Source: Acetobacter musti (lineage in GTDB: Bacteria > Pseudomonadota > Alphaproteobacteria > Acetobacterales > Acetobacteraceae). Taken from it: 64,000 nt of DNA. The notes under the pieces were generated by a model that was not told the DNA's origin, searched no databases, and saw nothing but the letters and a program-made list of their open reading frames with translations. The stretch covers positions 62,001-126,000 of the forward strand of contig NZ_WOTB01000011.1 in NCBI RefSeq assembly GCF_011516835.1, written 5' to 3'. The position numbers were made by a program, and so were the translations under genes. Positions 1 to 64,000 of this stretch are shown one piece after another (position 1 is the stretch's first letter; each line of letters begins with the position of its first letter).

Positions 1-120
1 CGGGATGTAAACGGCTGCTGTCATCATGCTGTTTTATGATCCTGTCTGAATGCGGGACCGGGACTGACGCGGGGCTTTCCCGGCAGGAGAGAAACTCTGT
101 CGATTCCCGTATGTCACAAC

Positions 121-141
121 GCCGGTGACGAAACCACCGGC
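121..141. other. Stem-loop downstream of holA; no gene seen in 1-223
   Basis: The first 223 bases hold no convincing complete gene. Seen directly: a 7-bp inverted repeat (GCCGGTG / CACCGGC) with a 7-nt loop, about 80 bases past the holA stop in the direction of holA transcription. It has no T-tract, so its role as a terminator is doubtful. A minus-strand ATG at 22-24 or 25-27 could begin another gene running off the window edge, but too few codons are visible to say. Confidence 0.3.
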
Positions 142-223
142 GAGAGAGACAGGCCGGACGCCACAAAACCCGTCAGACCGCGAGCGCAGGGAACACCCTC
201 GCCGCAAGCGCCAGGCAGAACCG

Positions 224-1243
224 TCACCGTCTCCGCGATGCCGCAGCCGCCCTCGCCGCAATGACCGAGAGGTGCCGCCGGCACAGCAGCACATCCATCG
301 CCCCCGTCTGCTTGCACGACAGCTCAAACGCCTGCGTCCGCGATGCCAGCTCCGCCAGCGCGGGCAGAGACCAGAGCTGAAGCGCCCGCTCAAAACTCTG
401 CTGCTTTTTAAAAAATACCGGCGGCCGCAGAGAGCGCATCGCGTCAGCACGGGACACGCCCTGCTCCACCGCCGCCTTCACCCGACGCAGCCTGCTGATA
501 TGCCCCAGCAGAACCCGCGCCACCGCCACAGGATTCGCCCCTTCCGACAAAGCCCGCTCCAGCGCCAGATCCGTGCCGGTCCGGTCGCCCTCCATGGCCA
601 GAAACACCGAATCATCAATCGAGGCCGAGCCCGAATCCCCGATGCACACCCGGACATCATCCAGATCCAGTTCATGATCCGGACCGGCATACAGCGCCAG
701 TTTCTCGATCTCGTTGCGAACCCCGGCCCGGTCCGCCCCCAGCTGAGACACCAGCCAGCCCAGCGCCTCGGCGGTAATCCCGACCTGCCGCTCCGCGAAC
801 ATCCGGCGCACCGAAGCCTCCAGCGCCCGCCCTTCCTCCGGATAACACCCGACCGAAGCGGAATCCTTCCGCTCCTCCGCAAGCTTCCGCAGTTTACCCC
901 GTGCCGGCAGAGGCCCCGCCTCGACAACGATCAGCGCCGACCCCGTCCCGTCCAGAACGCCGGATACCGGTCCGGCCAGAGTGTCAGTCCCTTCCCGAAC
1001 CCAGACCACCCGCTGCCCGCCATCCAGCGACAGCGCCGTCGCCTCTTCCTCAAACCGGTCATGCGTCTCGCGCGTCAGCGTTGCAACCCGGAACGGATCG
1101 TCCAGAGACCCGGCGACCCGCCGCACCAGATCCGACGCATATTCCCGGATCAGCCCGCTGTCGTCCCCATGCAGCAGCACAAAGCGCCACGCCTCCGGCG
1201 CGTTCAGAACTTTGCCGACCGATCGTGTGTCGATCTTCACCAT
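224..1243 (-). CDS. holA: DNA polymerase III delta subunit
   Basis: The 339-aa product matches the clamp-loader delta subunit in length and layout. This subunit opens the beta sliding clamp during chromosome replication. The N-terminus (MVKIDTRSVGKVLNAPEAW) and the following stretch RFVLLHGDDSGLIREYA are typical of the delta AAA+-like domain, which lacks a working ATPase site. The C-terminal third is the helical collar region, rich in Leu, Ala and Arg. The ATG at 1241-1243 is used. It is the last gene of a minus-strand run, 66 bases after lptE, and the lptE-holA pairing is common in alphaproteobacteria. Confidence is high from overall sequence character and neighbourhood; no alignment could be run. 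Confidence 0.9.
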   Translation of the reverse strand: MVKIDTRSVGKVLNAPEAWRFVLLHGDDSGLIREYASDLVRRVAGSLDDPFRVATLTRETHDRFEEEATALSLDGGQRVVWVREGTDTLAGPVSGVLDGTGSALIVVEAGPLPARGKLRKLAEERKDSASVGCYPEEGRALEASVRRMFAERQVGITAEALGWLVSQLGADRAGVRNEIEKLALYAGPDHELDLDDVRVCIGDSGSASIDDSVFLAMEGDRTGTDLALERALSEGANPVAVARVLLGHISRLRRVKAAVEQGVSRADAMRSLRPPVFFKKQQSFERALQLWSLPALAELASRTQAFELSCKQTGAMDVLLCRRHLSVIAARAAAASRRR

Positions 1244-1309
1244 GACGCCGCCGGAGTCAGAACCATCCCGGAGTCAGTCCCTCCGTTTCCGCGCAGGGCA
1301 GAGCCACGT

Positions 1310-2011
1310 CTAATTATTCGTCGGGTCACTGTCCGGGTCCAGCCGCCCGGTGGCCATCGCGGGAAGCCCGTCCTCACCGGCCCGCTCGACCGGCTGTTCC
1401 TGACTGGAGTTCGGAATGCCGTTCGGGATCGGATAGTAGGTCGGCGCTCTTTTCCGGCTTTTCGTGGTCGGCGCCTTCGTTTCGAACCAGATCGCCACCT
1501 GTTGCGTCACCGTCTCCGCGAGCGTCTCCGCCACACGGGTCTGCAAGGTCTCGGTGTTCAGACTCTGAGCAAAATACTGCTCGAACGTCCCGTTCATTCC
1601 ATCCATCGTCGTGGCATCACCCTCGGCAAGCAGCTTCGGATACCGGCCGACAGTGAACAGCCGCCAGTGAGCCCGGCCGACAACACGATTGCGGCCCGAG
1701 GTATTGTCGGCGTGGATATCGACCGCCTCGTTGCTCATCGAAGGACTGACATAAAGCGTATAGCCGTCAGGATCTTCCGGTCCCGCGCCCGCCATGTCCT
1801 GCTGCAGCGCCAGCCGCACAAGCTGCCCGTACCGATTGGGTATGCTCGCGACATAAATCCGCTTCAGCGTCTCGCTGACCCCGGCATGTTTCGCCGTATC
1901 TTCATAGAGCGGCCGAAACCCGCACCCTGTAACGCTGAGCGGCGCGATCAGCACGACCGCATACGCCACCTTCGTCAGAAGAGCCGGGAAATGGCCGCGA
2001 AACAGGTCCAT
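1310..2011 (-). CDS. lptE: LPS assembly lipoprotein LptE
   Basis: This 233-aa outer-membrane lipoprotein is the plug partner of LptD, which inserts lipopolysaccharide into the outer leaflet. An N-terminal hydrophobic segment ends in a lipobox (SVTGC, Cys at about residue 30), followed by GFRPLYED, a hallmark of LptE proteins in this class. The start ATG is at 2009-2011, with one base between it and the leuS stop, so the two genes are almost certainly co-transcribed and perhaps translationally coupled. The C-terminal 50 residues are basic and Pro-rich and probably disordered. Family assignment rests on the GCGFRPLY signature and the leuS-lptE-holA order. Confidence 0.88.
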   Translation of the reverse strand: MDLFRGHFPALLTKVAYAVVLIAPLSVTGCGFRPLYEDTAKHAGVSETLKRIYVASIPNRYGQLVRLALQQDMAGAGPEDPDGYTLYVSPSMSNEAVDIHADNTSGRNRVVGRAHWRLFTVGRYPKLLAEGDATTMDGMNGTFEQYFAQSLNTETLQTRVAETLAETVTQQVAIWFETKAPTTKSRKRAPTYYPIPNGIPNSSQEQPVERAGEDGLPAMATGRLDPDSDPTNN

Positions 2012-2012
2012 C

Positions 2013-4631
2013 TTATTTCGCCACCACGAAGTTCACGATCCGGTTCGGCACATGGATGCGCTTGACGATCTTCTGCCCCTCCAGCAGCCGCGCCACATTC
2101 GGCTCAGCCTCGGCCCGCGCGATCACCGCCGCCGGATCTTCATCCGGCTCGGCCTCGATCGTGCCCCTCAGCTTGCCCATGATCTGCACTGCCAGACTGA
2201 CCCGCGTCACCGCCAGAAGCGCGGGATCGGCCACAGGCCAGGCCCGCTCCGCCGCCAGCGCCCCGCCCGGCTCCAGCGCCGCCAGCAGCTCCTCGGCCAG
2301 GTGCGGCATCATCGGCGCAACCAGAAGCGCCAGCGTCCGCGCCGCCTCACGCCGCGCAAACGCCACCCCGGTCTCCTTCGCCGACCGCTCGGCCTCCGAC
2401 AGCGCCGAGGTCAGCTCATGCAGCCGTGCCACAGCCACATTCACGGCAAAGCCTTCCAGCGCCTCCGTCACCGCCGCAATCGCACGATGCGTCGCCCGCC
2501 GCAGCGTGTCGCCGGCTTCAGAGATCTCTGCCGGCAGCACCGAATCCGCCGGGCAGTCAGCCACCACGCCCCGCACGATCCGGAACAGCCGCTGCACAAA
2601 CCGGCCCGCGCCGCTGACACCGGCCTCGGTCCACTCCATGTCGCGCTCCGGCGGACTGTCGGACAGCACGAACCAGCGCGCCGTATCCGCTCCGAAACGG
2701 TCGATGATCGCCACCGGCGCCACCGTGTTCCGCTTCGATTTCGACATCTTCTCGACACGCCCGACCGCCACAGTCTCACCGGTTTCCCGATGCGTCGCCC
2801 CGGCCGAACTGCGCTCCACTTCTTCCGGATAGAGCCAGTTTCCGGCGCTGTCCTTATAGCTCTCGTGATTGACCATGCCCTGCGTGAAGAGACCCGCGAA
2901 CGGCTCGCTCACGTCCAGATGGCCGGTCGCCTTCATCGCCCGCGTGAAGAACCTGGCATAGAGCAGATGCAGAATGGCGTGCTCGATGCCGCCGATATAC
3001 TGGTCCACCGCCAGCCAGCCATCCGCCGCCGCCCGCACCGTCGGTGTCGCCGCATGCGGCGCCGTGAAGCGTGCGAAATACCAGGAGCTGTCGACAAACG
3101 TGTCGAACGTGTCCGTCTCCCGTGTCGCCGGCCGGCCGCATGACGGGCAGTTCACATGCTTCCAGGTCGGATGATGATCGAGCGGATTTCCCGGCCGGTC
3201 GAACGTCACATCCTCCGGCAGAACGACCGGGAGCTGATCGTCCGGCACCGGCACAGCGCCACAGCTCTCACAGTGAATGACCGGAATCGGACAGCCCCAG
3301 TACCGCTGACGCGACACGCCCCAGTCCCGCAGCCGCCAGTTGACGACACCACTGCCGACGCCCACCCCCTCAAGACGCGCGATCGCATTCTTCCGCGCCG
3401 ACTCGCAGCTCTCGCCGTCGAGAAACCCGGAATTGATCATCGTCCCGTCGCCGGTCCACGCCTTATCGGCCACCACATAGCTGTCGGCATTCTCGCCCGG
3501 CGGCAGCACCACCGCTTTGATCGGAAGATGATACTTCCGGGCGAAATCCAGATCGCGCTGATCCCCGCACGGGCAGCCGAACAGAGCGCCCGTGCCGTAA
3601 TCCATCAGCACGAAATTGGCGATCCATACCGGGAACGCCGCATCCGGCAGAAACGGATGCGCCACTTTCAGACCCGTATCGAAGCCGCGCTTCTCCGCCG
3701 TTTCCACAGCCTCCACGGAGGTTCCCAGACGGCGGCACTCCGCGATAAACTCAGCCGCCTCAGGATTGCCGGCCGCGACCTTCGCCGCAAGCGGATGATC
3801 CGGCGCAATAGCCAGGAAGGACATCCCGAACAGCGTATCCGGCCGCGTCGTGAACACCTCGACGGAATCGAGATTCTCATCGAATCCGGCAGGCGGCTGC
3901 GCCAGCGAGAATCGCAGTCGCGCGCCCTCGGAACGCCCGATCCAGCGCTCCTGCATCACCCGGACCCGCTCCGGCCAGCGGTCAAGCGTCTTCAGCCCGT
4001 CCAGCAGCTCCGGCGCGAATTTCGTAATCCGCAGAAACCACTGCGACAGCTTTTTCTTCTCGATCGGCGCACCGGAACGCCACCCCTTGCCGTCAACCAC
4101 CTGCTCATTGGCCAGCACGGTCTGATCCACCGGGTCCCAGTTCACCCAGGATTCCCGACGATCAACCAGACCGGCCTTCAGGAAATCCAGAAACAGCTTC
4201 TGCTGCTTGCCGTAATAATCCGGCAGACAGGTCGCGATCTCACGAGCCCAGTTGAGCGAAAAGCCCAGACGCTGCAGCGTCTCCCGCATCGCCGCAATGT
4301 TGGCCAGCGTCCACTCTTTCGGATGCACGCCCCGCTCGCGGGCCGCATTCTCGGCAGGCAGCCCGAACGCGTCCCATCCCATCGGATGCAGCACCGAGAA
4401 CCCGCGCGCCCGCTTGTAACGCGCGATCACATCCCCGAGCGCGTAGTTCCGCACATGCCCCATATGGAGCTGGCCGGAAGGGTAGGGAAACATCTCCAGA
4501 ACGTAGTATTTCGGCTTTCCCGCAGGCGGAACATCGGGAACCGTAAAGACACCGGCCTTGTCCCACCGCTCCTGCCAGCGACGCTCCACGTTGCGGAAGT
4601 CATAATGAGTCAGAGCGTCATCGGCGGTCAT
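2013..4631 (-). CDS. leuS: Leucyl-tRNA synthetase
   Basis: The 872-aa class I aminoacyl-tRNA synthetase charges tRNA-Leu in the cytoplasm. The HIGH-type motif is seen as [19 protein letters not shown] near residue 50 and the KMSKS loop as [10 protein letters not shown] in the second half. The inserted editing (CP1) domain lies between, and the C-terminus ends in the short tRNA-binding extension ([14 protein letters not shown]). Length is as expected for a bacterial LeuRS. Four cysteines in the [12 protein letters not shown] / CPSCGRPA region form a probable zinc ribbon. The start ATG is at 4629-4631. It lies between the DUF3576 lipoprotein gene (upstream) and lptE (downstream), all on the minus strand. 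Confidence 0.98.
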
Positions 4632-4750
4632 GGTGTCTTAATCCAGAATACAGAAAATATGGCTCGCAGCGCTCCTCAGAAAGGAGCGGACGGAAGCCGG
4701 TCACACGGACGGGTCATCGCTGCAGAAAATTGCGGATGACCCGCCTGATC

Positions 4751-5272
4751 TCAGTTGTCCCGGTTTCCGTTATCGGCCCGAAGCTCACGCGCACGGGCGA
4801 GAATCTTGGTCGTGATGTCGGAGGCCATGTTCGCAGCCGGAGGAGTGTCGGTCCAGACACCATCCTGGTAGACCTGCCGGAACACGCTCACCCGAAGCGC
4901 GTCCGAACGCAGGCGGCGGTCCAGGATATAGGCTGTGATCTTGAAACGCTCGCCATGCGCGGCAGGCGGCGTATACCAGTCGGTCAGAAGGAAACCGCCA
5001 ACGGCATCAGCCGATGCGATCGGCATGAACGACAACGTGTCGAGGGCTCCCCGCCACAGATAGGCGTTTACCCCGCCGGTCAGCTGATCATCACCGCCGG
5101 TCGCTCCGCGGTCTTCGCTGAGAAGATGATTGCGGGGGGCAGTCAGGTCGCTGGCCTTGTCGCCACCGGAACACGCGGTCAGTGTGAAAAGGGTCAGAAG
5201 TGCGGGAACTGCGGCCAGGCGTGCTGTCCGTCCGGAACGCGATGACGTCCGGCAAACGCGAGTGGTGGGCAT
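4751..5272 (-). CDS. DUF3576 family lipoprotein
   Basis: A predicted 173-aa secreted lipoprotein of unknown biochemical function. I chose the ATG at 5270-5272 because an AGGAG ribosome site lies about 10 bases upstream, and because the reading frame then opens with a basic n-region, a hydrophobic stretch and a lipobox (TLTAC, Cys 34). A longer upstream in-frame extension lacks these features. The mature part (GGVNAYLWRGALDTLSFMPI, then residues on GGFLLTDWY and the C-terminal ITTKILARARELR) is characteristic of DUF3576 proteins. These are commonly encoded next to leuS in alphaproteobacteria, and that synteny supports the call. Confidence 0.85.
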   Translation of the reverse strand: MPTTRVCRTSSRSGRTARLAAVPALLTLFTLTACSGGDKASDLTAPRNHLLSEDRGATGGDDQLTGGVNAYLWRGALDTLSFMPIASADAVGGFLLTDWYTPPAAHGERFKITAYILDRRLRSDALRVSVFRQVYQDGVWTDTPPAANMASDITTKILARARELRADNGNRDN

Positions 5273-5450
5273 GTGGTGCTGCGACTCCTGTAGCAAGACC
5301 CGCCAACCGGCCCCACCCTTATGTGAGAGCCTCCGGTATGAAGGCGTGGTGAAAGATGGTGAGACCATGACAGTCTGCGAGCCGCTTTCATATCCCGTTG
5401 CGCAGGCGGAGCCAAGCGGTGCCGGTCCTTCCTGAAGAAGATAACGCGTT

Positions 5451-7697
5451 TTAAGGGATGTCCGGCGTCGTTTCGGGAAGCCCGGCCTCACTCAGCAATC
5501 CGCTGAGAATCCGGCGCTGCCGTTCGGGAAAATGCCCGTACTGTTCCATCACCGCGGCCACCGGGAGCGACGGCGCCAGACGGGCAAGCTGCTCCCTTAC
5601 ATCCGCTCTTTCGCCTGAGGTATCCGCTGCCCCGTCGCGCTGAAGCTGCTGCAGGGCGGCAAGATTAAGCACAAGCATCGCCACCCGCGTCGGCGCTGTG
5701 CTCAGGGATGTTCTGGCCCGTCGTGCCGCCGCCGCCGCCTGGCCGGTAAGAAGTAACATGAGGACAAAGTCGACATCGAACAGATCCACCAGAGGATGCG
5801 TCGGGTGCGACTTCGCAAAAAGATCCAGCGCGCTACAGCCCGCTTCCGGGTCTCCGCTGATCAGGCTCGCATAGGCGCTGACCGTGGCAATGACACTGCC
5901 CGGCGGACTGGAAGCCCGCAGTTCAGAAAGCAGTGACAGCCCGTATTTCTGTTCGGCCGGATTGTTCAGGAGCAGCCGTGCGAGAAGCAGTCTGCTGGTG
6001 ATGCTGTCAGGCATGACCTGCACCAGACGGCGCGTCAGCTCCGTCGCCACCTGAATGTCTTTCCGACAGGCGCCTGCGGTCCATTGTTCAAAAGATCTGA
6101 CAAGCCGGAAGATTGCCGAGACAAGAAGAAGGAACGGCTGATCCTGTTCCCGTTGCAGGGCGCGCTGAAGCAGCATCTGCACCTGGGGATAAGCGGCAGG
6201 CTCATTCCGGCTGATCAGCGCGAAGGCCCGCAATGCCGCTTCCGCCGGCAGAAGATCTTCCGCCGGACGCCCAGCCATATTGCGGGCTTCCGTGATCGCA
6301 ATCCGCCACGCAATCTCCGTCGTGAGCAAAGCGGCCGTATCATCAACGGTTTCAGGCGTAATATGAAAACGGTCACCCCAGATGATGACGTTTCCCCGCC
6401 GCCGGTCAGTGACCCGAACGGTCAGCCGGGCAGCGTTGCGATGAGACCCGGCTGAAGACGCGCCGGGCAGTGTCGTGTCACTCTGAAGTTTTGTTTCGAC
6501 CAGATAGTCGGAAACCGGTGTATTTCTGGCCTGAGAAGACTTTCCGGCTTCCTGAGCGACGGTTTCAGGTGGAAAGACCGACAGAAATCCGAACTGAGCC
6601 AGCTCGGTCGTCAGAAAGTCGAATAATGTTTCTGTGTCACGGGGCCGGAGTGCCAGACCCGGACCGCCGGTGCCGTGCAGAAAACCAACGCTGGCGATAT
6701 GGCCGTACAGAGAGCTGTGACGTTCGCTCTGCTCAGAAGCCAGATTTCCCGGCGGCCCGCTGACCGCCGCATCGGAAAAGGACGTGGCATCGTTACCGGG
6801 CGACGCACCCATTCCTTCGGATGCAGTTTTTCCACCCTTGTGCCGGACCCGAAGCTCGGAAATGACAGCCATCGTCGACGGTCCGGGCTCGGCCCCGAGA
6901 GTCTCCTGAAAGACGGCCAGGCACTGTTCCGCGGTGAACAGTCCCGCGCCGGTATCGTTTTTCCGCACAAACTCCCGAAGCTGAGCCTTCCAGGCGTTTT
7001 CATTGAGCCGGTCCAGACTGAGCAGACGCGCGGCCGCGGTCATTTTCTGTTCCGGCTCAGGAAGAGAGAGCAAGGCCTGTTCAAGAGTGGCGACAAGATG
7101 CTGCCGCAGTCTCTGCCGCTGTGCATGCAGCCATTCATCCAGCGCCGGATCGACCGCATCGAGATCGGCGAGCAGAACGGCGTCGGTTTCGGGAAGTTTA
7201 AGGATGCCGGACGCCGTTGCGTTCAGATAACGTTCAGCATCGACTGTCGTCAGTACCGGTTTCAGAGCGAGCGTATGCCGCTGGACATCGACAATGTCGG
7301 TCCCCAGAGGACTCAGCGCTTCCGCAAGGCGGTGAATTTCCTGCCTCAGCGAGGCCCGGGCCTGTTCGTCCGACCGCCGGCTCCAGAGAAGATTCGCGAG
7401 GGAACGCCGCGTTACAGCACGCCGGTCGGACAGCGCCAGAATGGCCAGAAGCCCTCTGGTTTTGGCGCCTGTCGGGGTAATGGAGGAGCCATCCAGCATA
7501 TGAGCGGACATTGAACCGAGAAGTTCAATTCTCAGGATTGCCGCGTCCGATTTTCTCAGTCCTGGTTTGGCCAGCTCAAACAACCCATGTGCTCCTGCTC
7601 GAACCTGGTTGCCGGAGCCGGATGCGGCATGTGCATCCGGCGGGTCGGTTACCGGGCTTTCAGATTCCCGTCGCGAGAGTTCCGGATCAGAGACCAC
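5451..7697 (-). CDS. SARP/BTAD-type transcriptional activator with TPR-like C-terminus
   Basis: A 748-aa predicted cytoplasmic regulator. Residues about 55-130 form a winged-helix segment of the OmpR/SARP kind (LRIELLGSMSAHMLDG, then LANLLWSRRSDEQARASLRQ). It is followed at about 135-260 by a bacterial transcriptional activator (BTAD) region (DTGAGLFTAEQCLAVFQETL). The long C-terminal part contains helical, TPR-like segments in an arrangement reminiscent of HilA/CadC-like and SARP regulators. No receiver domain or membrane segment is evident. The start codon is GTG at 7695-7697, and the ribosome site is weak. It is followed in the same direction by an intergenic region and lies upstream-facing to the Hint protein and microcin-like locus, so it is the obvious local candidate regulator (inference). 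Confidence 0.75.
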   Translation of the reverse strand: MVSDPELSRRESESPVTDPPDAHAASGSGNQVRAGAHGLFELAKPGLRKSDAAILRIELLGSMSAHMLDGSSITPTGAKTRGLLAILALSDRRAVTRRSLANLLWSRRSDEQARASLRQEIHRLAEALSPLGTDIVDVQRHTLALKPVLTTVDAERYLNATASGILKLPETDAVLLADLDAVDPALDEWLHAQRQRLRQHLVATLEQALLSLPEPEQKMTAAARLLSLDRLNENAWKAQLREFVRKNDTGAGLFTAEQCLAVFQETLGAEPGPSTMAVISELRVRHKGGKTASEGMGASPGNDATSFSDAAVSGPPGNLASEQSERHSSLYGHIASVGFLHGTGGPGLALRPRDTETLFDFLTTELAQFGFLSVFPPETVAQEAGKSSQARNTPVSDYLVETKLQSDTTLPGASSAGSHRNAARLTVRVTDRRRGNVIIWGDRFHITPETVDDTAALLTTEIAWRIAITEARNMAGRPAEDLLPAEAALRAFALISRNEPAAYPQVQMLLQRALQREQDQPFLLLVSAIFRLVRSFEQWTAGACRKDIQVATELTRRLVQVMPDSITSRLLLARLLLNNPAEQKYGLSLLSELRASSPPGSVIATVSAYASLISGDPEAGCSALDLFAKSHPTHPLVDLFDVDFVLMLLLTGQAAAAARRARTSLSTAPTRVAMLVLNLAALQQLQRDGAADTSGERADVREQLARLAPSLPVAAVMEQYGHFPERQRRILSGLLSEAGLPETTPDIP

Positions 7698-8013
7698 AAC
7701 TCATTTGCCGGGAATATAGGGCAAAACAGTTTCATACGAGTGAAGATGCGTTTCGAAGTACAGGCAACATTCTCTCCGGACTGTGGAAGCTGACTCTCAC
7801 TGCCTTCCGCCTGAATCAGACGGCTGTGTAACTCCAGGAAAGAAAGCGCAGTTTCCGGAGAAATTACGACATTATTATGTGGATCTGACAGAAAAATGCA
7901 CTTTGACGATGTGTGAGCACGCTGTCTCATCAAAGGCATGGACGTAAAAAAGCGTTTATGTATTTCGCAAACAGGAGACAAAGCTGGACCCTGCCCTTTA
8001 CCCGTTTAATTTA

Positions 8014-8071
8014 ACAGACCGGGATCAAAGGGATTGTGTCCCTTTGCGGGGTTCGGGGCAAAGCCCTGAAA
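8014..8071. repeat. GC-hairpin intergenic repeat, family B copy 1
   Basis: Two adjacent hairpins lie in the 494-base space between the Hint gene terminator and the activator start. AAAGGGA...TCCCTTT is followed by GGGCAAAGCCC, in the order seen at 24.6, 25.9 and 36.9 kb. The rest of this space (7698-8013) is AT-rich and is probably the promoter region of the activator gene. No further gene was recognised there. Confidence 0.6.
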
Positions 8072-8108
8072 AGCCATTCCGTCTGTATTTGCAAAGTATA
8101 CAAACGCT

Positions 8109-8138
8109 AAAAAAAAGGAGGGCATATGCCCTCCTTTT
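8109..8138 (-). terminator. Rho-independent terminator of the Hint protein gene
   Basis: A near-perfect 26-base palindrome (AAAAGGAGGGC / GCCCTCCTTTT around an ATAT centre, 8113-8138) followed on the minus strand by a run of eight U residues. It begins about 54 bases past the stop of the gene ending at 8192 and reads in the same direction. This is a strong, textbook intrinsic terminator. Confidence 0.9.
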
Positions 8139-8191
8139 CAACGCGCGAACCGGTCAGACCTGAGACCGGCCGGCCCTGAATAAAGTTTCAG

Positions 8192-9973
8192 TCAGGCAAC
8201 CTGAGCACCGGCTGCACCGGCATTTCTGACCAGATACGGCCCGGCGGCGAGAACTTCAATCTCGACCATTCTTGCGAACAGCCCGCCAGAAGCGGTCCCA
8301 AGTGACAGAAGGGCATTTCCCGCTGTCCAGCGGCCCGCGCCAGCCTCGCATGAATGCCAGCCATCGATCGCGGCATCGCTTTTATGCGCAGTCAGAACCT
8401 GACGCTCACGACCGTTCGTGACGGAGATATCGCCGACGAGAACACCAAGCGCACGCCGGTCATCACAGAAAGGCCCCGTGACCTCGGAAGGACGGCTCGC
8501 ATGCGAAGCAATCCGAACGGTGTCGACACTGGCCGGAACCATGAAGCAGTACGTGTTGTCCACATGACGAACCGGACGGATCTCACGGCCACCTTCGGTC
8601 ACAAGGCGAAGATCAGGCTCCGTGACCACCTGCGCTGCTGCCGTTGCCGGATCAGCCGCCAGCCCAAGCTCTTCCGCCCGGTCCGCAAGCCGCTTCCAGA
8701 CCGGCTCGACCGTCTCCCGGTCCGTGGTCAGCGGAGCGGCCGCATCGTCCTGCCAGCTTCTGCCGCCAGCGATCGTGATGCCGCCGGCAAAATGAGGGCG
8801 CATCGAACGGATCACAGAGTTTTCAAACGTGCCGCGGTTGCCGGTATCGAGATAGCTTTCGCTGGACAGGCCCTCCGACACGATCACCGCATGCTCTTCA
8901 AGCTCGACATGGTAAAAGTCGTACGAGGTTATGGCGCGTTCGGTCACAATCGAACGACCATTCACAAGCATCCGGACCGGAATGAAACGGCCATCCACAT
9001 AGATGCAGTGCTCGGATGTCACCAGAAGATCCCGATGCGGTGCGCCCGCGCCGAACGCATCCCTGCGGATACGGACAGGATAGGCATCCTCATCAAAACC
9101 AAGGCTCGCCACGTCGGCATGCGAACGGCCCAGCCAGAGGAGCGGACGGTAAGCCGTTTCGCCATCGACCAGAACCGCGATCTCGTCACCCTCGGAAAGA
9201 GTCTCGACCAGCTTCTCGCCGTCACGGGTCAGAATATGCGTTCCGGGAAGGAAGCAGCCGTCGATCTGGCAGGAGTTTTTGCCATCGACATAAAACTGGC
9301 AGCCTGTGTAACCCTTCGAAACGGTGACAGGGATGCCAATATAACCCGACTCATTTCCACCGGAAGGATTGCCGGGAGAAGGATTTGTATTGATCAGACC
9401 CGGGTTTGTAGCCGTGTCATGATAATAACGGATGATCAGAGTGGAGCTGGTCGTGTAAGTCCCCGCAATACCCATCGTATTGGCGTAACCGCTGGGGATA
9501 TCCTGAGCGCAGATCCCGGCGCCGGTACCGAAATTGGTGATGGTCGCATTCTGCAGCGACGGATAGGTGTAGTAATCATTTCCACCCGCCGAAAGATCTT
9601 CTCCGGCCTGATTGGCTTCGTAGGACCATTTGCCAGTGGTGTTCTCAAGAACAAGCGTCGAACCCGTGCCCGCCATGTTGATCTGGCCAGCGACACTCGC
9701 GCCCGTCTTGATGTCGAGATGCGCGCCGTTGACGACAATCCCGCCCGTTGAGCCCGACGAATTGTACTCTGACGTGACAGCCGTGCCGATGGTTACGCCA
9801 GCCGGAATAACATAATATTCTCCGCTCTGCAGTGTAACCGTGCCGGCATTCGACTTCAGAACATACGGATCGGCTTCAGTGCCGCTGCCCGAGGAATAAA
9901 TGGACGTCGACGTGGTCGAAGTCTTCGTCGAGGAGGCGGCCAGCGCGCTGCTGGTGTTCGTGCTGTCGAGCAT
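8192..9973 (-). CDS. Hint_2 (hedgehog/intein) domain exoprotein
   Basis: The 593-aa protein begins with a Ser/Thr-rich, repeat-poor stretch and a region of short beta-strand segments (about 30-235, e.g. GGIVVNGAHLDIKTGASVAG) resembling the start of a beta-helix. A Hint_2 domain runs from about residue 240 to 400. Cys240 opens it (GCFLPGTHILTRDGEKLVET), the TSEHCIYVDGRFIPVRML block follows, and it closes with SSESYLDTGNRGTF. The last 190 residues are a variable tail. The Hint fold normally does autoproteolysis or splicing. In this family the activity is largely untested. No Sec signal is obvious, so export would need another route. It is divergent from the microcin-like peptide operon. Confidence 0.8.
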   Translation of the reverse strand: MLDSTNTSSALAASSTKTSTTSTSIYSSGSGTEADPYVLKSNAGTVTLQSGEYYVIPAGVTIGTAVTSEYNSSGSTGGIVVNGAHLDIKTGASVAGQINMAGTGSTLVLENTTGKWSYEANQAGEDLSAGGNDYYTYPSLQNATITNFGTGAGICAQDIPSGYANTMGIAGTYTTSSTLIIRYYHDTATNPGLINTNPSPGNPSGGNESGYIGIPVTVSKGYTGCQFYVDGKNSCQIDGCFLPGTHILTRDGEKLVETLSEGDEIAVLVDGETAYRPLLWLGRSHADVASLGFDEDAYPVRIRRDAFGAGAPHRDLLVTSEHCIYVDGRFIPVRMLVNGRSIVTERAITSYDFYHVELEEHAVIVSEGLSSESYLDTGNRGTFENSVIRSMRPHFAGGITIAGGRSWQDDAAAPLTTDRETVEPVWKRLADRAEELGLAADPATAAAQVVTEPDLRLVTEGGREIRPVRHVDNTYCFMVPASVDTVRIASHASRPSEVTGPFCDDRRALGVLVGDISVTNGRERQVLTAHKSDAAIDGWHSCEAGAGRWTAGNALLSLGTASGGLFARMVEIEVLAAGPYLVRNAGAAGAQVA

Positions 9974-10379
9974 ATTGATTGGCCCTTAAGATCGTTACGA
10001 CAAAATGCGCCGTTTGATTTTTTTTAACGTCTGGCCGTTTTTGCTGTCAATAAAATAAAACGTTAATTGTTTAGAATTCCAAAACAAAGGTTATATGTTG
10101 CCTTTGAGTAACATTCTCCACGGAACGTTCTGCTGACTGTCCATCCCTGTACTTTAACTGGCCGGATACAAAAATGCAGAATTTCCGGAGACTGACAGGC
10201 CCGCACGTCTTCAGAAATATACTGCGGCTCCGCGAGATTTATTCGCTGGAACGTTCGTCTGAAAAATATTAACAATCTCCTAAGACGAGGCGTCACGCTG
10301 TGACGTCGCGCTCACCTGTTATCCTACAGGCCCCAGGCCGAGAGGATGACGGTACCAAACATGTGGAGACAATAATCCG
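9974..10379. promoter_or_regulatory. AT-rich divergent control region with two GAACGTTC palindromes
   Basis: This 406-base gap separates the Hint gene (leftward) from the peptide operon (rightward) and is clearly more AT-rich than its surroundings. Two identical 8-bp palindromes, GAACGTTC, lie at 10123-10130 and 10249-10256. Each is preceded by G, and their centres are 126 bases apart, which is close to twelve helical turns. No open reading frame here has coding character. It very probably holds both promoters, though no single -35/-10 pair could be chosen with confidence. Confidence 0.55.
10291..10305. promoter_or_regulatory. Dyad CGTCAC-GCT-GTGACG upstream of the peptide gene
   Basis: A perfect 6-bp inverted repeat with a 3-base centre, 75-90 bases before the peptide start codon. 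Its position suits an operator or activator site near the promoter. That role is inferred from position and symmetry only. Confidence 0.4.
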
Positions 10380-10808
10380 ATGCGTGAACTGACGATGACG
10401 GAACTCGATGCGGTTTCCGGCGGCTGCAATGTCCAGCCGGGCAGCTGTTACAAGCCTTCATATCCCTGCGGCCCGTCGTATTCCTGTGGTCCGTCATATT
10501 CCTGCGGGACATCAGCGGCAATGATCGCGGCTTATGCCGGATATCTCGCCGGCGAATACAATGTCGCGGCGGATATTTTCAATCATGCCGGCTGCTCCAC
10601 CATCAGCTCCGCGATGCAGAACGTCTGCACGGACGTGAAACTCGGTTACACGGCGGGTCTGAGCATGACCGTGGCGCAGGCCACATCCATGCTCAACGGG
10701 GTCGTCTCCGCGATCGGTTCCGCTGTTACGCTGAACAAATGCGGCGGTATTGCAACGATGCAGACAATCGAATTTCCCCCGGTCAGTGGTGGTGGCTTCG
10801 GTACATAA
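10380..10808 (+). CDS. Microcin/bacteriocin-like precursor with double-glycine leader
   Basis: A 142-aa secreted-peptide precursor. The first 15 residues (MRELTMTELDAVSGG) match the class II microcin/colicin V leader pattern (MRELxxxExxxVSGG) almost perfectly, predicting C39-peptidase cleavage after Gly15. The 127-aa mature part starts with Cys16 and carries eight cysteines (16, 23, 30, 36, 42, 72, 83, 121), enough for four disulfides. Residues 26-43 are three PSYxCG repeats. Then follow Ala/Gly/Ser-rich amphipathic or hydrophobic stretches (AAYAGYLAGEYNVAADIF; LNGVVSAIGSAVTL) like the helices of pore-forming microcins. A GGAG ribosome site lies 11 bases upstream. Export genes follow directly. 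No immunity gene was recognised, so antibacterial function is inferred; a signalling or surface role is possible. Confidence 0.85.
   Translation: MRELTMTELDAVSGGCNVQPGSCYKPSYPCGPSYSCGPSYSCGTSAAMIAAYAGYLAGEYNVAADIFNHAGCSTISSAMQNVCTDVKLGYTAGLSMTVAQATSMLNGVVSAIGSAVTLNKCGGIATMQTIEFPPVSGGGFGT
10455..10508 (+). repeat. Three 18-bp repeats encoding PSYxCG
   Basis: Within the precursor gene, codons 26-43 are three tandem 18-base units reading PSYPCG, PSYSCG and PSYSCG. They spread Tyr and Cys residues at a 6-residue period directly behind the predicted leader cleavage site. The third-base differences between units suggest the repeats are under protein-level selection or are not very recent. Confidence 0.8.
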
Positions 10809-10875
10809 TCAGACTGATACGTACCTCCGTTCAGACGGACGTTCTGTTCAGTAATTCTGCCGGTTCATTACTCTG

Positions 10876-10936
10876 CGGCTCTTCTGGTCCGTTGTCCGTG
10901 ACAGCGTGCGGGAAGAGCCGTCTTTTTCTTTTCTTT
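10876..10936 (+). terminator. Hairpin plus T-rich tract between peptide and exporter genes
   Basis: A 9-bp inverted repeat (CGGCTCTTC at 10876-10884, GAAGAGCCG at 10912-10920) encloses a 27-base loop and is followed by a pyrimidine stretch (TCTTTTTCTTTTCTTT). It lies in the 186 bases between the peptide stop and the HlyD start. The likely role is a leaky terminator that lets the peptide be made in excess over its exporter, as in many bacteriocin operons. Confidence 0.65.
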
Positions 10937-10994
10937 ATCTTTCTGTCGTGAGTTTGTAAGCGAAACGCTCCGTACCTGAGAGACTCCGTTCCGT

Positions 10995-12305
10995 ATGTCG
11001 TCACTTTATCGCCAGGAAGCGCTTGACGCCCGTCGCCAGGCGTGGCTCGGGCAGGTGCAGGCGGCACAGTCGCTGTCCATCCGGATTATTTCCTGGGTAA
11101 CGCTCGGACTGGTTTTTCTCACAATCCTCTATCTTCGTTTCGGCCTTTATACGCGTCGCGTGCATGCCACCGGCCTCATGCTGCCTCCGACAGGCCTGAT
11201 CACCATCGATGCAAGCGCGGCAGGGATCGTCAGCCGGAGATTCGCCGAAGAGGGGATGGAGGTCCATAAGGGGCAGAAGCTTTTTGTCATCGACCTCGAA
11301 GCCCGGACACTCGTCGGCGCCACACAGGGACAGGTTCTCGCCCAGCTGCACAGGCAGCGCGAACTGTTCGAGCGGCAAAAGGAAATCAGGGTCGCCGACG
11401 CGCCTGTGGAAAAACAGGCCCTGGTGAATCAGATCCGGAATCTTCAGCAGCAGCACGTGCTCACCGGGCAGCAGCTGGTAAATGACGCCAAAGTGCTTCC
11501 GGTGGTTGAAGCCGCGGTGAAGCGGATGAGAGACGCGCAAAGCGCGCACCTCGTCACGGAGACGCAGTTTCAGAGCCAGCTCTATACCTATGCGCAGCTC
11601 CTCAGCAGCCATGCCCAGTTTCTTCAGAATTATACAGATACCGAAGGAAAGATTTCAGACAACACATCGAAACTGATGCGATATGACCGCCAGACGGCGC
11701 ACGACATCAACGATCTCGACCGGCAGATCGCGCAGATCGATCAGCAGATCGACGAAAGTGAAAGTCACCGTGAAATCGTCATCGAAGCACCGGAAGACGG
11801 TATTCTGAGCGCCGTGCGCGGCAATCTGGGACAGCAGGTCAGCGCAGGCACCCCTCTCGTAACATTGCTGCCGACCGGACGCGCCCTTGATGCCGAGCTT
11901 TATGTGACAAGCGCCTCCATCGGCTTTGTCCGAGAGGGACAGCCGGTCCTCCTGCGCTACGCCGCCTTTCCTTATCAGCGCTTCGGCCTCGCCCGCGGGC
12001 GGATCACGGAGATCACGCGCGCACCCGTGACGGCGACGGAACCGGGTCAGACCGGGCAGCAGGGCGGAAATACGTCTTCAAAAGACCAGAAATCGACGTC
12101 AGGCTCCGATATGTACCGGATCAGGGTCAGGCCCGATCTGCCCTACGTGCTGGCTTACGGACAGAAAAAGCCGCTCCAGGCCGGAATGGAAGTCGAGGCG
12201 GACATCGCCATCGATTCACGGCGTCTCTATCAGTGGATATTCGATCCGGTGACCAGTATGCGTGACAGCGTCATGGCTGTCAGCGGCGGGCTTGTTGATA
12301 AATGA
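10995..12305 (+). CDS. HlyD/CvaA-type membrane fusion protein
   Basis: The 436-aa periplasmic adaptor has a short cytoplasmic N-terminus and one membrane segment at about residues 28-50. A biotinyl-lipoyl half motif follows (GLITIDASAAGIVSRRFAEE), then a long alpha-helical hairpin rich in Gln and Leu (about 110-250). The second lipoyl half is VIEAPEDGILSAVRGNLGQQ, followed by beta-barrel domains. The family links an inner-membrane ABC exporter to an outer-membrane channel of the TolC kind for one-step secretion. No TolC gene is present in the window. The stop codon overlaps the start of the ABC exporter (ATGA at 12302-12305), so the two are translationally coupled. Its cargo is presumably the peptide encoded just upstream. 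Confidence 0.92.
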   Translation: MSSLYRQEALDARRQAWLGQVQAAQSLSIRIISWVTLGLVFLTILYLRFGLYTRRVHATGLMLPPTGLITIDASAAGIVSRRFAEEGMEVHKGQKLFVIDLEARTLVGATQGQVLAQLHRQRELFERQKEIRVADAPVEKQALVNQIRNLQQQHVLTGQQLVNDAKVLPVVEAAVKRMRDAQSAHLVTETQFQSQLYTYAQLLSSHAQFLQNYTDTEGKISDNTSKLMRYDRQTAHDINDLDRQIAQIDQQIDESESHREIVIEAPEDGILSAVRGNLGQQVSAGTPLVTLLPTGRALDAELYVTSASIGFVREGQPVLLRYAAFPYQRFGLARGRITEITRAPVTATEPGQTGQQGGNTSSKDQKSTSGSDMYRIRVRPDLPYVLAYGQKKPLQAGMEVEADIAIDSRRLYQWIFDPVTSMRDSVMAVSGGLVDK

Positions 12306-14509
12306 GCACGCCCTTTGAGTCTCTTCAGTTCGGCTTCGGCAAAAAAGTACCTGTCGTCCTTCAGGTGGAGGCCGCTGAATGCGGCATCGCCTGCCTTGCC
12401 ATGGTCCTCGGCTTCTACGGTCACGAGATCGACCTCGCTACCCTGCGCCGCCGTTACTCGGTCTCGATCAAGGGCGTAACGCTCCGCAGCCTGGTGCAGG
12501 CCGCCGATACGCTCGGTTTCACCAGCCGCGCCGTCCGGCTGGAACTGGAAGATCTGCCAAAACTCCGGACACCGTGCATCCTGCACTGGGGAATGAATCA
12601 CTTCGTCGTTCTGGTTTCGGCCAGAGGCGATCAGATCACGATCAATGACCCGGCAGTGGGCCGCCGGACGGTAACGTCCGATGAGGTGTCCCGTGAATTC
12701 ACGGGCGTCGCGCTGGAACTGACACCCAACGAGACATTCGAACGCAGGGACGAACGCGAAACGATTCGTCTGCGCGATCTGTTCCGGCATGTGGCCGGTC
12801 TGCGCGGCGCCCTCATGGGGCTGTTCTTCCTGTCTCTCGGACTGGAAGTCATCGCACTTATTTCACCGATGGTCTCGCAGGTCGTGATTGATGAGGTGAT
12901 CGTGACAGCGGATCACGATCTGCTGCTGACGATCACCTTCGGCCTGGCCATGCTCCTGCTGCTGCAGATGTTTCTCGGCTCCGTCCGGACCTGGGCCGTA
13001 ACATTGTTCAGCACCCGGGTCGGTCTCGAATGGAGCACCAGCCTCTTCGACCATCTGACCCGTCTGCCGCTCGATTACTTCAGCAAACGTCATGTCGGGG
13101 ACGTTCTGTCCCGTTTCGGCTCGCTCGGGTCCATCCAGCAGGCCCTGACGACCGATATGGTGCAGACCGTCATGGACGGGCTGATGGGCATCGGCATGGG
13201 AATCATGCTTTTCGTCTATGGCGGATGGCTGGGCCTGGTAGCCTGCGTCGCGCTGTTTCTGGATATTCTCCTGCGGCTGGTGACGTACCGGACCTATCGT
13301 GAAGCCTCGGAAGAGCAGATCGTCGTCAGCGCACGCCAGCAGAGCCATTTTATCGAGACGCTGCGCGGCATGGCGAGCGTCAAGCTTCTGGGCCTTAGGG
13401 AAAGACGCCGTACGACCTGGCTGAACATCGTCATCGACAGCATCAATATCAGGCTGAGACTCCAGCGCTTCGACCTGATCTACGGTCGTCTCGGTGACTT
13501 CATTTTCGGCGCGGATCGTCTGATCATGATGGTTCTGGGGGCGAGACAGGTGATGGACGGGTCCATGTCCGTCGGCATGCTCGTCGCGTTCCTGTCCTAC
13601 AAAGACCAGTTTGCGGGGCGCGTCGGATCGCTTGTGAGCACGGGCTTTAAACTGAGGATGCTCAACATCCAGAGTGACCGCCTCGCGGACATCGTCATGA
13701 CCGAGCCGGAGCCGGTCAGCCGGGCAGTGCCGACGCACCACCACGGCCCCGCGACTCTCACCTGCCGTGAGATGTCCGCGCGATACGCGGCACAGGAGCC
13801 ATGGATTTTCCGGAATATCGATCTCGATATTCCGGCCGGGAAAAGCGTCGCGATCGTCGGACCCTCAGGATGCGGCAAGACGACGCTGCTCAAGGCGATG
13901 ATGGGACTTCACCCTCTGGACGAGGGTCGTCTTTTCATCGACGAAGTCGACGTTTCGGTCCTGTCGCTGGAAGGCTACCGCGAGCGTATCGCCGGCGTCC
14001 TGCAGGATGACGGTCTTTTCTCCGGATCTGTCGCCGATAATATCAGCGGTTTCGCGGAACAGCCGGATCAGGACCTCATCACGCACTGCGCTGAAAAAGC
14101 CGCCATTCTCGATGACATCCGGCGTATGCCGATGGGGTTTGAAACCCTCGTAGGGGATATGGGCGGGGCGCTTTCCGGAGGGCAGAAGCAGCGTGTCATT
14201 CTCGCCCGCGCGCTCTACAAACAGCCCCAGATTCTGTTCCTCGACGAAGCCACCAGTCATCTCGACGAACACACTGAATCGATCGTGGCAGCCTCGCTGC
14301 GGGACATGAATATCACGCGCGTCATGGTGGCCCATCGGCCGGCGACGATTGCTCATGCCGACTATATTTATTCGTTCGAGCCCGGAGGCGTGCTTGTATT
14401 GCGCAAAAGCCCCCGGCCGGAGCCCCCGGTGACTCCGGCTCCGTCACCGGCTTCCGGTTACACAATGGCGGGACAGTTCGGATCATCCTGGAACATTTCC
14501 GGACCATAA
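12302..14509 (+). CDS. C39-peptidase-containing ABC exporter (PCAT, CvaB-like)
   Basis: A 735-aa bacteriocin/microcin maturation and export ATPase. Residues 1-135 form a C39 peptidase that should cut double-glycine leaders. The oxyanion Gln21 and nucleophile Cys27 are in QVEAAECGIACLAMVLGFYG, the catalytic His100 is in NHFVVL, and Asp116 is in INDPAVG. All are intact. A six-helix transmembrane domain spans about 160-440. The nucleotide-binding domain has a Walker A (GPSGCGKTT, about 520), signature (LSGGQKQR, about 625) and Walker B (ILFLDEATSHLD, about 650). Unlike degenerate CLD-type RTX exporters, the peptidase Cys is retained. This matches the GG leader of the nearby precursor and makes a self-consistent processing-and-export pair. 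Confidence 0.95.
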   Translation: MSTPFESLQFGFGKKVPVVLQVEAAECGIACLAMVLGFYGHEIDLATLRRRYSVSIKGVTLRSLVQAADTLGFTSRAVRLELEDLPKLRTPCILHWGMNHFVVLVSARGDQITINDPAVGRRTVTSDEVSREFTGVALELTPNETFERRDERETIRLRDLFRHVAGLRGALMGLFFLSLGLEVIALISPMVSQVVIDEVIVTADHDLLLTITFGLAMLLLLQMFLGSVRTWAVTLFSTRVGLEWSTSLFDHLTRLPLDYFSKRHVGDVLSRFGSLGSIQQALTTDMVQTVMDGLMGIGMGIMLFVYGGWLGLVACVALFLDILLRLVTYRTYREASEEQIVVSARQQSHFIETLRGMASVKLLGLRERRRTTWLNIVIDSINIRLRLQRFDLIYGRLGDFIFGADRLIMMVLGARQVMDGSMSVGMLVAFLSYKDQFAGRVGSLVSTGFKLRMLNIQSDRLADIVMTEPEPVSRAVPTHHHGPATLTCREMSARYAAQEPWIFRNIDLDIPAGKSVAIVGPSGCGKTTLLKAMMGLHPLDEGRLFIDEVDVSVLSLEGYRERIAGVLQDDGLFSGSVADNISGFAEQPDQDLITHCAEKAAILDDIRRMPMGFETLVGDMGGALSGGQKQRVILARALYKQPQILFLDEATSHLDEHTESIVAASLRDMNITRVMVAHRPATIAHADYIYSFEPGGVLVLRKSPRPEPPVTPAPSPASGYTMAGQFGSSWNISGP

Positions 14510-14713
14510 ATGCCGTTGCCGTCTCATCGGGTCCCAGAGCATGAAAAGCCGGCGTTCCGGCGGCCTCGTGACGAAACAATGGCGGAGGCATCGGACCGCT
14601 GACCGGAAGGAATGCGATAACGCCCGGATGACAGCGGGCGAGGACGTTGCTAGAAGGCCCGCAACGCCCGGTTGCATGGGCGGCCTATGGCAGTTTCACG
14701 GGAACGTCGGCCA

Positions 14714-15646
14714 ATGAAGATCGTCGCTTGTAATAGCAATCCACCTCTGGCCGAGGCTGTTGCGGCCGAGCTCAATATGCCGCTCTGCAATGCTTCGGTC
14801 CGACGATTCGCCGACATGGAGGTCTTCGTCGAGATCTTCGAGAACGTTCGCGGAGAAGATGTGTTTGTGGTGCAGAGCACCTGCACGCCGACCAACGACA
14901 ATCTGATGGAACTGCTGATTATGCTGGATGCGCTGCGCCGGAGTTCCGCGCGCCGCGTGACAGCGGTCATGCCCTATTTCGGCTACGCCCGGCAGGATCG
15001 CAAATCCGGTTCGCGCACGCCGATCAGCGCCAAACTGGTCGCCAATCTTCTCGTCGAGGCCGGAGCGGACCGGATTCTGACCATGGATCTGCACGCGATG
15101 CAGATTCAGGGCTTCTTCGATATCCCGGTAGACAATCTCTATGCCGCCCCCCTCTTCGTGCGCGATATCAAAGATCGTTACGGCGATCGTGACCTCATGA
15201 TCGTATCGCCCGATGTCGGAGGGGTGGTGCGCGCCCGTCAGCTGGCGCAGCGTCTCAATACCGATCTGGCCATCATCGACAAACGCCGGGAACGCGCCGG
15301 CGTCTCCGAGGTCATGAATGTGATCGGTGACGTAAAGGGACGTCATTGTCTGCTTGTCGACGATATCGTCGACAGCGGCGGCTCGCTGTGCAACGCCGCC
15401 CGCGCGATCAGCAATCAGGGCGCGGCCTCGGTCGGCGCTTACGTTACCCACGGCGTGCTGACCGGCAGCGCCGTCGAGCGCATCGCCGATTCACCGATTG
15501 AAATGCTGACACTGACCGACAGCATCATGGCGACCGAAGCCGTGACGGCGGCGCGCAATATCCGGCAGGTCAGCATCGCCGGCCTGCTGGCGCGTGCGAT
15601 GCGGGCCGTCTCCGACGAAAGCTCCGTGTCATCCCTGTTTGACTGA
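14714..15646 (+). CDS. prs: Ribose-phosphate pyrophosphokinase
   Basis: The enzyme makes PRPP from ribose 5-phosphate and ATP for nucleotide, histidine and tryptophan synthesis. I chose the ATG at 14714 ([20 protein letters not shown]) because it gives the usual 310-aa length and conserved N-terminus; an in-frame extension to 14672 has no family match. Key motifs are visible: the metal/ATP site [20 protein letters not shown], the flexible loop with KRR ([13 protein letters not shown]), and the PRPP-binding loop [18 protein letters not shown]. The gene stands alone after the exporter and is 14 bases ahead of a histidine phosphatase gene, so the two probably share a transcript. Confidence 0.97.
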
Positions 15647-15660
15647 TCGGGGTCCCTGAC

Positions 15661-16251
15661 ATGATCACTGATGCGCCTTACTGGTATCTCCGTCACGGAG
15701 AGACCGACTGGAACAAAAAAGGCCTCTCGCAGGGACGGACCGATATCCCCCTGAACGCGACGGGAATCGCCCAGGCCGAGGCCGCGGGCGCGATCCTGGC
15801 CGAACGGGCCGTCGCCGGCCTCAGCATCCGCCGTATCGTGTCGTCGCCCCTGACACGGGCATTACGTACCGCGGAGATCGCCGCCGACGCGCTCGGCTGC
15901 GCGAATACCCGCCCGACACTGTCGGTCGATCCCGGGCTGGAAGAGGTCTGCTTCGGTGAGCAGGAAGGGCAGCCCATGGGAGAGTGGTATGATGACTGGA
16001 TCGCCGGTCATTACACACCTCCGGGCGCGGAGCCTTTCGCGTTGCTGCGTGACCGTGCCGTCAGTGCCGTGAACCGGGCGCTCGCCGGAGACGGTATGGT
16101 GATGATCGTGGCCCACGGAGCATTATTCCGGGCGCTGAGGTCAGCAATGCGCCTTCCGGCAAATGTGCGGCTTCCAAACGCCACTCCGCTGGTGGCTGAG
16201 CCGCCTTCGGAGGGCGGCCTTTCACCATGGAAGCTGAGCGTCGTCGGCTAG
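15661..16251 (+). CDS. Histidine phosphatase family protein
   Basis: A 196-aa phosphoglycerate-mutase-like phosphatase. The catalytic motif LRHGETDWNKKGLSQGRTD is at residues 10-28, with the phospho-accepting His12. A second Arg follows in SSPLTRALRTAEI, the acid region is LEEVCFGEQEGQPMGEW, and the second catalytic His is in VAHGALFRALR. These features fix the superfamily but not the substrate. Members act on sugar phosphates, alpha-ribazole phosphate or other small phosphoesters. It follows prs by 14 bases, which hints at a nucleotide or sugar-phosphate link, but that is only positional. Confidence 0.85.
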   Translation: MITDAPYWYLRHGETDWNKKGLSQGRTDIPLNATGIAQAEAAGAILAERAVAGLSIRRIVSSPLTRALRTAEIAADALGCANTRPTLSVDPGLEEVCFGEQEGQPMGEWYDDWIAGHYTPPGAEPFALLRDRAVSAVNRALAGDGMVMIVAHGALFRALRSAMRLPANVRLPNATPLVAEPPSEGGLSPWKLSVVG

Positions 16252-16315
16252 AAAATCCTCTGCCCCGTATTTTGCACCAGAAGTAACCAGAAGCCTCCGG
16301 TCCATCCGTCGGAAT

Positions 16316-16555
16316 TCAGCCGAACAGGCTGACGGAGGCCGAACTGGTCTGCTTGTCAGTTTTTTTGTGGGTCTCCCGGGCCAGAACATTTCCTGTGGAA
16401 TCGAGCCCGATGGACACGGAACTGCCCCTGGCGCGCTGACCCGTGGCCGAAATATTCGTACTGCCAAGCGTTTTCGGCGCCCCGGACGAGCGGGCTTTGT
16501 GCTGAGTCGCGAGCAGGGCGTAGCTGGTGCCGCTGATACTGGAAACTGTTGTCAT
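16316..16555 (-). CDS. Small Ser/Thr-rich hypothetical protein
   Basis: The predicted product is 79 aa, starting at the ATG at 16553-16555. A GGAGG ribosome site lies 10-14 bases upstream, and this is the main reason to prefer it over a longer frame starting at 16621. The sequence is rich in Ser, Thr, Gly and Ala with scattered Lys/Arg, has no cysteine and no membrane segment, and opens with MTTVSSISGTSYALLATQ. I do not recognise a family. It is divergent from the CHRD gene and convergent with the phosphatase gene. It could be a short structural or secreted protein; function unknown. Confidence 0.5.
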   Translation of the reverse strand: MTTVSSISGTSYALLATQHKARSSGAPKTLGSTNISATGQRARGSSVSIGLDSTGNVLARETHKKTDKQTSSASVSLFG

Positions 16556-16700
16556 CACGGTATCCTCCGGCCGGGAATACTGAAGAGAATCAGTTATCAT
16601 GACGTAAATTATGGCGCCCATAAAACAGACTGATCATCATGAACGATGCCGGTGCTTCGGCGTTAGGCTATTGTTTATAGAAACGGTAACGGAGGTTCCG

Positions 16701-17135
16701 ATGTTCAGAACGTGTAAAGTTATCCCGCTGGCTGTATTCGCCGCCGCCGTGATCTCAGGCGCCGCACCGGCAGCCCTGGCCGCGAAAAATCCGGTCTTCA
16801 TCGGAACGTTCAGAGCCGAACACGGAACGAAGACCGCTCCGTCGGGTGAAGTCCGGGCAACGCTCGATCCGGCGACCGACGTGCTGACCTACAAAATCTC
16901 CTGGAAAGGACTTTCAGGCCCGGTCAATGCAGCCCATTTTCACGGCCCGGCCTCTTTTGATCAGGACGCCGACGTCATGGTGCCCATAGACGGTCCCTAT
17001 AAGAGCCCGCTTTCCGGAAAAGTGACTCTTGATAGCGAGCAGGCGGACCAATTGTCGCACGGACAGGTTTATGTGAATCTGCATACCGAGGCTTTCCCGA
17101 ATGGCGAGGCCCGCGCGCAGATGGTAAGGCACTGA
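16701..17135 (+). CDS. CHRD domain secreted protein
   Basis: A 144-aa protein with a clear Sec signal peptide (about residues 1-26, ending AAPAALAA). It continues as one CHRD domain: VFIGTFRAEHGTKTAPSGEV, a central AAHFHGP, and VNLHTEAFPNGEARAQM near the C-terminus. CHRD domains occur in chordin and in many bacterial secreted proteins of unknown role. The conserved His residues have led to suggestions of metal binding. The start at 16701 is supported by GGAGG ten bases upstream. It is a single gene followed by a family A repeat that may act as its terminator. Confidence 0.88.
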   Translation: MFRTCKVIPLAVFAAAVISGAAPAALAAKNPVFIGTFRAEHGTKTAPSGEVRATLDPATDVLTYKISWKGLSGPVNAAHFHGPASFDQDADVMVPIDGPYKSPLSGKVTLDSEQADQLSHGQVYVNLHTEAFPNGEARAQMVRH

Positions 17136-17250
17136 ACCGGAACAGCAGACCGGCGATCCGCAGAAAAAGCTGATTCCACGCAGAGAGTATAAGAGACTTG
17201 TTTCACAAGCCGTCCTGTGAAACTTCCTTTAAATTATCAGGAGGTTTCTG

Positions 17251-17331
17251 GTTGAGCTTTTTCCGGAAAGTTTCGGAATACGCCGCCTTTTTGAAAAAAG
17301 GCGGCACCCAAAAACTTTCATTTTTTTAAAT
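17251..17331. repeat. Hairpin repeat, family A copy 1 (partly degenerate)
   Basis: The GCCGCC(T5)G(A6)GGCGGC hairpin is intact at 17282-17305, followed by ACCCAAAAACTTTCA. The partner hairpin (GAAGCTTTTT...) is eroded to GAGCTTTTTCCGGAAAGTTTC. It lies between the convergent CHRD and cytochrome c genes, filling most of that 274-base gap, and could terminate both. Confidence 0.8.
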
Positions 17332-17409
17332 GTTTATCGTGAAGTTTTTTCTGATCCTGGCTGAAGCGAACAGGCAGCCGCCCCGGTACCTGTCTGTTCA
17401 GATGACAAC

Positions 17410-18780
17410 TCAGTTTAAAGGATACGGTGTTTCAGGCGCCGTTTTCATCTGCTCTTTCCGGAGACGCGCAACCTCCGTCGCGGTGACCGGATCAGCATTA
17501 TTTCCCCAGCTCGCCCTGATGAACGAGACAACATCAGCCACCTGCTGATCGGTCATCGTGCCGCCAAACCCGGGCATCACAAAAGATGACGGTGACGAGC
17601 GCATGGCAGGAACAGTGCTGCCGGCAATGACGATCCGCACGAGGCTGTCGGGCGCTGGATTCATCACGACCGGATTACCGGCAAGCGGCGGGAATGTCGT
17701 CGGATAAGCCGTGCCATCGGTCCGGTGGCAGGCTGCACACCGATCAACATAGACTCTCGCGCCACGGGCCGATATATCGCCATTCCGCAGCGCCAGAGCC
17801 TCGGTCCTGTCGTAGACCCATGGCGTCTGGTCCCTGTCGGCAGCCGGAAGAGATTTAAGAAAACGGGCGATGGAATAAAGATCTTTATCGCTGAGATATT
17901 GCGTTCCGTGCCCGACCGCTCCGGACATGCCTCCAAAAGCCGATCCGTGAGCGACGCGACCGTTGCGCAGAAAACCGACGATGTCCTTCTCCGACCAGCG
18001 ACCAAGACCAGTGCGGTTTTCCCCGCGCAGGCTTGTCGGCGTCCATCCGTCGACCGCGCCGCCGCCGGAAAGGAAAAGCGAACTCTCCGCCGCCGTTAAG
18101 GCTTTTTCCTGTAAAGTGATCGCACGCGGGGTATGACACGCACCGCAATGACCCGGGCCTTCAACAAGATAGGCGCCACGCGCCATGTCCGGATCATCCG
18201 CGAAACGCGCCGTCGATTTTATGGCCCGCTCAGGAGACGGGGCAAAGGCGGCCTGCCAGATGCGCAGAGGCCAGCGCATTGAAAACGGCCAGGAAATCGT
18301 GCTGGCCGGAGGCGTTTCGGCTGATGCCTGAACATCAGTCGTAAAATAAACATAGAGCGCGTGTATGTCCTCATCCGTCATCCGGGCATAAGACGGGTAC
18401 GGCATGGCGGGATAAAGCGGCGCGCCATCAGCGCGAATGCCTTCGCGTAACGCGCGGCCAAACTGCGCCTCGGTGTAACGACCAGTTCCGTGATCGCGAT
18501 CAGGCGTAATATTGGAAGAAAAGATTGTACCAAAGGGAAGGCTGAAAGGTACCCCTCCCGCGAAACGCGCATGACCGGGAACGGAATGACAGGCCGCACA
18601 GTCAGAAGCACGCGCAAGATACTCGCCCCGCTTTTGAAGAAACTCCGTGTCCTGCGCCAGAGCGCCGGTTTCAGAGACAAAAGCCAGCGCAGCGACTGTC
18701 AGCAGCAGCCTGATTCCGGAACACTTCAGATATTGAAAAACAAATTCTGTGATCAGAGTTTTTTTCGATATCAGACTCAT
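17410..18780 (-). CDS. Tri-haem cytochrome c subunit of membrane FAD dehydrogenase
   Basis: The predicted 456-aa periplasmic, membrane-anchored cytochrome carries electrons from the flavoprotein subunit to ubiquinone. There are three CxxCH haem c sites: CAACH at 61-65, CGACH at 212-216 and CAACH at 348-352. A hydrophobic signal segment (about 20-42, ending GALAQD) precedes them. I start it at the ATG 18778-18780, whose ATGA overlaps the stop of the GMC gene. This gives tight coupling and leaves the signal peptide at the N-terminus. It matches cytochrome subunits of gluconate, sorbitol and related dehydrogenases of acetic acid bacteria. The C-terminus lacks an obvious long membrane helix. Confidence 0.92.
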   Translation of the reverse strand: MSLISKKTLITEFVFQYLKCSGIRLLLTVAALAFVSETGALAQDTEFLQKRGEYLARASDCAACHSVPGHARFAGGVPFSLPFGTIFSSNITPDRDHGTGRYTEAQFGRALREGIRADGAPLYPAMPYPSYARMTDEDIHALYVYFTTDVQASAETPPASTISWPFSMRWPLRIWQAAFAPSPERAIKSTARFADDPDMARGAYLVEGPGHCGACHTPRAITLQEKALTAAESSLFLSGGGAVDGWTPTSLRGENRTGLGRWSEKDIVGFLRNGRVAHGSAFGGMSGAVGHGTQYLSDKDLYSIARFLKSLPAADRDQTPWVYDRTEALALRNGDISARGARVYVDRCAACHRTDGTAYPTTFPPLAGNPVVMNPAPDSLVRIVIAGSTVPAMRSSPSSFVMPGFGGTMTDQQVADVVSFIRASWGNNADPVTATEVARLRKEQMKTAPETPYPLN

Positions 18781-20561
18781 GCCGGCACCAGCGGACCGGG
18801 ATTTTTCAGGTACGTCGTGCGGATATGGTGCGCGCTCCAGTATGCGAGTGCGGCGACCATGCCTGTGGGATTGTATCCTGTGCCCTGCGGGAAGGCGTTT
18901 GAGCCGATGACGAAAACGTTGGAGACGTCCCAGCACTGCAGGTAGCGGTTCAGGGCACTGGTCGCGGGGTCGCTGCCCATGACCGCGCCGCCGCCGAGAT
19001 GGGTGGTCTGGTAGAACCGGGTATCGAAGGGCTGGCCGAATTCCTTCATGCCCAGGTGGGTCTGGCGGGCGCCCATGGCCTTCGTGACCGCGGCGATTTT
19101 GCCGACGACGTAACGGTTCATGCGGATATCGTTGTCTTTCCAGTCGAATGTCATCCGCAGGAGCGGACGTCCGAAGGCGTCTTTCCAGGTCGGGTCGAGA
19201 TCGAGGAAGACATCCCGGTAGGCCATGTTGGAGCCGTGGGCGTCCATCCGGACGGCGTGTTTGTAGGTGTCGATCATGCCGCTTTTCCAGGCCGATCCCC
19301 AGCGCGGGGTGCCTGGCGGGCCGCCGGCTTTTGCCGCGGCGATGGCCTTGACGCCGGCCTGATTGACCCAGACGGGCGATCCGCCGATGAAGCCGAGGGG
19401 GCCGTGATCGAAATTTTCGCTGTTGAAATCATCGAAAGCAACGCCGCCGCCGCCTGTGCCGATGAACTGGCTGGTCCAGACCGAGGGGTCCAGCCAGGCG
19501 GTGGTGGTGCTGATGTTCTGGTAGACGAAGTTACGTCCGACGACGCCGGTGCCGGCGACGGGGTCGTAGGGTTTGCCGATGCCTGAGACGAGCATCAGAT
19601 GGACGTTGTTGAACTGGAAGGCGGCCAGGATGACGAGTTCGGCCGACTGGATGACCTCGTTCCCCTTCTCGTCGAGATAGGTGACGCCGGTGGCACGGGT
19701 TTTCGTGGAATCGAGCGTGACGTGCAGGACGGTGGAATTGGGACGGATCTCGAACAGTTTGTTTCTGCGCAGGACCGGGAGGATGTTTACGTTCGGGGAG
19801 GCCTTTGAATACATATAGCAGGCATAACCGCTGCAGTATCCGCAGAAATTGCACGGGCCCATCTGGGCGCCGTAAGGGTTGGTGTACTGGCGGGAGGCGT
19901 TGGCGGCCGGGATGGCGTAGGGGTGGTATCCGGCTTCCGCTGCGGCTTTCCGGAAAAGATGAGCGCCGGTCACGTCTTTGAGCGGCGGCAGGGGGAAGTG
20001 ATCCGAGCGGTCGGGGGCGAAGACGTTGCCGTTGCCGACGACCTTGCCGTTGACGGTGTAGGCCTCGCCGGAGGTTCCGAAGACCTTTTCGGCCTTGTCG
20101 AAAAACGGTTCGAGCTCGGCGTAGGTGACGCCGTAATCCTGGAGGTTCATGCCTTCGGGGATGAAGGATTTTCCGTATTTCGAGATGACCGTGCTGCGCA
20201 GTGTCAGGTCATCCGGCGCGATGCGGAGATGGACGCCGGACCAGTGCAGGCCGGCGCCGCCGACGCCCTCGCCGGGCAGGAAGGCGGCGAGCTGGCGGTA
20301 TGGCAGGGCGGTCTGGCTGATGTTGTTGCGGATGGTGACGGTGGTTTTCTGCAGCTTCTGGAAGATTTTGAAACGGTAATTGCCTTCGAGTTCGTCCAGG
20401 GAGCCGGGGTAGGCGCCGTCGGCGGCCGTGCTGCGCTCCCCTCCCCGTTCGAGCATGACGACGCGCTGGCCGGCCTCGGTCAGTTCCTTGGCCATGATGG
20501 AGCCGGCCCAGCCGCCACCGACGATGACGACGTCGACGGATCTGCGTGTGATGGTGGCCAT
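18777..20561 (-). CDS. GMC-family FAD dehydrogenase large subunit (gluconate/sorbitol dehydrogenase type)
   Basis: This 594-aa flavoprotein oxidises a sugar, sugar acid or polyol in the periplasm. The FAD-binding dinucleotide fold is seen at residues 8-38 (VDVVIVGGGWAGSIMAKELT). The GMC C-terminal domain is seen with GGAVMGSDPATSALN and FPQGTGYNPTGMVAALAYW. Cysteines in GPCNFCGYCSGYACY are typical of this three-subunit group, where an Fe-S cluster near the flavin has been described. Substrate (gluconate, 2-ketogluconate, sorbitol, other) cannot be read from sequence alone. It has no signal peptide of its own, so co-export with the Tat-signal small subunit is expected. It lies between small and cytochrome subunit genes. 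Confidence 0.93.
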   Translation of the reverse strand: MATITRRSVDVVIVGGGWAGSIMAKELTEAGQRVVMLERGGERSTAADGAYPGSLDELEGNYRFKIFQKLQKTTVTIRNNISQTALPYRQLAAFLPGEGVGGAGLHWSGVHLRIAPDDLTLRSTVISKYGKSFIPEGMNLQDYGVTYAELEPFFDKAEKVFGTSGEAYTVNGKVVGNGNVFAPDRSDHFPLPPLKDVTGAHLFRKAAAEAGYHPYAIPAANASRQYTNPYGAQMGPCNFCGYCSGYACYMYSKASPNVNILPVLRRNKLFEIRPNSTVLHVTLDSTKTRATGVTYLDEKGNEVIQSAELVILAAFQFNNVHLMLVSGIGKPYDPVAGTGVVGRNFVYQNISTTTAWLDPSVWTSQFIGTGGGGVAFDDFNSENFDHGPLGFIGGSPVWVNQAGVKAIAAAKAGGPPGTPRWGSAWKSGMIDTYKHAVRMDAHGSNMAYRDVFLDLDPTWKDAFGRPLLRMTFDWKDNDIRMNRYVVGKIAAVTKAMGARQTHLGMKEFGQPFDTRFYQTTHLGGGAVMGSDPATSALNRYLQCWDVSNVFVIGSNAFPQGTGYNPTGMVAALAYWSAHHIRTTYLKNPGPLVPA

Positions 20562-20576
20562 GTCAGATCGTCTCCA

Positions 20577-21257
20577 TCAGATGGTTTCTCCGGAGATCGA
20601 GACCGACCCGAGCGGGTATTCGCGGCCGTACTGGTCGACCCAGTCCATGAAATCGGCGCGGGCGCCGGGGAAGCCGGTCATGGCCCAGCCGCCGAGGCCT
20701 TTGTTTCCGCCGTGGATCGGGTCGGCGAACGCACCTTCCTGGGTGTTGCCGAGCAGATGTCCGAAGAAGGTTGATGCCGGGAGGTCGCCGAACTGATGCG
20801 TGCCGGTCTCCAGTTCGGTCAGAAAGGCGTCGCGGGTTGCGGCGTCGAGGCTGGCGAATTCGGCGTTGTGCATCTGCAGCGCGAGCGCGCGGGCTCCGGC
20901 GATGCCGCGGCGGTAAATGTCGCGCGGGGTGTAGGGGAGCTGGTAGCCGAGATTGGCCGGGCCGGTGACGTGCGGGCCCTGCATGTACCACAGGGCGCCG
21001 TATGCGTAGGGGGTTTCCATCTGGCGGTCGATGAATTCGGGCACGCCGAGTTCGATGGCGCCGGGACCGGAGGCGTCGTGCGGGATCAGGCGGTCGCAGG
21101 CTGCATGCAGGAAGCGCCATTCGTCGGTCGTGAAAAAGACCGGCCTGTAGGCGCTTTCCGGCGGGGCGGCTTCAGCGAGGCGGGCGCAGGCTGTGAGGGC
21201 CGTGGCGCCGGCGAGTGTCTGAAGCAGGTTACGGCGGGACAGAAGCGATGGCGGCAT
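20577..21257 (-). CDS. FAD dehydrogenase small subunit (gluconate 2-dehydrogenase subunit 3 family)
   Basis: The 226-aa small subunit brings the complex to the periplasm through the Tat system. The N-terminus has a twin-arginine signal (SRRNLLQTLAGATALTACA) and a Cys that may also be a lipobox-like position. The body (FTTDEWRFLHAACDRLIPHD, then GVPEFIDRQMETPYAYG and GGWAMTGFPGARADFMDW) is typical of the gluconate 2-dehydrogenase subunit 3 family. The gene is first in the operon; 15 bases separate its stop from the large-subunit start. The three genes (small, large, cytochrome) have the standard order for acetic acid bacteria. Confidence 0.92.
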   Translation of the reverse strand: MPPSLLSRRNLLQTLAGATALTACARLAEAAPPESAYRPVFFTTDEWRFLHAACDRLIPHDASGPGAIELGVPEFIDRQMETPYAYGALWYMQGPHVTGPANLGYQLPYTPRDIYRRGIAGARALALQMHNAEFASLDAATRDAFLTELETGTHQFGDLPASTFFGHLLGNTQEGAFADPIHGGNKGLGGWAMTGFPGARADFMDWVDQYGREYPLGSVSISGETI

Positions 21258-21435
21258 ACGGTCGTTGGGACTCTGCGTCGTGATGGTTCCGGAATGACGG
21301 GTGTGTGGCGACTATAGGGATGGCGGCAGAGGGGAGCAAACCCGGAGGGGGAGCCGGGAGAGGAAGGGCTGGCGGTGCGGATGTGGGGTCTGGTAACAGT
21401 CTCGCTCCGCTTTTTTGTCTGGTCTGTTTTCCGTC

Positions 21436-21858
21436 ATGGCGATTTCTGTTGCACCGGGCCTGTCTCTTCAGGAGGCCGAGCTTGTCTTTACCTACATTCT
21501 GGCGTCCGGTCCGGGCGGGCAGAATGTCAACAAGGTCGCGACGGCGGCGCAGCTGCGGTTCGACGTGGTGCGGTCGCCGTCTCTGTGCGAGCGAACGAAA
21601 GCGCGACTGCTCCGGCTGGCGGGGAGCCGGGCGACGCGGGACGGGGTGATTGTGATTACCGCGCGCAATTTCCGGACGCAGCAGAAGAACCGTGAGGACG
21701 CGACGGAGCGGCTGGCGACGCTGATCCGGGAGGCGGCGCACCGGCAGGCCTTCCGGGTGGCGACGCGTCCGGGCCGGGCGGCGCGGCAGCGGCGGCTGGA
21801 CGGGAAAGCGCACCGGGCGGGGATCAAGCGCGGGCGGAAGGTGCGGGGGGAGGAGTGA
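21436..21858 (+). CDS. arfB: Ribosome-rescue peptidyl-tRNA hydrolase ArfB
   Basis: A 140-aa class I release-factor-like hydrolase that frees peptides from ribosomes stalled without a stop codon. The catalytic GGQ sits at residues 27-29 (ASGPGGQNVNKVATAAQLRF), and the C-terminal tail is strongly basic (from RAARQRRLDGKAHRAGIKR onward), as needed to enter the empty mRNA channel. There is no codon-recognition domain, which separates it from RF1/RF2. I prefer the ATG at 21436 (MAISVAPGLSLQEAEL) over one seven codons earlier because it gives the family N-terminus. It is divergent from the dehydrogenase small subunit. Confidence 0.93.
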   Translation: MAISVAPGLSLQEAELVFTYILASGPGGQNVNKVATAAQLRFDVVRSPSLCERTKARLLRLAGSRATRDGVIVITARNFRTQQKNREDATERLATLIREAAHRQAFRVATRPGRAARQRRLDGKAHRAGIKRGRKVRGEE

Positions 21859-21949
21859 GGGGGTATGGTTTTACTTTGTGTGGGCGCCCCGGTCTGGCCA
21901 GGTAGCTTGCATGATAGCACCCAGATATTACTTTTCTTTCAGGGCTTTT

Positions 21950-22666
21950 TTAATCGGGGCGTGCTGCATAATTAGCAACCGCAGTTGCGACGTCAGTCTG
22001 CTCTCCCGCAATAGAAAGACTTAAGAGTGTTGACATGCCTTGTGTCGACGTTCTCAATCCCTCCTTCCACGCGCGCTTGGAACGGTCTTGAATACTCTCC
22101 ATCACAAGTGTTCGCACTATAGTTGAATAATTCTCGGACTTTAACAGTCGTAAAATGGGCACCGCACACTCAAGCACAGCCTGCCCAAATTGTAATGTTT
22201 CATCTTGTTCGGGAAAGGTTCCTTGGTGTATAACGGCATTTCGGAAACTCGTTTGCTTCTGCGAGAGGAGATTTGGTGGCTGACCAGTCTCAACAAGATA
22301 GAGACCAATAAAAGCTCCAAGCTGACGTTCAGACTGATTAGATATCTGCTTCCATGCGAGAGCGACAACTGATGCATCAATCCCATGCTTCCGGGACGCT
22401 ACGCGAATAAAAAATTCGTATAGTCGTTCAAGAGCGCCAGCGAATGACGCTACTGCGTCACGATAATAGCCATCAACAATCGCCCTGATTGCCATCTCGG
22501 ATAATATCTCAAATTTTTCCTGCTGAATAATTGTGAATGTCCGATGCCCATGATCGCATTTTACTTCAATCACACCGTCATCGGGTATCCTGACCATTTT
22601 GAACGATGAAAAATTCGGGATGCCATTTTCTGCCTGGCATTGCATACAGGGTGCGACTATCTTCAT
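21950..22666 (-). CDS. HEPN-like hypothetical protein with zinc-ribbon-like N-terminus
   Basis: A 238-aa protein in a stretch markedly more AT-rich than its surroundings, suggesting recent transfer. The N-terminus has CMQC (Cys7, Cys10) and CDHGH (Cys37, His41), a plausible zinc knuckle. The middle is helical (AVASFAGALERLYEFFIRVA), and residues 142-147 read RNAVIH, fitting the R-x4-H motif of HEPN RNases. HEPN proteins occur in toxin-antitoxin, abortive infection and CRISPR systems, but many are housekeeping. No partner antitoxin or nucleotidyltransferase is adjacent. It may therefore be a solitary defence-type protein or just an uncharacterised HEPN/Apea-like protein. The domain call is inferred from motif and helicity only. 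Confidence 0.55.
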   Translation of the reverse strand: MKIVAPCMQCQAENGIPNFSSFKMVRIPDDGVIEVKCDHGHRTFTIIQQEKFEILSEMAIRAIVDGYYRDAVASFAGALERLYEFFIRVASRKHGIDASVVALAWKQISNQSERQLGAFIGLYLVETGQPPNLLSQKQTSFRNAVIHQGTFPEQDETLQFGQAVLECAVPILRLLKSENYSTIVRTLVMESIQDRSKRAWKEGLRTSTQGMSTLLSLSIAGEQTDVATAVANYAARPD

Positions 22667-22787
22667 TTTTCGCGTCTATCACTCGGCACGACATTCCGAC
22701 GTCCGGATATAATTTATTCACGTCAAAGAAGCTATGTTTGCAATAGTATAAACGGTCTTAGTAACGCGCCAATACAGTAATTTTAAA

Positions 22788-22845
22788 AACAAACCGGTTT
22801 CCAAAGGTCCGCGACCTTTGGCGGGTCCGGGCGGCGCCCGGAGTT
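22788..22845. repeat. GC-hairpin repeat, family B copy 2
   Basis: AAACCGGTTTCCAAAGGTCCGCGACCTTTGG followed by GGGTCCGGGCGGCGCCCGG: two hairpins sharing sequence with copies at 24.5, 26.0 and 27.9 kb. It fills most of the gap between the dehydrogenase stop at 22879 and the HEPN-like gene start at 22666, and probably terminates the dehydrogenase transcript. Confidence 0.7.
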
Positions 22846-22878
22846 CTTCCCGCCTGACACAAAGCTACACAGAGAAAA

Positions 22879-24339
22879 TCAGAACTTCAGCCCGGCCATA
22901 TGGAAGGATTTGAGTTCGAGGAACTCGTCGATGCCGGGGTGGCCGCCTTCGCGGCCGAGGCCGGACTGTTTGATTCCGCCGAAGGGGGCGCTTTCCATGG
23001 AGACAGAGCCGGTGTTGAGGCCGACCATGCCGAAGTCGAGTGCTTCGCCGACGCGCCAGGCGCGGCTGATGTCGGTGGTGAAGAAGTAGCTGGCGAGGCC
23101 GAAGGGGGTTGAGTTGGCGAGGGTGACGGCTTCTTCTTCGGTCTCGAATTTGAAAACAGGAAGAACAGGACCAAAGGTTTCCTCGCAGGAGACGCGCATG
23201 GCGGAGGTGACGCCTTCCAGCACGACGGGGGTGACGAAGCGGCCGTCGGTGGAGAGAGGGGCGCTGGCGTAACGGGCGCCGTGGCTGAGGGCGTCCTCGA
23301 CATGGGCGCGGATTTTCGCGACGGCGGCGTCGTTGATGAGCGGTCCCATGGTGTTTTTGGGATCGAGGCCGTTGCCGACTTTAAGTTTCGCGACTTCCTC
23401 CGTGATGCGGGCGACGAAGCGGTCGTGGATGCCGGACTGGACGAGGATACGATTGGAGCAGACGCAGGTCTGACCGCTGTTGCGGAATTTGCTGCCCATG
23501 GCGCCGGCGACGGCGGTTTCCAGGTCGGCGTCGTCGAAGACGAGGAGCGGGGCGTTGCCGCCGAGTTCGAGGCTGAGGCGTTTGATGGTGCTGGCGGACT
23601 GTTCCATCAGCAGGGCGCCGACGCGGGTGGAGCCGGTGAAGGAGAGTTTGCGGACGGTCGGGCTGGCGGTGAGGACGGGGCCGATCTCCTTTGCCTCGCC
23701 GGTGACGATGGAGAGCAGGCCGGACGGGAGGCCGGCGCGTTCGGCGAGGACGGCGAGGGCGAGCGCGGAATAGGGTGTAAGTTCGGAAGGTTTGATCACC
23801 ATGCTGCATCCGGCGGCGAAGGCCGGGGCGCATTTGCGGGTGATCATGGCGAGGGGGAAGTTCCAGGGCGTGATGGCGGCGGTGGTGCCGACAGGCTGTT
23901 TGAGGACGAGCACGCGGCGGTCGCGCTGAGGCGGGGTGATGATAGTGCCGTCCATGCGGCGGGCTTCCTCGGCGAACCATCTGAGGAAGGAGGCGGCGTA
24001 TTTCACTTCGCCTTTAGCCTCGGCGAGGACCTTGCCCTGTTCGACGGTCATGATGGTGGCGAGGTCGTCGAGGCTGGCGAGGATGAGGTCGTACCATTTC
24101 ATGAGAATGGCGGCGCGCTCGTCCGGGGTGCGGGTTTTCCATCTTTTCTGGGCGCTGTCGGCGGCGGCGATGGCTTTTTCGGTTTCGGCGGCGGTACAGG
24201 CGGGGATGGTGCCGATGATCTCGCCGGTGGCGGGGTTATCGACGCTGAGGGTTTTGCCGGAGGTAGAGTCCGTCCAGGAGCCGCCGATGAGGGCCTGCTC
24301 GCGGAACAGGGAGGGATCAGAGAGACCGGAGATGGGCAT
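22879..24339 (-). CDS. gabD: NAD(P)-dependent aldehyde / succinate-semialdehyde dehydrogenase
   Basis: The 486-aa aldehyde dehydrogenase superfamily enzyme is closest in features to the succinate-semialdehyde/glutarate-semialdehyde branch. Visible signatures are the cofactor region TPWNFPLAMITRKCAPAFAA, the general-base Glu in LSLELGGNAPLLVF, and the nucleophile Cys in NSGQTCVCSNRILV. The C-terminus holds FGGIKQSGLGREGG. The ATG at 24337-24339 is chosen because AGGAG lies 10 bases upstream and MPISGLSDPSLFREQALIGG gives the family N-terminus. An in-frame extension to 24567 is low-complexity. In acetic acid bacteria such enzymes serve the succinate-semialdehyde bypass of the TCA cycle. The exact substrate is inferred. 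Confidence 0.88.
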   Translation of the reverse strand: MPISGLSDPSLFREQALIGGSWTDSTSGKTLSVDNPATGEIIGTIPACTAAETEKAIAAADSAQKRWKTRTPDERAAILMKWYDLILASLDDLATIMTVEQGKVLAEAKGEVKYAASFLRWFAEEARRMDGTIITPPQRDRRVLVLKQPVGTTAAITPWNFPLAMITRKCAPAFAAGCSMVIKPSELTPYSALALAVLAERAGLPSGLLSIVTGEAKEIGPVLTASPTVRKLSFTGSTRVGALLMEQSASTIKRLSLELGGNAPLLVFDDADLETAVAGAMGSKFRNSGQTCVCSNRILVQSGIHDRFVARITEEVAKLKVGNGLDPKNTMGPLINDAAVAKIRAHVEDALSHGARYASAPLSTDGRFVTPVVLEGVTSAMRVSCEETFGPVLPVFKFETEEEAVTLANSTPFGLASYFFTTDISRAWRVGEALDFGMVGLNTGSVSMESAPFGGIKQSGLGREGGHPGIDEFLELKSFHMAGLKF

Positions 24340-24490
24340 GATGGTGCTCCTGCTGCTGCGTTTTATGGCGGGATCGTGCAGGGGTGTGGGGGCAGGGGTC
24401 AATGCACGGGGTGGTGACGTTCGTGTGCTGGTGTCCGCTGGTGTGGAAACGGGCTGATCCCGGGGTGGGTTGCCTGGAATTGGGAGCGAT

Positions 24491-24612
24491 GACGGGGCTC
24501 TGCCCCGTGTCCCGGCAAAGGTCGCGGACCTTTGCAAACCGGTTTGTTTTTTATAAATCAGGATCAAAGGGGCTGCGCCCCTTTGTGGGTTTCAGGGCAA
24601 AGCCCTGAGAAA
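24491..24612. repeat. GC-hairpin repeats, family B copy 3 (two modules)
   Basis: The 306 bases between the dehydrogenase start (24339) and xthA stop (24646) hold four hairpins: GGGGCTCTGCCCC, AAAGGTCGCGGACCTTT, AAAGGGGCTGCGCCCCTTT and GGGCAAAGCCC. These are joined by AACCGGTTTGTTTTTTATAAATCAGGATC. The same linker recurs at 26.0 and 27.9 kb, so the unit is a composite element. The rest of the gap should carry the dehydrogenase promoter. Confidence 0.75.
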
Positions 24613-24645
24613 CTGTCGGTTCAGACCGGAGGGCTCACCGGCGTT

Positions 24646-25416
24646 TCAGCGGAGCGTGATCAGCACCGGGACATGGTCGGAGGGTTGCGGCATGGCGCGT
24701 TCCTCGCGGTCGGGGTCGGCGCTGAGGAGGCGTTCGGCGATGCGGGGGGACAGGAGGGCGTGGTCGATGCGCAGGCCCATATCGCGGTTCCAGGCGCCGG
24801 CCTGGTAGTCCCAGAAGGTGTAGCAGGGCGCGGTGGGGTGCATCGCACGGACGGCGTCGGTCAGGCCGCACCAGAGCAGGCGGCGGAAGGCAGCGCGACT
24901 TTCGGGACGGACGAGGGCGTCGGTGGGCGGCAGGGCGCCGGGGGCGAGGTCCTGGTCGGTAGGGCAGACATTGTAGTCGCCGGCGAGGAGGAAATCGGTG
25001 TCGTCGCGCAGCATGACTTCGGCGTGGTCGGCGAGGGCTGAGAAAAATTCCAGCTTGTTCTCAAAGCCGGCCGGCCCGCCGGAATTGCCGTTGGGGAGGT
25101 AAAGGTTGCCGATGACGAGGCCATCGGCGGCGACCTCGATATAGCGAGCGGGAGGCTCGGGATCGCTCAGGCCGGGGAGTTTCTTTGTGCGGAGTTCGGC
25201 CGGGATGCGGGAGAGGATGGCGACGCCGTTATAGGATTTCTGGCCTGCGACGAAGGCGGTGTAGCCGGCGTCCTGGAAGGCTTCCACGGGGAACTGGTGG
25301 GTTTCGCACTTGATCTCCTGGAGGAGGAGGAGATCGGGTTCGATCCGTTTCAGCCAGTCCAGCACGAGGGGCAGGCGCTGGCGGACGGAGTTGACGTTCC
25401 AGGTGGCGATTTTCAT
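24646..25416 (-). CDS. xthA: Exodeoxyribonuclease III
   Basis: A 256-aa AP endonuclease/3'-5' exonuclease of base-excision repair. The endonuclease-exonuclease-phosphatase fold is marked by MKIATWNVNSVRQRLPLVLD at the start, the metal-binding LLLQEIKCE, and GNLYLPNG. FLLAGDYNVCPTDQDL and the C-terminal catalytic SDHVPVLITL (Asp-His pair) complete the set. Length is as expected. The ATG is at 25414-25416. It is 37 bases downstream of erpA, on the same strand. Confidence 0.95.
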   Translation of the reverse strand: MKIATWNVNSVRQRLPLVLDWLKRIEPDLLLLQEIKCETHQFPVEAFQDAGYTAFVAGQKSYNGVAILSRIPAELRTKKLPGLSDPEPPARYIEVAADGLVIGNLYLPNGNSGGPAGFENKLEFFSALADHAEVMLRDDTDFLLAGDYNVCPTDQDLAPGALPPTDALVRPESRAAFRRLLWCGLTDAVRAMHPTAPCYTFWDYQAGAWNRDMGLRIDHALLSPRIAERLLSADPDREERAMPQPSDHVPVLITLR

Positions 25417-25453
25417 GTCGGCGCAGTCGTCCCGCGGATGGTTTGTGCGGGCG

Positions 25454-25804
25454 TCAGCCGGCGAGTGAGAAGCTGGTGCCGCAGCCGCAGGAGGAGGCGG
25501 CGTTCGGATTTTTCACGGCGAAGTGAGCGCCCATGAGTTTGTCGATGTAGTCGAGTTCGGAGCCTTCGAGCAGGTCGAGGCTGCCGGGATCGACGACGAC
25601 GCGGATGCCGTTTTTCTCGATGGTGATGTCATCGGGGGCGGTTTCGGGGTCGAGTCTGAACTCGTACTGGAAACCGTTGCAGCCGCCGGCGGACACCGCC
25701 ACGCGCAGGGCGGGCGGCGTGCTGTCCTCTTTGCGCGCGGCGATGATTTCCGCGATGCGGCGGGCGGCGGCGTCTGAGACGGAAAAGCGGGGCTGCTGGG
25801 TCAT
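25454..25804 (-). CDS. erpA: Iron-sulfur cluster insertion protein ErpA
   Basis: The 116-aa A-type carrier (HesB/IscA/ErpA family) passes Fe-S clusters to apo-enzymes. Three conserved cysteines are seen: one in SAGGCNGFQYEF and two in the C-terminal SSCGCGTSF. FSVSDAAARRIAEIIA is the usual N-terminal helix. Length and spacing fit ErpA. It is followed at 37 bases by xthA on the same strand, an order often seen in alphaproteobacteria. The distinction between ErpA and IscA is not certain from sequence alone. Confidence 0.88.
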   Translation of the reverse strand: MTQQPRFSVSDAAARRIAEIIAARKEDSTPPALRVAVSAGGCNGFQYEFRLDPETAPDDITIEKNGIRVVVDPGSLDLLEGSELDYIDKLMGAHFAVKNPNAASSCGCGTSFSLAG

Positions 25805-25899
25805 GGGTGGATAATGGGGTGTCTGAGAGGGGATGGAAAGGGTGGAAAGAGTCTTTTCAGGGTAGTTTTACCGGGCCTTCCCCCCACGTCCCGATTTGT

Positions 25900-26060
25900 T
25901 GTTACAGACCGGGATCAAAGGGGCCACGCCCCTTTGCGGGTTTCAGGGCAGAGCCCTGAGAATATCGCACAGCGTAAAGCACTGGTTTTTGTGGAGAGAC
26001 TTCCGGGCGCTGCCCGGACCCGGCAAAGGTCGCGGACCTTCGCAAACCGTTTTGTTCAGC
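25900..26060. repeat. GC-hairpin repeats, family B copy 4 (two modules)
   Basis: Module one: ACAGACCGGGATCAAAGGGG, CCCCTTTGCGGGTTTCAGGG and GCAGAGCCCTGAG. Module two after a 40-base spacer: GGGCGCTGCCCGGACCCGGC, AAAGGTCGCGGACCTTCG and CAAACCGTTTTGTT. Module one nearly matches copies at 8.0 and 24.6 kb. The element fills the gap between the PII stop and erpA start (both minus strand). Confidence 0.75.
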
Positions 26061-26087
26061 AAATCAGAGCGAAACTCTGAGGCTGTA

Positions 26088-27904
<1,817 letters not shown>

Positions 27905-27916
27905 GCGGGGCTTTTT

Positions 27917-28037
27917 ATTCAGGGCTCTGCCCTGAAACCCGCCAAAGGTCACAGACCTTTGGAAACCATTTTGTTTTCATAAATCAGGGTGCAGGGATCT
28001 GCGATCCCTGCCGGGTCCGGGCAGAGCCCGGAAACCC
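27917..28037. repeat. GC-hairpin repeats, family B copy 5
   Basis: Hairpins CAGGGCTCTGCCCTG, AAAGGTCACAGACCTTT, GCAGGGATCTGCGATCCCTGC and CCGGGCAGAGCCCGG, with an AACCATTTTGTTTTCATAAATCAGGGTG linker. It sits exactly between two convergent genes and ends next to the stop codon of the unknown gene at 28038, so it probably terminates both. Confidence 0.75.
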
Positions 28038-28691
28038 TCACGCCGGAACCGCCTGCGCGGACCGGACGAAAAGCGGCTGCTGCCCCGTGAACAGCGGCGC
28101 ATTTTCCGGCAGAGCGTTAAGCTGATCGGTGGCCGTGGCGAGGGCGGCGCAGGCAAAGTCGAAGGCGCCCCAGGCCTGCTGGTCCGTGTGACCGAAGCCC
28201 GAGGCGTTGACGTGCAGAATGCAGCAGCGGCCATGGCCGAAGAAATCGAGCAGCGGCACAAGGGTGAGTTCAAAGCTGATATGGTGTTCGGCGCTGCCGG
28301 TCACGCGGCTGAGCAGGGAGCGGGCCAGATCGCAGATCCGGTCCGGCGTATTGCGTTCGGGCTGGCGGAAGGCGATGGCGATATAAGAGCCGACATAACG
28401 GTCCGGCTCGTCGGAGGCGACAGTCTCGCGCGCCACCAGACCGCATTCACAGCCGCAGGTCAGAAAAGCGGAGCCACGTTTATTGACCGTCTGCAACAGC
28501 CGCAGAAGACCGGCCGAACGCTGTGCTTCCGGAATGAAGGCAGCAAGTTCCGGCCGGTCGACAAGATCGAAATAACCATGGTTTTTATTGCCGCCACCGA
28601 AACCGGACGGTCTGTAAGGAACAGCTGAATGCGCCTCATCGCTGCGGGCGATGGTGTAGCCCTGACCCTGCGTGACGATGGTCGTTGCCAT
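28038..28691 (-). CDS. Hypothetical protein with Cys-rich centre
   Basis: The predicted 217-aa product starts at the ATG 28689-28691, preceded by GGAGG six bases upstream. An in-frame GTG four codons earlier overlaps that site, so it is less likely. The sequence has no signal peptide or membrane segment. It carries a CGCECG motif (three Cys, about residue 80) and HGRCCILHVNASGFGHTD, suggesting metal or Fe-S binding. Other stretches (ISFELTLVPLLDFFGHG) are mixed alpha/beta. I do not recognise the family. It is a single gene flanked by a hairpin repeat and a 296-base space. Confidence 0.6.
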   Translation of the reverse strand: MATTIVTQGQGYTIARSDEAHSAVPYRPSGFGGGNKNHGYFDLVDRPELAAFIPEAQRSAGLLRLLQTVNKRGSAFLTCGCECGLVARETVASDEPDRYVGSYIAIAFRQPERNTPDRICDLARSLLSRVTGSAEHHISFELTLVPLLDFFGHGRCCILHVNASGFGHTDQQAWGAFDFACAALATATDQLNALPENAPLFTGQQPLFVRSAQAVPA

Positions 28692-28987
28692 CCGCGCCTC
28701 CACTATGACGTTTTGTGGAGTATTGCGCGAGGATTATTGAATTTCGGTTAATCCGGAGCGGCTTTCTGGCCTCTGCCGACATCCGGCCACGGATGCCGCA
28801 GCGGGGCGTGATGTCCAGATTTCAGGTGAACCGATAATCACCGGATACAGAGGCCATTTTCACGAGCCGCACGTATCAGAGACCAGATGCCCGGAGAGCG
28901 TCCCCGGACCGGTGAGAACCCTGCCTTCGCGGAAGCGGAAGACTTCGGCAAAGGCAGGCGTGACCAGCGAAAGCCCTGGCTGTATCG
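28692..28987. other. Intergenic space with one stem-loop (28920-28958)
   Basis: This gap lies upstream of the unknown gene (leftward) and downstream of the TonB-dependent receptor (also leftward). A stem-loop CCTGCCTT (28920-28927) / AAGGCAGG (28951-28958) lies 30-70 bases past the receptor stop. It lacks a U-tract, so it is a weak terminator candidate. AT-rich sequence near 28,700-28,760 probably holds the promoter of the unknown gene. No coding potential was seen. Confidence 0.35.
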
Positions 28988-31495
28988 TCAGAAATCGACC
29001 TGAACGGACCCGAAATACTGGCGCGGAGCCCCGAGAACGACGGACTGGTAATCTCCGCTCATGGGGAAACCATTCTGCCCCATTGTCGAAATGTAGTGCT
29101 GATTAGTCAGGTTATAAACGTTGAAGTCGAGACTGACCCGCTTGAAAACCGATGCGCCGGCAGTCCGGCCGATCAGGCTCGTCAGGTTGTAGCGGACGCC
29201 GGCATTGGTCAGCCAGTAGGACGGCACTTTTTCATCGCCGGTATAGCTGAGATTGCGCTGACCGATGAACTGGGTGTCGACATGCACTTCGGCATCACGC
29301 CAGCGATAGGAGATCTGCCCTTTGTACATCAGACGCGGATAGGCGACGACCTGCTGGCCTCTGGTGGCGTAGGTAACGATTCCGCCTGTCGTTGTCTGCG
29401 TCACGTTATCGGAATATGTCGCGTGATTGTAGCTGATGCTGCTGCCGATCTGAAGTCCCTTAACAGGTCTGAGGACGATCCCGGCATCGACGCCGTTCAT
29501 CGCGACATTACCGACATTGCTGATGACAGTGTAGGGATTATTCGGGTTTCCGCTGGAGATCTTCTGAAGCCTGTTGGAGAAATCCGTATGGTAAGCGTAG
29601 ACGTTTCCGTCGATGATGCGGGAGTTGTAACGATATCCGACGGCGTAGTTCCAGTCCGTCTCCGAGGTGATGCCGCCTCTGGAAGCGTCGAAGGCGGCCT
29701 GAGTGGTGGCGAAGGGAGACGTGCCGCTGTTATAGCCTGATACTGGCAGGACTTTTACGTTATTGGCGACGTCGAAATAGACCTGATGACCGGGGAGAAA
29801 GCTCCACTGGCCGCTGATATGGGGCAGGAAAGGCTTGGCGGTGGTCAGACCGTCGCCACCGGCGATGGCTGTTGTGCGGGTATAGGGCTCCCAGTTTGCG
29901 AGCTCACCGACACGGGTGGTGTTCAGCACCGAGCGGAAGCCGAAATGCAGCGCGACGGTATCGATGGGACGGTACGTATCCTGCAGGTAGGCGACGAAGG
30001 TGTTCGTGTTGAACACCTGCTCGTATTCGCGCTGATAGGCGGAATCCAGATGAAGCCCGTCCACGGGTCTTGCCGCGCCGCTGAGCACGTCTTCGAGCAG
30101 CGGCTCGTCATAGGCCCGCTTATCGGCGTTGAAGTGGGTATTTTCGTACCAGACACCGCCATTGATTTCATTTCTGGCAATTGTATAGGTCAGGGACGAC
30201 AGCAATCCGAAACGTCGTGTGGTGGGAATGGTCGCCTGCTCGACGAAGGGAGCGCCGGTTGTTGATTCGAGCAGCGGGCTGGTGACGGTACCGACCTCCC
30301 AGGAGCGGTGGCCGTAAAAGGTCGTGTTCCAGCGCAGGCGGTTCGTCAGGGCGAGATCGGCGGTGACGCCGCCGAAATACTGCCTCTGGCTGCCGGCGCC
30401 GTCATAGAACGAGGCGGTATAAGGGCTTTGCAGCTTCTGATAGGCAGCCGGAACAGCACCGCCCGGCCGGCCGTTCTGAGCCAGGGCGAGGCGGTAGGCT
30501 GTCTCATAACCGCCCGGCGTGCCAAGAAGGTTATCGATATAGTAGCCGCCGTTGCGGAACATATTCATGCTGTAGTCCTGATAGTTCTGCATCTGCTCAT
30601 CGGCGTAATTGAAAAACGCCGTGATGCGGCTGTCATGACCGATCGGATGAATGAGTTTTGAATTCACCTGCTGCATGAACTGATTCTGCCCGCCGCGCCA
30701 TTTGCTGGTGTCATTGCGCATATAGGACACCCAGAACCGGGTTCCCTGCTGGTTCAGATCGCCACTGTCGGCGCGGACGAAGGTATGGAACATGGCATTG
30801 CTGCCGAAGGTCTGATTGATGGTGGCGCCGGCTTTATGTGAGGGATCACGCGAGACGAACTGCACGGTGCCGCCGAGATTGCTGATGCTGGCCGCGCCTT
30901 CCGATCCGGCGGAGGCGGAGACGTCCATACGGGAGATATTCTCCGAAGAGATAGCGGCGGACGGGCTGAGGCCGTTGGAATTGCTCCACTGCTGATCGCC
31001 CAGCGGCATGCCGTCCAGGGTCATGCCGATCTGGCTCTGATCGAAACCGTGCATGAGGAAGGACTGGCCCCAGAGATTGAGGCCCTGCGGGTCACCGGAA
31101 TTGTACATGACGCCAGGCAGAACCGAGAGTGCCTTCAGCGCGTTGGTGCCGGGAACATAGTTCGCAATCGTTGCCGCGGTGACGGGCGTAACGACCCAGT
31201 TGGCCTGACGTTTCCCCTGGATGCTGACCGACTCTTCCCCGGATGACCTGATGGTCCGTGCCTTTCCATCATGAACCTGCCCATCATGAGCCTGCGTGGA
31301 ATTCCGGACGTCCCTGTGCGGAGCGCCGGACCGGGACGGTTTCCCGGCGTGGCCGGTTGTCGAGGCTGTATCCACAGATTCACTCTGGTCTGCGGGTTTC
31401 CGGTCCGCGGCTTTAGCGGAAGGCGACAGAATGACGAAGGAGAGCGCCAGCGCCGTTGTGCCGGCGAGATACGCGGGAAGAGTCCTGTCCACCAT
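28988..31495 (-). CDS. TonB-dependent outer-membrane receptor
   Basis: An 835-aa outer-membrane gated transporter. The signal peptide spans about residues 1-29 (ending SPSAKAA). A His/Ser/Gly-rich linker and a plug domain follow (NYVPGTNALKALSVLPGVMY, then QSQIGMTLDGMPLGD), and a beta-barrel ends with an aromatic-terminated strand (RQYFGSVQVDF). The start ATG at 31493-31495 has AGGAG upstream. No N-terminal signalling domain is present, so it is not a FecA-type transducer. It is divergent from an organosulfur-type operon and shares its control region, so the substrate may be a sulfur compound or sulfate ester rather than a siderophore. This is inference from neighbours. Confidence 0.92.
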   Translation of the reverse strand: MVDRTLPAYLAGTTALALSFVILSPSAKAADRKPADQSESVDTASTTGHAGKPSRSGAPHRDVRNSTQAHDGQVHDGKARTIRSSGEESVSIQGKRQANWVVTPVTAATIANYVPGTNALKALSVLPGVMYNSGDPQGLNLWGQSFLMHGFDQSQIGMTLDGMPLGDQQWSNSNGLSPSAAISSENISRMDVSASAGSEGAASISNLGGTVQFVSRDPSHKAGATINQTFGSNAMFHTFVRADSGDLNQQGTRFWVSYMRNDTSKWRGGQNQFMQQVNSKLIHPIGHDSRITAFFNYADEQMQNYQDYSMNMFRNGGYYIDNLLGTPGGYETAYRLALAQNGRPGGAVPAAYQKLQSPYTASFYDGAGSQRQYFGGVTADLALTNRLRWNTTFYGHRSWEVGTVTSPLLESTTGAPFVEQATIPTTRRFGLLSSLTYTIARNEINGGVWYENTHFNADKRAYDEPLLEDVLSGAARPVDGLHLDSAYQREYEQVFNTNTFVAYLQDTYRPIDTVALHFGFRSVLNTTRVGELANWEPYTRTTAIAGGDGLTTAKPFLPHISGQWSFLPGHQVYFDVANNVKVLPVSGYNSGTSPFATTQAAFDASRGGITSETDWNYAVGYRYNSRIIDGNVYAYHTDFSNRLQKISSGNPNNPYTVISNVGNVAMNGVDAGIVLRPVKGLQIGSSISYNHATYSDNVTQTTTGGIVTYATRGQQVVAYPRLMYKGQISYRWRDAEVHVDTQFIGQRNLSYTGDEKVPSYWLTNAGVRYNLTSLIGRTAGASVFKRVSLDFNVYNLTNQHYISTMGQNGFPMSGDYQSVVLGAPRQYFGSVQVDF

Positions 31496-31527
31496 AGGCT
31501 CCTGTGTGAGCTGCCTGTTTAATTAAA

Positions 31528-31684
31528 CGATTCATTTCTGTGTTTATTTCACTATGAATCACAGCGAATCGTGCATTATGGTTCTTTATGCGGCAACATA
31601 TAACTAGTCAATTATGTATTATAATTGCTCAAGCGTGAGTTTTTGAACTTGTATGAATCGTTGAATCGGATTAGGTCCGATTCA
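31528..31684. promoter_or_regulatory. Cluster of TGAATCG-type half-sites and a 9-bp palindrome
   Basis: In the 293-base AT-rich space between the divergent receptor and SfnB-like genes lie CGATTCAT (31528-31535), ATGAATC (31554-31560), GCGAATCG (31664-side companion at 31564-31571) and ATGAATCG (31653-31660). The perfect inverted repeat TGAATCGGA-TTAGG-TCCGATTCA covers 31662-31684. The repeated half-site in both orientations looks like binding sites for one dimeric regulator serving both promoters. No regulator gene is adjacent. Confidence 0.5.
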
Positions 31685-31788
31685 CAGGCGTTGTTTTCAG
31701 TCCGCCGGTATTTCACGCGCCGGGTGTGAAACCTCCCGGCTGATGCTGAATGTTCCGGAAGACTGAGGCCTGTGTGACCAGGAGATGT

Positions 31789-33030
31789 ATGGTGCTGAAA
31801 CGGAATCAGTCAGTGGAACAGGAACGCGCCGCGACGCTGTGGGGCGAAACGGCTCCCGCAGGATATAACGCTGTCATTGCGGAGTTTACGCCGCTTCTGG
31901 AAGAGATCCGGGCTCAGTCCCTCCGCGCGGAGGTGGAGCGCATCCTGCCGTTCGGGCAGATCGCGCGTCTGAAGGAGAGCGGACTGACGGCGTTCACAGT
32001 CCCCGCAGAGTTCGGCGGCCTCGGGCGTCCGCTGCATGAACTGTTCTCGCTGGTGGTGGATCTGGCGACGGCGGATTCCAACGTGGCCCAGGCCCTGCGC
32101 GCGCATTTCGGCTTTATCGAGCAGCTGCGGTGGGAGGAACCCTCCGCTTACACGGAACGCTGGCTCCGCCGGCTGGGCCGGGGTGAGACGGCCGGCGCGG
32201 CGGCGGCTGAAAAAGGTGCTGAGCGGGACCGGTTCGCAACGACGTTCTCTCAGAAAGACGGGCACTGGGTCATCAATGGCAGCAAGTTTTTCACCACGGG
32301 ATCGCTTTACGCGGACTGGCTGACAGTGACGGGGTCGACCGAAGACGGAGAGACGGTCAAATGTCTGGCGGCGCGCAGCGATCCGGGTCTGGAGATCGTG
32401 GATGACTGGGACGGCGTCGGTCAGAAGCTGACGGCGAGCGGCACGGCGCATTTCCGGGACGTCCGGGTCGAGGATGACGAACTGCGTTACGGTAACACCG
32501 GTTTTTCGTATTCGCAGGCATTTTTCCAGCTTTATCACTTGGCGACGGTGGCGGGCATCACGCAGGCGGCGGCGCTGGACATCGCGCGCGCGGTTCGCGA
32601 ACGGAAGCGCGGATTCAGCCATGCCAATCATGCTCTTCCGGCGCATGATCCGCAGATTCTCGAAATTGTCGGCCATGTCGCCTCGGCGGCGCATACGGCG
32701 CGGGCGATTGTCCGTCATGCGGCGGAGGCACTTCAGGCGGCGGCGGACAGCCGCGAAGGAGATGAGCGCGGACCGGCGACCGTAAAGGCCGAGCTGGAAG
32801 TCTGGCAGGCGCAGGAAATCATTTTCCCGCTGACGCTGAATGCAACGTCTCTGCTGTTCGATGCGCTGGGCGGAACAGCGACGCTGCGTGTGGCGGGGCT
32901 GGACCGTTACTGGCGGAACATCCGCACGATCGGGTGTCACAATCCGCGGGTGTACCGCACCCGGGTGATCGGGGATTATCTGGTCAACGGCGAACCGCCA
33001 CCGGGACAGTGGCGCGTCGGGACGGTCTGA
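31789..33030 (+). CDS. Acyl-CoA-dehydrogenase-fold flavin monooxygenase (SfnB/DszC-like)
   Basis: The predicted 413-aa enzyme has an acyl-CoA dehydrogenase fold. The N-terminal helical domain includes LKESGLTAFTVPAEFGGLGR, the middle beta-domain WVINGSKFFTTGSLYADWLT, and the C-terminal helices LFDALGGTATLRVAGLDRYW and NIRTIGCHNPRVYRTR. The conserved catalytic Glu of true acyl-CoA dehydrogenases is not obvious, and the pattern fits the SfnB/DszC group of FMN-dependent monooxygenases that attack organosulfur compounds. The ATG at 31789 has CAGGAG five bases upstream. It is first in a plus-strand operon with a SnaA/DszA-like partner, a carrier and a TauD-like dioxygenase. Confidence 0.82.
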   Translation: MVLKRNQSVEQERAATLWGETAPAGYNAVIAEFTPLLEEIRAQSLRAEVERILPFGQIARLKESGLTAFTVPAEFGGLGRPLHELFSLVVDLATADSNVAQALRAHFGFIEQLRWEEPSAYTERWLRRLGRGETAGAAAAEKGAERDRFATTFSQKDGHWVINGSKFFTTGSLYADWLTVTGSTEDGETVKCLAARSDPGLEIVDDWDGVGQKLTASGTAHFRDVRVEDDELRYGNTGFSYSQAFFQLYHLATVAGITQAAALDIARAVRERKRGFSHANHALPAHDPQILEIVGHVASAAHTARAIVRHAAEALQAAADSREGDERGPATVKAELEVWQAQEIIFPLTLNATSLLFDALGGTATLRVAGLDRYWRNIRTIGCHNPRVYRTRVIGDYLVNGEPPPGQWRVGTV

Positions 33031-33077
33031 GGGCCGGATTACGCAACCGGGCAGCCGGTTTCCGTCATGCTGAAATT

Positions 33078-34499
33078 ATGAGTCATGCTATGTCATATCA
33101 GGCAAAAAACCAGGCGCCGATCATTCTGAATGCCTTTACGATGGCGACGGTCTCACACCTCAATTACGGTCTGTGGCGCCATCCCCGCGATCAGACATAT
33201 CGCTACACCAGCGTCGAATACTGGGTGGAGCTGGCGCGGTCGCTGGAACAGTCCGGATTCGACTGTCTGTTTATCGCGGACGCGCTCGGACAGATCGACG
33301 TCTATGGCGGCAGCCCGGAGGCGTCGCTGCGGCATGGCATCCAGTCCCCGCTGATCGATCCCCTGCTGCTGGTCTCCGCCATGGCGGCCACGACCGAAAG
33401 GCTGGGATTCGGGATCACGCTGTCCACGACCTACGAACATCCTTATCTGGCGGCAAGAAAGTTCTCGACGCTCGATCATCTGACGAAAGGGCGGATCGGC
33501 TGGAATGTCGTGACCTCGCAGCAGGAGAGCGCGGCGCGGAATCTGGGACTGACGCATCAGGTGCCGCATGACAAACGGTATGATGTGGCCGACGAGTTTC
33601 TGGAGGTGACCTACAAACTCTGGCAGGCTTCCTGGGAGGATGATGCCGTGATCCGGAAAAAGAATCTGTCGGACAGCGTCTATACCGACCCGGAAAAAGT
33701 TCACCCCGTCGCGCACAGGGGCGAGTATTTCACGGTGCCGGACGGTCATGTGACGGAACCGGGGCCGCAGCGCGTGCCGGTGATCCTGCAGGCGGGCACC
33801 TCCCCGCGCGGTTCGGATTTCGCCGCCCGTCATGCCGAGGTTGTGTTTGTGGTAGGGGCCGGCGCGGACGGGGTGCGAGCCAATGTGCGGCGCATCCGCG
33901 AGCAGGCGGCGCGTTATGGCAGGCGGCCGGAGAATGTGAAATTCATCACGGCTGTAGCGGTCGTGGTGGCGGAGACGGATGAGGCCGCGCAGGAGAAATT
34001 CGCCGAGTATTACGGGTATTATGATCCGGTCGGGTCGATTATTCATTACTCATCAATGACCGGCGTGGATTTTTCAAAGACACCACGGGACAGCGTGCTG
34101 CGTTATCAGCCGACCGAAGCGAGTCAGTCCGTTCTGAAGCAGTTTGATCCTTCGGTCAGCGGCCGGCAGTGGACGCTGGACGACGCGGCCAATCCTGAGG
34201 GCAGTTTTGGACGGGCGCGCACCTTTGTCGGCTCGGCAACGACGGTCGCGGACCAGCTTGAGCAGTGGCTGGACGAGACGGAAACCGACGGGATCAATCT
34301 GATTCAGCTTGTGAATCCGGAGAGTTTTGCAGATTTCGGGCGTCTGGTGATTCCCGAACTGAAGGCGCGTGGGCGTCTGCGGTCATCCGCCGGTCCGACG
34401 CTGCGCGAAACACTGTTTCCCGAAAACGGCACGGCGCGGCCGCCTGCGGATCATCCGGCGGCGCGTCATGTCTGGTCCGAAAAGAAAGAAGTGGCCTGA
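33078..34499 (+). CDS. FMN-dependent LLM monooxygenase, NtaA/SnaA/DszA family
   Basis: The 473-aa luciferase-like TIM-barrel enzyme uses reduced FMN to oxidise a substrate that often carries sulfur or nitrogen. Typical signatures are NAFTMATVSHLNYGLWRHPR at the N-terminus, FSTLDHLTKGRIGWNVVTSQ, and VPVILQAGTSPRGSDFAARH. The C-terminal TDGINLIQLVNPESFADFGR is also in place. The start is uncertain between ATGs at 33078 and 33090; no strong ribosome site marks either. It follows the SfnB-like gene by 47 bases. Such pairs use a flavin reductase, which is not seen here and must come from elsewhere. Confidence 0.88.
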   Translation: MSHAMSYQAKNQAPIILNAFTMATVSHLNYGLWRHPRDQTYRYTSVEYWVELARSLEQSGFDCLFIADALGQIDVYGGSPEASLRHGIQSPLIDPLLLVSAMAATTERLGFGITLSTTYEHPYLAARKFSTLDHLTKGRIGWNVVTSQQESAARNLGLTHQVPHDKRYDVADEFLEVTYKLWQASWEDDAVIRKKNLSDSVYTDPEKVHPVAHRGEYFTVPDGHVTEPGPQRVPVILQAGTSPRGSDFAARHAEVVFVVGAGADGVRANVRRIREQAARYGRRPENVKFITAVAVVVAETDEAAQEKFAEYYGYYDPVGSIIHYSSMTGVDFSKTPRDSVLRYQPTEASQSVLKQFDPSVSGRQWTLDDAANPEGSFGRARTFVGSATTVADQLEQWLDETETDGINLIQLVNPESFADFGRLVIPELKARGRLRSSAGPTLRETLFPENGTARPPADHPAARHVWSEKKEVA

Positions 34500-34513
34500 A
34501 GGGGCATGTGACC

Positions 34514-35791
34514 ATGACGGCGCAGGCACAGTTCGCGGGCAGAAGCCCTTATGATTTTTCGTTCCAGTATCTCGGGCTTCTCCTGTTCATGATCGGTGAC
34601 GGGGTGGAGGTCGGATATCTCTCGCCCTTTCTGGTGAAAAGCGGCCTGACCGAGCATTTCGTGGCGCTGGTTTTCACAGTGTACGGGCTGGCGGCGGCGG
34701 TGTCGGCCTGGGGATCGGGCGTGCTGTGTGACCGCTTCGGCTGCCGGAAGGTGATCCTTTCCGGCATTCTGCTCTGGGTCGTGCCGCAGATCCTGTTTCT
34801 GGCCGTCGCGGTTCCGTCTCATTCCGCATGGCAGATCCTGCTGACCTACGGCGTTCGCGGTTTCGGATATCCGCTTCTGGCCTATGGTATTCTGACGCTT
34901 CTGGTCCGCGAGGTGCGCCGGGAGCAGCGCGGGCTGGCGTCCGGTCTGTTCTGGTTCTGCTTCACCTGCGGTCTGCCGACGCTGGGAACGGTGGTGGCCG
35001 GTGCGTCCCTGCCCGTATTTGGCGAGTACGGCACGTTCTGGGTAGCGTTTCTGGCCGTGATTCTTGGCGGCGGCCTGTCTCTGGTGCTCCTGCGGGAAGA
35101 GGCACCGGGTTCCGCCGACGGGCATGTCTCGCTGCCGGCGCCGCGCGACCTGCTCGGGGTCATCAGGGACAATCCGTCCCTGGTACTGACCTGTGTCGTG
35201 CGGGCGATCAATTCCAGCGCGACACACGGAATCATCGTGTTCATGCCGTTTTATTTCATGACCACACTGGGGCTGTCGAACGCACAGTGGCTGCGGTTTC
35301 TGGAGACGATTTTCGCCAGCAACATCGTCTGCAACGTGTTTTTTGGGGCGCTGAGCGACCGGTTTTCCTGGCGCGCGACGATCATGTGGGTAGGAGGCGT
35401 GGGCAGCGGCCTGGCCTGCCTGCTGCTCTACTGGGTGCCGGCGCGGTTCGGGCATGTCTCGCCTGCGGCGCTGTATGGCGCGGCGGCGTTTTTCGGGCTG
35501 ACGCTGGCGGGGTATGTGCCGCTTTCAGCCCTCGCCCCCTCCCTGCTGCCGGAGCGGAAAGGGCTGGCGATGTCCTTTCTGAATTTCGGCGCGGGGTGCA
35601 GCGTCTGGCTCGGGCCGCTGATCGTCTATGTGTTTCAGCCCTTCATCGGTGTCGCCGGCGTGCTGTCCGTCTATGCGCTGCTGTTCGTGATCAGCGGTGT
35701 TCTGGTTCATTTCATCAGACTTCCGCAGGAGGTCGCACCTTCTCCGGTGCGCGATCTGCCCTCCTTTGCATTTTCTCCCGCACAACGCTGA
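34514..35791 (+). CDS. MFS transporter of the organosulfur operon
   Basis: The 425-aa product has about twelve hydrophobic helices. The loop motif after helix 2 is seen as GSGVLCDRFGCRKVILSG (G-x3-D-R-x-G-R-like), and the second half has an equivalent in GALSDRFSWRATIMWVGG. The start ATG at 34514 follows the previous stop by 14 bases and has AAGGGGC upstream. The longer frame from 34265 overlaps the monooxygenase and is not used. It is close to sugar-phosphate or sialic-acid-like MFS carriers in size. Placement between two oxidising enzymes suggests import of the operon's substrate or export of its product. Confidence 0.88.
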   Translation: MTAQAQFAGRSPYDFSFQYLGLLLFMIGDGVEVGYLSPFLVKSGLTEHFVALVFTVYGLAAAVSAWGSGVLCDRFGCRKVILSGILLWVVPQILFLAVAVPSHSAWQILLTYGVRGFGYPLLAYGILTLLVREVRREQRGLASGLFWFCFTCGLPTLGTVVAGASLPVFGEYGTFWVAFLAVILGGGLSLVLLREEAPGSADGHVSLPAPRDLLGVIRDNPSLVLTCVVRAINSSATHGIIVFMPFYFMTTLGLSNAQWLRFLETIFASNIVCNVFFGALSDRFSWRATIMWVGGVGSGLACLLLYWVPARFGHVSPAALYGAAAFFGLTLAGYVPLSALAPSLLPERKGLAMSFLNFGAGCSVWLGPLIVYVFQPFIGVAGVLSVYALLFVISGVLVHFIRLPQEVAPSPVRDLPSFAFSPAQR

Positions 35792-35809
35792 AAAAGGAAT
35801 AATCCGGTC

Positions 35810-36697
35810 ATGTCGGAGACTCTTACGAAATCACGTCTTTACACGGAGAAAGCCGGAGCGCGGCTCGGAGCGGTTGTGCATGGCATCGACGCCCGTCAGC
35901 CGCTGGATGAGGAGCAGAAGGAGTTTCTGCGGAAAGAGCTTGTTCGCAACAAGGTCATTTTTCTGAAGAAGCAGTTTCTCGATGACGCGCAGCATGAGGC
36001 GCTGAGCCGTGTGTTCGGAGAGCCGATCCTGCACCCGACGATTGCCGCGCCCGAAGGCACGAAATACACATTCGAGCTGAAATCACGCCATGGACGCTCG
36101 ACGGATTCCTGGCATACGGATGTGACATTCGTGCCGGATTATCCGAAGGCGTCGATCCTGCGGGCGATTCATATCCCGCCTTATGGCGGCGGGACGATCT
36201 GGGCCAATACGGCGACGGCGTATGACGATCTGCCGCAGCCGCTGAAGAATTTCGCGGATACGGCCTGGGGTATCCATTCCAACGATTATGACACGAACTA
36301 TTACAAGTTCGACGGCAAGAAAGGCGAGATCGCGGCGTTCCGGGCCGAGTTTCTCTCGAAACTGTTTGTGACCGAGCATCCCGTCGTGCGGGTGCATCCG
36401 GAAAGCGGGGAGCGGACGCTGGTTCTGGGGCATTTCATTATCGGGCTGGACGGGTTTCCGACCCGTGAGGCGCGGGCACTGGTGGAAATTCTGCAGGGCT
36501 ATATCACGCAGGTCGAAAACACCGTGACCTGGCGCTGGGAGGAAGGGGATGTCGCGATCTGGGATAACCGCGCGACCCAGCATTATGCGCCGGCGGATTT
36601 CGATCAGCAGCGTCGTGAACTGCGGCGGATTACGGTGAAAGGGGATGTTCCGGTCAGTATCGACGGCAGACACAGCAGTTTTGTCAGCCGGCCCTGA
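35810..36697 (+). CDS. TauD/TfdA-family 2-oxoglutarate dioxygenase
   Basis: A 295-aa Fe(II)/2-oxoglutarate-dependent oxygenase. The iron-binding facial triad is His102 and Asp104 (WHTDVTF) with distal His258 (RATQHYAP), and Arg272/273 should hold 2-oxoglutarate. Length and spacing match TauD and alkylsulfate/alkanesulfonate dioxygenases, which release sulfite or sulfate from organosulfur compounds. The start at 35810 has AAGGA upstream. It is the last gene of the four-gene operon, and its family is the best evidence that the operon serves sulfur scavenging. Taurine, an alkanesulfonate, or an alkyl sulfate are all possible substrates. Confidence 0.9.
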   Translation: MSETLTKSRLYTEKAGARLGAVVHGIDARQPLDEEQKEFLRKELVRNKVIFLKKQFLDDAQHEALSRVFGEPILHPTIAAPEGTKYTFELKSRHGRSTDSWHTDVTFVPDYPKASILRAIHIPPYGGGTIWANTATAYDDLPQPLKNFADTAWGIHSNDYDTNYYKFDGKKGEIAAFRAEFLSKLFVTEHPVVRVHPESGERTLVLGHFIIGLDGFPTREARALVEILQGYITQVENTVTWRWEEGDVAIWDNRATQHYAPADFDQQRRELRRITVKGDVPVSIDGRHSSFVSRP

Positions 36698-36724
36698 GGA
36701 CCCGGCGCGCCGCCCCTCTGACCC

Positions 36725-36912
36725 CGATCTGTTCAATAAACCCGGGTGCAGGGAGCCGCGCTCCCTGCCGGGTGCGGGCAGAGCCCGCGGACAGAAGTCA
36801 CGGCCGGGTAAAAAGGCGTTTGTATACCCGGTAAATAAAGGTGCGATGGCTTTTCGGGGCTTTGCCCCGAACCCCACAAAGGGACACGGTCCCTTTGATC
36901 CCGGTCTGTCTC
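36725..36912. repeat. GC-hairpin repeats, family B copy 6 (two modules)
   Basis: Hairpins GCAGGGAGCCGCGCTCCCTGC and GCGGGCAGAGCCCGC are followed, after a 60-base spacer, by GGGGCTTTGCCCC and AAAGGGACACGGTCCCTTT with the GATCCCGGTCTGT end also found at 8.0 and 25.9 kb, here inverted. Together with the terminator at 36,928 it fills the convergent gap between the dioxygenase and the next minus-strand gene. Confidence 0.75.
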
Positions 36913-36927
36913 CTGCTCGCACGACAT

Positions 36928-36963
36928 AAAAAACGCCCGGAGGGATAACCTTCCGGGCGTTTT
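36928..36963. terminator. Bidirectional Rho-independent terminator
   Basis: An inverted repeat ACGCCCGGA (36933-36941) / TCCGGGCGT (36952-36960) is flanked by six A on the left and TTTT on the right, so it works on both strands. It serves the plus-strand dioxygenase operon and the minus-strand gene at 36977, which end on either side. Confidence 0.9.
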
Positions 36964-36976
36964 CTGATTTCGGCGC

Positions 36977-37282
36977 TCAGCTCAGAACGTCTGACCGGAT
37001 GCGACTGCGGGGACGACGCGGCGCGTCGCCGGCGCGGGGCGTCCGGGTGTTGTTTTTAGCATCGCCGGAGCTTTTGAGAGCCGGGGCGGCAGACAGTTCG
37101 GCTTCCAGCTGCGCGATGCGTTTACGAACGCTGTCACGCAGGGTGGCGGCCGTATGGGACTTCATCGACGCCAGGGTTTCCTTGAGGTCGCGAAGCTGTT
37201 TCTGCTTCTCGGCAAGGGAGCGGCGGATCGGCTGGTTGTCCGAAAACTGGCCGTGAAAAGCACGCATGATTTCAAAACCCAT
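36977..37282 (-). CDS. Small coiled-coil hypothetical protein
   Basis: The product is up to 101 aa (96 if the second ATG at 37265-37267 is used). The middle is a strong amphipathic helix/coiled coil (SLAEKQKQLRDLKETLASMK, then RKRIAQLEAELSA). The C-terminal 30 residues are basic and Pro/Arg-rich, which could bind nucleic acid. There are no cysteines, signal peptide or membrane segments. Neither start has a convincing ribosome site. A bidirectional terminator lies 14 bases past the stop, which supports a real transcript. I do not recognise a family. Confidence 0.6.
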   Translation of the reverse strand: MGFEIMRAFHGQFSDNQPIRRSLAEKQKQLRDLKETLASMKSHTAATLRDSVRKRIAQLEAELSAAPALKSSGDAKNNTRTPRAGDAPRRPRSRIRSDVLS

Positions 37283-37450
37283 TCAGGCAGGACAAAAGGT
37301 GAAGATCCCTTATATGGGACCAGATCATGAACAAAAAAGAAAGAAACAGTGTTTTCCGACACGCTTTAAGGAGCTCTGATCCTGCCGATCAGGTCTCGCC
37401 CGCATGTCGGGTTTCGGTCTGTTTCCGGAGTGTGACGCTTTTCAGGAAAG

Positions 37451-37466
37451 GCCCGGCTAACCGGGC
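37451..37466 (-). terminator. Hairpin overlapping the hisC stop codon
   Basis: GCCCGG-CTAA-CCGGGC forms a compact 6-bp stem whose loop contains the hisC stop (TAG on the minus strand), followed by CTTTCCTGAAAAG. The short U-poor tail makes it a moderate terminator candidate. The overlap with the stop codon is unusual. Confidence 0.45.
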
Positions 37467-38533
37467 GTCGTATTCCTGCGGACGATTGTCCCTAAAGCAT
37501 CAGCCAGAGCCGCGCATTGCGGATCGGTGCCGATCGTCACCCTGAGCCAGGACGACGTTCGCGGGCCTTTTAAGTGGCGCACGATAATCGCCCTTTCTCT
37601 CAGCGCGGCAGCCACCATGGCTGCGTCGCGGTCAGCATGCCGAACGTAAACAAAGTTGGCACAGGAAGGCAAGACCTCAAATCCAAGCTTTGTCAGCGCG
37701 TCCGTGAGAGAGGCCCGCGTCGCCATGACTTTCGCCACGGACATGGCGAGCCACTCTTCGTCCTCAATCGCCGCCAGCGCCCCGGCCTGGGCCAGGCGGT
37801 CGAGCGGATAGGAGTTGAAGCTGTCCTTGACGCGCACCAGAGCCTCGATCAGATCGGGGTTGCCAAGTGCGAATCCGACGCGCAGCCCGGCCAGAGCCCG
37901 GGATTTGGAAAGGGTCTGGACGACGAGCAGATTCGGGTAGCGCTCGATCAGCGGGATGGCTGATTCGGCGCCGAAATCGACATAGGCCTCATCGATCAGA
38001 ACCACCCGGTCCGGGTGACTGGCGAGCAGGTTTTCGATGTCCCCACGGCCAAGAGCAATCCCTGTCGGCGCATTGGGATTGGCGATGACGATTCCGCTGT
38101 TGGGAATGGCGTAATCTTCCGGATGAATCCTTAGTGAATCATCGACGGGAACGGTCCGGAAAGGCAGGTCGTACAGGCCGCACCAGACCGGGTAGAAGCT
38201 GTAGGTGACATCCGGGAACAGAATCGGGTCGCCGTGGCTGAACAGGGCCTGGAAAGCGAAAGCAAGGACTTCGTCGGAACCGTTGCCGATAAAGACATGC
38301 TGCGCGGTCAGGCCATGACGGCCGGCAATGGCCTCGCGCAGAGCGAGGGATTCCGTGTCCGGATAGAGCCGGAGGGAATCACCGGTGGCCTCCCGAATGG
38401 CGGCGAGAGCTTTCGGAGAGGGGCCGTACGGACTCTCATTGGTGTTGAGCTTGATGATATTGGCGATTTTGGGCTGTTCGCCAGGAACATAAGGCGTCAG
38501 ACGGTGGACGAGCGGGCTCCAGAAACGGCTCAC
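37457..38533 (-). CDS. hisC: Histidinol-phosphate aminotransferase
   Basis: The 358-aa PLP-dependent class I/II aminotransferase of histidine synthesis may also act on aromatic amino acids. The N-terminal [20 protein letters not shown] is characteristic of HisC. The PLP lysine lies in [19 protein letters not shown], the Asp of the cofactor pocket in [14 protein letters not shown], and the C-terminal Arg in SWLRVTIGT. The start is a GTG (38531-38533) that overlaps the stop of the ankyrin gene by two bases, showing translational coupling. Length is as expected. Confidence 0.93.
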
Positions 38534-39039
38534 ATCGTGTCTCCGAGCAGGGTGATCATCTCCGGGTAGCCCTGCGCCCGGGCGAGATCGCGCGCGCTCT
38601 GGCCTTCGCCGTCTTTCAGAGCGGGGTCAGCGCCTGCCTCCAGCAGAAGACGCGCCATGTCCCGGCGGCCGAACATGGCGGCGAACATGAGCGGCGTGCG
38701 GCCGACATCGTTGGCGGCGTCCACGGCCGCGCCGGCCGCGAGCAGCATTTTCGCGAGTGCGGTGGTGCCCTTGAACGCAACGCCGGCGAGGGCCGTGGCG
38801 CCCTTGGCGTCGCGCTGGTCGATGGCGGCGCCGGCGTTCAGCAGGACGCGGGCAGTGTCCTCATGGCCGTTATAGGTGGCGAGAATGAGAGCGGAGTGAC
38901 CCTTCTCGTTGGCGAGATCGGGACTGAGGCCGGCGGCGATGAATTCGCTGACCAGGTCGGTCTCCCCGTCACGGGCTGCATTCAGGAACAGGGCCTCGAC
39001 CTCGGCCTGGTCGAACGTTCTGTCTTCCTGGTCTGTCAT
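38530..39039 (-). CDS. Ankyrin-repeat protein
   Basis: A 169-aa soluble protein made of about four ankyrin repeats. [40 protein letters not shown] and [20 protein letters not shown] show the typical TPLxxAxxxG pattern and end with the LLLEAGADP turn. No signal peptide is seen. The ATG has AGGAG upstream. It is translationally coupled to hisC, but ankyrin repeats only mediate binding, so a metabolic role cannot be inferred. Small ankyrin proteins in proteobacteria are sometimes paired with catalases or toxins; here there is none. Confidence 0.9.
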
Positions 39040-39252
39040 GGGACTCTCCTCTTATTGCGGTCCGGGACCGGGGTCCTGGGGAGCTTTTTTCTTACGGCAT
39101 CCATGGCGTCTTGCGAAGCGGCCTGACCCGGATGTGTGATGCGCCGGCATCGCGGGCAGCGTTCCGTCTTCCTTCGCCGGTCCGCCATACTTCAATATTG
39201 GCATCGTTTTGCCCCCGGTTCATGATGAGCGCCATAACCGGGGCGGACAGGA

Positions 39253-40575
39253 ATGACGACAGCAGCAGCCGCGACACTCACGGAACCCGACGCCCGACCT
39301 CTCTCACGCCTGCATCTCCGTCTCCTTCTGATCGCCGGTCTGGGCTATCTCTTCGACGGCATGGACGGGTCCGCGCTGGCCTTCTTTCTGCCGGTCCTGC
39401 GCGCCGAATGGCACCTCACCGCCTGGCAGTCCGGCTGGATCGCCTCCAGCACGTCACAGGGTTATCTGATCGGCTCGCTCGCCGCCGGATTTCTCGCCGA
39501 CCGTTTCGGTCGCCGCCGGATCATGATGACCGCTCTTACCATTTACTGTGTCGCCTCCTGCCTCAGCGCCCTCCAGCACGACTGGAAACCCTATTTCGTC
39601 CTCCGCGTCATCTGCGGCATCGGAACCGGCGCCGAAGCGGTGGTCATCATCCCCTACATCGCCGAATTTCTGCCACCCCGGAAAAGAGGCGCACTCTGCG
39701 GCGCCGTCGTCGGCTTCTACGCCTTTGGCTACACCGCGGCGGCCGCGCTCGGTCTGTTCGTGGTCTCCGCCTCGCCGTCCGGCTGGCGGATCGCCTCGGT
39801 CATCACAGGCCTGCCCGTGCTCCTCCTCCTCTGGTGGCGACGCGCGCTGCCGGAATCGCCGCTCTGGCTGGCGCGTGCCGGCCACGGAAACCGGTCCGGG
39901 CGAAACCGGGCCGCACAGAGAAAACCAGCAGGGGCGCAGGCGCCTGCTATCCCTGCCAGGTTTCAGGGCGGCCCCCTGACATCCCTCCTCACCGAAACCC
40001 CCTGGCGCGGAAGACTCCTCACAGCGGTCTCCGTCTGGACCTGCCTGTTCTTTTCCTTCTACGGCTTCTTCGCCTGGCTCCCCTCCCTGCTGATGACCCA
40101 CGGCCTCGCTCTCTCAAAGAGCTTCGGCCTCGCCTTTCTGATCTTTTCCGCTCAGATCCCCGGCTATTTCATCGCGGCCTGGCTCAACGGTGTGATCGGA
40201 CGGCGTCAGGTCATGATCGGTGCGCTCAGCTTCGCCGCCCTCTCCGCCACGGGACTGATCGCAGCACCGACCCTGCCGCTCATGATCGCCTCCGCCATGG
40301 GCCTGTCCGCCGGACTGAACGGCGCCGTCGCCGGACTCTACGCCTATATGCCGGAACTTTTCCCAACCCGCATCCGGGCAAGCGCCATGGGACTCTCCTC
40401 CGGCATCAGCCGCATCGGCGCCATCGCCGGTTCCATGGGCGCCGGGCCTCTCGCGGCGTGGGGCGGCACCACCCCTGTCTTCACGACAATGGGCGCCGCG
40501 CTTCTTCTCGCTCTGCTTATCCTCGTTTTCATTGCCGGGAACACCGGCGACGGGCCGCTGCCGGAAGAGGTCTGA
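39253..40575 (+). CDS. MFS transporter (metabolite:H+ symporter type)
   Basis: The 440-aa carrier has twelve predicted membrane helices. LADRFGRRRIMMTALTIYC gives the canonical loop motif D-R-x-G-R-R, RVICGIGTGAEAVVIIPYIA is typical of the aromatic-acid/sugar-acid symporter group, and FPTRIRASAMGLSSG lies in the second half. The central cytoplasmic loop (residues about 215-240) is unusual: its bases at 39,922-39,980 resemble the GC-hairpin repeats of family B. Neighbours (ankyrin/hisC upstream divergent, HxlR convergent) give no clear hint of the substrate. ATG at 39253 is preceded by ACAGGA. Confidence 0.88.
   Translation: MTTAAAATLTEPDARPLSRLHLRLLLIAGLGYLFDGMDGSALAFFLPVLRAEWHLTAWQSGWIASSTSQGYLIGSLAAGFLADRFGRRRIMMTALTIYCVASCLSALQHDWKPYFVLRVICGIGTGAEAVVIIPYIAEFLPPRKRGALCGAVVGFYAFGYTAAAALGLFVVSASPSGWRIASVITGLPVLLLLWWRRALPESPLWLARAGHGNRSGRNRAAQRKPAGAQAPAIPARFQGGPLTSLLTETPWRGRLLTAVSVWTCLFFSFYGFFAWLPSLLMTHGLALSKSFGLAFLIFSAQIPGYFIAAWLNGVIGRRQVMIGALSFAALSATGLIAAPTLPLMIASAMGLSAGLNGAVAGLYAYMPELFPTRIRASAMGLSSGISRIGAIAGSMGAGPLAAWGGTTPVFTTMGAALLLALLILVFIAGNTGDGPLPEEV
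39922..39980. repeat. Family B-like palindromic sequence inside a coding region
   Basis: Within the carrier gene, AGCAGGGGCGCAGGCGCCTGCT and TTTCAGGGCGGCCCCCTGA form hairpins in the same order and with the same TTTCAGGGC core as the intergenic family B copies. The frame stays open and yields the PAGAQAPAIPARFQGGPLTS stretch in the central loop. It looks like an insertion tolerated by a flexible loop. Confidence 0.6.
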
Positions 40576-40587
40576 CTTTCCGGCTGG

Positions 40588-40974
40588 TCAGGATGCGGCG
40601 GCGTTCTGGTCGAGACGGTCGAGCAGGGCCGCGTGTTCGGCACCCCAGCGGTAAAGCATCTCCAGAGGCTCGACGAAGGCCTGGCCGAGGCTGGTCAGGC
40701 GGTATTCGACGGCGGGCGGCATGACCTCCATGACCTCGCGTTCCACCAGGCCGAGATGTTCGAGTTCGCGCAGGGTCTGTGTCATCATCTTTTTCGATAG
40801 GCCGGGAATGCTGCGCTGAAGCTGACCGGGGCGGGAGGCGCCGCCGCGCAGGTGCAGGGTGTGGAGGATCATGGTGGTCCATTTGCCGCTGAACAGGCGC
40901 AGCAGGCGGCGGGGGGCGCAGTCTTCCGTAAACGGCGGCTGGCGGTACTGATCGGGCAGCGGGGCGAGGGTCAT
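40588..40974 (-). CDS. HxlR-family transcriptional regulator
   Basis: A 128-aa winged-helix regulator starting at the ATG 40972-40974, with AGGAG upstream. The family signature is seen in order: LRLFSGKWTTMILHTLHLRG, RPGQLQRSIPGLSKKMMTQT and LRELEHLGLVEREVMEVMPP. VEYRLTSLGQAFVEPLEMLY closes it. A Cys near the N-terminus (EDCAPRRLL) matches the redox/aldehyde-sensing Cys position of many HxlR proteins. It is divergent from the PRISE-type reductase gene 113 bases away and very probably regulates it. Confidence 0.92.
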   Translation of the reverse strand: MTLAPLPDQYRQPPFTEDCAPRRLLRLFSGKWTTMILHTLHLRGGASRPGQLQRSIPGLSKKMMTQTLRELEHLGLVEREVMEVMPPAVEYRLTSLGQAFVEPLEMLYRWGAEHAALLDRLDQNAAAS

Positions 40975-41087
40975 GCGGGGCTCCTGGGAACCTCTGGGTG
41001 GCCAGGGCACGGAAAGGTGCCGGATTGTCTTTTGCAACCACTCCGGACAGCCTGTGAAGACTGAGTTTCATATCAGGGAGAAACAGA

Positions 41088-42152
41088 ATGTCCCGCAGGG
41101 CTCTTATTGTCGGTGCGACAGGGATTGTCGGCCAGAATCTTGCAAACCGGCTCGTGGCCGACGGCTGGACCGTTTACGGTCTTGCGCGGCGTGTCGGGAC
41201 GCTGCCGGGGACTGTCATTCCGGTGGCGGCGGATACGCTCGATCCGGTATCGCTGCGCGCGGCGCTGGCGGAGATCGTGCCGACGCATGTGTTTTTCACG
41301 ACATGGACGCGCCAGGCGACCGAGACGGAAAACTGTGCGGTCAACAGCGCGATGATCCGCAATGTCTTTGAGGCTCTGCCGAAGCCGGAGGCGCTGGTTC
41401 ATGGCACTCTGGTGACGGGGCTGAAGCATTATCTCGGGCCGTTCGAGGCGTATGCGAAAGGGGCGCCGCCGCAGACGCCGTTCCGGGAGAGCATGAAGCG
41501 GCTGGATCTGGAAAACTTCTATTATGATCAGGAAGACGCGCTTTTCGCGGCGGCGGAGACGTTCGGGTTTTCCTGGACGGTGCATCGTCCGCATACGGTC
41601 ATCGGCTATGCGATCGGCAATCTGATGAACATGGGCACGACGCTGGCGGTGTATGCGACGCTGTGCCGTGAGACGGGGCTGCCGTTTGTCTTTCCGGGGT
41701 CGCCGGCGCAGTGGAACGGTCTGACGGACGTGACGGATGCGCGTCAGCTTGCCGATCAGATCCTGTGGGCGGCGCAGAGTCCGGCCGGGCGCAATACGGC
41801 TTTCAATGTTGTCAACGGCGATGTGTTCCGCTGGAACTGGCTGTGGTCTGAACTGGCGACCTGGTTCGGGATCGAGGCGGCGGCTTATCCGGGCCATGCC
41901 ACGTCTCTGGAACAGGTGCTGGCCGGAAAAGGCGCGGATTGGTCAGCAATCGCCGGGAAATACGGGCTCCGGGAGACGGTGCTCGACCGTCTGGCGTCGG
42001 CCTGGCACACGGACGCCGATCTTGGCCGGCCCGTCGAGTGTGTGACCGATATGAGTAAAAGCCGCAAACTCGGTTTCAGCGGATATCGGTACACGCCTGA
42101 TTCGTTCTTCGATCTTTTCGAGCGGCTGCGGGCGGAACATTATATTCCGTAA
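41088..42152 (+). CDS. PRISE-type short-chain reductase (enone reductase-like SDR)
   Basis: The 354-aa NAD(P)H-dependent SDR protein resembles the progesterone 5-beta-reductase/iridoid synthase group. ALIVGATGIVGQNLANRLVA is the cofactor fold, VPTHVFFTTWTRQATETENC and HGTLVTGLKHYLGPFEAYAK are typical of this branch, and ENFYYDQEDALFAAAETFGF contains the catalytic Tyr region. Bacterial members reduce activated C=C bonds of enones. The start has AGGGAG upstream. It is divergent from HxlR, a pairing frequently seen for enzymes that detoxify reactive carbonyls. Confidence 0.85.
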   Translation: MSRRALIVGATGIVGQNLANRLVADGWTVYGLARRVGTLPGTVIPVAADTLDPVSLRAALAEIVPTHVFFTTWTRQATETENCAVNSAMIRNVFEALPKPEALVHGTLVTGLKHYLGPFEAYAKGAPPQTPFRESMKRLDLENFYYDQEDALFAAAETFGFSWTVHRPHTVIGYAIGNLMNMGTTLAVYATLCRETGLPFVFPGSPAQWNGLTDVTDARQLADQILWAAQSPAGRNTAFNVVNGDVFRWNWLWSELATWFGIEAAAYPGHATSLEQVLAGKGADWSAIAGKYGLRETVLDRLASAWHTDADLGRPVECVTDMSKSRKLGFSGYRYTPDSFFDLFERLRAEHYIP

Positions 42153-42284
42153 GATGCTGTCTCAAAAGTCAAAGAGACAAAAACTTTCATACCAGGCTGA
42201 TGATGTTGTGTTTTTTAATTATGAGGACCTGTTCGCCTAAGTCAGCCTCAGAAAGCACTTCACGGCAAGCTTTTGATAAAACGA

Positions 42285-42390
42285 TAAAAGTTTTTGGGTG
42301 CCGCCTTTTTTCAAAAAGGCGGCGTCTTCCGAAGCTTTTTGAAAAAAGCTTCACCAAAAACTTTTTTATAATCTACACGAGGTTTCACAG
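42285..42390. repeat. Hairpin repeat, family A copy 2
   Basis: Inverted relative to copy 5. AAAAGTTTTTGGGT, then GCCGCC(T6)C(A5)GGCGGC at 42300-42323, GAAGCTTTTTGAAAAAAGCTTC at 42331-42352, and CACCAAAAACTTTTTTATAAT. It lies in the 313-base convergent gap between the reductase and MBL-hydrolase genes. The remaining part of the gap holds only a degenerate family B remnant (42,405-42,455) and no gene. Confidence 0.9.
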
Positions 42391-42465
42391 GCAGGCCTCT
42401 GAACCAGGACAAAAACCCGGCACCTCTTTGCAGATTTCATGACAGAAGCCTGAGAACGACATATC

Positions 42466-43551
42466 TCAGTCAAACCTGATCTCCCGCGTCTCCCCGAACG
42501 CCATCGGAGCAAATCTGTCGGGAGCGATCCCGGCCCAGGCGACAGTATCGGCGAGGCAGCGTTCCGGCTCTCCCAGCGGTTCACGCGAGAGCGGGAAGAC
42601 GCCGTAATGCATGGGGATGCCACGCCGGGCCTGGAGGGCCTGAAAGGCGGCGACAGCTTCGACAGGATCGGCGTGAACGGCTTTCAGAAAAGCGCGGGGA
42701 GCGTAGGCGCCAATCGGAAGCAGAGCGAGATCGGGTGGCCCGAGGCGGTCATGGATAATCCGCCAGTGCGGGCCGTGCGCACTGTCCCCGGCGAAAAAGA
42801 CGGAAAGCGGGGGCTTGTCGCCAGCTTGCGGTATACGGAGCATAAAGCCGCCCCAGAGACGCTTCGCCGCGTCCCAGGGAGTGCGCTGGGCGAAGTGACG
42901 GGCAGGAGTGCAGGTGATTCCGGCGTCGCCCATGCGAATGGTCTGCCACCAGTCCGCCTCCGCGATGCGGGTCAGGCCGGCTTTGCGGAGGATCTCGCCG
43001 TTGTTCAGCGGAGTGACGGTGACGGGGTTATCGCGACTGGCGATACGACGCAGCGAGGGAAGATCCAGGTGATCGTAATGGCAATGTGAGATCAGAAGCA
43101 GATCGATTTTCGGCAAATCCTCCAGGTGGCGTCCAGGGGCGCGGAAGCGCTTCGGGCCGAAGAAGGAAAATGGCGAGCAGCGCTCTGAGAAAATCGGGTC
43201 GGTGAGAATGGTCAGCGTTCCGCCGTCTTTCTGACGAAAGCGGAGCAGGAAGGTGCAGTGACCGATCATAGTGACGCTGACGGCACCGGCCTCCGGAAGG
43301 TCGTGCGGGTCGCCGACGGGCGCGGGATCGCAGATACGCGGAGGATTTTCGTCCCGGACCATGGAGAGCATCCAGCGCAGGAACAGGGCGGGTCTGATGC
43401 CGCGTCTGCGCCGGATGGCGGAGGAAATTTCCGGGGCGGGCTCGTCGGGCCAGGCAGGCGGGCGCGGCGCGGGCTGCCAGGCAGAGGGAAGAGGCGGATT
43501 AGTGAAGTGCTGGCCGTCACAGTGGTCGGAAACGGGAAAAATGAAGGGCAT
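42466..43551 (-). CDS. MBL-fold hydrolase (UlaG/NAPE-PLD-like)
   Basis: A predicted 361-aa metallo-beta-lactamase-fold enzyme. The metal motif HxHxDH is seen as SHCHYDHLDLPSL. An upstream strand TMIGHCTFLLRF, TPARHFAQRTPWD with a metal His, and FFAGDSAHGPHW with the bridging Asp complete the site. The pattern and the AxxYGVFPL-like ending (IPMHYGVFPLSREPL) match the UlaG / N-acyl-phosphatidylethanolamine phospholipase D-like group, phosphodiesterases or lactonases. I start at the ATG 43549-43551. An in-frame GTG at 43656 would add 35 residues that overlap a repeat; no strong ribosome site settles it. Confidence 0.85.
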   Translation of the reverse strand: MPFIFPVSDHCDGQHFTNPPLPSAWQPAPRPPAWPDEPAPEISSAIRRRRGIRPALFLRWMLSMVRDENPPRICDPAPVGDPHDLPEAGAVSVTMIGHCTFLLRFRQKDGGTLTILTDPIFSERCSPFSFFGPKRFRAPGRHLEDLPKIDLLLISHCHYDHLDLPSLRRIASRDNPVTVTPLNNGEILRKAGLTRIAEADWWQTIRMGDAGITCTPARHFAQRTPWDAAKRLWGGFMLRIPQAGDKPPLSVFFAGDSAHGPHWRIIHDRLGPPDLALLPIGAYAPRAFLKAVHADPVEAVAAFQALQARRGIPMHYGVFPLSREPLGEPERCLADTVAWAGIAPDRFAPMAFGETREIRFD

Positions 43552-43660
43552 CAGGCTGTGAAGTTCCGGTGTCTGGTTCGGTAGGGGCCGTTGTTCAGGA
43601 TGCGACCCCGGCGCCCGAAGTTGTTTTATCAGGGAGCATTTCAGCAGTCTGCTCACGAAA

Positions 43661-43765
43661 TCTTCTGTAAATTATAAAGAAGTTTTTTCTGAAGCTTTTT
43701 TCAAAAAGCTTCAGAAAACGCCGCCGTTCTGAAAAAAGGCGGCCCCCCAAAACTTTTAATTGTTT
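43661..43765. repeat. Hairpin repeat, family A copy 3
   Basis: TTATAAAGAAGTTTTTTCTGAAGC, GAAGCTTTTTTCAAAAAGCTTC, ACGCCGCCGTTCTGAAAAAAGGCGGC and CCCCAAAACTTTTAATT in the order of copies 1 and 5. It separates dgt (upstream, minus strand) from the MBL-hydrolase start; here the repeat lies 3' of dgt. Confidence 0.88.
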
Positions 43766-43776
43766 TCATCAATGCT

Positions 43777-45006
43777 TTATCCCGGAACGGACAGATCGGT
43801 GAGGCGCCGGTGCTCTTCCATGGCAAAACGGTCGGTCATGGAAGCGAGGTAATCGGCGACGACGCGTCTGCGTTCGGCCTCATCCGCGGCGGCGAGGGCC
43901 TGCTCGCGCCAGCCATCGGGCAGCAGGCCGGGGGATGAGCCGAGAGTGGCGAAAAGTTCGGCGACGACATGTTTCGCCTTGTGGGTCATGCGGTTGACCT
44001 TCCAGTGCCGGTAGAGTTTCGCGAAGAGAAATTCGCGGATCGCGGCGTTGGCGTCGGCAATTTTCGGACTGAACGCGACCATCTGGCGATCGGCATGGCG
44101 GACATCGTCGGCGGAGCGCGGATCGAGTTTGCCGAGATTGCGTTTCGTCTGGGTGAGGACGTCCGTGGCCAGGACGTTGATGACGCGGCGGACGGTCTCA
44201 TGCCGGAGGCGCTGTTCCATGGCGGGAATGGCGACGGAGCCTTCAGCCGGTGGCTCGCCGGTTTCGCCCGCGCCGTAATGCGGGGCGCTGCGGGGCGGCA
44301 TATGCCGCGCGAGGGAGCGGGCTTCTTTCAGCGCATTGCCGACAATGGGAACATGGGCGAGGTCGTCAAGAGCAAGAAGCCCTGATTTCACGCCGTCATC
44401 GAGGTCGTGACCATGATAGGCGATGTCGTCGGCGAGAGCGGCGAGCTGGGCTTCGACGGAGGCGAAGGTGTCGAGTTCGAGCGGATGGGCCTCGTTATAG
44501 TCGCGGAGCCAGCCGTCGGGGTGATCGACGGGACCATTATGCTTGGCAAGGCCCTCAAGAGTTTCCCAGGTAAGATTCAGACCGTCGAACTGTAAGTAGC
44601 GCCGTTCGAGCACGGTAACCTGTCGCAGAGCCTGGGTGTTGTGGCTGAACCCGCCCCAGGGCGCCATGGCAAGGGCGAGGGCGTCTTCGCCGGCATGGCC
44701 GAACGGCGTGTGTCCGAGATCATGGGCAAGGGCGATGGCCTCGGTAATATCCTCATCGACATTCAGATGCCGCGCCATGGAACGGGCGATCTGAGCGACC
44801 TCAAGTGAATGGGTCAGGCGGGTGCGGAAGAAGTCGCCCTCGTGGTTGATGAAGACCTGGGTTTTGTACTGAAGGCGCCGGAAGCCGGAGGAGTGGACAA
44901 CACGGTCGCGGTCACGCTGCCAGGGAGAACGGGTGGGAGATTCGGGCTCTGAGTAAAGCCTGCCCCGTGTGGGCCGTGCGTGAATGGCGTACGGCGCTGT
45001 GGTCAT
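43777..45006 (-). CDS. dgt: dGTP triphosphohydrolase-like protein
   Basis: A 409-aa HD-domain phosphohydrolase that breaks dGTP or other dNTPs to the nucleoside and triphosphate. Visible motifs are FRRLQYKTQVFINHEGDFFR, RTRLTHSLEVAQIARSMA (first His), AIALAHDLGHTPFGHAGEDA (HD pair) and LAALADDIAYHGHDLDDG (final Asp). The ATG at 45004-45006 has GAGGA upstream. Length matches the short type (deoxyguanosinetriphosphate triphosphohydrolase-like). It is on the minus strand downstream of radA, with family A repeats on each side. Confidence 0.93.
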   Translation of the reverse strand: MTTAPYAIHARPTRGRLYSEPESPTRSPWQRDRDRVVHSSGFRRLQYKTQVFINHEGDFFRTRLTHSLEVAQIARSMARHLNVDEDITEAIALAHDLGHTPFGHAGEDALALAMAPWGGFSHNTQALRQVTVLERRYLQFDGLNLTWETLEGLAKHNGPVDHPDGWLRDYNEAHPLELDTFASVEAQLAALADDIAYHGHDLDDGVKSGLLALDDLAHVPIVGNALKEARSLARHMPPRSAPHYGAGETGEPPAEGSVAIPAMEQRLRHETVRRVINVLATDVLTQTKRNLGKLDPRSADDVRHADRQMVAFSPKIADANAAIREFLFAKLYRHWKVNRMTHKAKHVVAELFATLGSSPGLLPDGWREQALAAADEAERRRVVADYLASMTDRFAMEEHRRLTDLSVPG

Positions 45007-45110
45007 GCGGTCCTCGTCTGGCGGTGTCACCGAAGACGAGTTGAGCATGTTTGAGCCGAACTGGCGAGGGCGGCCTCAGAAGAGCACCTCACAGTAAATC
45101 CTGATAAAAT

Positions 45111-45220
45111 AATAAAAGTTTCCGGGTGCCGCCGTTTTTCAGAAAGGCGGCGTCTTCTGAAGCTTTTTAGAAAAAGCTTCACCAAAAACTTCTTTATAAT
45201 TTATAGAAGACTTCACAGGC
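45111..45220. repeat. Hairpin repeat, family A copy 4
   Basis: AAAAGTTTCCGGGT, GCCGCCGTTTTTCAGAAAGGCGGC, TGAAGCTTTTTAGAAAAAGCTTCA and CCAAAAACTTCTTTATAATT, oriented as copy 2. The flanks (CACAGGCAGACTTCTGG here, CACAGGCAGGCCTCTG at copy 2) also match. So the repeated unit extends beyond the hairpins. It fills the gap between the radA stop and dgt start. Confidence 0.88.
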
Positions 45221-45255
45221 AGACTTCTGGGACAGTTTCTAAGCGATCCCCCCGG

Positions 45256-46644
45256 TCACTCCTTCACCCCCTCCGTCATCATCGCCACCAGATCGGACAG
45301 ATGCCCAAGCTCATTCAGCGTCAGCCCCGGCGGCGGACGAATACTGGCATTGGTGGCACGGGCGATCCGGCGAGGAAGAATAGCAGTGCTGAACCCCAGC
45401 TTGGCCGCCTCGCGCAGACGCAGATCCGCCTGCGAAACCTGCCGGAGCTCACCCGAAAGACCGATCTCGCCAAAATAGACCGTCCCGGCAGAGGTCGGCT
45501 GACCGGTCGCAGCCGAAATCAGCGCTGCAGCCACCGCCAGATCAGCGGCCGGCTCACTGACACGCAGCCCCCCGGCAAAATTGAGCCACACATCCATCCC
45601 CGCCAGCTTGAGACCGCAGCGCGTCTCCAGCACAGCCAGCAGCATGTTCAGACGCCCCGTATCCCACCCGACCGCAGCCCGGCGCGGCGCCCCGTCTCCG
45701 GCCTTCGGAGAAAGCAGCGCCTGAACCTCCAGCAAAACAGGCCGCGTGCCCTCAAGTCCGGCAAACACAGCGGAACCGGCAATGTTGCCCCGCCGCTCAG
45801 CCAGAAACAGCGCAGAAGGATTGGGAACCTCGATCAGCCCATGATCGGTCATCGCAAAGACACCGATCTCATCCGTGGCCCCGAAACGGTTCTTGGCCGC
45901 GCGCAGAATGCGGAACTGATGACCGCGATCCCCCTCGAAATACATCACCGCATCGACCATGTGCTCCATCACACGCGGCCCGGCCAGCGCACCATCCTTG
46001 GTGACATGACCAACGAGAATCAGAGCAAAACCCCGCTTCTTGGCCAGCCGGATCAGCTCAAAGGCACAGGCCCGGACCTGGGCGACGGAGCCCGGCGCGC
46101 TGTCGATGCTGTCGAGCCACATGGTCTGAATGGAATCGATGACGACCAGCCCGAGCTTCGTCTCGGTATCGAGCGTCGCGACAATATCGGACACATTGAT
46201 CGACGCAGCCAGCTGCAGCGTCGGAGCGTTCAGCTCCAGCCGCTGCGCACGCATCCGGATCTGATCGACCGCCTCCTCGCCCGAAATATACACGACATGC
46301 TGCCCGGTGCGGGCCAGACGGCAGGCGGTCTGCAAAAGCAGCGTGGACTTGCCGATGCCCGGATCACCGCCGACAAGAACAACGGAAGCCGGAACAAGGC
46401 CGCCACCAAGCACACGGTCCAGCTCAGCAATATCGGTCTGAATCCTGGGCGGCGGCGCAGCGTTGCCCTCAAGCCCCGTCAGGGTCAGCCGTGTTTTCGA
46501 ACGACTGGTGCGGGACGCCGTCGGCTCTATGCTTTCCTCGACGATCGTATTCCACTCACCGCAGGCCTCACATTTTCCGCTCCACTTCGGATAAACAGCG
46601 CCGCAGTTCTGGCAGACAAAGCGATGAATCGGACGTTTGGCCAA
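45256..46644 (-). CDS. radA: DNA repair protein RadA
   Basis: The 462-aa RecA-like ATPase helps branch migration and recombination intermediate processing. The N-terminal C4 zinc finger CQNCGAVYPKWSGKCEACGE, Walker A GGDPGIGKSTLLLQ, the RadA-specific KNRFG motif (RAAKNRFGATDEIG) and a Lon-protease-like C-terminal domain (GGLRVSEPAADLAVAAALIS) are all present. The start is TTG (46642-46644) with AGGAG 11 bases upstream; the protein then begins MAKRPIHRF, the expected RadA N-terminus. Length is as expected. Confidence 0.96.
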   Translation of the reverse strand: MAKRPIHRFVCQNCGAVYPKWSGKCEACGEWNTIVEESIEPTASRTSRSKTRLTLTGLEGNAAPPPRIQTDIAELDRVLGGGLVPASVVLVGGDPGIGKSTLLLQTACRLARTGQHVVYISGEEAVDQIRMRAQRLELNAPTLQLAASINVSDIVATLDTETKLGLVVIDSIQTMWLDSIDSAPGSVAQVRACAFELIRLAKKRGFALILVGHVTKDGALAGPRVMEHMVDAVMYFEGDRGHQFRILRAAKNRFGATDEIGVFAMTDHGLIEVPNPSALFLAERRGNIAGSAVFAGLEGTRPVLLEVQALLSPKAGDGAPRRAAVGWDTGRLNMLLAVLETRCGLKLAGMDVWLNFAGGLRVSEPAADLAVAAALISAATGQPTSAGTVYFGEIGLSGELRQVSQADLRLREAAKLGFSTAILPRRIARATNASIRPPPGLTLNELGHLSDLVAMMTEGVKE

Positions 46645-46808
46645 AAGAAAAGGACTCCTGATTGTAAGGCAACCTGCGGTGTATGCCGGACGTTCCGCGC
46701 TGTTTTACGCGAATCTTTCACAACAGCACATTGTGTTTCCCGGGCGGCTCTATAAATATTGCGCTCTGTGATCTTTATTGATCGTCAGGGACTTAAGGAG
46801 AAGAGCGC

Positions 46809-47270
46809 GTGGCACGAGCCAGGGCTAAAACATCAGCAGGCCATGTAAGTGCACGGTCGCCGGCCGCGAAACCCTCAGGACGGCAGGGCGTGGCCAGGAC
46901 CGGTGGAAGCGCGAAAGCGGTTGCGGGAAAAAAGCGTGCCGAAAAAGCGGAAGTAAAGCCGGAAGCGGAAGAGATCGTTGAAATCGTTGCGATCGCCGAG
47001 CCGGTCCGGGCAAAAACGCCGCCGCTTCGCGATGCGCTGTATTTTGATTCGGAATGGTATCTGACGAATTATCCGGATGTGGCCAGCGCCGGCGTCGATG
47101 CGGCGACACATTACCGGACAGTAGGCTATCAGGAAGGCCGTCAGCCAAACGCGGCTTTCGACGGCAAAGAGTACGTGGCCGCCAATCCGGATCTGCTCGG
47201 ATACGAGGGTGACCTGTTTCTGCATTATGTTTTTTACGGCGCGTCCGAAGGCCGCCCGCTGGCGCCGTAA
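46809..47270 (+). CDS. Small protein with two PDV-type tandem repeats
   Basis: The 153-aa product starts with GTG at 46809 (ribosome site AAGGAG). The first 70 residues are Lys/Ala/Arg-rich and probably disordered. The rest are two copies of a motif of about 35 residues, FDSEWYLTNYPDVASAGVDA-THYRTVGYQEGR and FDGKEYVAANPDLLGYEGDL-HYVFYGASEGR. Repeats of this D-x3-YL-x3-PDV-x3-G...HY-x3-G-x2-EGR type are known from bacterial glycosyltransferases and large surface proteins, but their role is not clear. Here they stand alone. A basic tail plus repeats suggests a binding protein; function unknown. It is divergent from radA and upstream of comEC. Confidence 0.75.
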   Translation: MARARAKTSAGHVSARSPAAKPSGRQGVARTGGSAKAVAGKKRAEKAEVKPEAEEIVEIVAIAEPVRAKTPPLRDALYFDSEWYLTNYPDVASAGVDAATHYRTVGYQEGRQPNAAFDGKEYVAANPDLLGYEGDLFLHYVFYGASEGRPLAP

Positions 47271-47351
47271 CGACGCCCTGGACCAGGAGCCTCCCCGCCC
47301 GGAACGGCAGCACGCCTGCGGACTGACAGGCCGTGACGGAGGCCGACCGAG

Positions 47352-49670
47352 GTGAAAAGAGCGCTGCCGGACCGTCTTCAGGCGCGCCTGCTCTCTGAAC
47401 GGCACCGGCTGCCGCTCTGGCTGCCCGTCGGGCTGGCGGCCGGCGTGCTGGCCTGGTTCCAGCCCCGGTATGAGCCATCTCCCTGGCTGGCTCTGGCGGG
47501 GCTGATCCTCTCCCTTCCCATTCTCATCGCAGGCTGGTGGCGTCTGTCCGGACGGCTCGCCGGCTCTGCGCTGCTCTGTGTCTCTCTCGGCTTTCTGGCG
47601 GCCTGGACCGAGGGACATCGCGCGCCGCCCATGCCCGAACTGCCCCGGCGCGCGGTCGTTCTGACCGGCTATGTCCTGTCCGTCGAGCAGTTGCCGTCCC
47701 GCGCGGAGGGCGATCCCGGCAGCCGGCGCGTGACCCTGTCAGGCGTGCGGTTCATGACCTGGCTGGATGCCGGAATGGCGCCCCTGCGCCGTGATCTGAA
47801 GATCCGCCTGCGGGACGATGACGGCCTGGTGTTTGGACCGGGTGACAGGCTGCGGATCCGGGCTCTGCTGAGCCCGCCACCGTTTCCGGTCATGCCGGGC
47901 GCGCGGGATCTGCAGCGCGAGGCGTGGTTCGGTGGCCTGGCCGGAACCGGCAGAGCGCTCGGCGCGGCGGCCTTCGCACCGGCCGATGACGGCCTGGCGA
48001 CAGCCTCCGGCCTGTCGTCCGGACCGGATGAAGCCGGCCGCCATGCTGAGCCGCACACACCGGACGCCGATGACGAAACTACACGGCGGAACACCCCCAC
48101 GGATCACTGGCCGGTCGAGCGCCTGCGCGAATCCATCGCCGCCCGGATCATGTCGGTGCTGCCCGGCACCGACGGCGCGATAGGCGCAACGCTGCTCGTG
48201 GGACAATCGGGCGCCATTCCGGCCCCGGATCGCGATGCCTTCGCCGCATCAGGACTGTCGCATCTTCTGGCCGTGGCCGGACTGCATCTGGGAATCGTGG
48301 TGGGACTGGTGGTGGCCGTGACACGCTACGGGCTGGTTTCGGTCGAATGGATCGCGCTGCGCTGGCCCTGCAAAGAGATCGCGGCGATCGCGGGCCTGCT
48401 GGGCGGGGCGGTCTATGTTGTCATGACGGGCCTGCATCTTCCGGCGCTGCGAAGCCTGGTCATGGCGGCGCTGGTCGTGCTGGCGCTTGTCACCGGGCGC
48501 AGAGCGGCGTCGATGCGCGGGCTGGCGGTCGCGGCGACATTGCTGCTGCTGACCGGGCCATCGGTCCTGCTGGACGTGCCGTTCCAGATGTCGTTCGCGG
48601 CCGTGATGGCGCTGATCGTGGGATATGAGGTCCTGCGCCTGCCCCTGATGCGGCTGCATGGCGAAGGGCGGCTGAGCCGGCGGTTTCTGGTGCATGTGCT
48701 GATGCTCGCGCTGACAAGTCTGCTGGCCGGCACGGCGACCCTGCCCGTGTCGATGGCGCATTTCGGAGAGATTCAGCCATTTTTCGTCGTCGCCAATCTG
48801 ATGGCCGTGCCGCTGACAGCGCTGTGGGTCATGCCGGCCGGGCTGGCGGGAGTTCTGCTGGTCCCGTTTCATCTGGAGGCGCTGGCCTTCGTCCCGATGG
48901 GTTGGGGGATTCACGCGATCGTCTGGTCGGCGCGGGAAGTGGCGTCCTGGCCCGCGGCACGGATCGCCGTGCCGATGACACCAGGTCCGGGACTGGCGCT
49001 GTTCCTGTTCGGGCTATGCTGGCTTTGTCTCTGGACGCGACGCTGGCGGCTGCTGGGTCTCGCACCGATGCTGGCCGGGTTCGTCTCCCCCTTCATCATG
49101 CCGTTGCCCGATCTGGTCGTGGCACCGGACGGGGGCCTGGTGGCGGTTCGTGACGGAGAACAGCTTCTGCTGGCCGGCCACTCCCGCGATGCGTGGTTTG
49201 AACGGGATGCCCTGGCGCAGGCATTCGCGCGTCCCCTGGCGGATCTGCCTGTAAACGGCGTGCAGGCTGACGGGATGCAAACCGGGGAAGAGCAGGATGC
49301 GGGAAGCGAGACAAAGGACGGCGAAATCTCCTGCGGCGAGGATGGTGTGAAGGGCGTCTGTGTAATCTCCCGCGCGGGGCGTTCCGTGCTGCTGCGGGCG
49401 GAGGACCGCTCGGACGGCAACGACCTGATTCCGGACAGCGTCTGCGCCGGCATGGATCTGTTCGTGACCGTCACTCCGGCACGGCGGTCCTGTGCCGGCG
49501 TGCGGACGGTGGATCGTTTCACAGTCTGGCGGGAAGGCGCTCAGGCCGTCTGGCTGCGGCGCGACGGCATCCGGGTACTGTCGGACCGGGCATGGTCGGG
49601 AGAACGGCTGTGGGTGATGCGCCCGGGCGGCCACGGCATTCCCAACCTGCCCCTGGCCCAGGAAGAGTGA
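47352..49670 (+). CDS. comEC: ComEC/Rec2 family DNA-uptake channel protein
   Basis: A 772-aa inner-membrane protein. An N-terminal soluble segment (LRIRALLSPPPFPVMPGARD) is followed by the competence transmembrane region (AFAASGLSHLLAVAGLHLGI, then YVVMTGLHLPALRSLVMAAL). FQMSFAAVMALIVGYEVLRL and HFGEIQPFFVVANLMAVPLT complete it. The C-terminal part (about 570-772) starts like the metallo-beta-lactamase-like domain (VVAPDGGLVAVRDGEQLLLA), but I see no HxHxDH metal motif. The start GTG (47352) has GGAGG upstream. It should be the channel for single-stranded DNA uptake, but no other competence gene is in the window, so actual competence is unproven. Confidence 0.9.
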   Translation: MKRALPDRLQARLLSERHRLPLWLPVGLAAGVLAWFQPRYEPSPWLALAGLILSLPILIAGWWRLSGRLAGSALLCVSLGFLAAWTEGHRAPPMPELPRRAVVLTGYVLSVEQLPSRAEGDPGSRRVTLSGVRFMTWLDAGMAPLRRDLKIRLRDDDGLVFGPGDRLRIRALLSPPPFPVMPGARDLQREAWFGGLAGTGRALGAAAFAPADDGLATASGLSSGPDEAGRHAEPHTPDADDETTRRNTPTDHWPVERLRESIAARIMSVLPGTDGAIGATLLVGQSGAIPAPDRDAFAASGLSHLLAVAGLHLGIVVGLVVAVTRYGLVSVEWIALRWPCKEIAAIAGLLGGAVYVVMTGLHLPALRSLVMAALVVLALVTGRRAASMRGLAVAATLLLLTGPSVLLDVPFQMSFAAVMALIVGYEVLRLPLMRLHGEGRLSRRFLVHVLMLALTSLLAGTATLPVSMAHFGEIQPFFVVANLMAVPLTALWVMPAGLAGVLLVPFHLEALAFVPMGWGIHAIVWSAREVASWPAARIAVPMTPGPGLALFLFGLCWLCLWTRRWRLLGLAPMLAGFVSPFIMPLPDLVVAPDGGLVAVRDGEQLLLAGHSRDAWFERDALAQAFARPLADLPVNGVQADGMQTGEEQDAGSETKDGEISCGEDGVKGVCVISRAGRSVLLRAEDRSDGNDLIPDSVCAGMDLFVTVTPARRSCAGVRTVDRFTVWREGAQAVWLRRDGIRVLSDRAWSGERLWVMRPGGHGIPNLPLAQEE

Positions 49671-49691
49671 CCGGAACCAGTCTGTTCTGGA

Positions 49692-49800
49692 ATCATAAAG
49701 AAGTTTTTGGTGAAGCTTTTTTCAAAAAGCTTCAGAGAACGCCGCCTTTTTGAAAAAAGGCGGCACCCAAAAACTTTTATTTTTTAAATACTTCTCGTGA
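49692..49800. repeat. Hairpin repeat, family A copy 5 (best-preserved)
   Basis: ATAAAGAAGTTTTTGG, TGAAGCTTTTTTCAAAAAGCTTCA, GCCGCCTTTTTGAAAAAAGGCGGC, then ACCCAAAAACTTTTATTTT. Outer arms AAGTTTTTGG / CCAAAAACTT are exact reverse complements and enclose two perfect inner hairpins, so the whole unit can fold into a clover shape. It lies between the convergent comEC and giant-adhesin genes. Confidence 0.92.
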
Positions 49801-49821
49801 AGTGCTTTCCGAGCCCGCCTC

Positions 49822-50840
49822 TCACGCACGCTGCCGTGCCTGTCCGGCCCGCCTGTCCGAAAGCGCCTCGTCCCAGGCAAGCTGCGCCTTTTCATGGGTT
49901 CTGATCGCCCAGTTCCGCATGGCGCGGGACATCATGCTGTGAAACCGGGAATTCGTATAAAGCTGTGTAAGAAGCTTCGCGGTGGCAGCAGGCGTTCTGG
50001 CGATCATGCCCTGAAGCGGAAGAGGAAGTGAACCGGTCTCCGCTTTCGTCAGACCCGTGAACACAACCGGCACACCCGTTGCGGCAAGGTCCATGATCTG
50101 CGGCGTGACGCCGTGATCCGCGCCCGGAAGAACGAGACCCGCGCGGGCGGAAAAGCAGAGCGCTCCGTCGTGTAACAGCGCCGCGTCGGGACAGCCGGTC
50201 CTGAGATGCGGCAGGATCGTCGCCCGGAAATAATCCTCACAGGCGCAGCGGAGATGTTCGTTCGGGCTCCCGGTAAGAAAAATCCCTGACGTGCCGTCGA
50301 AAGACTGCGCTGCACGAATGTCCTGATTGCCCAGCACAGGCAGGGTGACGATCCGGGCGCGGGGATAGCGCCGCTCCAGTTCTTCCGCGTCCTGAGAGGA
50401 GGACGGCAGAAATGTATCGACAGAGAAAACAACACCGGAGGGCGGGAACAGGCTCACGTTCCGCGCGGCGGGAGCACTTCTGCTGAGAGGAATACGCGGA
50501 ATCATCAGCAGGCGGGCATGCGGCATTTCGGCACGGATCAGCGCCTGATAACGCCTTGTGAGCTCCGCGCTGTCGATAACGACCCGATCGAACGCATCGT
50601 GATAACGCCGCAGCATATCCTCGACGCTGGTGACAAAAGGCGCACCGCAGACAGTAACGCCAGGGGCTTCGAGATCTTCCCGCACCGCCGCCGGAATCCG
50701 GGTCGGGTCCGCCGGAACGATGGTGACATCATAACCGGCTTTGCGCATGAACCGCATGTGCTGACGCAGGCCGGTAGTGACGTCGCCGGGAGCGCAGCTC
50801 TCCAGGACGGTGGTAATGACGAGGGCGCGTTTCGCTCTGG
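49822..50840 (-). other. GT-B glycosyltransferase-like C-terminal domain of the giant protein
   Basis: About 340 residues that do not look like any repeat or autotransporter part. They read as an alpha/beta protein: KRALVITTVLESCAPGDVTT, LRQHMRFMRKAGYDVTIVPA, and in the second half GLVLPGADHGVTPQIMDLAA and TGVPVVFTGLTKAETGS. The last two fit the donor-binding half of GT-B enzymes of the GT1/GT4 kind (G-x2-x-K/Q-I-M-x-x-A-x-G-V-P-V-V). The catalytic acidic residue is unclear, so the enzyme could be inactive. Domain assignment is by pattern only. Confidence 0.6.
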
Positions 50841-53800
50841 CCGGAAGGCGTATGCCCGTGCGGCGCGCTTCACGGACGGCGAGTTCGGTCTCCAGCCTTT
50901 CCGTCCGCTCTCCGGCCTCAGCCGTCGCGAGAAAATCAGCCTGGCTTCTCAGGAAATGAATGATCCGGGCGCGTTCCTCGCTGTCTCCGGCCGCGCTCGC
51001 GGCGCGGCTAACAAGAGTTTCGAGATCGGCGCCGAAGCTGTTTTCGGGCTCGATGACAAAGGGCGAGCCATACAGATCGGCGCCGTCGACCGCACGGCAG
51101 ATCCGGATGACATGCCGCTCCGCCGGTGACAGGGCGCATGGAAAGAGGACATGGAAACCATGCCGCCCGTCGCCGATGGAGTGACTGACCAGATCGGGCC
51201 TGTGACGGTTCGCCACGGTGGAACAGATGCGCCGGTCATTGAGAAACACGTCGAGCGTCACAGGGGCCGGCTGATCCGGCCCATTCCACGCCCACCCCCG
51301 CGCATCCCTGCGGGTGACATTGTCGAGATAACCCTGAACCGGTGTCAAAGGGGCGGCTTCCTGTGTCACGTGGCGTTCTTCGCTGTCCGGATAAGGCGCT
51401 TCCGGGTCCGCCGAAGCCCCGTGAGCGGGCGCGACATAGACGAAAGAGCCGGCCAGGAGCGCGTTATCGGCAGCGCGCCTGAGCTCGATGAGATGAGCGT
51501 GACCGGGATCAGGCAATGCGCCGACAGGATCGTCGAAACCGAACACGCGGGACCCGCCCGGACGGAACTCCGAAGAGCTCTCGCCGGCGACAATGGTTTT
51601 CAGAGGAACGCCGTTATCGAGAACGGTCACTTCAACAAAGGCTTCCGCATCTCCGGCCGCACGGACCCATCCTCTGAGGCGCCCGCCGGCAGACGTCTCA
51701 AGCCAGCCCGCGGTAACAATGCCGGAACCTGCGCCCGCGCCGGAACCGGCCCGCCTCTCCGCCTCATGACCGCGCCCCAGGTTATTGCGGATGATTTCGA
51801 GTTCCGGACCGTCCTCGATGCGCGGCGCGCAGTAAAGAGCAGGCGGATCGACATGATCCGGGTAAAGCTCAGCGAACTCCGCCGCATTCTGGAACAGGAA
51901 ACGGCCGCCATCGTTCACGAAGGTTTCCGAAGCCGCGCCTTCAGCCAGGATCACATCATGCGTTTCCAGCTCGATATGGAAATAATCGACACGGTCAAAG
52001 CGGCGGACCTGAACAATGGTGCTGCCGTTGACAAGCGCGCGGGCCGGAACAAGCACGCCATCGAGATACATGGCGTGAAGAGGAGACACCCAGAGATCGC
52101 GCGCCGGCAGATTTCCGCCCAGAGACCCTTTTCGGAAAACGACCGGCTGCACGGAGGGATTTCTCTGCGCGAACGTCCCGCCATAAACCCGCCGCCCGAT
52201 CCACACCACCGGCCGGACGCGGCCCGACGCGGTGACGACATGATCGCCCCGTGACAGCGTTTCGACAGGGCGCTGTCCGTCGGGCGTCAGAATCAGGGTG
52301 CCCCGGCAGTAGCAGGGCGTGTCGTCACCGGCCGGGATGATCTGAATCTGTGTGAAATCCTGATCACTTTCCGAAACCTGAAAGGTCTCGTCCGCATAAG
52401 TGCCGGTCAGATCGAAACTGTAGACATGGCCGTTTTCTTCGGTGGAGAGAACGCCGGTCGCCGAATCATAGGAATACGTCGCGTCCGCGTTCCAGACTTC
52501 ATCTTCCAGCAGAATGGTGCCGCCACTGAGGAAATCCGTGCCGCTCAGAACAGAGCCGGACCCGACCTCGATCACACCGCCCGATGAAAGCGTAAGCCCG
52601 TCCGCAGTACCGCCGGAATGCAGATCGAGCACACCACCGGCGCTGACCGTACCGGAACTGACCATGCCGCCATCGGCAATGACGGCGCTGCCACCCGAAG
52701 AGACTGTCAGACCGCTCGCCGTGCCCCCCGACCCGATATCGAGCAGGCTGTCGTCGGAAAGGGTGCCGCCGGTAAAGACGCCCCCGTCAGTGACTTCAAT
52801 CGTGCCGCCACCGGAGAGACTCATGCCGGAAACGATGGCGCTGTCCAGGAGTCTGAGCGTGCCGCCGGACAGAAGATGCTCGTCGCCGAGCGTTCCCCCG
52901 GACGAAAGTTCGGCGACCCCACCAGAAGAGATCGTGACGCCGGTGGCGCTTCCGCCACTGCCGATATCCAGAATGCCGCCGGAAAGAATTTTGGCATCGC
53001 TGACAATACCGCCCGAGACCGCGCTGGCGCTCCCCTGCGCTCCCAGGGTGACATCGCCGGCTTCGGCGTCCGTGCTGACGGTAAGAAGCCCGTCGCTGAC
53101 AGTCGCCCCGGAGAGGGTGGCATTGCCGGAAACAATGACCGCGCCGCCGGAATCAACGGTAACGCCGCTGGCGACAGCCCCCGTCTGCCCGAGTATGAGC
53201 TGCCCGCCATGAAGCATGGTCTGATAAGCGGACCCCCCGGCAACAATTTCCTCGCCGGAGCTGTAAACGGTCACATTGTCCGCGATGCCGCCGCTGCTGA
53301 CCAGAAGCTCGCCGCCATCCTCGACGGTGACGCCGCTGACCGTTCCGCCGGACGAAACGGCGGAGGAGCTGGATGTCGTGGTCAGAACGGCCGCGAACAG
53401 ACGGAACGCCCGGCTGAGAAGACCCGTGCCGGAGCTCTGCCCGGAAACCTGCGCCACCCCGCCTGAGGAAATCGTGAGCCCGCTCGCCACCCCTCCGGCG
53501 GCAACGGTTTCGCTCCCGCCGCTGAGAATGGTGGCGCTCCCCGCAGTGCCACCCGACGAGACCAGAACGGACCCACCGGAGGATATGGTGGCATCACTGA
53601 GAACGCCTCCGGAGGACACCGTGACAGTGCCCCCGGCACTCAGGGTAACGGCGGAGGCCGCGCCGCTGCTGAGAATGGTGACGGACCCACCGGAGGAAAC
53701 GATGGTGCTGCTAAGAATGCCCCCGGAAGAAACCGTCGCTGTGCCTGCGGAGCCAAGCGTAATGGTTGCCGCGCTGGCGCCGTTACTGATCCGGAGTGTG

Positions 53801-56800
53801 CCATTGTCGATGGCGCCCCCTGTAAGGGACGCACTGTCATCCAGATCGATCTGCCCGCCGGAATCGACCGTATCGAGAGAAACGGACGCACCGGCTTCGG
53901 CAACGGAAAGGAACCCACCATGAAGGGTGATATCGGAAGCCGTTCCGCCTGAAACCGTTTCGCTGCCACCACTGAAAATGGTGGCGCTCCCCGCCGTTCC
54001 GCCCGACGAGATCAGAACGGACCCACCGGAAGAGATGGTGGCATCACTGAAAGTACCGCCGGAGGAGACCGTAACGGTACCGCCGGCGCTGAGCATAACG
54101 GCGGAGGCCACGCCGCTGCTGAGAATGGTAAGGGAGCCACCGGAAAGAACGTCGCCATCGCTGAACGCGCCACCGGACGAGATGAACGCCACCCCCGACG
54201 ATCCGAGCGTGGTGTTGCTGACAGTGGCATCGTCCCGGGCGATAACGGTGCCATCATTGACGGTGCCGCTGTTTACCTGGCCGTTATCGATCCATACGGC
54301 GCCGGATGAGTCGATCAGAACCGTGCTGACGACGGCGCCACTGAGTATTCCGAGCGTGCCGCCATGGATCGTAGCATCTTCGGCAACACCGCCGCTCAGC
54401 ATTTCGCTGCCGCCGCTGTAAACCGTGGCACCGACCACATTGCCGCCGCCACTTATGGCGAGAAGACCGCCCGACGAGACGACGGTGCCGCTGGCGATGC
54501 CTTCCTGCACAGAGAGGCCGCCGCCGTAAAGAACCTGATCCCCGGAGCCGACCCCGCCTCCGGAGACGATTTCACTGCCGCCGGAACCGATCTGTGTATC
54601 CGAGGCGAGACCACCGGAACAGACGGCAATGATGGCGCCCGACCCGGCGCCGGCGGAGACCGCGCTCCCGCCGGCAGAAAGGGTGAGCACGCCGTCGGCA
54701 AGGACGGTCGCATCGCGTGAAACCCCGCCGGCCAGTACGGTCTCGGCATCATACGCCGTAAGCGCACCGCCGGATGAATCCCCGATGTAAAAACCGTCGC
54801 CGCCAATAATGTCGTCTGCCGCAGTGCCGAGAACAGTCTCGCTGCCTCCGAGGCGGATCTGCGTAGCCGAAGCCGTCGCACCGCTTTCGACAGTGAAAAC
54901 AGCGCGGTCAGCAGCCGTCACTGACGCGGCGCTGTCGAGAATGGTGCCCGAGACCAGGCTTCCCGACACCGCCGTCAGGCTGGCTCCGGCCTGGACAGCA
55001 AAGGCGTCCGCCACGCCGGCAATGGTGGCCGCCCCACCGGAAGAAAGGATCGCGCCGCCAGCACTGCCTCCGGCCCCGACAGTGACCATGTCGCCGGACG
55101 AGACCACGGCATCGCGGAGAACACCGCCAGACGAGACCACAGCGGAGCCGTCGGAACCAAGCGTGACGGTACTGACGACGGCCTCGTCGCCGACATGGAC
55201 GGAACCGTCATCAATAACGAAACCGGAGAGAGTGGCACTGTCGGAAAGATCAATCTCTCCGCCTGAATCGACTGTTGTAACGATAACAACCGCATCCGCG
55301 CCCCCGACGGTCAGGAAGCCGCCGTCAACAGCAGTATCGTCGGATATACCGTCAAAAACAGTTTCGCTGCCGCCCGAGGAAATCGTGATACCGGAGGCCA
55401 CACCCCCCGAGGAGACGCTCAGAAAGCCACCGGAAGAGACAGTCGCCGTGGAGAGAATCCCCCCGGAAGAAATGACACCGGAAGCAGCGGAACCAAACGC
55501 GGCGTTGCTGACAACACCCCCGTTCCACGCGGAGAGCGCGCCGTCACTGAGCGTGACACTGGTAACGCCAGCACTATCGGAAACGTCGATTTCGCCCCCG
55601 GACGTGATGTCCCGGATGGCAGCGACAGCAGTCTCCCCCTGAAGCGAAAGCATCCCGCCGGCAACAGTCGTATCATCAGACGTGCCATCAAGAACGGTTT
55701 CGCTGCCACCAGAGAAGATCGTGACACCGGAAGCGACGCCGTCCGGCCCGACGCCGAGCGATCCGCCGGAGAGGATGACAGCGCTGCCGGCCGTGCCGCC
55801 TGAGGAAATTCCGGCGGTTCCGGAAGACCCAAGTGTAAAACCGGTGATTTCCGCGCCGGATGTGACGCTGACAATGCCGTCGCCAATCGTGGCGCCGGTC
55901 AGGCTGGCGTTATCGGAGAGACTGATCGTCCCGCCGGAATCGACGGTGACGCTGCTGACCACAGCGCCGCTCTGTATGGCGCTCAGCTGACCGCCGTTGA
56001 GAATAATATCGACGGATGAGCCGCCGGTAATGATTTCCGTCCCGGAACCGTCAACGGTGACACCCGAGGCAACCCCGCCGCTGCTGACAAGCAGTTCGCC
56101 GCCGGAATCGACAGTAACATTGCTGACAGTCGCGCCCGGGCTAACGGATGAGTCCATGCCCGCATCAGCCGTAACGGCGGCGAACAGCTTCAGAGAGCGT
56201 TGCAGGCCGGCCTGGCCGGTGACTTCGGTGATACCGCCGGAAGAGATCGTAATGGTGGTGGCCGATCCGCCGGACGAAACCGTCATCACGCCGGATGCGG
56301 CAACAGTGATGTCAGTCGCCTGCCCGCCGCCAGAAACGCTGAGTACGCCACCGGAAGAGACATTAGCGGCGGAAAGAGTGCCGCCGGACAGGACATCGCC
56401 TGTGCCACCCCCGGACAAGGTGACAGTGCCGCCCGATCCGCCAGAGCCGATCTGCAGCGCGCCACCGGAAAGAACCGACCCGCTGCTGAACAAACCACCG
56501 GAGGAAATCAGCGCGACGCCACCAGACCTGATCATGGTGCCGGAGACGGCAGCACCGTTTCCTGCGGAGAGAGTGCCGTCATCGAGAACAGCACTGATCA
56601 GAGCAGCATCGCTGACACTGACCACGCCGGCTGAATCAATCAGGGCAGAGCTGATGACCGCGCCGGAAGAAGCGTCGAGAAGGCCGCCATGAACCGTGAT
56701 GGTCTGAGCCTTGCCGCCGCTCAGTGTTTCCGTGCCGCCGGCGGAGACAACAGCGCCGGAGGTGACGCCGCCGGAGGTGACGGCTTCAGTTCCTCCCGAG

Positions 56801-57630
56801 AGGATCTGCGTGGCCGAGGCGACGCCAGCGGATGAGACGGAGACAGCGCCGCCCGATGAGACCGTCGCCGCGCTCAGCGTTCCGCCCGTGACACTGACGC
56901 GCCCGCCGATGGTCACGACGGTGCCAATAGCGGTTCCGCCGCTGCCTACGGACTGGACGCCGTCCTGCGTGATCGTCGCGGAAACAGCGGACCCGGCATT
57001 GCCGACAATCTGGGAGCCGCCGCTGATCGTCGTGCTGCCTGCGGTTCCGAAAACGGTTTCCGAACCCGCCGCGGAGAGAATGTCGCCACCGGCGATGCCA
57101 CCTGAGTCGACCGTGAGAACGCCGCCGGAGATGATGGTGGTGCCGGTAAGGACACCGCCGGACAGGACGCTGGCCGAACCGCCTGAAAGCAGAGTGACTC
57201 CGGAAGCCGACCCGCTGCCAAGAACGCTGAGAGAGCCACCGGACGAGACAGTCGCGGTGGACAGAATCCCGCCGGAAGAAATGACGCCGGAAGCAGCGGA
57301 CCCAAACGCGGCATTGCTGACAACACCCCCGTTCCACGCGGAGAGCACACCGTCACTGAGCGTGACACTGGTAACGCCAGCACCCTCGGAGACATCGATT
57401 TCACCCCCGGACGTGATGTCCCGGATGGTAGCGGTGGCAGCCTCCCCCTGAAGAGAAAGAGTCCCGCCGGTAACAGCAGTATCCTCCGACGCGCCATCGA
57501 GAACGGTTTCACGGCCACCGGCCAGGATGGTGGTGCCAGAGGCCACACCACCGGAAAGAACACAGAGCGTACCGCCAGAGAAGAGTGTGGCGTCGCTCGC
57601 GAGACCACCGCTTTCAACGTCCGCAATCCC
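49822..57630 (-). CDS. Giant AIDA-repeat / Hint_2 / GT-B-like protein, C-terminal part
   Basis: The C-terminal 2,600 or so residues of a giant protein. From about 57,630 to 52,400 come AIDA-like repeats (xxVSSGGxxxxxTVSSGG type, about 20 residues each). Then a Hint_2 domain spans 52,315-51,866: CYCRGTLILTPDGQRPVETL, VSPLHAMYLDGVLVPARALV and AEGAASETF. Two beta-sandwich modules of the kind found in bacterial glycosyltransferases follow (GWLETSAGGRLRGWVRAAG and GYLDNVTRRDARGWAWNG, about 51,725-51,035), then a short helical segment. A GT-B-like domain (50,840-49,822) ends the protein. The frame is open upstream to 57840, but repeats start only at 57,630, so the first 70 codons of that frame are out of phase. 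No outer-membrane beta-barrel is present. Probably the 3' part of the gene starting at 62735. Confidence 0.8.
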   Translation of the reverse strand, partial: GIADVESGGLASDATLFSGGTLCVLSGGVASGTTILAGGRETVLDGASEDTAVTGGTLSLQGEAATATIRDITSGGEIDVSEGAGVTSVTLSDGVLSAWNGGVVSNAAFGSAASGVISSGGILSTATVSSGGSLSVLGSGSASGVTLLSGGSASVLSGGVLTGTTIISGGVLTVDSGGIAGGDILSAAGSETVFGTAGSTTISGGSQIVGNAGSAVSATITQDGVQSVGSGGTAIGTVVTIGGRVSVTGGTLSAATVSSGGAVSVSSAGVASATQILSGGTEAVTSGGVTSGAVVSAGGTETLSGGKAQTITVHGGLLDASSGAVISSALIDSAGVVSVSDAALISAVLDDGTLSAGNGAAVSGTMIRSGGVALISSGGLFSSGSVLSGGALQIGSGGSGGTVTLSGGGTGDVLSGGTLSAANVSSGGVLSVSGGGQATDITVAASGVMTVSSGGSATTITISSGGITEVTGQAGLQRSLKLFAAVTADAGMDSSVSPGATVSNVTVDSGGELLVSSGGVASGVTVDGSGTEIITGGSSVDIILNGGQLSAIQSGAVVSSVTVDSGGTISLSDNASLTGATIGDGIVSVTSGAEITGFTLGSSGTAGISSGGTAGSAVILSGGSLGVGPDGVASGVTIFSGGSETVLDGTSDDTTVAGGMLSLQGETAVAAIRDITSGGEIDVSDSAGVTSVTLSDGALSAWNGGVVSNAAFGSAASGVISSGGILSTATVSSGGFLSVSSGGVASGITISSGGSETVFDGISDDTAVDGGFLTVGGADAVVIVTTVDSGGEIDLSDSATLSGFVIDDGSVHVGDEAVVSTVTLGSDGSAVVSSGGVLRDAVVSSGDMVTVGAGGSAGGAILSSGGAATIAGVADAFAVQAGASLTAVSGSLVSGTILDSAASVTAADRAVFTVESGATASATQIRLGGSETVLGTAADDIIGGDGFYIGDSSGGALTAYDAETVLAGGVSRDATVLADGVLTLSAGGSAVSAGAGSGAIIAVCSGGLASDTQIGSGGSEIVSGGGVGSGDQVLYGGGLSVQEGIASGTVVSSGGLLAISGGGNVVGATVYSGGSEMLSGGVAEDATIHGGTLGILSGAVVSTVLIDSSGAVWIDNGQVNSGTVNDGTVIARDDATVSNTTLGSSGVAFISSGGAFSDGDVLSGGSLTILSSGVASAVMLSAGGTVTVSSGGTFSDATISSGGSVLISSGGTAGSATIFSGGSETVSGGTASDITLHGGFLSVAEAGASVSLDTVDSGGQIDLDDSASLTGGAIDNGTLRISNGASAATITLGSAGTATVSSGGILSSTIVSSGGSVTILSSGAASAVTLSAGGTVTVSSGGVLSDATISSGGSVLVSSGGTAGSATILSGGSETVAAGGVASGLTISSGGVAQVSGQSSGTGLLSRAFRLFAAVLTTTSSSSAVSSGGTVSGVTVEDGGELLVSSGGIADNVTVYSSGEEIVAGGSAYQTMLHGGQLILGQTGAVASGVTVDSGGAVIVSGNATLSGATVSDGLLTVSTDAEAGDVTLGAQGSASAVSGGIVSDAKILSGGILDIGSGGSATGVTISSGGVAELSSGGTLGDEHLLSGGTLRLLDSAIVSGMSLSGGGTIEVTDGGVFTGGTLSDDSLLDIGSGGTASGLTVSSGGSAVIADGGMVSSGTVSAGGVLDLHSGGTADGLTLSSGGVIEVGSGSVLSGTDFLSGGTILLEDEVWNADATYSYDSATGVLSTEENGHVYSFDLTGTYADETFQVSESDQDFTQIQIIPAGDDTPCYCRGTLILTPDGQRPVETLSRGDHVVTASGRVRPVVWIGRRVYGGTFAQRNPSVQPVVFRKGSLGGNLPARDLWVSPLHAMYLDGVLVPARALVNGSTIVQVRRFDRVDYFHIELETHDVILAEGAASETFVNDGGRFLFQNAAEFAELYPDHVDPPALYCAPRIEDGPELEIIRNNLGRGHEAERRAGSGAGAGSGIVTAGWLETSAGGRLRGWVRAAGDAEAFVEVTVLDNGVPLKTIVAGESSSEFRPGGSRVFGFDDPVGALPDPGHAHLIELRRAADNALLAGSFVYVAPAHGASADPEAPYPDSEERHVTQEAAPLTPVQGYLDNVTRRDARGWAWNGPDQPAPVTLDVFLNDRRICSTVANRHRPDLVSHSIGDGRHGFHVLFPCALSPAERHVIRICRAVDGADLYGSPFVIEPENSFGADLETLVSRAASAAGDSEERARIIHFLRSQADFLATAEAGERTERLETELAVREARRTGIRLPARAKRALVITTVLESCAPGDVTTGLRQHMRFMRKAGYDVTIVPADPTRIPAAVREDLEAPGVTVCGAPFVTSVEDMLRRYHDAFDRVVIDSAELTRRYQALIRAEMPHARLLMIPRIPLSRSAPAARNVSLFPPSGVVFSVDTFLPSSSQDAEELERRYPRARIVTLPVLGNQDIRAAQSFDGTSGIFLTGSPNEHLRCACEDYFRATILPHLRTGCPDAALLHDGALCFSARAGLVLPGADHGVTPQIMDLAATGVPVVFTGLTKAETGSLPLPLQGMIARTPAATAKLLTQLYTNSRFHSMMSRAMRNWAIRTHEKAQLAWDEALSDRRAGQARQRA

Positions 57631-60600
57631 GCCGAGACCGCCGCGCCGCTGAGAACCGCACCGGACAGGACATCGCCCGTGCCGCTCCCGGAAAAGGTGA
57701 CAGTGCCGCCCGATCCGCCAGAGCCGATCTGCAGCGCGCCACCGGACAGAACCGACCCGCTGCTGAACACCCCTCCGGCGGAAATGAGCGCAACGCCGCC
57801 GGACCCGATCATCGTGCCGGAGACGACAGCGCCGTTCCATGCGGAAAGGGTGCCATCAGTCAGCGTGGCGCTGATCAGGGTGGCATCGCTGACGCTGACA
57901 ACAGTTCCCGATCCGATCACGGCGGAAGTCGTGACATCGCCGTCAAGAACTTCCAGAAGACCACCATCAATGGTGACATCGCCGACCGTGCCGCCGGCCA
58001 GACTCATATGCGCAGCGCTGCCGGTAACGCCGCTGACCGTGCCGGCGCCGTCGACAGACAGAATGCCACCGGACGAAAGCGTCAGATCGCCGGCAGAGCC
58101 GCCGGCCAGAACGGTAATGCTGCCGGAAGTGACGATGCCGCCGGTATCCGTCCCGCCGGAAGAAACGGTTTCACTCCCGCCAGAGGCGATCCGCGTATTG
58201 CCCGCGATGCCGCCGGACGAGACCGTCATGGCGCCGCCGGAAAGAAGGGTGGCCCCGACAGCACCGCCGCCGCTGAGAACGATCTGCGCCCCGGCGCTGA
58301 CGATGCCGCCGGAATCGGTTCCGCCTGACTGCACCGTTTCGGAAGCGCCGTTCTCGAACCGCACGGCGCTCGTCATGCCGCCGGATCGGACGTTCACGAT
58401 GCCGCCGGACGAGACAACAGCGCTCACGGCGCTGCCGCCATAAAGGTCGATCAGGCCGCCGGAACTGACAATGGTGCCGGTCGCAACGGCGGTGCCGTTC
58501 AGATACTGAATGCCACCCTGAAACACAGTGGCGGAGACGGCGGAGCCGTCGCCATACAGCGCCTGAAAACCGGTGTGAACGATGGCGTCGGAAGAAAGGC
58601 CGCTGACAATCTCACGCGCCTGATCTGTGAGGATCGCCCCGGATTCGATCCCGCCTGCTCTGACCACAAGCGCGGCCTCTGAATCGACCGTCGCGGAAAC
58701 ACTCCGTCCACCACTGAAAATTTCCAGCTCACCGCCCGCCACGACCCGGGTCTGGCTGGCGATACCCCCGCTTTCGACAGAGATCCGGTCGCCGACATTC
58801 AGTGTGTTGTTGTCGACATCCAGAGTATAGGAGGAGCCGTCCCCGACTGTATCGTTGTCGGAAATACCGGAAATGTCCTCGAACCCGGTGTCCAGGATCT
58901 GATTTCCCGACGCGACCGCGCCGCTTTCAATGACAAGCGTTGCCGATGTCTGGCCAGAGCTGTCAGACAGCCCGGACACGATGACGCCGGACACCAGAGC
59001 GCCGCCGGAAGCGGTAAGCACCCCGCCCGCATCGATCCCGCCGCCGAGAGCAGCACCACCCGAACTGATAAAAGCCTGACCACCGGAAAAGACCGTTGCG
59101 GAGGAGAGAGTTCCGCCGGCGGAGATAACGGCGGAAGCAGCGGAGCCAAGCGTGGCGCTGCCGATGACACCCCCGTCCCAGGCCAGAACCGTGCCGTCAC
59201 TGAGAGTCAGGCTGGTGACGGTCGCACTGTCCGAGACGCTGACCGTACCAGCCGAGGTGACATCCCGGATGGTGGCGGTGGCGTCTTCCCCCTGGAGAAA
59301 CAATGTGCCGCCAGCAACGCTCGTATCGTCGGAAACGCCATCGCTGACAGTCTCAGTTCCGCCGGCAGAAATGGTGACACCGGACGCAATGCCCCCCGAA
59401 CTGACAAAGACCTCACCGCCGGAAGAAACCGCTGCCGTCGTAAGAGTTCCGCCAGACGAGATAACAGCCGAACCAGCGGAGCCAAGCGTGACATCACTGA
59501 CCGCGCCCCCGTCCCAGGCGGAAACAGCGCCGTTACCGACAGCAAACTGATCAAGCGTGGCGCTGTCCGAAAGGTCGATCGTGCCGCCGGACTCAACCTC
59601 CGTAATGGTGACGGCAGTGGCGCCCCCCTGAAGAGACAGCACCCCCCCGAGAATTGCAGTGTCGTCAGAAGTTCCGTCACTGACAGTCTCAGTCCCGCCA
59701 GCGGAAATGGCGATACCGGAGACAACACCCCCCGATCCGACGTCGAGCGATCCCCCGGAAAGAACGGTGCCGCTGCTGACGACGCCGCCCGACGAGACAG
59801 AGACAATACCCCCGGATAAAAGGGTCGCGGCGCTGAGGACTCCGCCGGACGATACCCGGGCATCGCCCCCCGCAGAGAGCACGACCCCGGCGGCGTCACC
59901 CGCCGACAGAATGCTGAGCGTGCCACCGGAAACCCCGGCACTGCTGAGCACAGCTCCGGTTTCGACAGTCACAGCGGCGTCAGGACCAAGCGTGGCGGTG
60001 ATGACCTGCGCGGCGCCGGCAATATCGATCTGCGCGCCGCCGGTGAAGGTCGCGGACCGCATGGCCGCGCCGGAAGTGATGAGCGCACTGCCGCCGGAAT
60101 CGATGGTGATGGCGCTGACAAGCGTGCCGGCATCGTATTCCGCGATCCCGCCGCCATGGATGGTCTGGCTGGTCGCGGTGCCCTGCGCCTCGACGATCTC
60201 AAGCGTGTTTCCGCTGAAAACCACGCTGCCCGCACTGCCGCCACTGACCTGCATCATGCCGCCCGACGAGACGGTCGTGCCCGTCGCGCTGCCGCCCGCC
60301 GCCAGGACGATCGCACCGCCATGAAGAACAGTGTCGGCCGAAGTCACACCGCCGGCGAACACGGTTTCACTGGCGGCGGCGGTCCACGCCCAGGGGCTGC
60401 TGACCGTCAGGCCACAGCCTGCGCTGCCAATGGTGTCGCCGCCCGCGTTTCCATAAACGCTGAGGCGGTCATCATCGGCGACCGACACCCCCGTCGCCCT
60501 GCCCCCGGCGGAGACCGTGACGGAAGCGTAACCCGCGCCACCCGCGGCGCTCCCGCTCAGAAGAGCAAGAGCGCTGGCGACCCCCCCGGACAGGATCGTG

Positions 60601-62735
60601 ACGCCGGCAAACCCCGCGACAGCGCTGCTGAGAACGCCGCCGGACGAGACGGTGACGTTCGCCTGATAAAGCGCGGTCGTGCCGGTGGCGTCGGTATACT
60701 GCGCGCCGCCGCCGGAATTGATGCTCAGGCTGGTGGCGGAGCCGCCGCCCAGAATGACCAGCGTGCCCGAGACGGAACCGCCGGTCTCCCTCGCGCCTTT
60801 CGAGATCGTCTCGGTTCCGCCGGCTTCGAGATGCGTGGCGCTGGCGACACCCCCGGCCGAAAGGGTGATATGGCCACCGCTGAGCACCGTGGTTTTCACC
60901 GCCGTGCCGGCGACCGACTGGGTCGCCCCGCCGGACACCACGGCCGCGCTGGCGATTCCGCCGGCGAAGACGGTCTGAACGGCGCCGCCGGCAAGTGTGG
61001 TGGCGGTGCTGTAGCCGTAGGCCGAAACCAGCTCGGACCCGCCGCTGAGAATACTGGCGCTCAGGGAACGGCCGAGACCCACTTCACTGAGAGTACCGCC
61101 GGCGGAGACTGTCGTGGCGCTGAGCAGTCCCTGGTAAGCCTCCGCGATGCCGTCGGATAAGACCGTCGCGCTGACTGCCGAGCCCTGCACATAGAGACCG
61201 ACGTGGTTGATGACCGTACCGGAAATGGCAAGGCTTCCGGTTTCGCTTCCGGAGCTGACAGTCACACCCGAGGCGAAGCCGCCGGCATAGACGGCCATCC
61301 AGCTGTTGTTCAGAACGGTTCCGTACGCGCTGCCGCCCGCGCAGACGGACAGCACCGTATTGCTGAGGATCGTCGTGCCGCTCCACGCGCCGCCGGACGC
61401 GGCGGAGCCGGTGCCGGCTGAAATGGTGGCGCCGGCAATCGTTCCGCCGGAGGACGCCGTAACGACGCCCTGCGATACGGTGAGAGAGGACGCGACGCCG
61501 CCACCCGCAACGGTGAGAGTCGTGCCGTTGCCGATTGTGCCGCCGCTCAGGACAGCGCTGTTCGAAACGCTGATGACGGCTCCGGCAGCGGCGCCGCTCA
61601 GGGTGACGGAGCCCGTCGCCTGCTGAACCGAGAGCGTTCCGCCATGCACAACCGTGTTTTCGGACACGCCGCCAAGCACGGTTTCCGTGCCGCCGGCATA
61701 AAGCGCGGCATTGCTGGCGACGCCGCCGGAAGAAACAGTCAGCGCCCCATAGGCCGCGACTCCGGTTTCCGTGCCCCCGGCCAGCACGGTTTCGGAGCCG
61801 CCGGCTTCCAGCCGGGTTGCGCTGGCAGCGCCTCCCGCGGCCACGGTCAGCGTCGCTCCCGACTGAATATCCGTGCCGCTGGCGGTCCCCCCGCCGGAAA
61901 TGACGACCGCACCGGCGGCGGAGGCGACCGTGCCCCTGACAGCACCCCCGGTCTGCAGGAGAGTGCCGCCGGAACTGACGATCGTGCCGCTGGCCGCGCC
62001 GGCTTCGACAGTCAGATATCCGGATGAGGCGACGGTGTTGGAGATCGCGACAGCCTGCGAGGCAATGAGAAATTCGAGACCGCCGCTGATCGTGAGCCCG
62101 GAAGCCGTGCCGAGGGTTGTCTGGAAAGCGCCCGCATTCAGCGTGCCACCCGATTCGACATTCCCGATGTCGAGGTAGATCTGACCATATGCGTCGACGG
62201 TCGGGTCGATAAGGGTCGCATCGGTGCCCGAAGTCCTGAGGATGCCGTCGGACAGAACCGTCGCGCTGACGGAGACGCCGCCCGAAAAGACATTTTCCCA
62301 GTCATAGACAAAGAACGAACCGGCGGTGTGGGTCGGGCCGGTATAAATCGAGTAAAAAGCGTCTCCGCCGATGACAGCGTCCGTCGATACGCCGGAAACA
62401 TTTTCCCTCGCGCCATAACGGACGATGGTGCCGGACGCCGCTCCACCGGCTTCAATCGTCATGACGGCGTAATCGGTCGGGTTGCCGTCACTGCCCCTGG
62501 CCGAGGTCGCGCTGTCGAGAGTGGTTCCGCTGGCCAGGCCGCCGGAGGAGACGGTGAGTTCCCCGCTATGCTCCGTTGTGACGCCGTCCGCCACCCCTCC
62601 GGCCCCGATAACCACGCCTCCGCCAGCCACGATCGTCGCGCCGCTGATGACACCGCCACTGCTGACGCTGACTTCAGTGCCCGCGGAGACGGTGCCGGTG
62701 AAAACAGAACCTGACTGTACGGCGGAAGTCGTCAT
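56946..62735 (-). CDS. Giant AIDA-repeat protein, N-terminal part
   Basis: 1,929 codons, of which about 1,700 (62735 to 57,630) are AIDA-type repeats beginning MTTSAVQSGSVFTGTVSAGT. After that the frame leaves the repeat phase (SAGLRTLKAVVSRAT) and runs to a stop at 56946 in non-repeat, Pro/Arg/Ser-rich sequence. The repeats predict a right-handed beta-helix surface protein. No Sec signal peptide, no start-associated ribosome site and no RTX nonapeptides are seen. Longer duplicated blocks (about 250 bases) recur at 59.6, 59.2, 57.4 and 55.6 kb. Continuing in the frame of the C-terminal part would give a single protein of about 4,300 aa. The gene may be intact with a sequencing error, or split in nature. 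Confidence 0.8.
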   Translation of the reverse strand: MTTSAVQSGSVFTGTVSAGTEVSVSSGGVISGATIVAGGGVVIGAGGVADGVTTEHSGELTVSSGGLASGTTLDSATSARGSDGNPTDYAVMTIEAGGAASGTIVRYGARENVSGVSTDAVIGGDAFYSIYTGPTHTAGSFFVYDWENVFSGGVSVSATVLSDGILRTSGTDATLIDPTVDAYGQIYLDIGNVESGGTLNAGAFQTTLGTASGLTISGGLEFLIASQAVAISNTVASSGYLTVEAGAASGTIVSSGGTLLQTGGAVRGTVASAAGAVVISGGGTASGTDIQSGATLTVAAGGAASATRLEAGGSETVLAGGTETGVAAYGALTVSSGGVASNAALYAGGTETVLGGVSENTVVHGGTLSVQQATGSVTLSGAAAGAVISVSNSAVLSGGTIGNGTTLTVAGGGVASSLTVSQGVVTASSGGTIAGATISAGTGSAASGGAWSGTTILSNTVLSVCAGGSAYGTVLNNSWMAVYAGGFASGVTVSSGSETGSLAISGTVINHVGLYVQGSAVSATVLSDGIAEAYQGLLSATTVSAGGTLSEVGLGRSLSASILSGGSELVSAYGYSTATTLAGGAVQTVFAGGIASAAVVSGGATQSVAGTAVKTTVLSGGHITLSAGGVASATHLEAGGTETISKGARETGGSVSGTLVILGGGSATSLSINSGGGAQYTDATGTTALYQANVTVSSGGVLSSAVAGFAGVTILSGGVASALALLSGSAAGGAGYASVTVSAGGRATGVSVADDDRLSVYGNAGGDTIGSAGCGLTVSSPWAWTAAASETVFAGGVTSADTVLHGGAIVLAAGGSATGTTVSSGGMMQVSGGSAGSVVFSGNTLEIVEAQGTATSQTIHGGGIAEYDAGTLVSAITIDSGGSALITSGAAMRSATFTGGAQIDIAGAAQVITATLGPDAAVTVETGAVLSSAGVSGGTLSILSAGDAAGVVLSAGGDARVSSGGVLSAATLLSGGIVSVSSGGVVSSGTVLSGGSLDVGSGGVVSGIAISAGGTETVSDGTSDDTAILGGVLSLQGGATAVTITEVESGGTIDLSDSATLDQFAVGNGAVSAWDGGAVSDVTLGSAGSAVISSGGTLTTAAVSSGGEVFVSSGGIASGVTISAGGTETVSDGVSDDTSVAGGTLFLQGEDATATIRDVTSAGTVSVSDSATVTSLTLSDGTVLAWDGGVIGSATLGSAASAVISAGGTLSSATVFSGGQAFISSGGAALGGGIDAGGVLTASGGALVSGVIVSGLSDSSGQTSATLVIESGAVASGNQILDTGFEDISGISDNDTVGDGSSYTLDVDNNTLNVGDRISVESGGIASQTRVVAGGELEIFSGGRSVSATVDSEAALVVRAGGIESGAILTDQAREIVSGLSSDAIVHTGFQALYGDGSAVSATVFQGGIQYLNGTAVATGTIVSSGGLIDLYGGSAVSAVVSSGGIVNVRSGGMTSAVRFENGASETVQSGGTDSGGIVSAGAQIVLSGGGAVGATLLSGGAMTVSSGGIAGNTRIASGGSETVSSGGTDTGGIVTSGSITVLAGGSAGDLTLSSGGILSVDGAGTVSGVTGSAAHMSLAGGTVGDVTIDGGLLEVLDGDVTTSAVIGSGTVVSVSDATLISATLTDGTLSAWNGAVVSGTMIGSGGVALISAGGVFSSGSVLSGGALQIGSGGSGGTVTFSGSGTGDVLSGAVLSGAAVSAGLRTLKAVVSRATPHSSLAVRSVFFPVVWPLAPPSWPVAVKPFSMARRRILLLPAGLFLFRGRLPPLPSGTSRPGVKSMSPRVLALPVSRSVTVCSPRGTGVLSAMPRLGPLLPASFLPAGFCPPRLSRPVALSAFLAAGRLPESLCFQAVRPASCPAVSLPAPPSSPAAFSRSTQVASPVATFSPRRVRKPFSEPQAARRSAAAPRLSAMPGPLFPRRSRRTASSP
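57620..57640 (-). other. Apparent one-base frameshift joining the two parts
   Basis: On the minus strand the repeat frame reads GAAVSAG in the upstream frame, then GIADVESGGLASDATLF in the -1-shifted frame. The switch lies at a short C tract (57628-57630, plus strand). One missing base here would explain both open frames and make one protein. No slippery heptamer is visible, so programmed frameshifting is unlikely. Confidence 0.8.
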
Positions 62736-62955
62736 AAACGGGTCCGGACGGGGCTTTCAGAAGAAGGTTTCCAGGATCTCCGACATTCGGCCTGTAATGT
62801 TTACATTTAGTATATTTTTTCTTTTGACGACCGGATCTTCCCTGATTTTATTCTTCTTATTTATTGATTTTTCAGAATTTATTATGCGCGTCTGTTGCTG
62901 ACCCGGCCGGATATGACCCGATGACGGAATGTCGGAACACCCCGGTTTTTTTTGA

Positions 62956-62980
62956 TTGCAATTGAGAATTGTTTGCAATT
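62956..62980. promoter_or_regulatory. Direct repeat TTGCAATT x2 in an AT-rich divergent gap
   Basis: TTGCAATT occurs at 62956-62963 and 62973-62980, 17 bases apart, within the 292-base AT-rich space between the giant-protein gene (leftward) and the unknown gene at 63028 (rightward). The space should hold both promoters; no unambiguous -35/-10 pair was chosen. The pair could be binding sites for a regulator, or chance in AT-rich DNA. Confidence 0.35.
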
Positions 62981-63027
62981 AAGGTGAGGCATCACGACAG
63001 GGACGGGCCACTGGCCCGAAGGGTGCC

Positions 63028-63702
63028 ATGATCGCAATTTCCGATGTTCTGAATGATTTGTCCGGTGACGAGCGGATGGCTGTCTGGATGCTGCGCTATT
63101 TCGTCGGACCGGGACGGCCCGTCTGCCGGCTGGGGCTCGGAGCCCTGGTCGATTCGTGTTTCCGGCGGGACGTGGAAACGCTCGGCGCCGCGTTCCGGAC
63201 GGCGCTGGACCGCCTCTCCGGACTGGGCATGACGCCTCTGGATATAAGGATGCGCGGCTGCCGCGAAATCAGCACGACCGAGCATCAGCTGCTGGAGGCA
63301 ACGGCGGCGGCGCAGAAAGGCGATGAATCGGCCGTAAGGTCCGCGCTCCGGCCCGTCTTCACCCACCACCACGTGCTCGCTCCCTTCGCCGCGGCGGTCA
63401 CGCAGCTGGGCGCCTGCCTGGCTGCCGCAGGCTACTGGCTGCGCCGCAGCGCGGGCATGGGAACTGCCGGGGAGACGCTGCCGGCAGCGGCCATCGTCAT
63501 CTCTGATGAAGAAGGAAAGAGCGCCGTGATGTCAGAAAATCATCATGGGAACAGTCGCCATGACACCTGTGGCGACATGCACGGCGACGGCCCCGTCGCG
63601 GCGGCGTCTCTGGTGACGCTCGCGCGCTGGCGCGGTCAGGACATGGGAATGACCCACGTCCTCTGGCCGCATGGCGCGACCCCGCGCAGTGTGCCGGTAT
63701 GA
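63028..63702 (+). CDS. Hypothetical protein
   Basis: The 224-aa product starts at the ATG 63028 with AAGGG eight bases upstream. The N-terminal 130 residues are mostly helical (ISDVLNDLSGDERMAVWMLR, then TLGAAFRTALDRLSGLGM and EHQLLEATAAAQKGDESAV). A segment ACLAAAGYWLRRSAGMG follows, and a His-rich tail (SENHHGNSRHDTCGDMHGDG) could bind metal. No signal peptide is evident. I do not recognise the family. It is divergent from the giant gene and convergent with bacterioferritin. Confidence 0.65.
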   Translation: MIAISDVLNDLSGDERMAVWMLRYFVGPGRPVCRLGLGALVDSCFRRDVETLGAAFRTALDRLSGLGMTPLDIRMRGCREISTTEHQLLEATAAAQKGDESAVRSALRPVFTHHHVLAPFAAAVTQLGACLAAAGYWLRRSAGMGTAGETLPAAAIVISDEEGKSAVMSENHHGNSRHDTCGDMHGDGPVAAASLVTLARWRGQDMGMTHVLWPHGATPRSVPV

Positions 63703-63752
63703 GCAGTGTGCCGGCCTGAAAGTTCAGCCGCACAGTGCCCGGTTGGGAAGCC

Positions 63753-64000
63753 TCAGCTCTGCTCTGGAGCCGGCGCGGAGTTCAGGTGGATGTAGCGCTC
63801 GATGCCGACCTGTTTGATGAGGTCGAACTGACGGTCGAGGAAGTCCTCATGCTCTTCTTCGTTCTCAAGGATTTTCAGAAGAAGGTCGCGCGAGACGTAA
63901 TCGCGCACGCTTTCGCAGTATGCGATGCCCTCGCGGAGGTCGCCGAGCGCCTTTTCCTCGAGCTTGAGATCACATTCGAGGATTTCCTTAACGTCCTGGC
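63753..64000 (-). CDS. bfr: Bacterioferritin, 3' end (5' part lies outside the window)
   Basis: The visible C-terminal 82 codons (stop TGA at 63753-63755) translate to the last two helices of a bacterioferritin. They begin about DVKEILECDLKLEEKALGDL, continue LREGIAYCESVRDYVSRDLL and KILENEEEHEDFLDRQFDLI, and end HLNSAPAPEQS. The E-x2-H ferroxidase pair in ENEEEHEDFL is intact. The family stores iron as a 24-mer, with haem at subunit interfaces. The start and the haem Met are off the edge. Confidence 0.93.
   Translation of the reverse strand, partial: QDVKEILECDLKLEEKALGDLREGIAYCESVRDYVSRDLLLKILENEEEHEDFLDRQFDLIKQVGIERYIHLNSAPAPEQS

Follow-up and report, generated by a model that had tools for sequence, protein, structure and literature searches.

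A double-glycine precursor family beside a C39-peptidase exporter in Acetobacter and Gluconobacter: a candidate surface or matrix protein

Related systems and the layout of the locus

Class II microcins, represented by MccV (colicin V) with CvaA, CvaB, and TolC, are described in excerpts of PMC10233263 as peptides of up to about 10 kDa with a core of 60-90 aa and an adjacent immunity gene. A different use of GG-motif proteins is found in Synechococcus elongatus, in which EbfG1-4, with PteB, are needed for biofilm and EbfG1-3 are amyloid-forming, according to PMC4997328 and PMC9981879. In addition, the bacteriocin-like gonococcal Naps promote autolysis in the absence of detectable antimicrobial activity, as stated in PMC11798529.

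The locus described here shares with class II microcins the leader type, a C39 ABC exporter, an HlyD-type adaptor, and a near-neutral or anionic core. It differs from them in the size of the core (127 aa, 12.7 kDa), which is also of another kind, in the lack of a recognised adjacent immunity gene, and in having an orphan paralogue and a Hint neighbour. With EbfG/PteB it may share the use of one C39 exporter by several GG-motif proteins and a non-killing role, as far as the excerpts describe that system; the likeness is by description and not by sequence, and the EbfG genes, unlike the genes here, lie in one operon. The Naps, likewise compared by description and not by sequence, are similar as bacteriocin-like peptides for which the excerpts report no antibacterial role, but they are cationic and island-borne. 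On balance, we lean towards dedicated type I secretion of both paralogues with a product that acts at the producer's own surface or matrix, although we give this statement as a whole somewhat less than an even chance.

The window, which is the whole stretch of 64,000 nucleotides analysed (G000:C11:62001-126000), belongs to a source genome of 4.71 Mb in 138 contigs. The gene order given in the first-pass annotation was borne out by the open reading frames: the 142-aa precursor (10380..10808, plus strand) is followed by an HlyD-type membrane fusion protein of 436 aa (10995..12305, plus strand) and by a C39-peptidase ABC exporter of 735 aa (12302..14509, plus strand). A divergent gene for a Hint_2-domain protein of 593 aa (8192..9973, minus strand) adjoins the precursor, and next to it lies a BTAD-type regulator (5451-7697, minus strand; PF03704, 22.3 bits against a cut-off of 22.1), look-alikes of which, by appearance, adjoin the Hint gene in L014, L016, and L081. 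An alignment of nine exporter-linked loci revealed a conserved non-coding block of the TTTATTCKCTGGAA ... AAAAAAYATTAAC type upstream of the precursor (10236..10275), which is likely a promoter or operator. Orphan copies carry an upstream conserved block of another kind (ATTAACG..TATTATCT); a promoter motif common to both paralogue types was not found, and the two share only short words. On the 3' side of the exporter, the window encodes a ribose-phosphate pyrophosphokinase and then a histidine phosphatase, while L014 encodes a metallophosphatase and an SMC/SbcC-like ATPase (13460-17337). In several species this latter pair separates the exporter from the ribose-phosphate pyrophosphokinase gene; it is missing from the window (14509-14708), L023, and L024.

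Anatomy, distribution, and descent of the precursor family

The precursor consists of a 15-aa double-glycine leader (MRELTMTELDAVSGG, residues 1-15), a Cys/Tyr/Pro-rich tail (16-43), and a conserved helical domain (about 45-127). The leader and the eight Cys (residues 16, 23, 30, 36, 42, 72, 83, and 121) noted at first sight were confirmed on the open reading frame; at least eight Cys in 142 residues has a probability of 1e-4 for an assumed Cys background of 1%. The three PSYxCG repeats are also present, as tandem hexamers PSYPCG/PSYSCG/PSYSCG at residues 26-43, but they start 10 residues beyond the cut and not directly after it. For comparison, 28 distinct homologues were gathered from the loci by a leader-and-core pattern, with L020, truncated by a contig end, left out. 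Conservation is seen in the leader and in a C-terminal domain of ~85 residues, with a variable stretch in between; positions R2, L4, E8, V12, G14, and G15 of the leader are invariant in 17 members. The mature forms have 111-129 aa, 11.2-12.9 kDa, and a charge of -3 to +3, and 24 of the 28 begin with Cys.

This comparison changes the picture of the core. The number of Cys ranges from 2 to 8, with odd as well as even counts and odd numbers frequent, and a conserved disulfide ladder, as had been proposed, is rejected on this ground. PSYxCG as the hallmark of the core is not supported either: the exact repeat occurs in only two members (three times in the window and once in L080) and the remaining 26 lack it, with runs of Pro/Ser/His/Cys or Ser/Tyr/Cys at the corresponding position in other members. 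The proposed hydrophobic pore-forming tail fared no better: the highest hydropathy over 19 residues is 1.23 for the window precursor and 1.36 for the family, where the usual limit for a membrane-spanning segment is near 1.6, and we reject a membrane-spanning tail since no stretch has that appearance. A lipoprotein was likewise considered, and was rejected because the Cys after GG is not accompanied by a hydrophobic signal sequence. An AlphaFold2 model from 17 sequences has a mean pLDDT of 66.6, with residues 1-42 below 50; it contains helices at 45-67, 72-94, and 98-115 and a short hairpin placed by blocks mostly at 81-86. The sequences therefore seem better described by a conserved helical domain bearing a flexible tail that changes quickly than by a disulfide-rich pore former.

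The statement that the core belongs to no characterised family is supported by searches of protein family models, PDB profiles, and structures, which gave no known family. The best PDB profile match of the precursor family has an E value of 0.073, and Foldseek of the precursor model gave 4 matches in PDB and 29 in BFVD, none at E <= 0.001. Relationship to bacteriocins is seen mainly through the leader. Curated bacteriocin-leader models matched it only below their cut-offs (TIGR01847, 12.6 bits against 15.7). Among 17 members, PF17508 (MccV) matched five weakly (best E 6.8e-4; 20.6 bits against a cut-off of 27), PF10439 (Bacteriocin_IIc) six (best E 0.011), and TIGR03949 (cerein-type) seven (best E 0.024), all below cut-off where shown. 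The MccV match of L029 and L031, the two members tested, was lost once the leader was removed, which speaks against a bacteriocin, but a 24-aa leader piece alone gave no MccV match, so that part of the match may lie in the core. The bacteriocin label rests mainly on the leader.

In these searches the family is confined to Acetobacter and Gluconobacter. The window protein matched 6 of 397 genomes of the taxonomic family, and the profile matched 18 of 395 genomes of the order (two of them, G013 and G350, through a partial model match with other cores), 13 of 49 of the genus, and 1 of 385 of the class, these samples overlapping one another. The single class match is the source genome itself. A scan of genome contigs gave 16 loci, namely 13 from Acetobacter (oeni, fallax, conturbans, estunensis, sicerae, and sp. 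UBA5411) and 3 from Gluconobacter (frateurii, thailandicus, and japonicus). The window precursor matched no plasmid at E <= 1, none of 32 pattern matches in viral contigs was confirmed, and PHROGs gave weak matches only; a phage or plasmid origin is rejected from these searches. A defence system is rejected as well, as PADLOC assigned none of its families to four proteins.

The precursor is a real gene family whose ~85-residue domain is under purifying selection. Of 17 chosen pairs, 15 yielded a dN/dS for this domain, always within 0.01-0.20, and two yielded none; the estimates are rough, with dS above 2 in two of the 15, and they argue against a chance open reading frame. Over the tail, the values run from 0 to 1.13 in the 11 of 17 pairs that gave one (17-37 codons), the highest being for the window against L024 over 22 codons. 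In a tree, a weakly supported group (75/68) unites the 12 Acetobacter members linked to an exporter; a second group (89/93) contains 11 of the 12 orphans, with L018 outside, and the four Gluconobacter members make up a third (99/96). In the source genome the two precursors are on C11 and C4, and the orphan paralogue keeps the leader. Both types occur in 11 of the 13 positive genus genomes, G399 and G409 having the exporter-linked type only (by contig position); in G387 the exporter-linked copy is interrupted by a contig end. The orphan is near genes read as queE and queC in L013, L015, L017, L019, and L082, though not in L018. QueC is confirmed by Pfam in L013 alone, and the radical-SAM gene by the orphan there adjoins QueC and is therefore read as queE.

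The exporter and its cargos

The exporter matched Peptidase_C39, ABC_membrane, and ABC_tran far above their cut-offs, and it is the only PF03412 match in the source genome. Its best solved relatives are 8vp3 (E 4.3e-93) and 4ry2 (E 4.7e-93), entries named ABC-type bacteriocin transporter. Gln21, Cys27, His100, and Asp116, which we take to be the C39 catalytic residues, align with matching residues of 8vp3, in agreement with the first-pass annotation. For the adaptor, PF13437 scored 54.7 bits, above its cut-off, while TIGR01843 (122 against 208.65 bits) and TIGR03794 (68.3 against 156.2 bits) fell short. These structures, and TIGR03796 as the best NCBIfam model of the exporter, are reminiscent of NHLP/PCAT-type export ATPases. 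However, the 495.3 bits for TIGR03796 are far under its cut-off of 853.3, the adaptor fails TIGR03794, and the precursor leader is not of the NHLP type, which is nitrile-hydratase-like. Candidate outer-membrane factors of the TolC type are available, as 33 PF02321 matches in the genome score above cut-off; these, the C39 exporter, and the nearby membrane fusion protein are export components expected for class II microcins.

The presence of the precursor follows that of the exporter. Among the 49 genus genomes, 20 have the exporter at E <= 1e-100, and the 13 in which it is at least 80% identical are exactly the 13 precursor-positive ones, the other seven showing 72-76%. All 13 falling among 20 of 49 would have P = 3e-7 under independence of the genomes, which does not hold. 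The co-occurrence suggested as a check was thus found in all 13, and homologues without the exporter, named beforehand as evidence against the idea, exist as single loci (the orphan paralogues) and not as genomes. The earlier microcin interpretation is supported only in part: the leader, a cognate C39 exporter, and exporter co-occurrence agree with a class II microcin, whereas the size and the lack of a recognised adjacent immunity gene do not.

From these components, the precursor would be cut behind Gly15 by the C39 domain, and its 12.7-kDa remainder would leave the cell through the ABC exporter, the HlyD adaptor, and a chromosomal outer-membrane channel; export as such is very probable from the sequences. 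The same exporter would also serve the orphan paralogue on the other contig, because it is the sole C39 exporter in the genome and both precursors keep the leader; this presumed shared use is the basis of the parallel with EbfG.

Related exporters stand beside other cargos. An 86-aa GG-leader protein (MK[TN]LN.SE...VAGG or VSGG) is found by the exporter in G242, G431, G402, G169, and G484, and a MRTLTTTEMDNVSGG peptide lies ~2.6 kb from it in G030; in G316 no cargo peptide was seen in a 9-kb stretch around the exporter. The 86-aa family (L073 5136-5396, and also L074, L075, L076, L077, and L078; five other Acetobacter genomes) has a leader ending in [VA][AS]GG, followed by a repetitive core of the LGD/LTDTLAGL type. 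Such cargo turnover would be expected of bacteriocins, and we count it against a surface role.

A leader profile built from 14 leaders gave two strong matches in the source genome, which are the two precursors (E 6.7e-8 and 1.9e-8), and a third, partial one (E 3). In the taxonomic family it matched 18 of 397 genomes and 6 of 102 genera, before cores that differ visibly, as judged by eye and not by a tool. L086 (5756-10768) has two divergent MREL...VSGG/VSGA Gly-rich precursors with a C39 exporter and HlyD near a Hint_2 gene, and one of these cores resembles DUF5862 below cut-off (E 3.6e-6). L085 (5735-6888) has three such precursors in tandem, also near a Hint_2 gene, and no exporter was seen in its 13-kb stretch. 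The same genomes contain further precursors of the MREL-leader type at L112 1312-1863, L084 5966-6238, and L110 1282-1596; their cores are Gly/Trp/Cys-rich or of the CGCG type, and no exporter was seen close to them.

Immunity, the Hint neighbour, and the role of the product

The absence of a recognisable immunity gene, remarked on in the first reading, held up in 11 loci, in which open reading frames of at least 25 aa were listed for the Hint-precursor gap, the precursor-hlyD gap, and the region 3' of the exporter. No convincing conserved small immunity frame was found among them, with one doubtful short candidate. In a repeat for the first two gaps (71 frames), matches in the precursor-hlyD gap link two to three loci over 16-27 residues, and short minus-strand frames in the Hint-precursor gap of seven loci match over 13-43 residues, the one in the window lying at 10063-10296. 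The latter differ widely in length and their shared part overlaps the conserved block, so they are presumed to be a regulatory element read as protein, and an immunity role is doubtful. An immunity gene 3' of the exporter is rejected as the genes there in the window and L014 are of other kinds, and RiPP modification is rejected as no modification enzyme is encoded from the Hint gene to the ribose-phosphate pyrophosphokinase gene.

The missing immunity gene bears on three readings of the product. It argues against a non-canonical microcin-like bacteriocin that would enter or damage related Gram-negative competitors, and so does the core length of 111-129 aa, beyond the 60-90 aa and the size limit of about 10 kDa given in PMC10233263. 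We nonetheless hold such a bacteriocin to be a serious possibility, if one ranked below a surface or matrix role. Protection might be provided by a gene that is not linked to the locus, by a variant of the target, or by the exporter, and the same paper mentions immunity-less Bacteroides GG bacteriocins. The MREL...VSGG leader, the weak matches to bacteriocin models, the cargo turnover, and a core near-neutral or anionic like most microcins all point in its direction. Lack of immunity would also suit a self-directed or signalling peptide, either a Nap-like inducer of autolysis or a density signal. This reading is unlikely, in our estimate: the precedent of the gonococcal Naps and the BTAD-type regulator next to the Hint gene favour it, but Naps are cationic in the excerpts of their report and the cores here range from -3 to +3, no sensor was recognised among the genes listed beside the locus, and 111-129 residues is long for a signal.

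The preferred surface or matrix role draws on the Hint neighbour as well. By tblastn with the window Hint protein, all 14 exporter loci with a testable flank (window, L014, L016, L022-L028, L036, and L079-L081) have a divergent Hint gene upstream of the precursor, although the species are related and the loci are not independent cases. Four further exporter loci lack a testable flank (L020, L021, L037, and L038; precursor or exporter at a contig end), of which L021 and L037 look like one contig. Pfam confirmed Hint_2 in four of these loci (window, L014, L022, and L080) and also close to other cargos (L073, L085, and L086). The Hint Cys (Cys240) and the TxEH motif are invariant in both alignments (A4 and A5, eight sequences each); the predicted model of the Hint protein was set aside (mean pLDDT 42.9). 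The source genome has seven Hint_2 genes, one of which encodes a 2672-aa protein with AIDA adhesin-stalk repeats (window 49822-57840, minus strand), likely a large surface protein. PMC11999647 lists a functionally uncharacterised Hint-domain protein among the genes mutated in a strain that overproduces cellulose.

One specific link is conceivable, in which Hint would form a thioester on its N-terminal domain and a Cys-first peptide would take over this domain by native chemical ligation, giving a sortase-like attachment of such peptides to a surface protein. Of the 14 exporter loci next to a Hint gene, 11 encode a mature peptide with Cys in first place. However, L022, L079, and L080 start with Phe or Tyr, and cargos near other Hint genes start with Thr, Gly, Leu, or Ala, and we consider this mechanism very improbable.

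More generally, the exported product would act at the surface or in the matrix of the producer, perhaps jointly with the adjacent Hint protein; it would be a small domain of helices whose flexible tail, rich in Cys, Tyr, and Pro, serves for cross-linking or binding. A non-killing role is favoured because 11 loci hold no convincing immunity frame, two ancient paralogues are kept together in 11 of 13 genomes, the domain is under purifying selection, no plasmid or viral-contig relatives are found, and a Hint_2 gene is adjacent, another Hint_2 protein of the window having AIDA stalk repeats. Besides the cargo turnover, the bacteriocin kind of leader, the tail dN/dS of 1.13, and the putative nature of the surface location of the Hint protein count against it. 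By analogy with EbfG/PteB, we rank a surface or matrix role a little above a bacteriocin, with a Nap-like peptide third, an order that is a matter of judgement.

In the literature searched, which lacks most subscription journals, so that absence from print is not implied, we found neither a published link between Acetobacter, bacteriocins, and double-glycine leaders nor a class II microcin from Acetobacteraceae, and did not meet a comparable set of double-glycine proteins. Excerpts report no bacteriocins in Bombella by BAGEL4 and a lysozyme-like bacteriocin in Gluconacetobacter diazotrophicus. The Acetobacteraceae appear to encode a group of secreted double-glycine proteins in which one leader type precedes varied cores, and the recurring Hint neighbour suggests a connection, open to testing, of peptide export with a self-processing domain. 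Should the proteins belong to the matrix or the surface, C39 clusters of Gram-negative genomes ought not to be labelled as bacteriocin loci by default; if they are killers, they would be a new bacteriocin type in industrially used bacteria.
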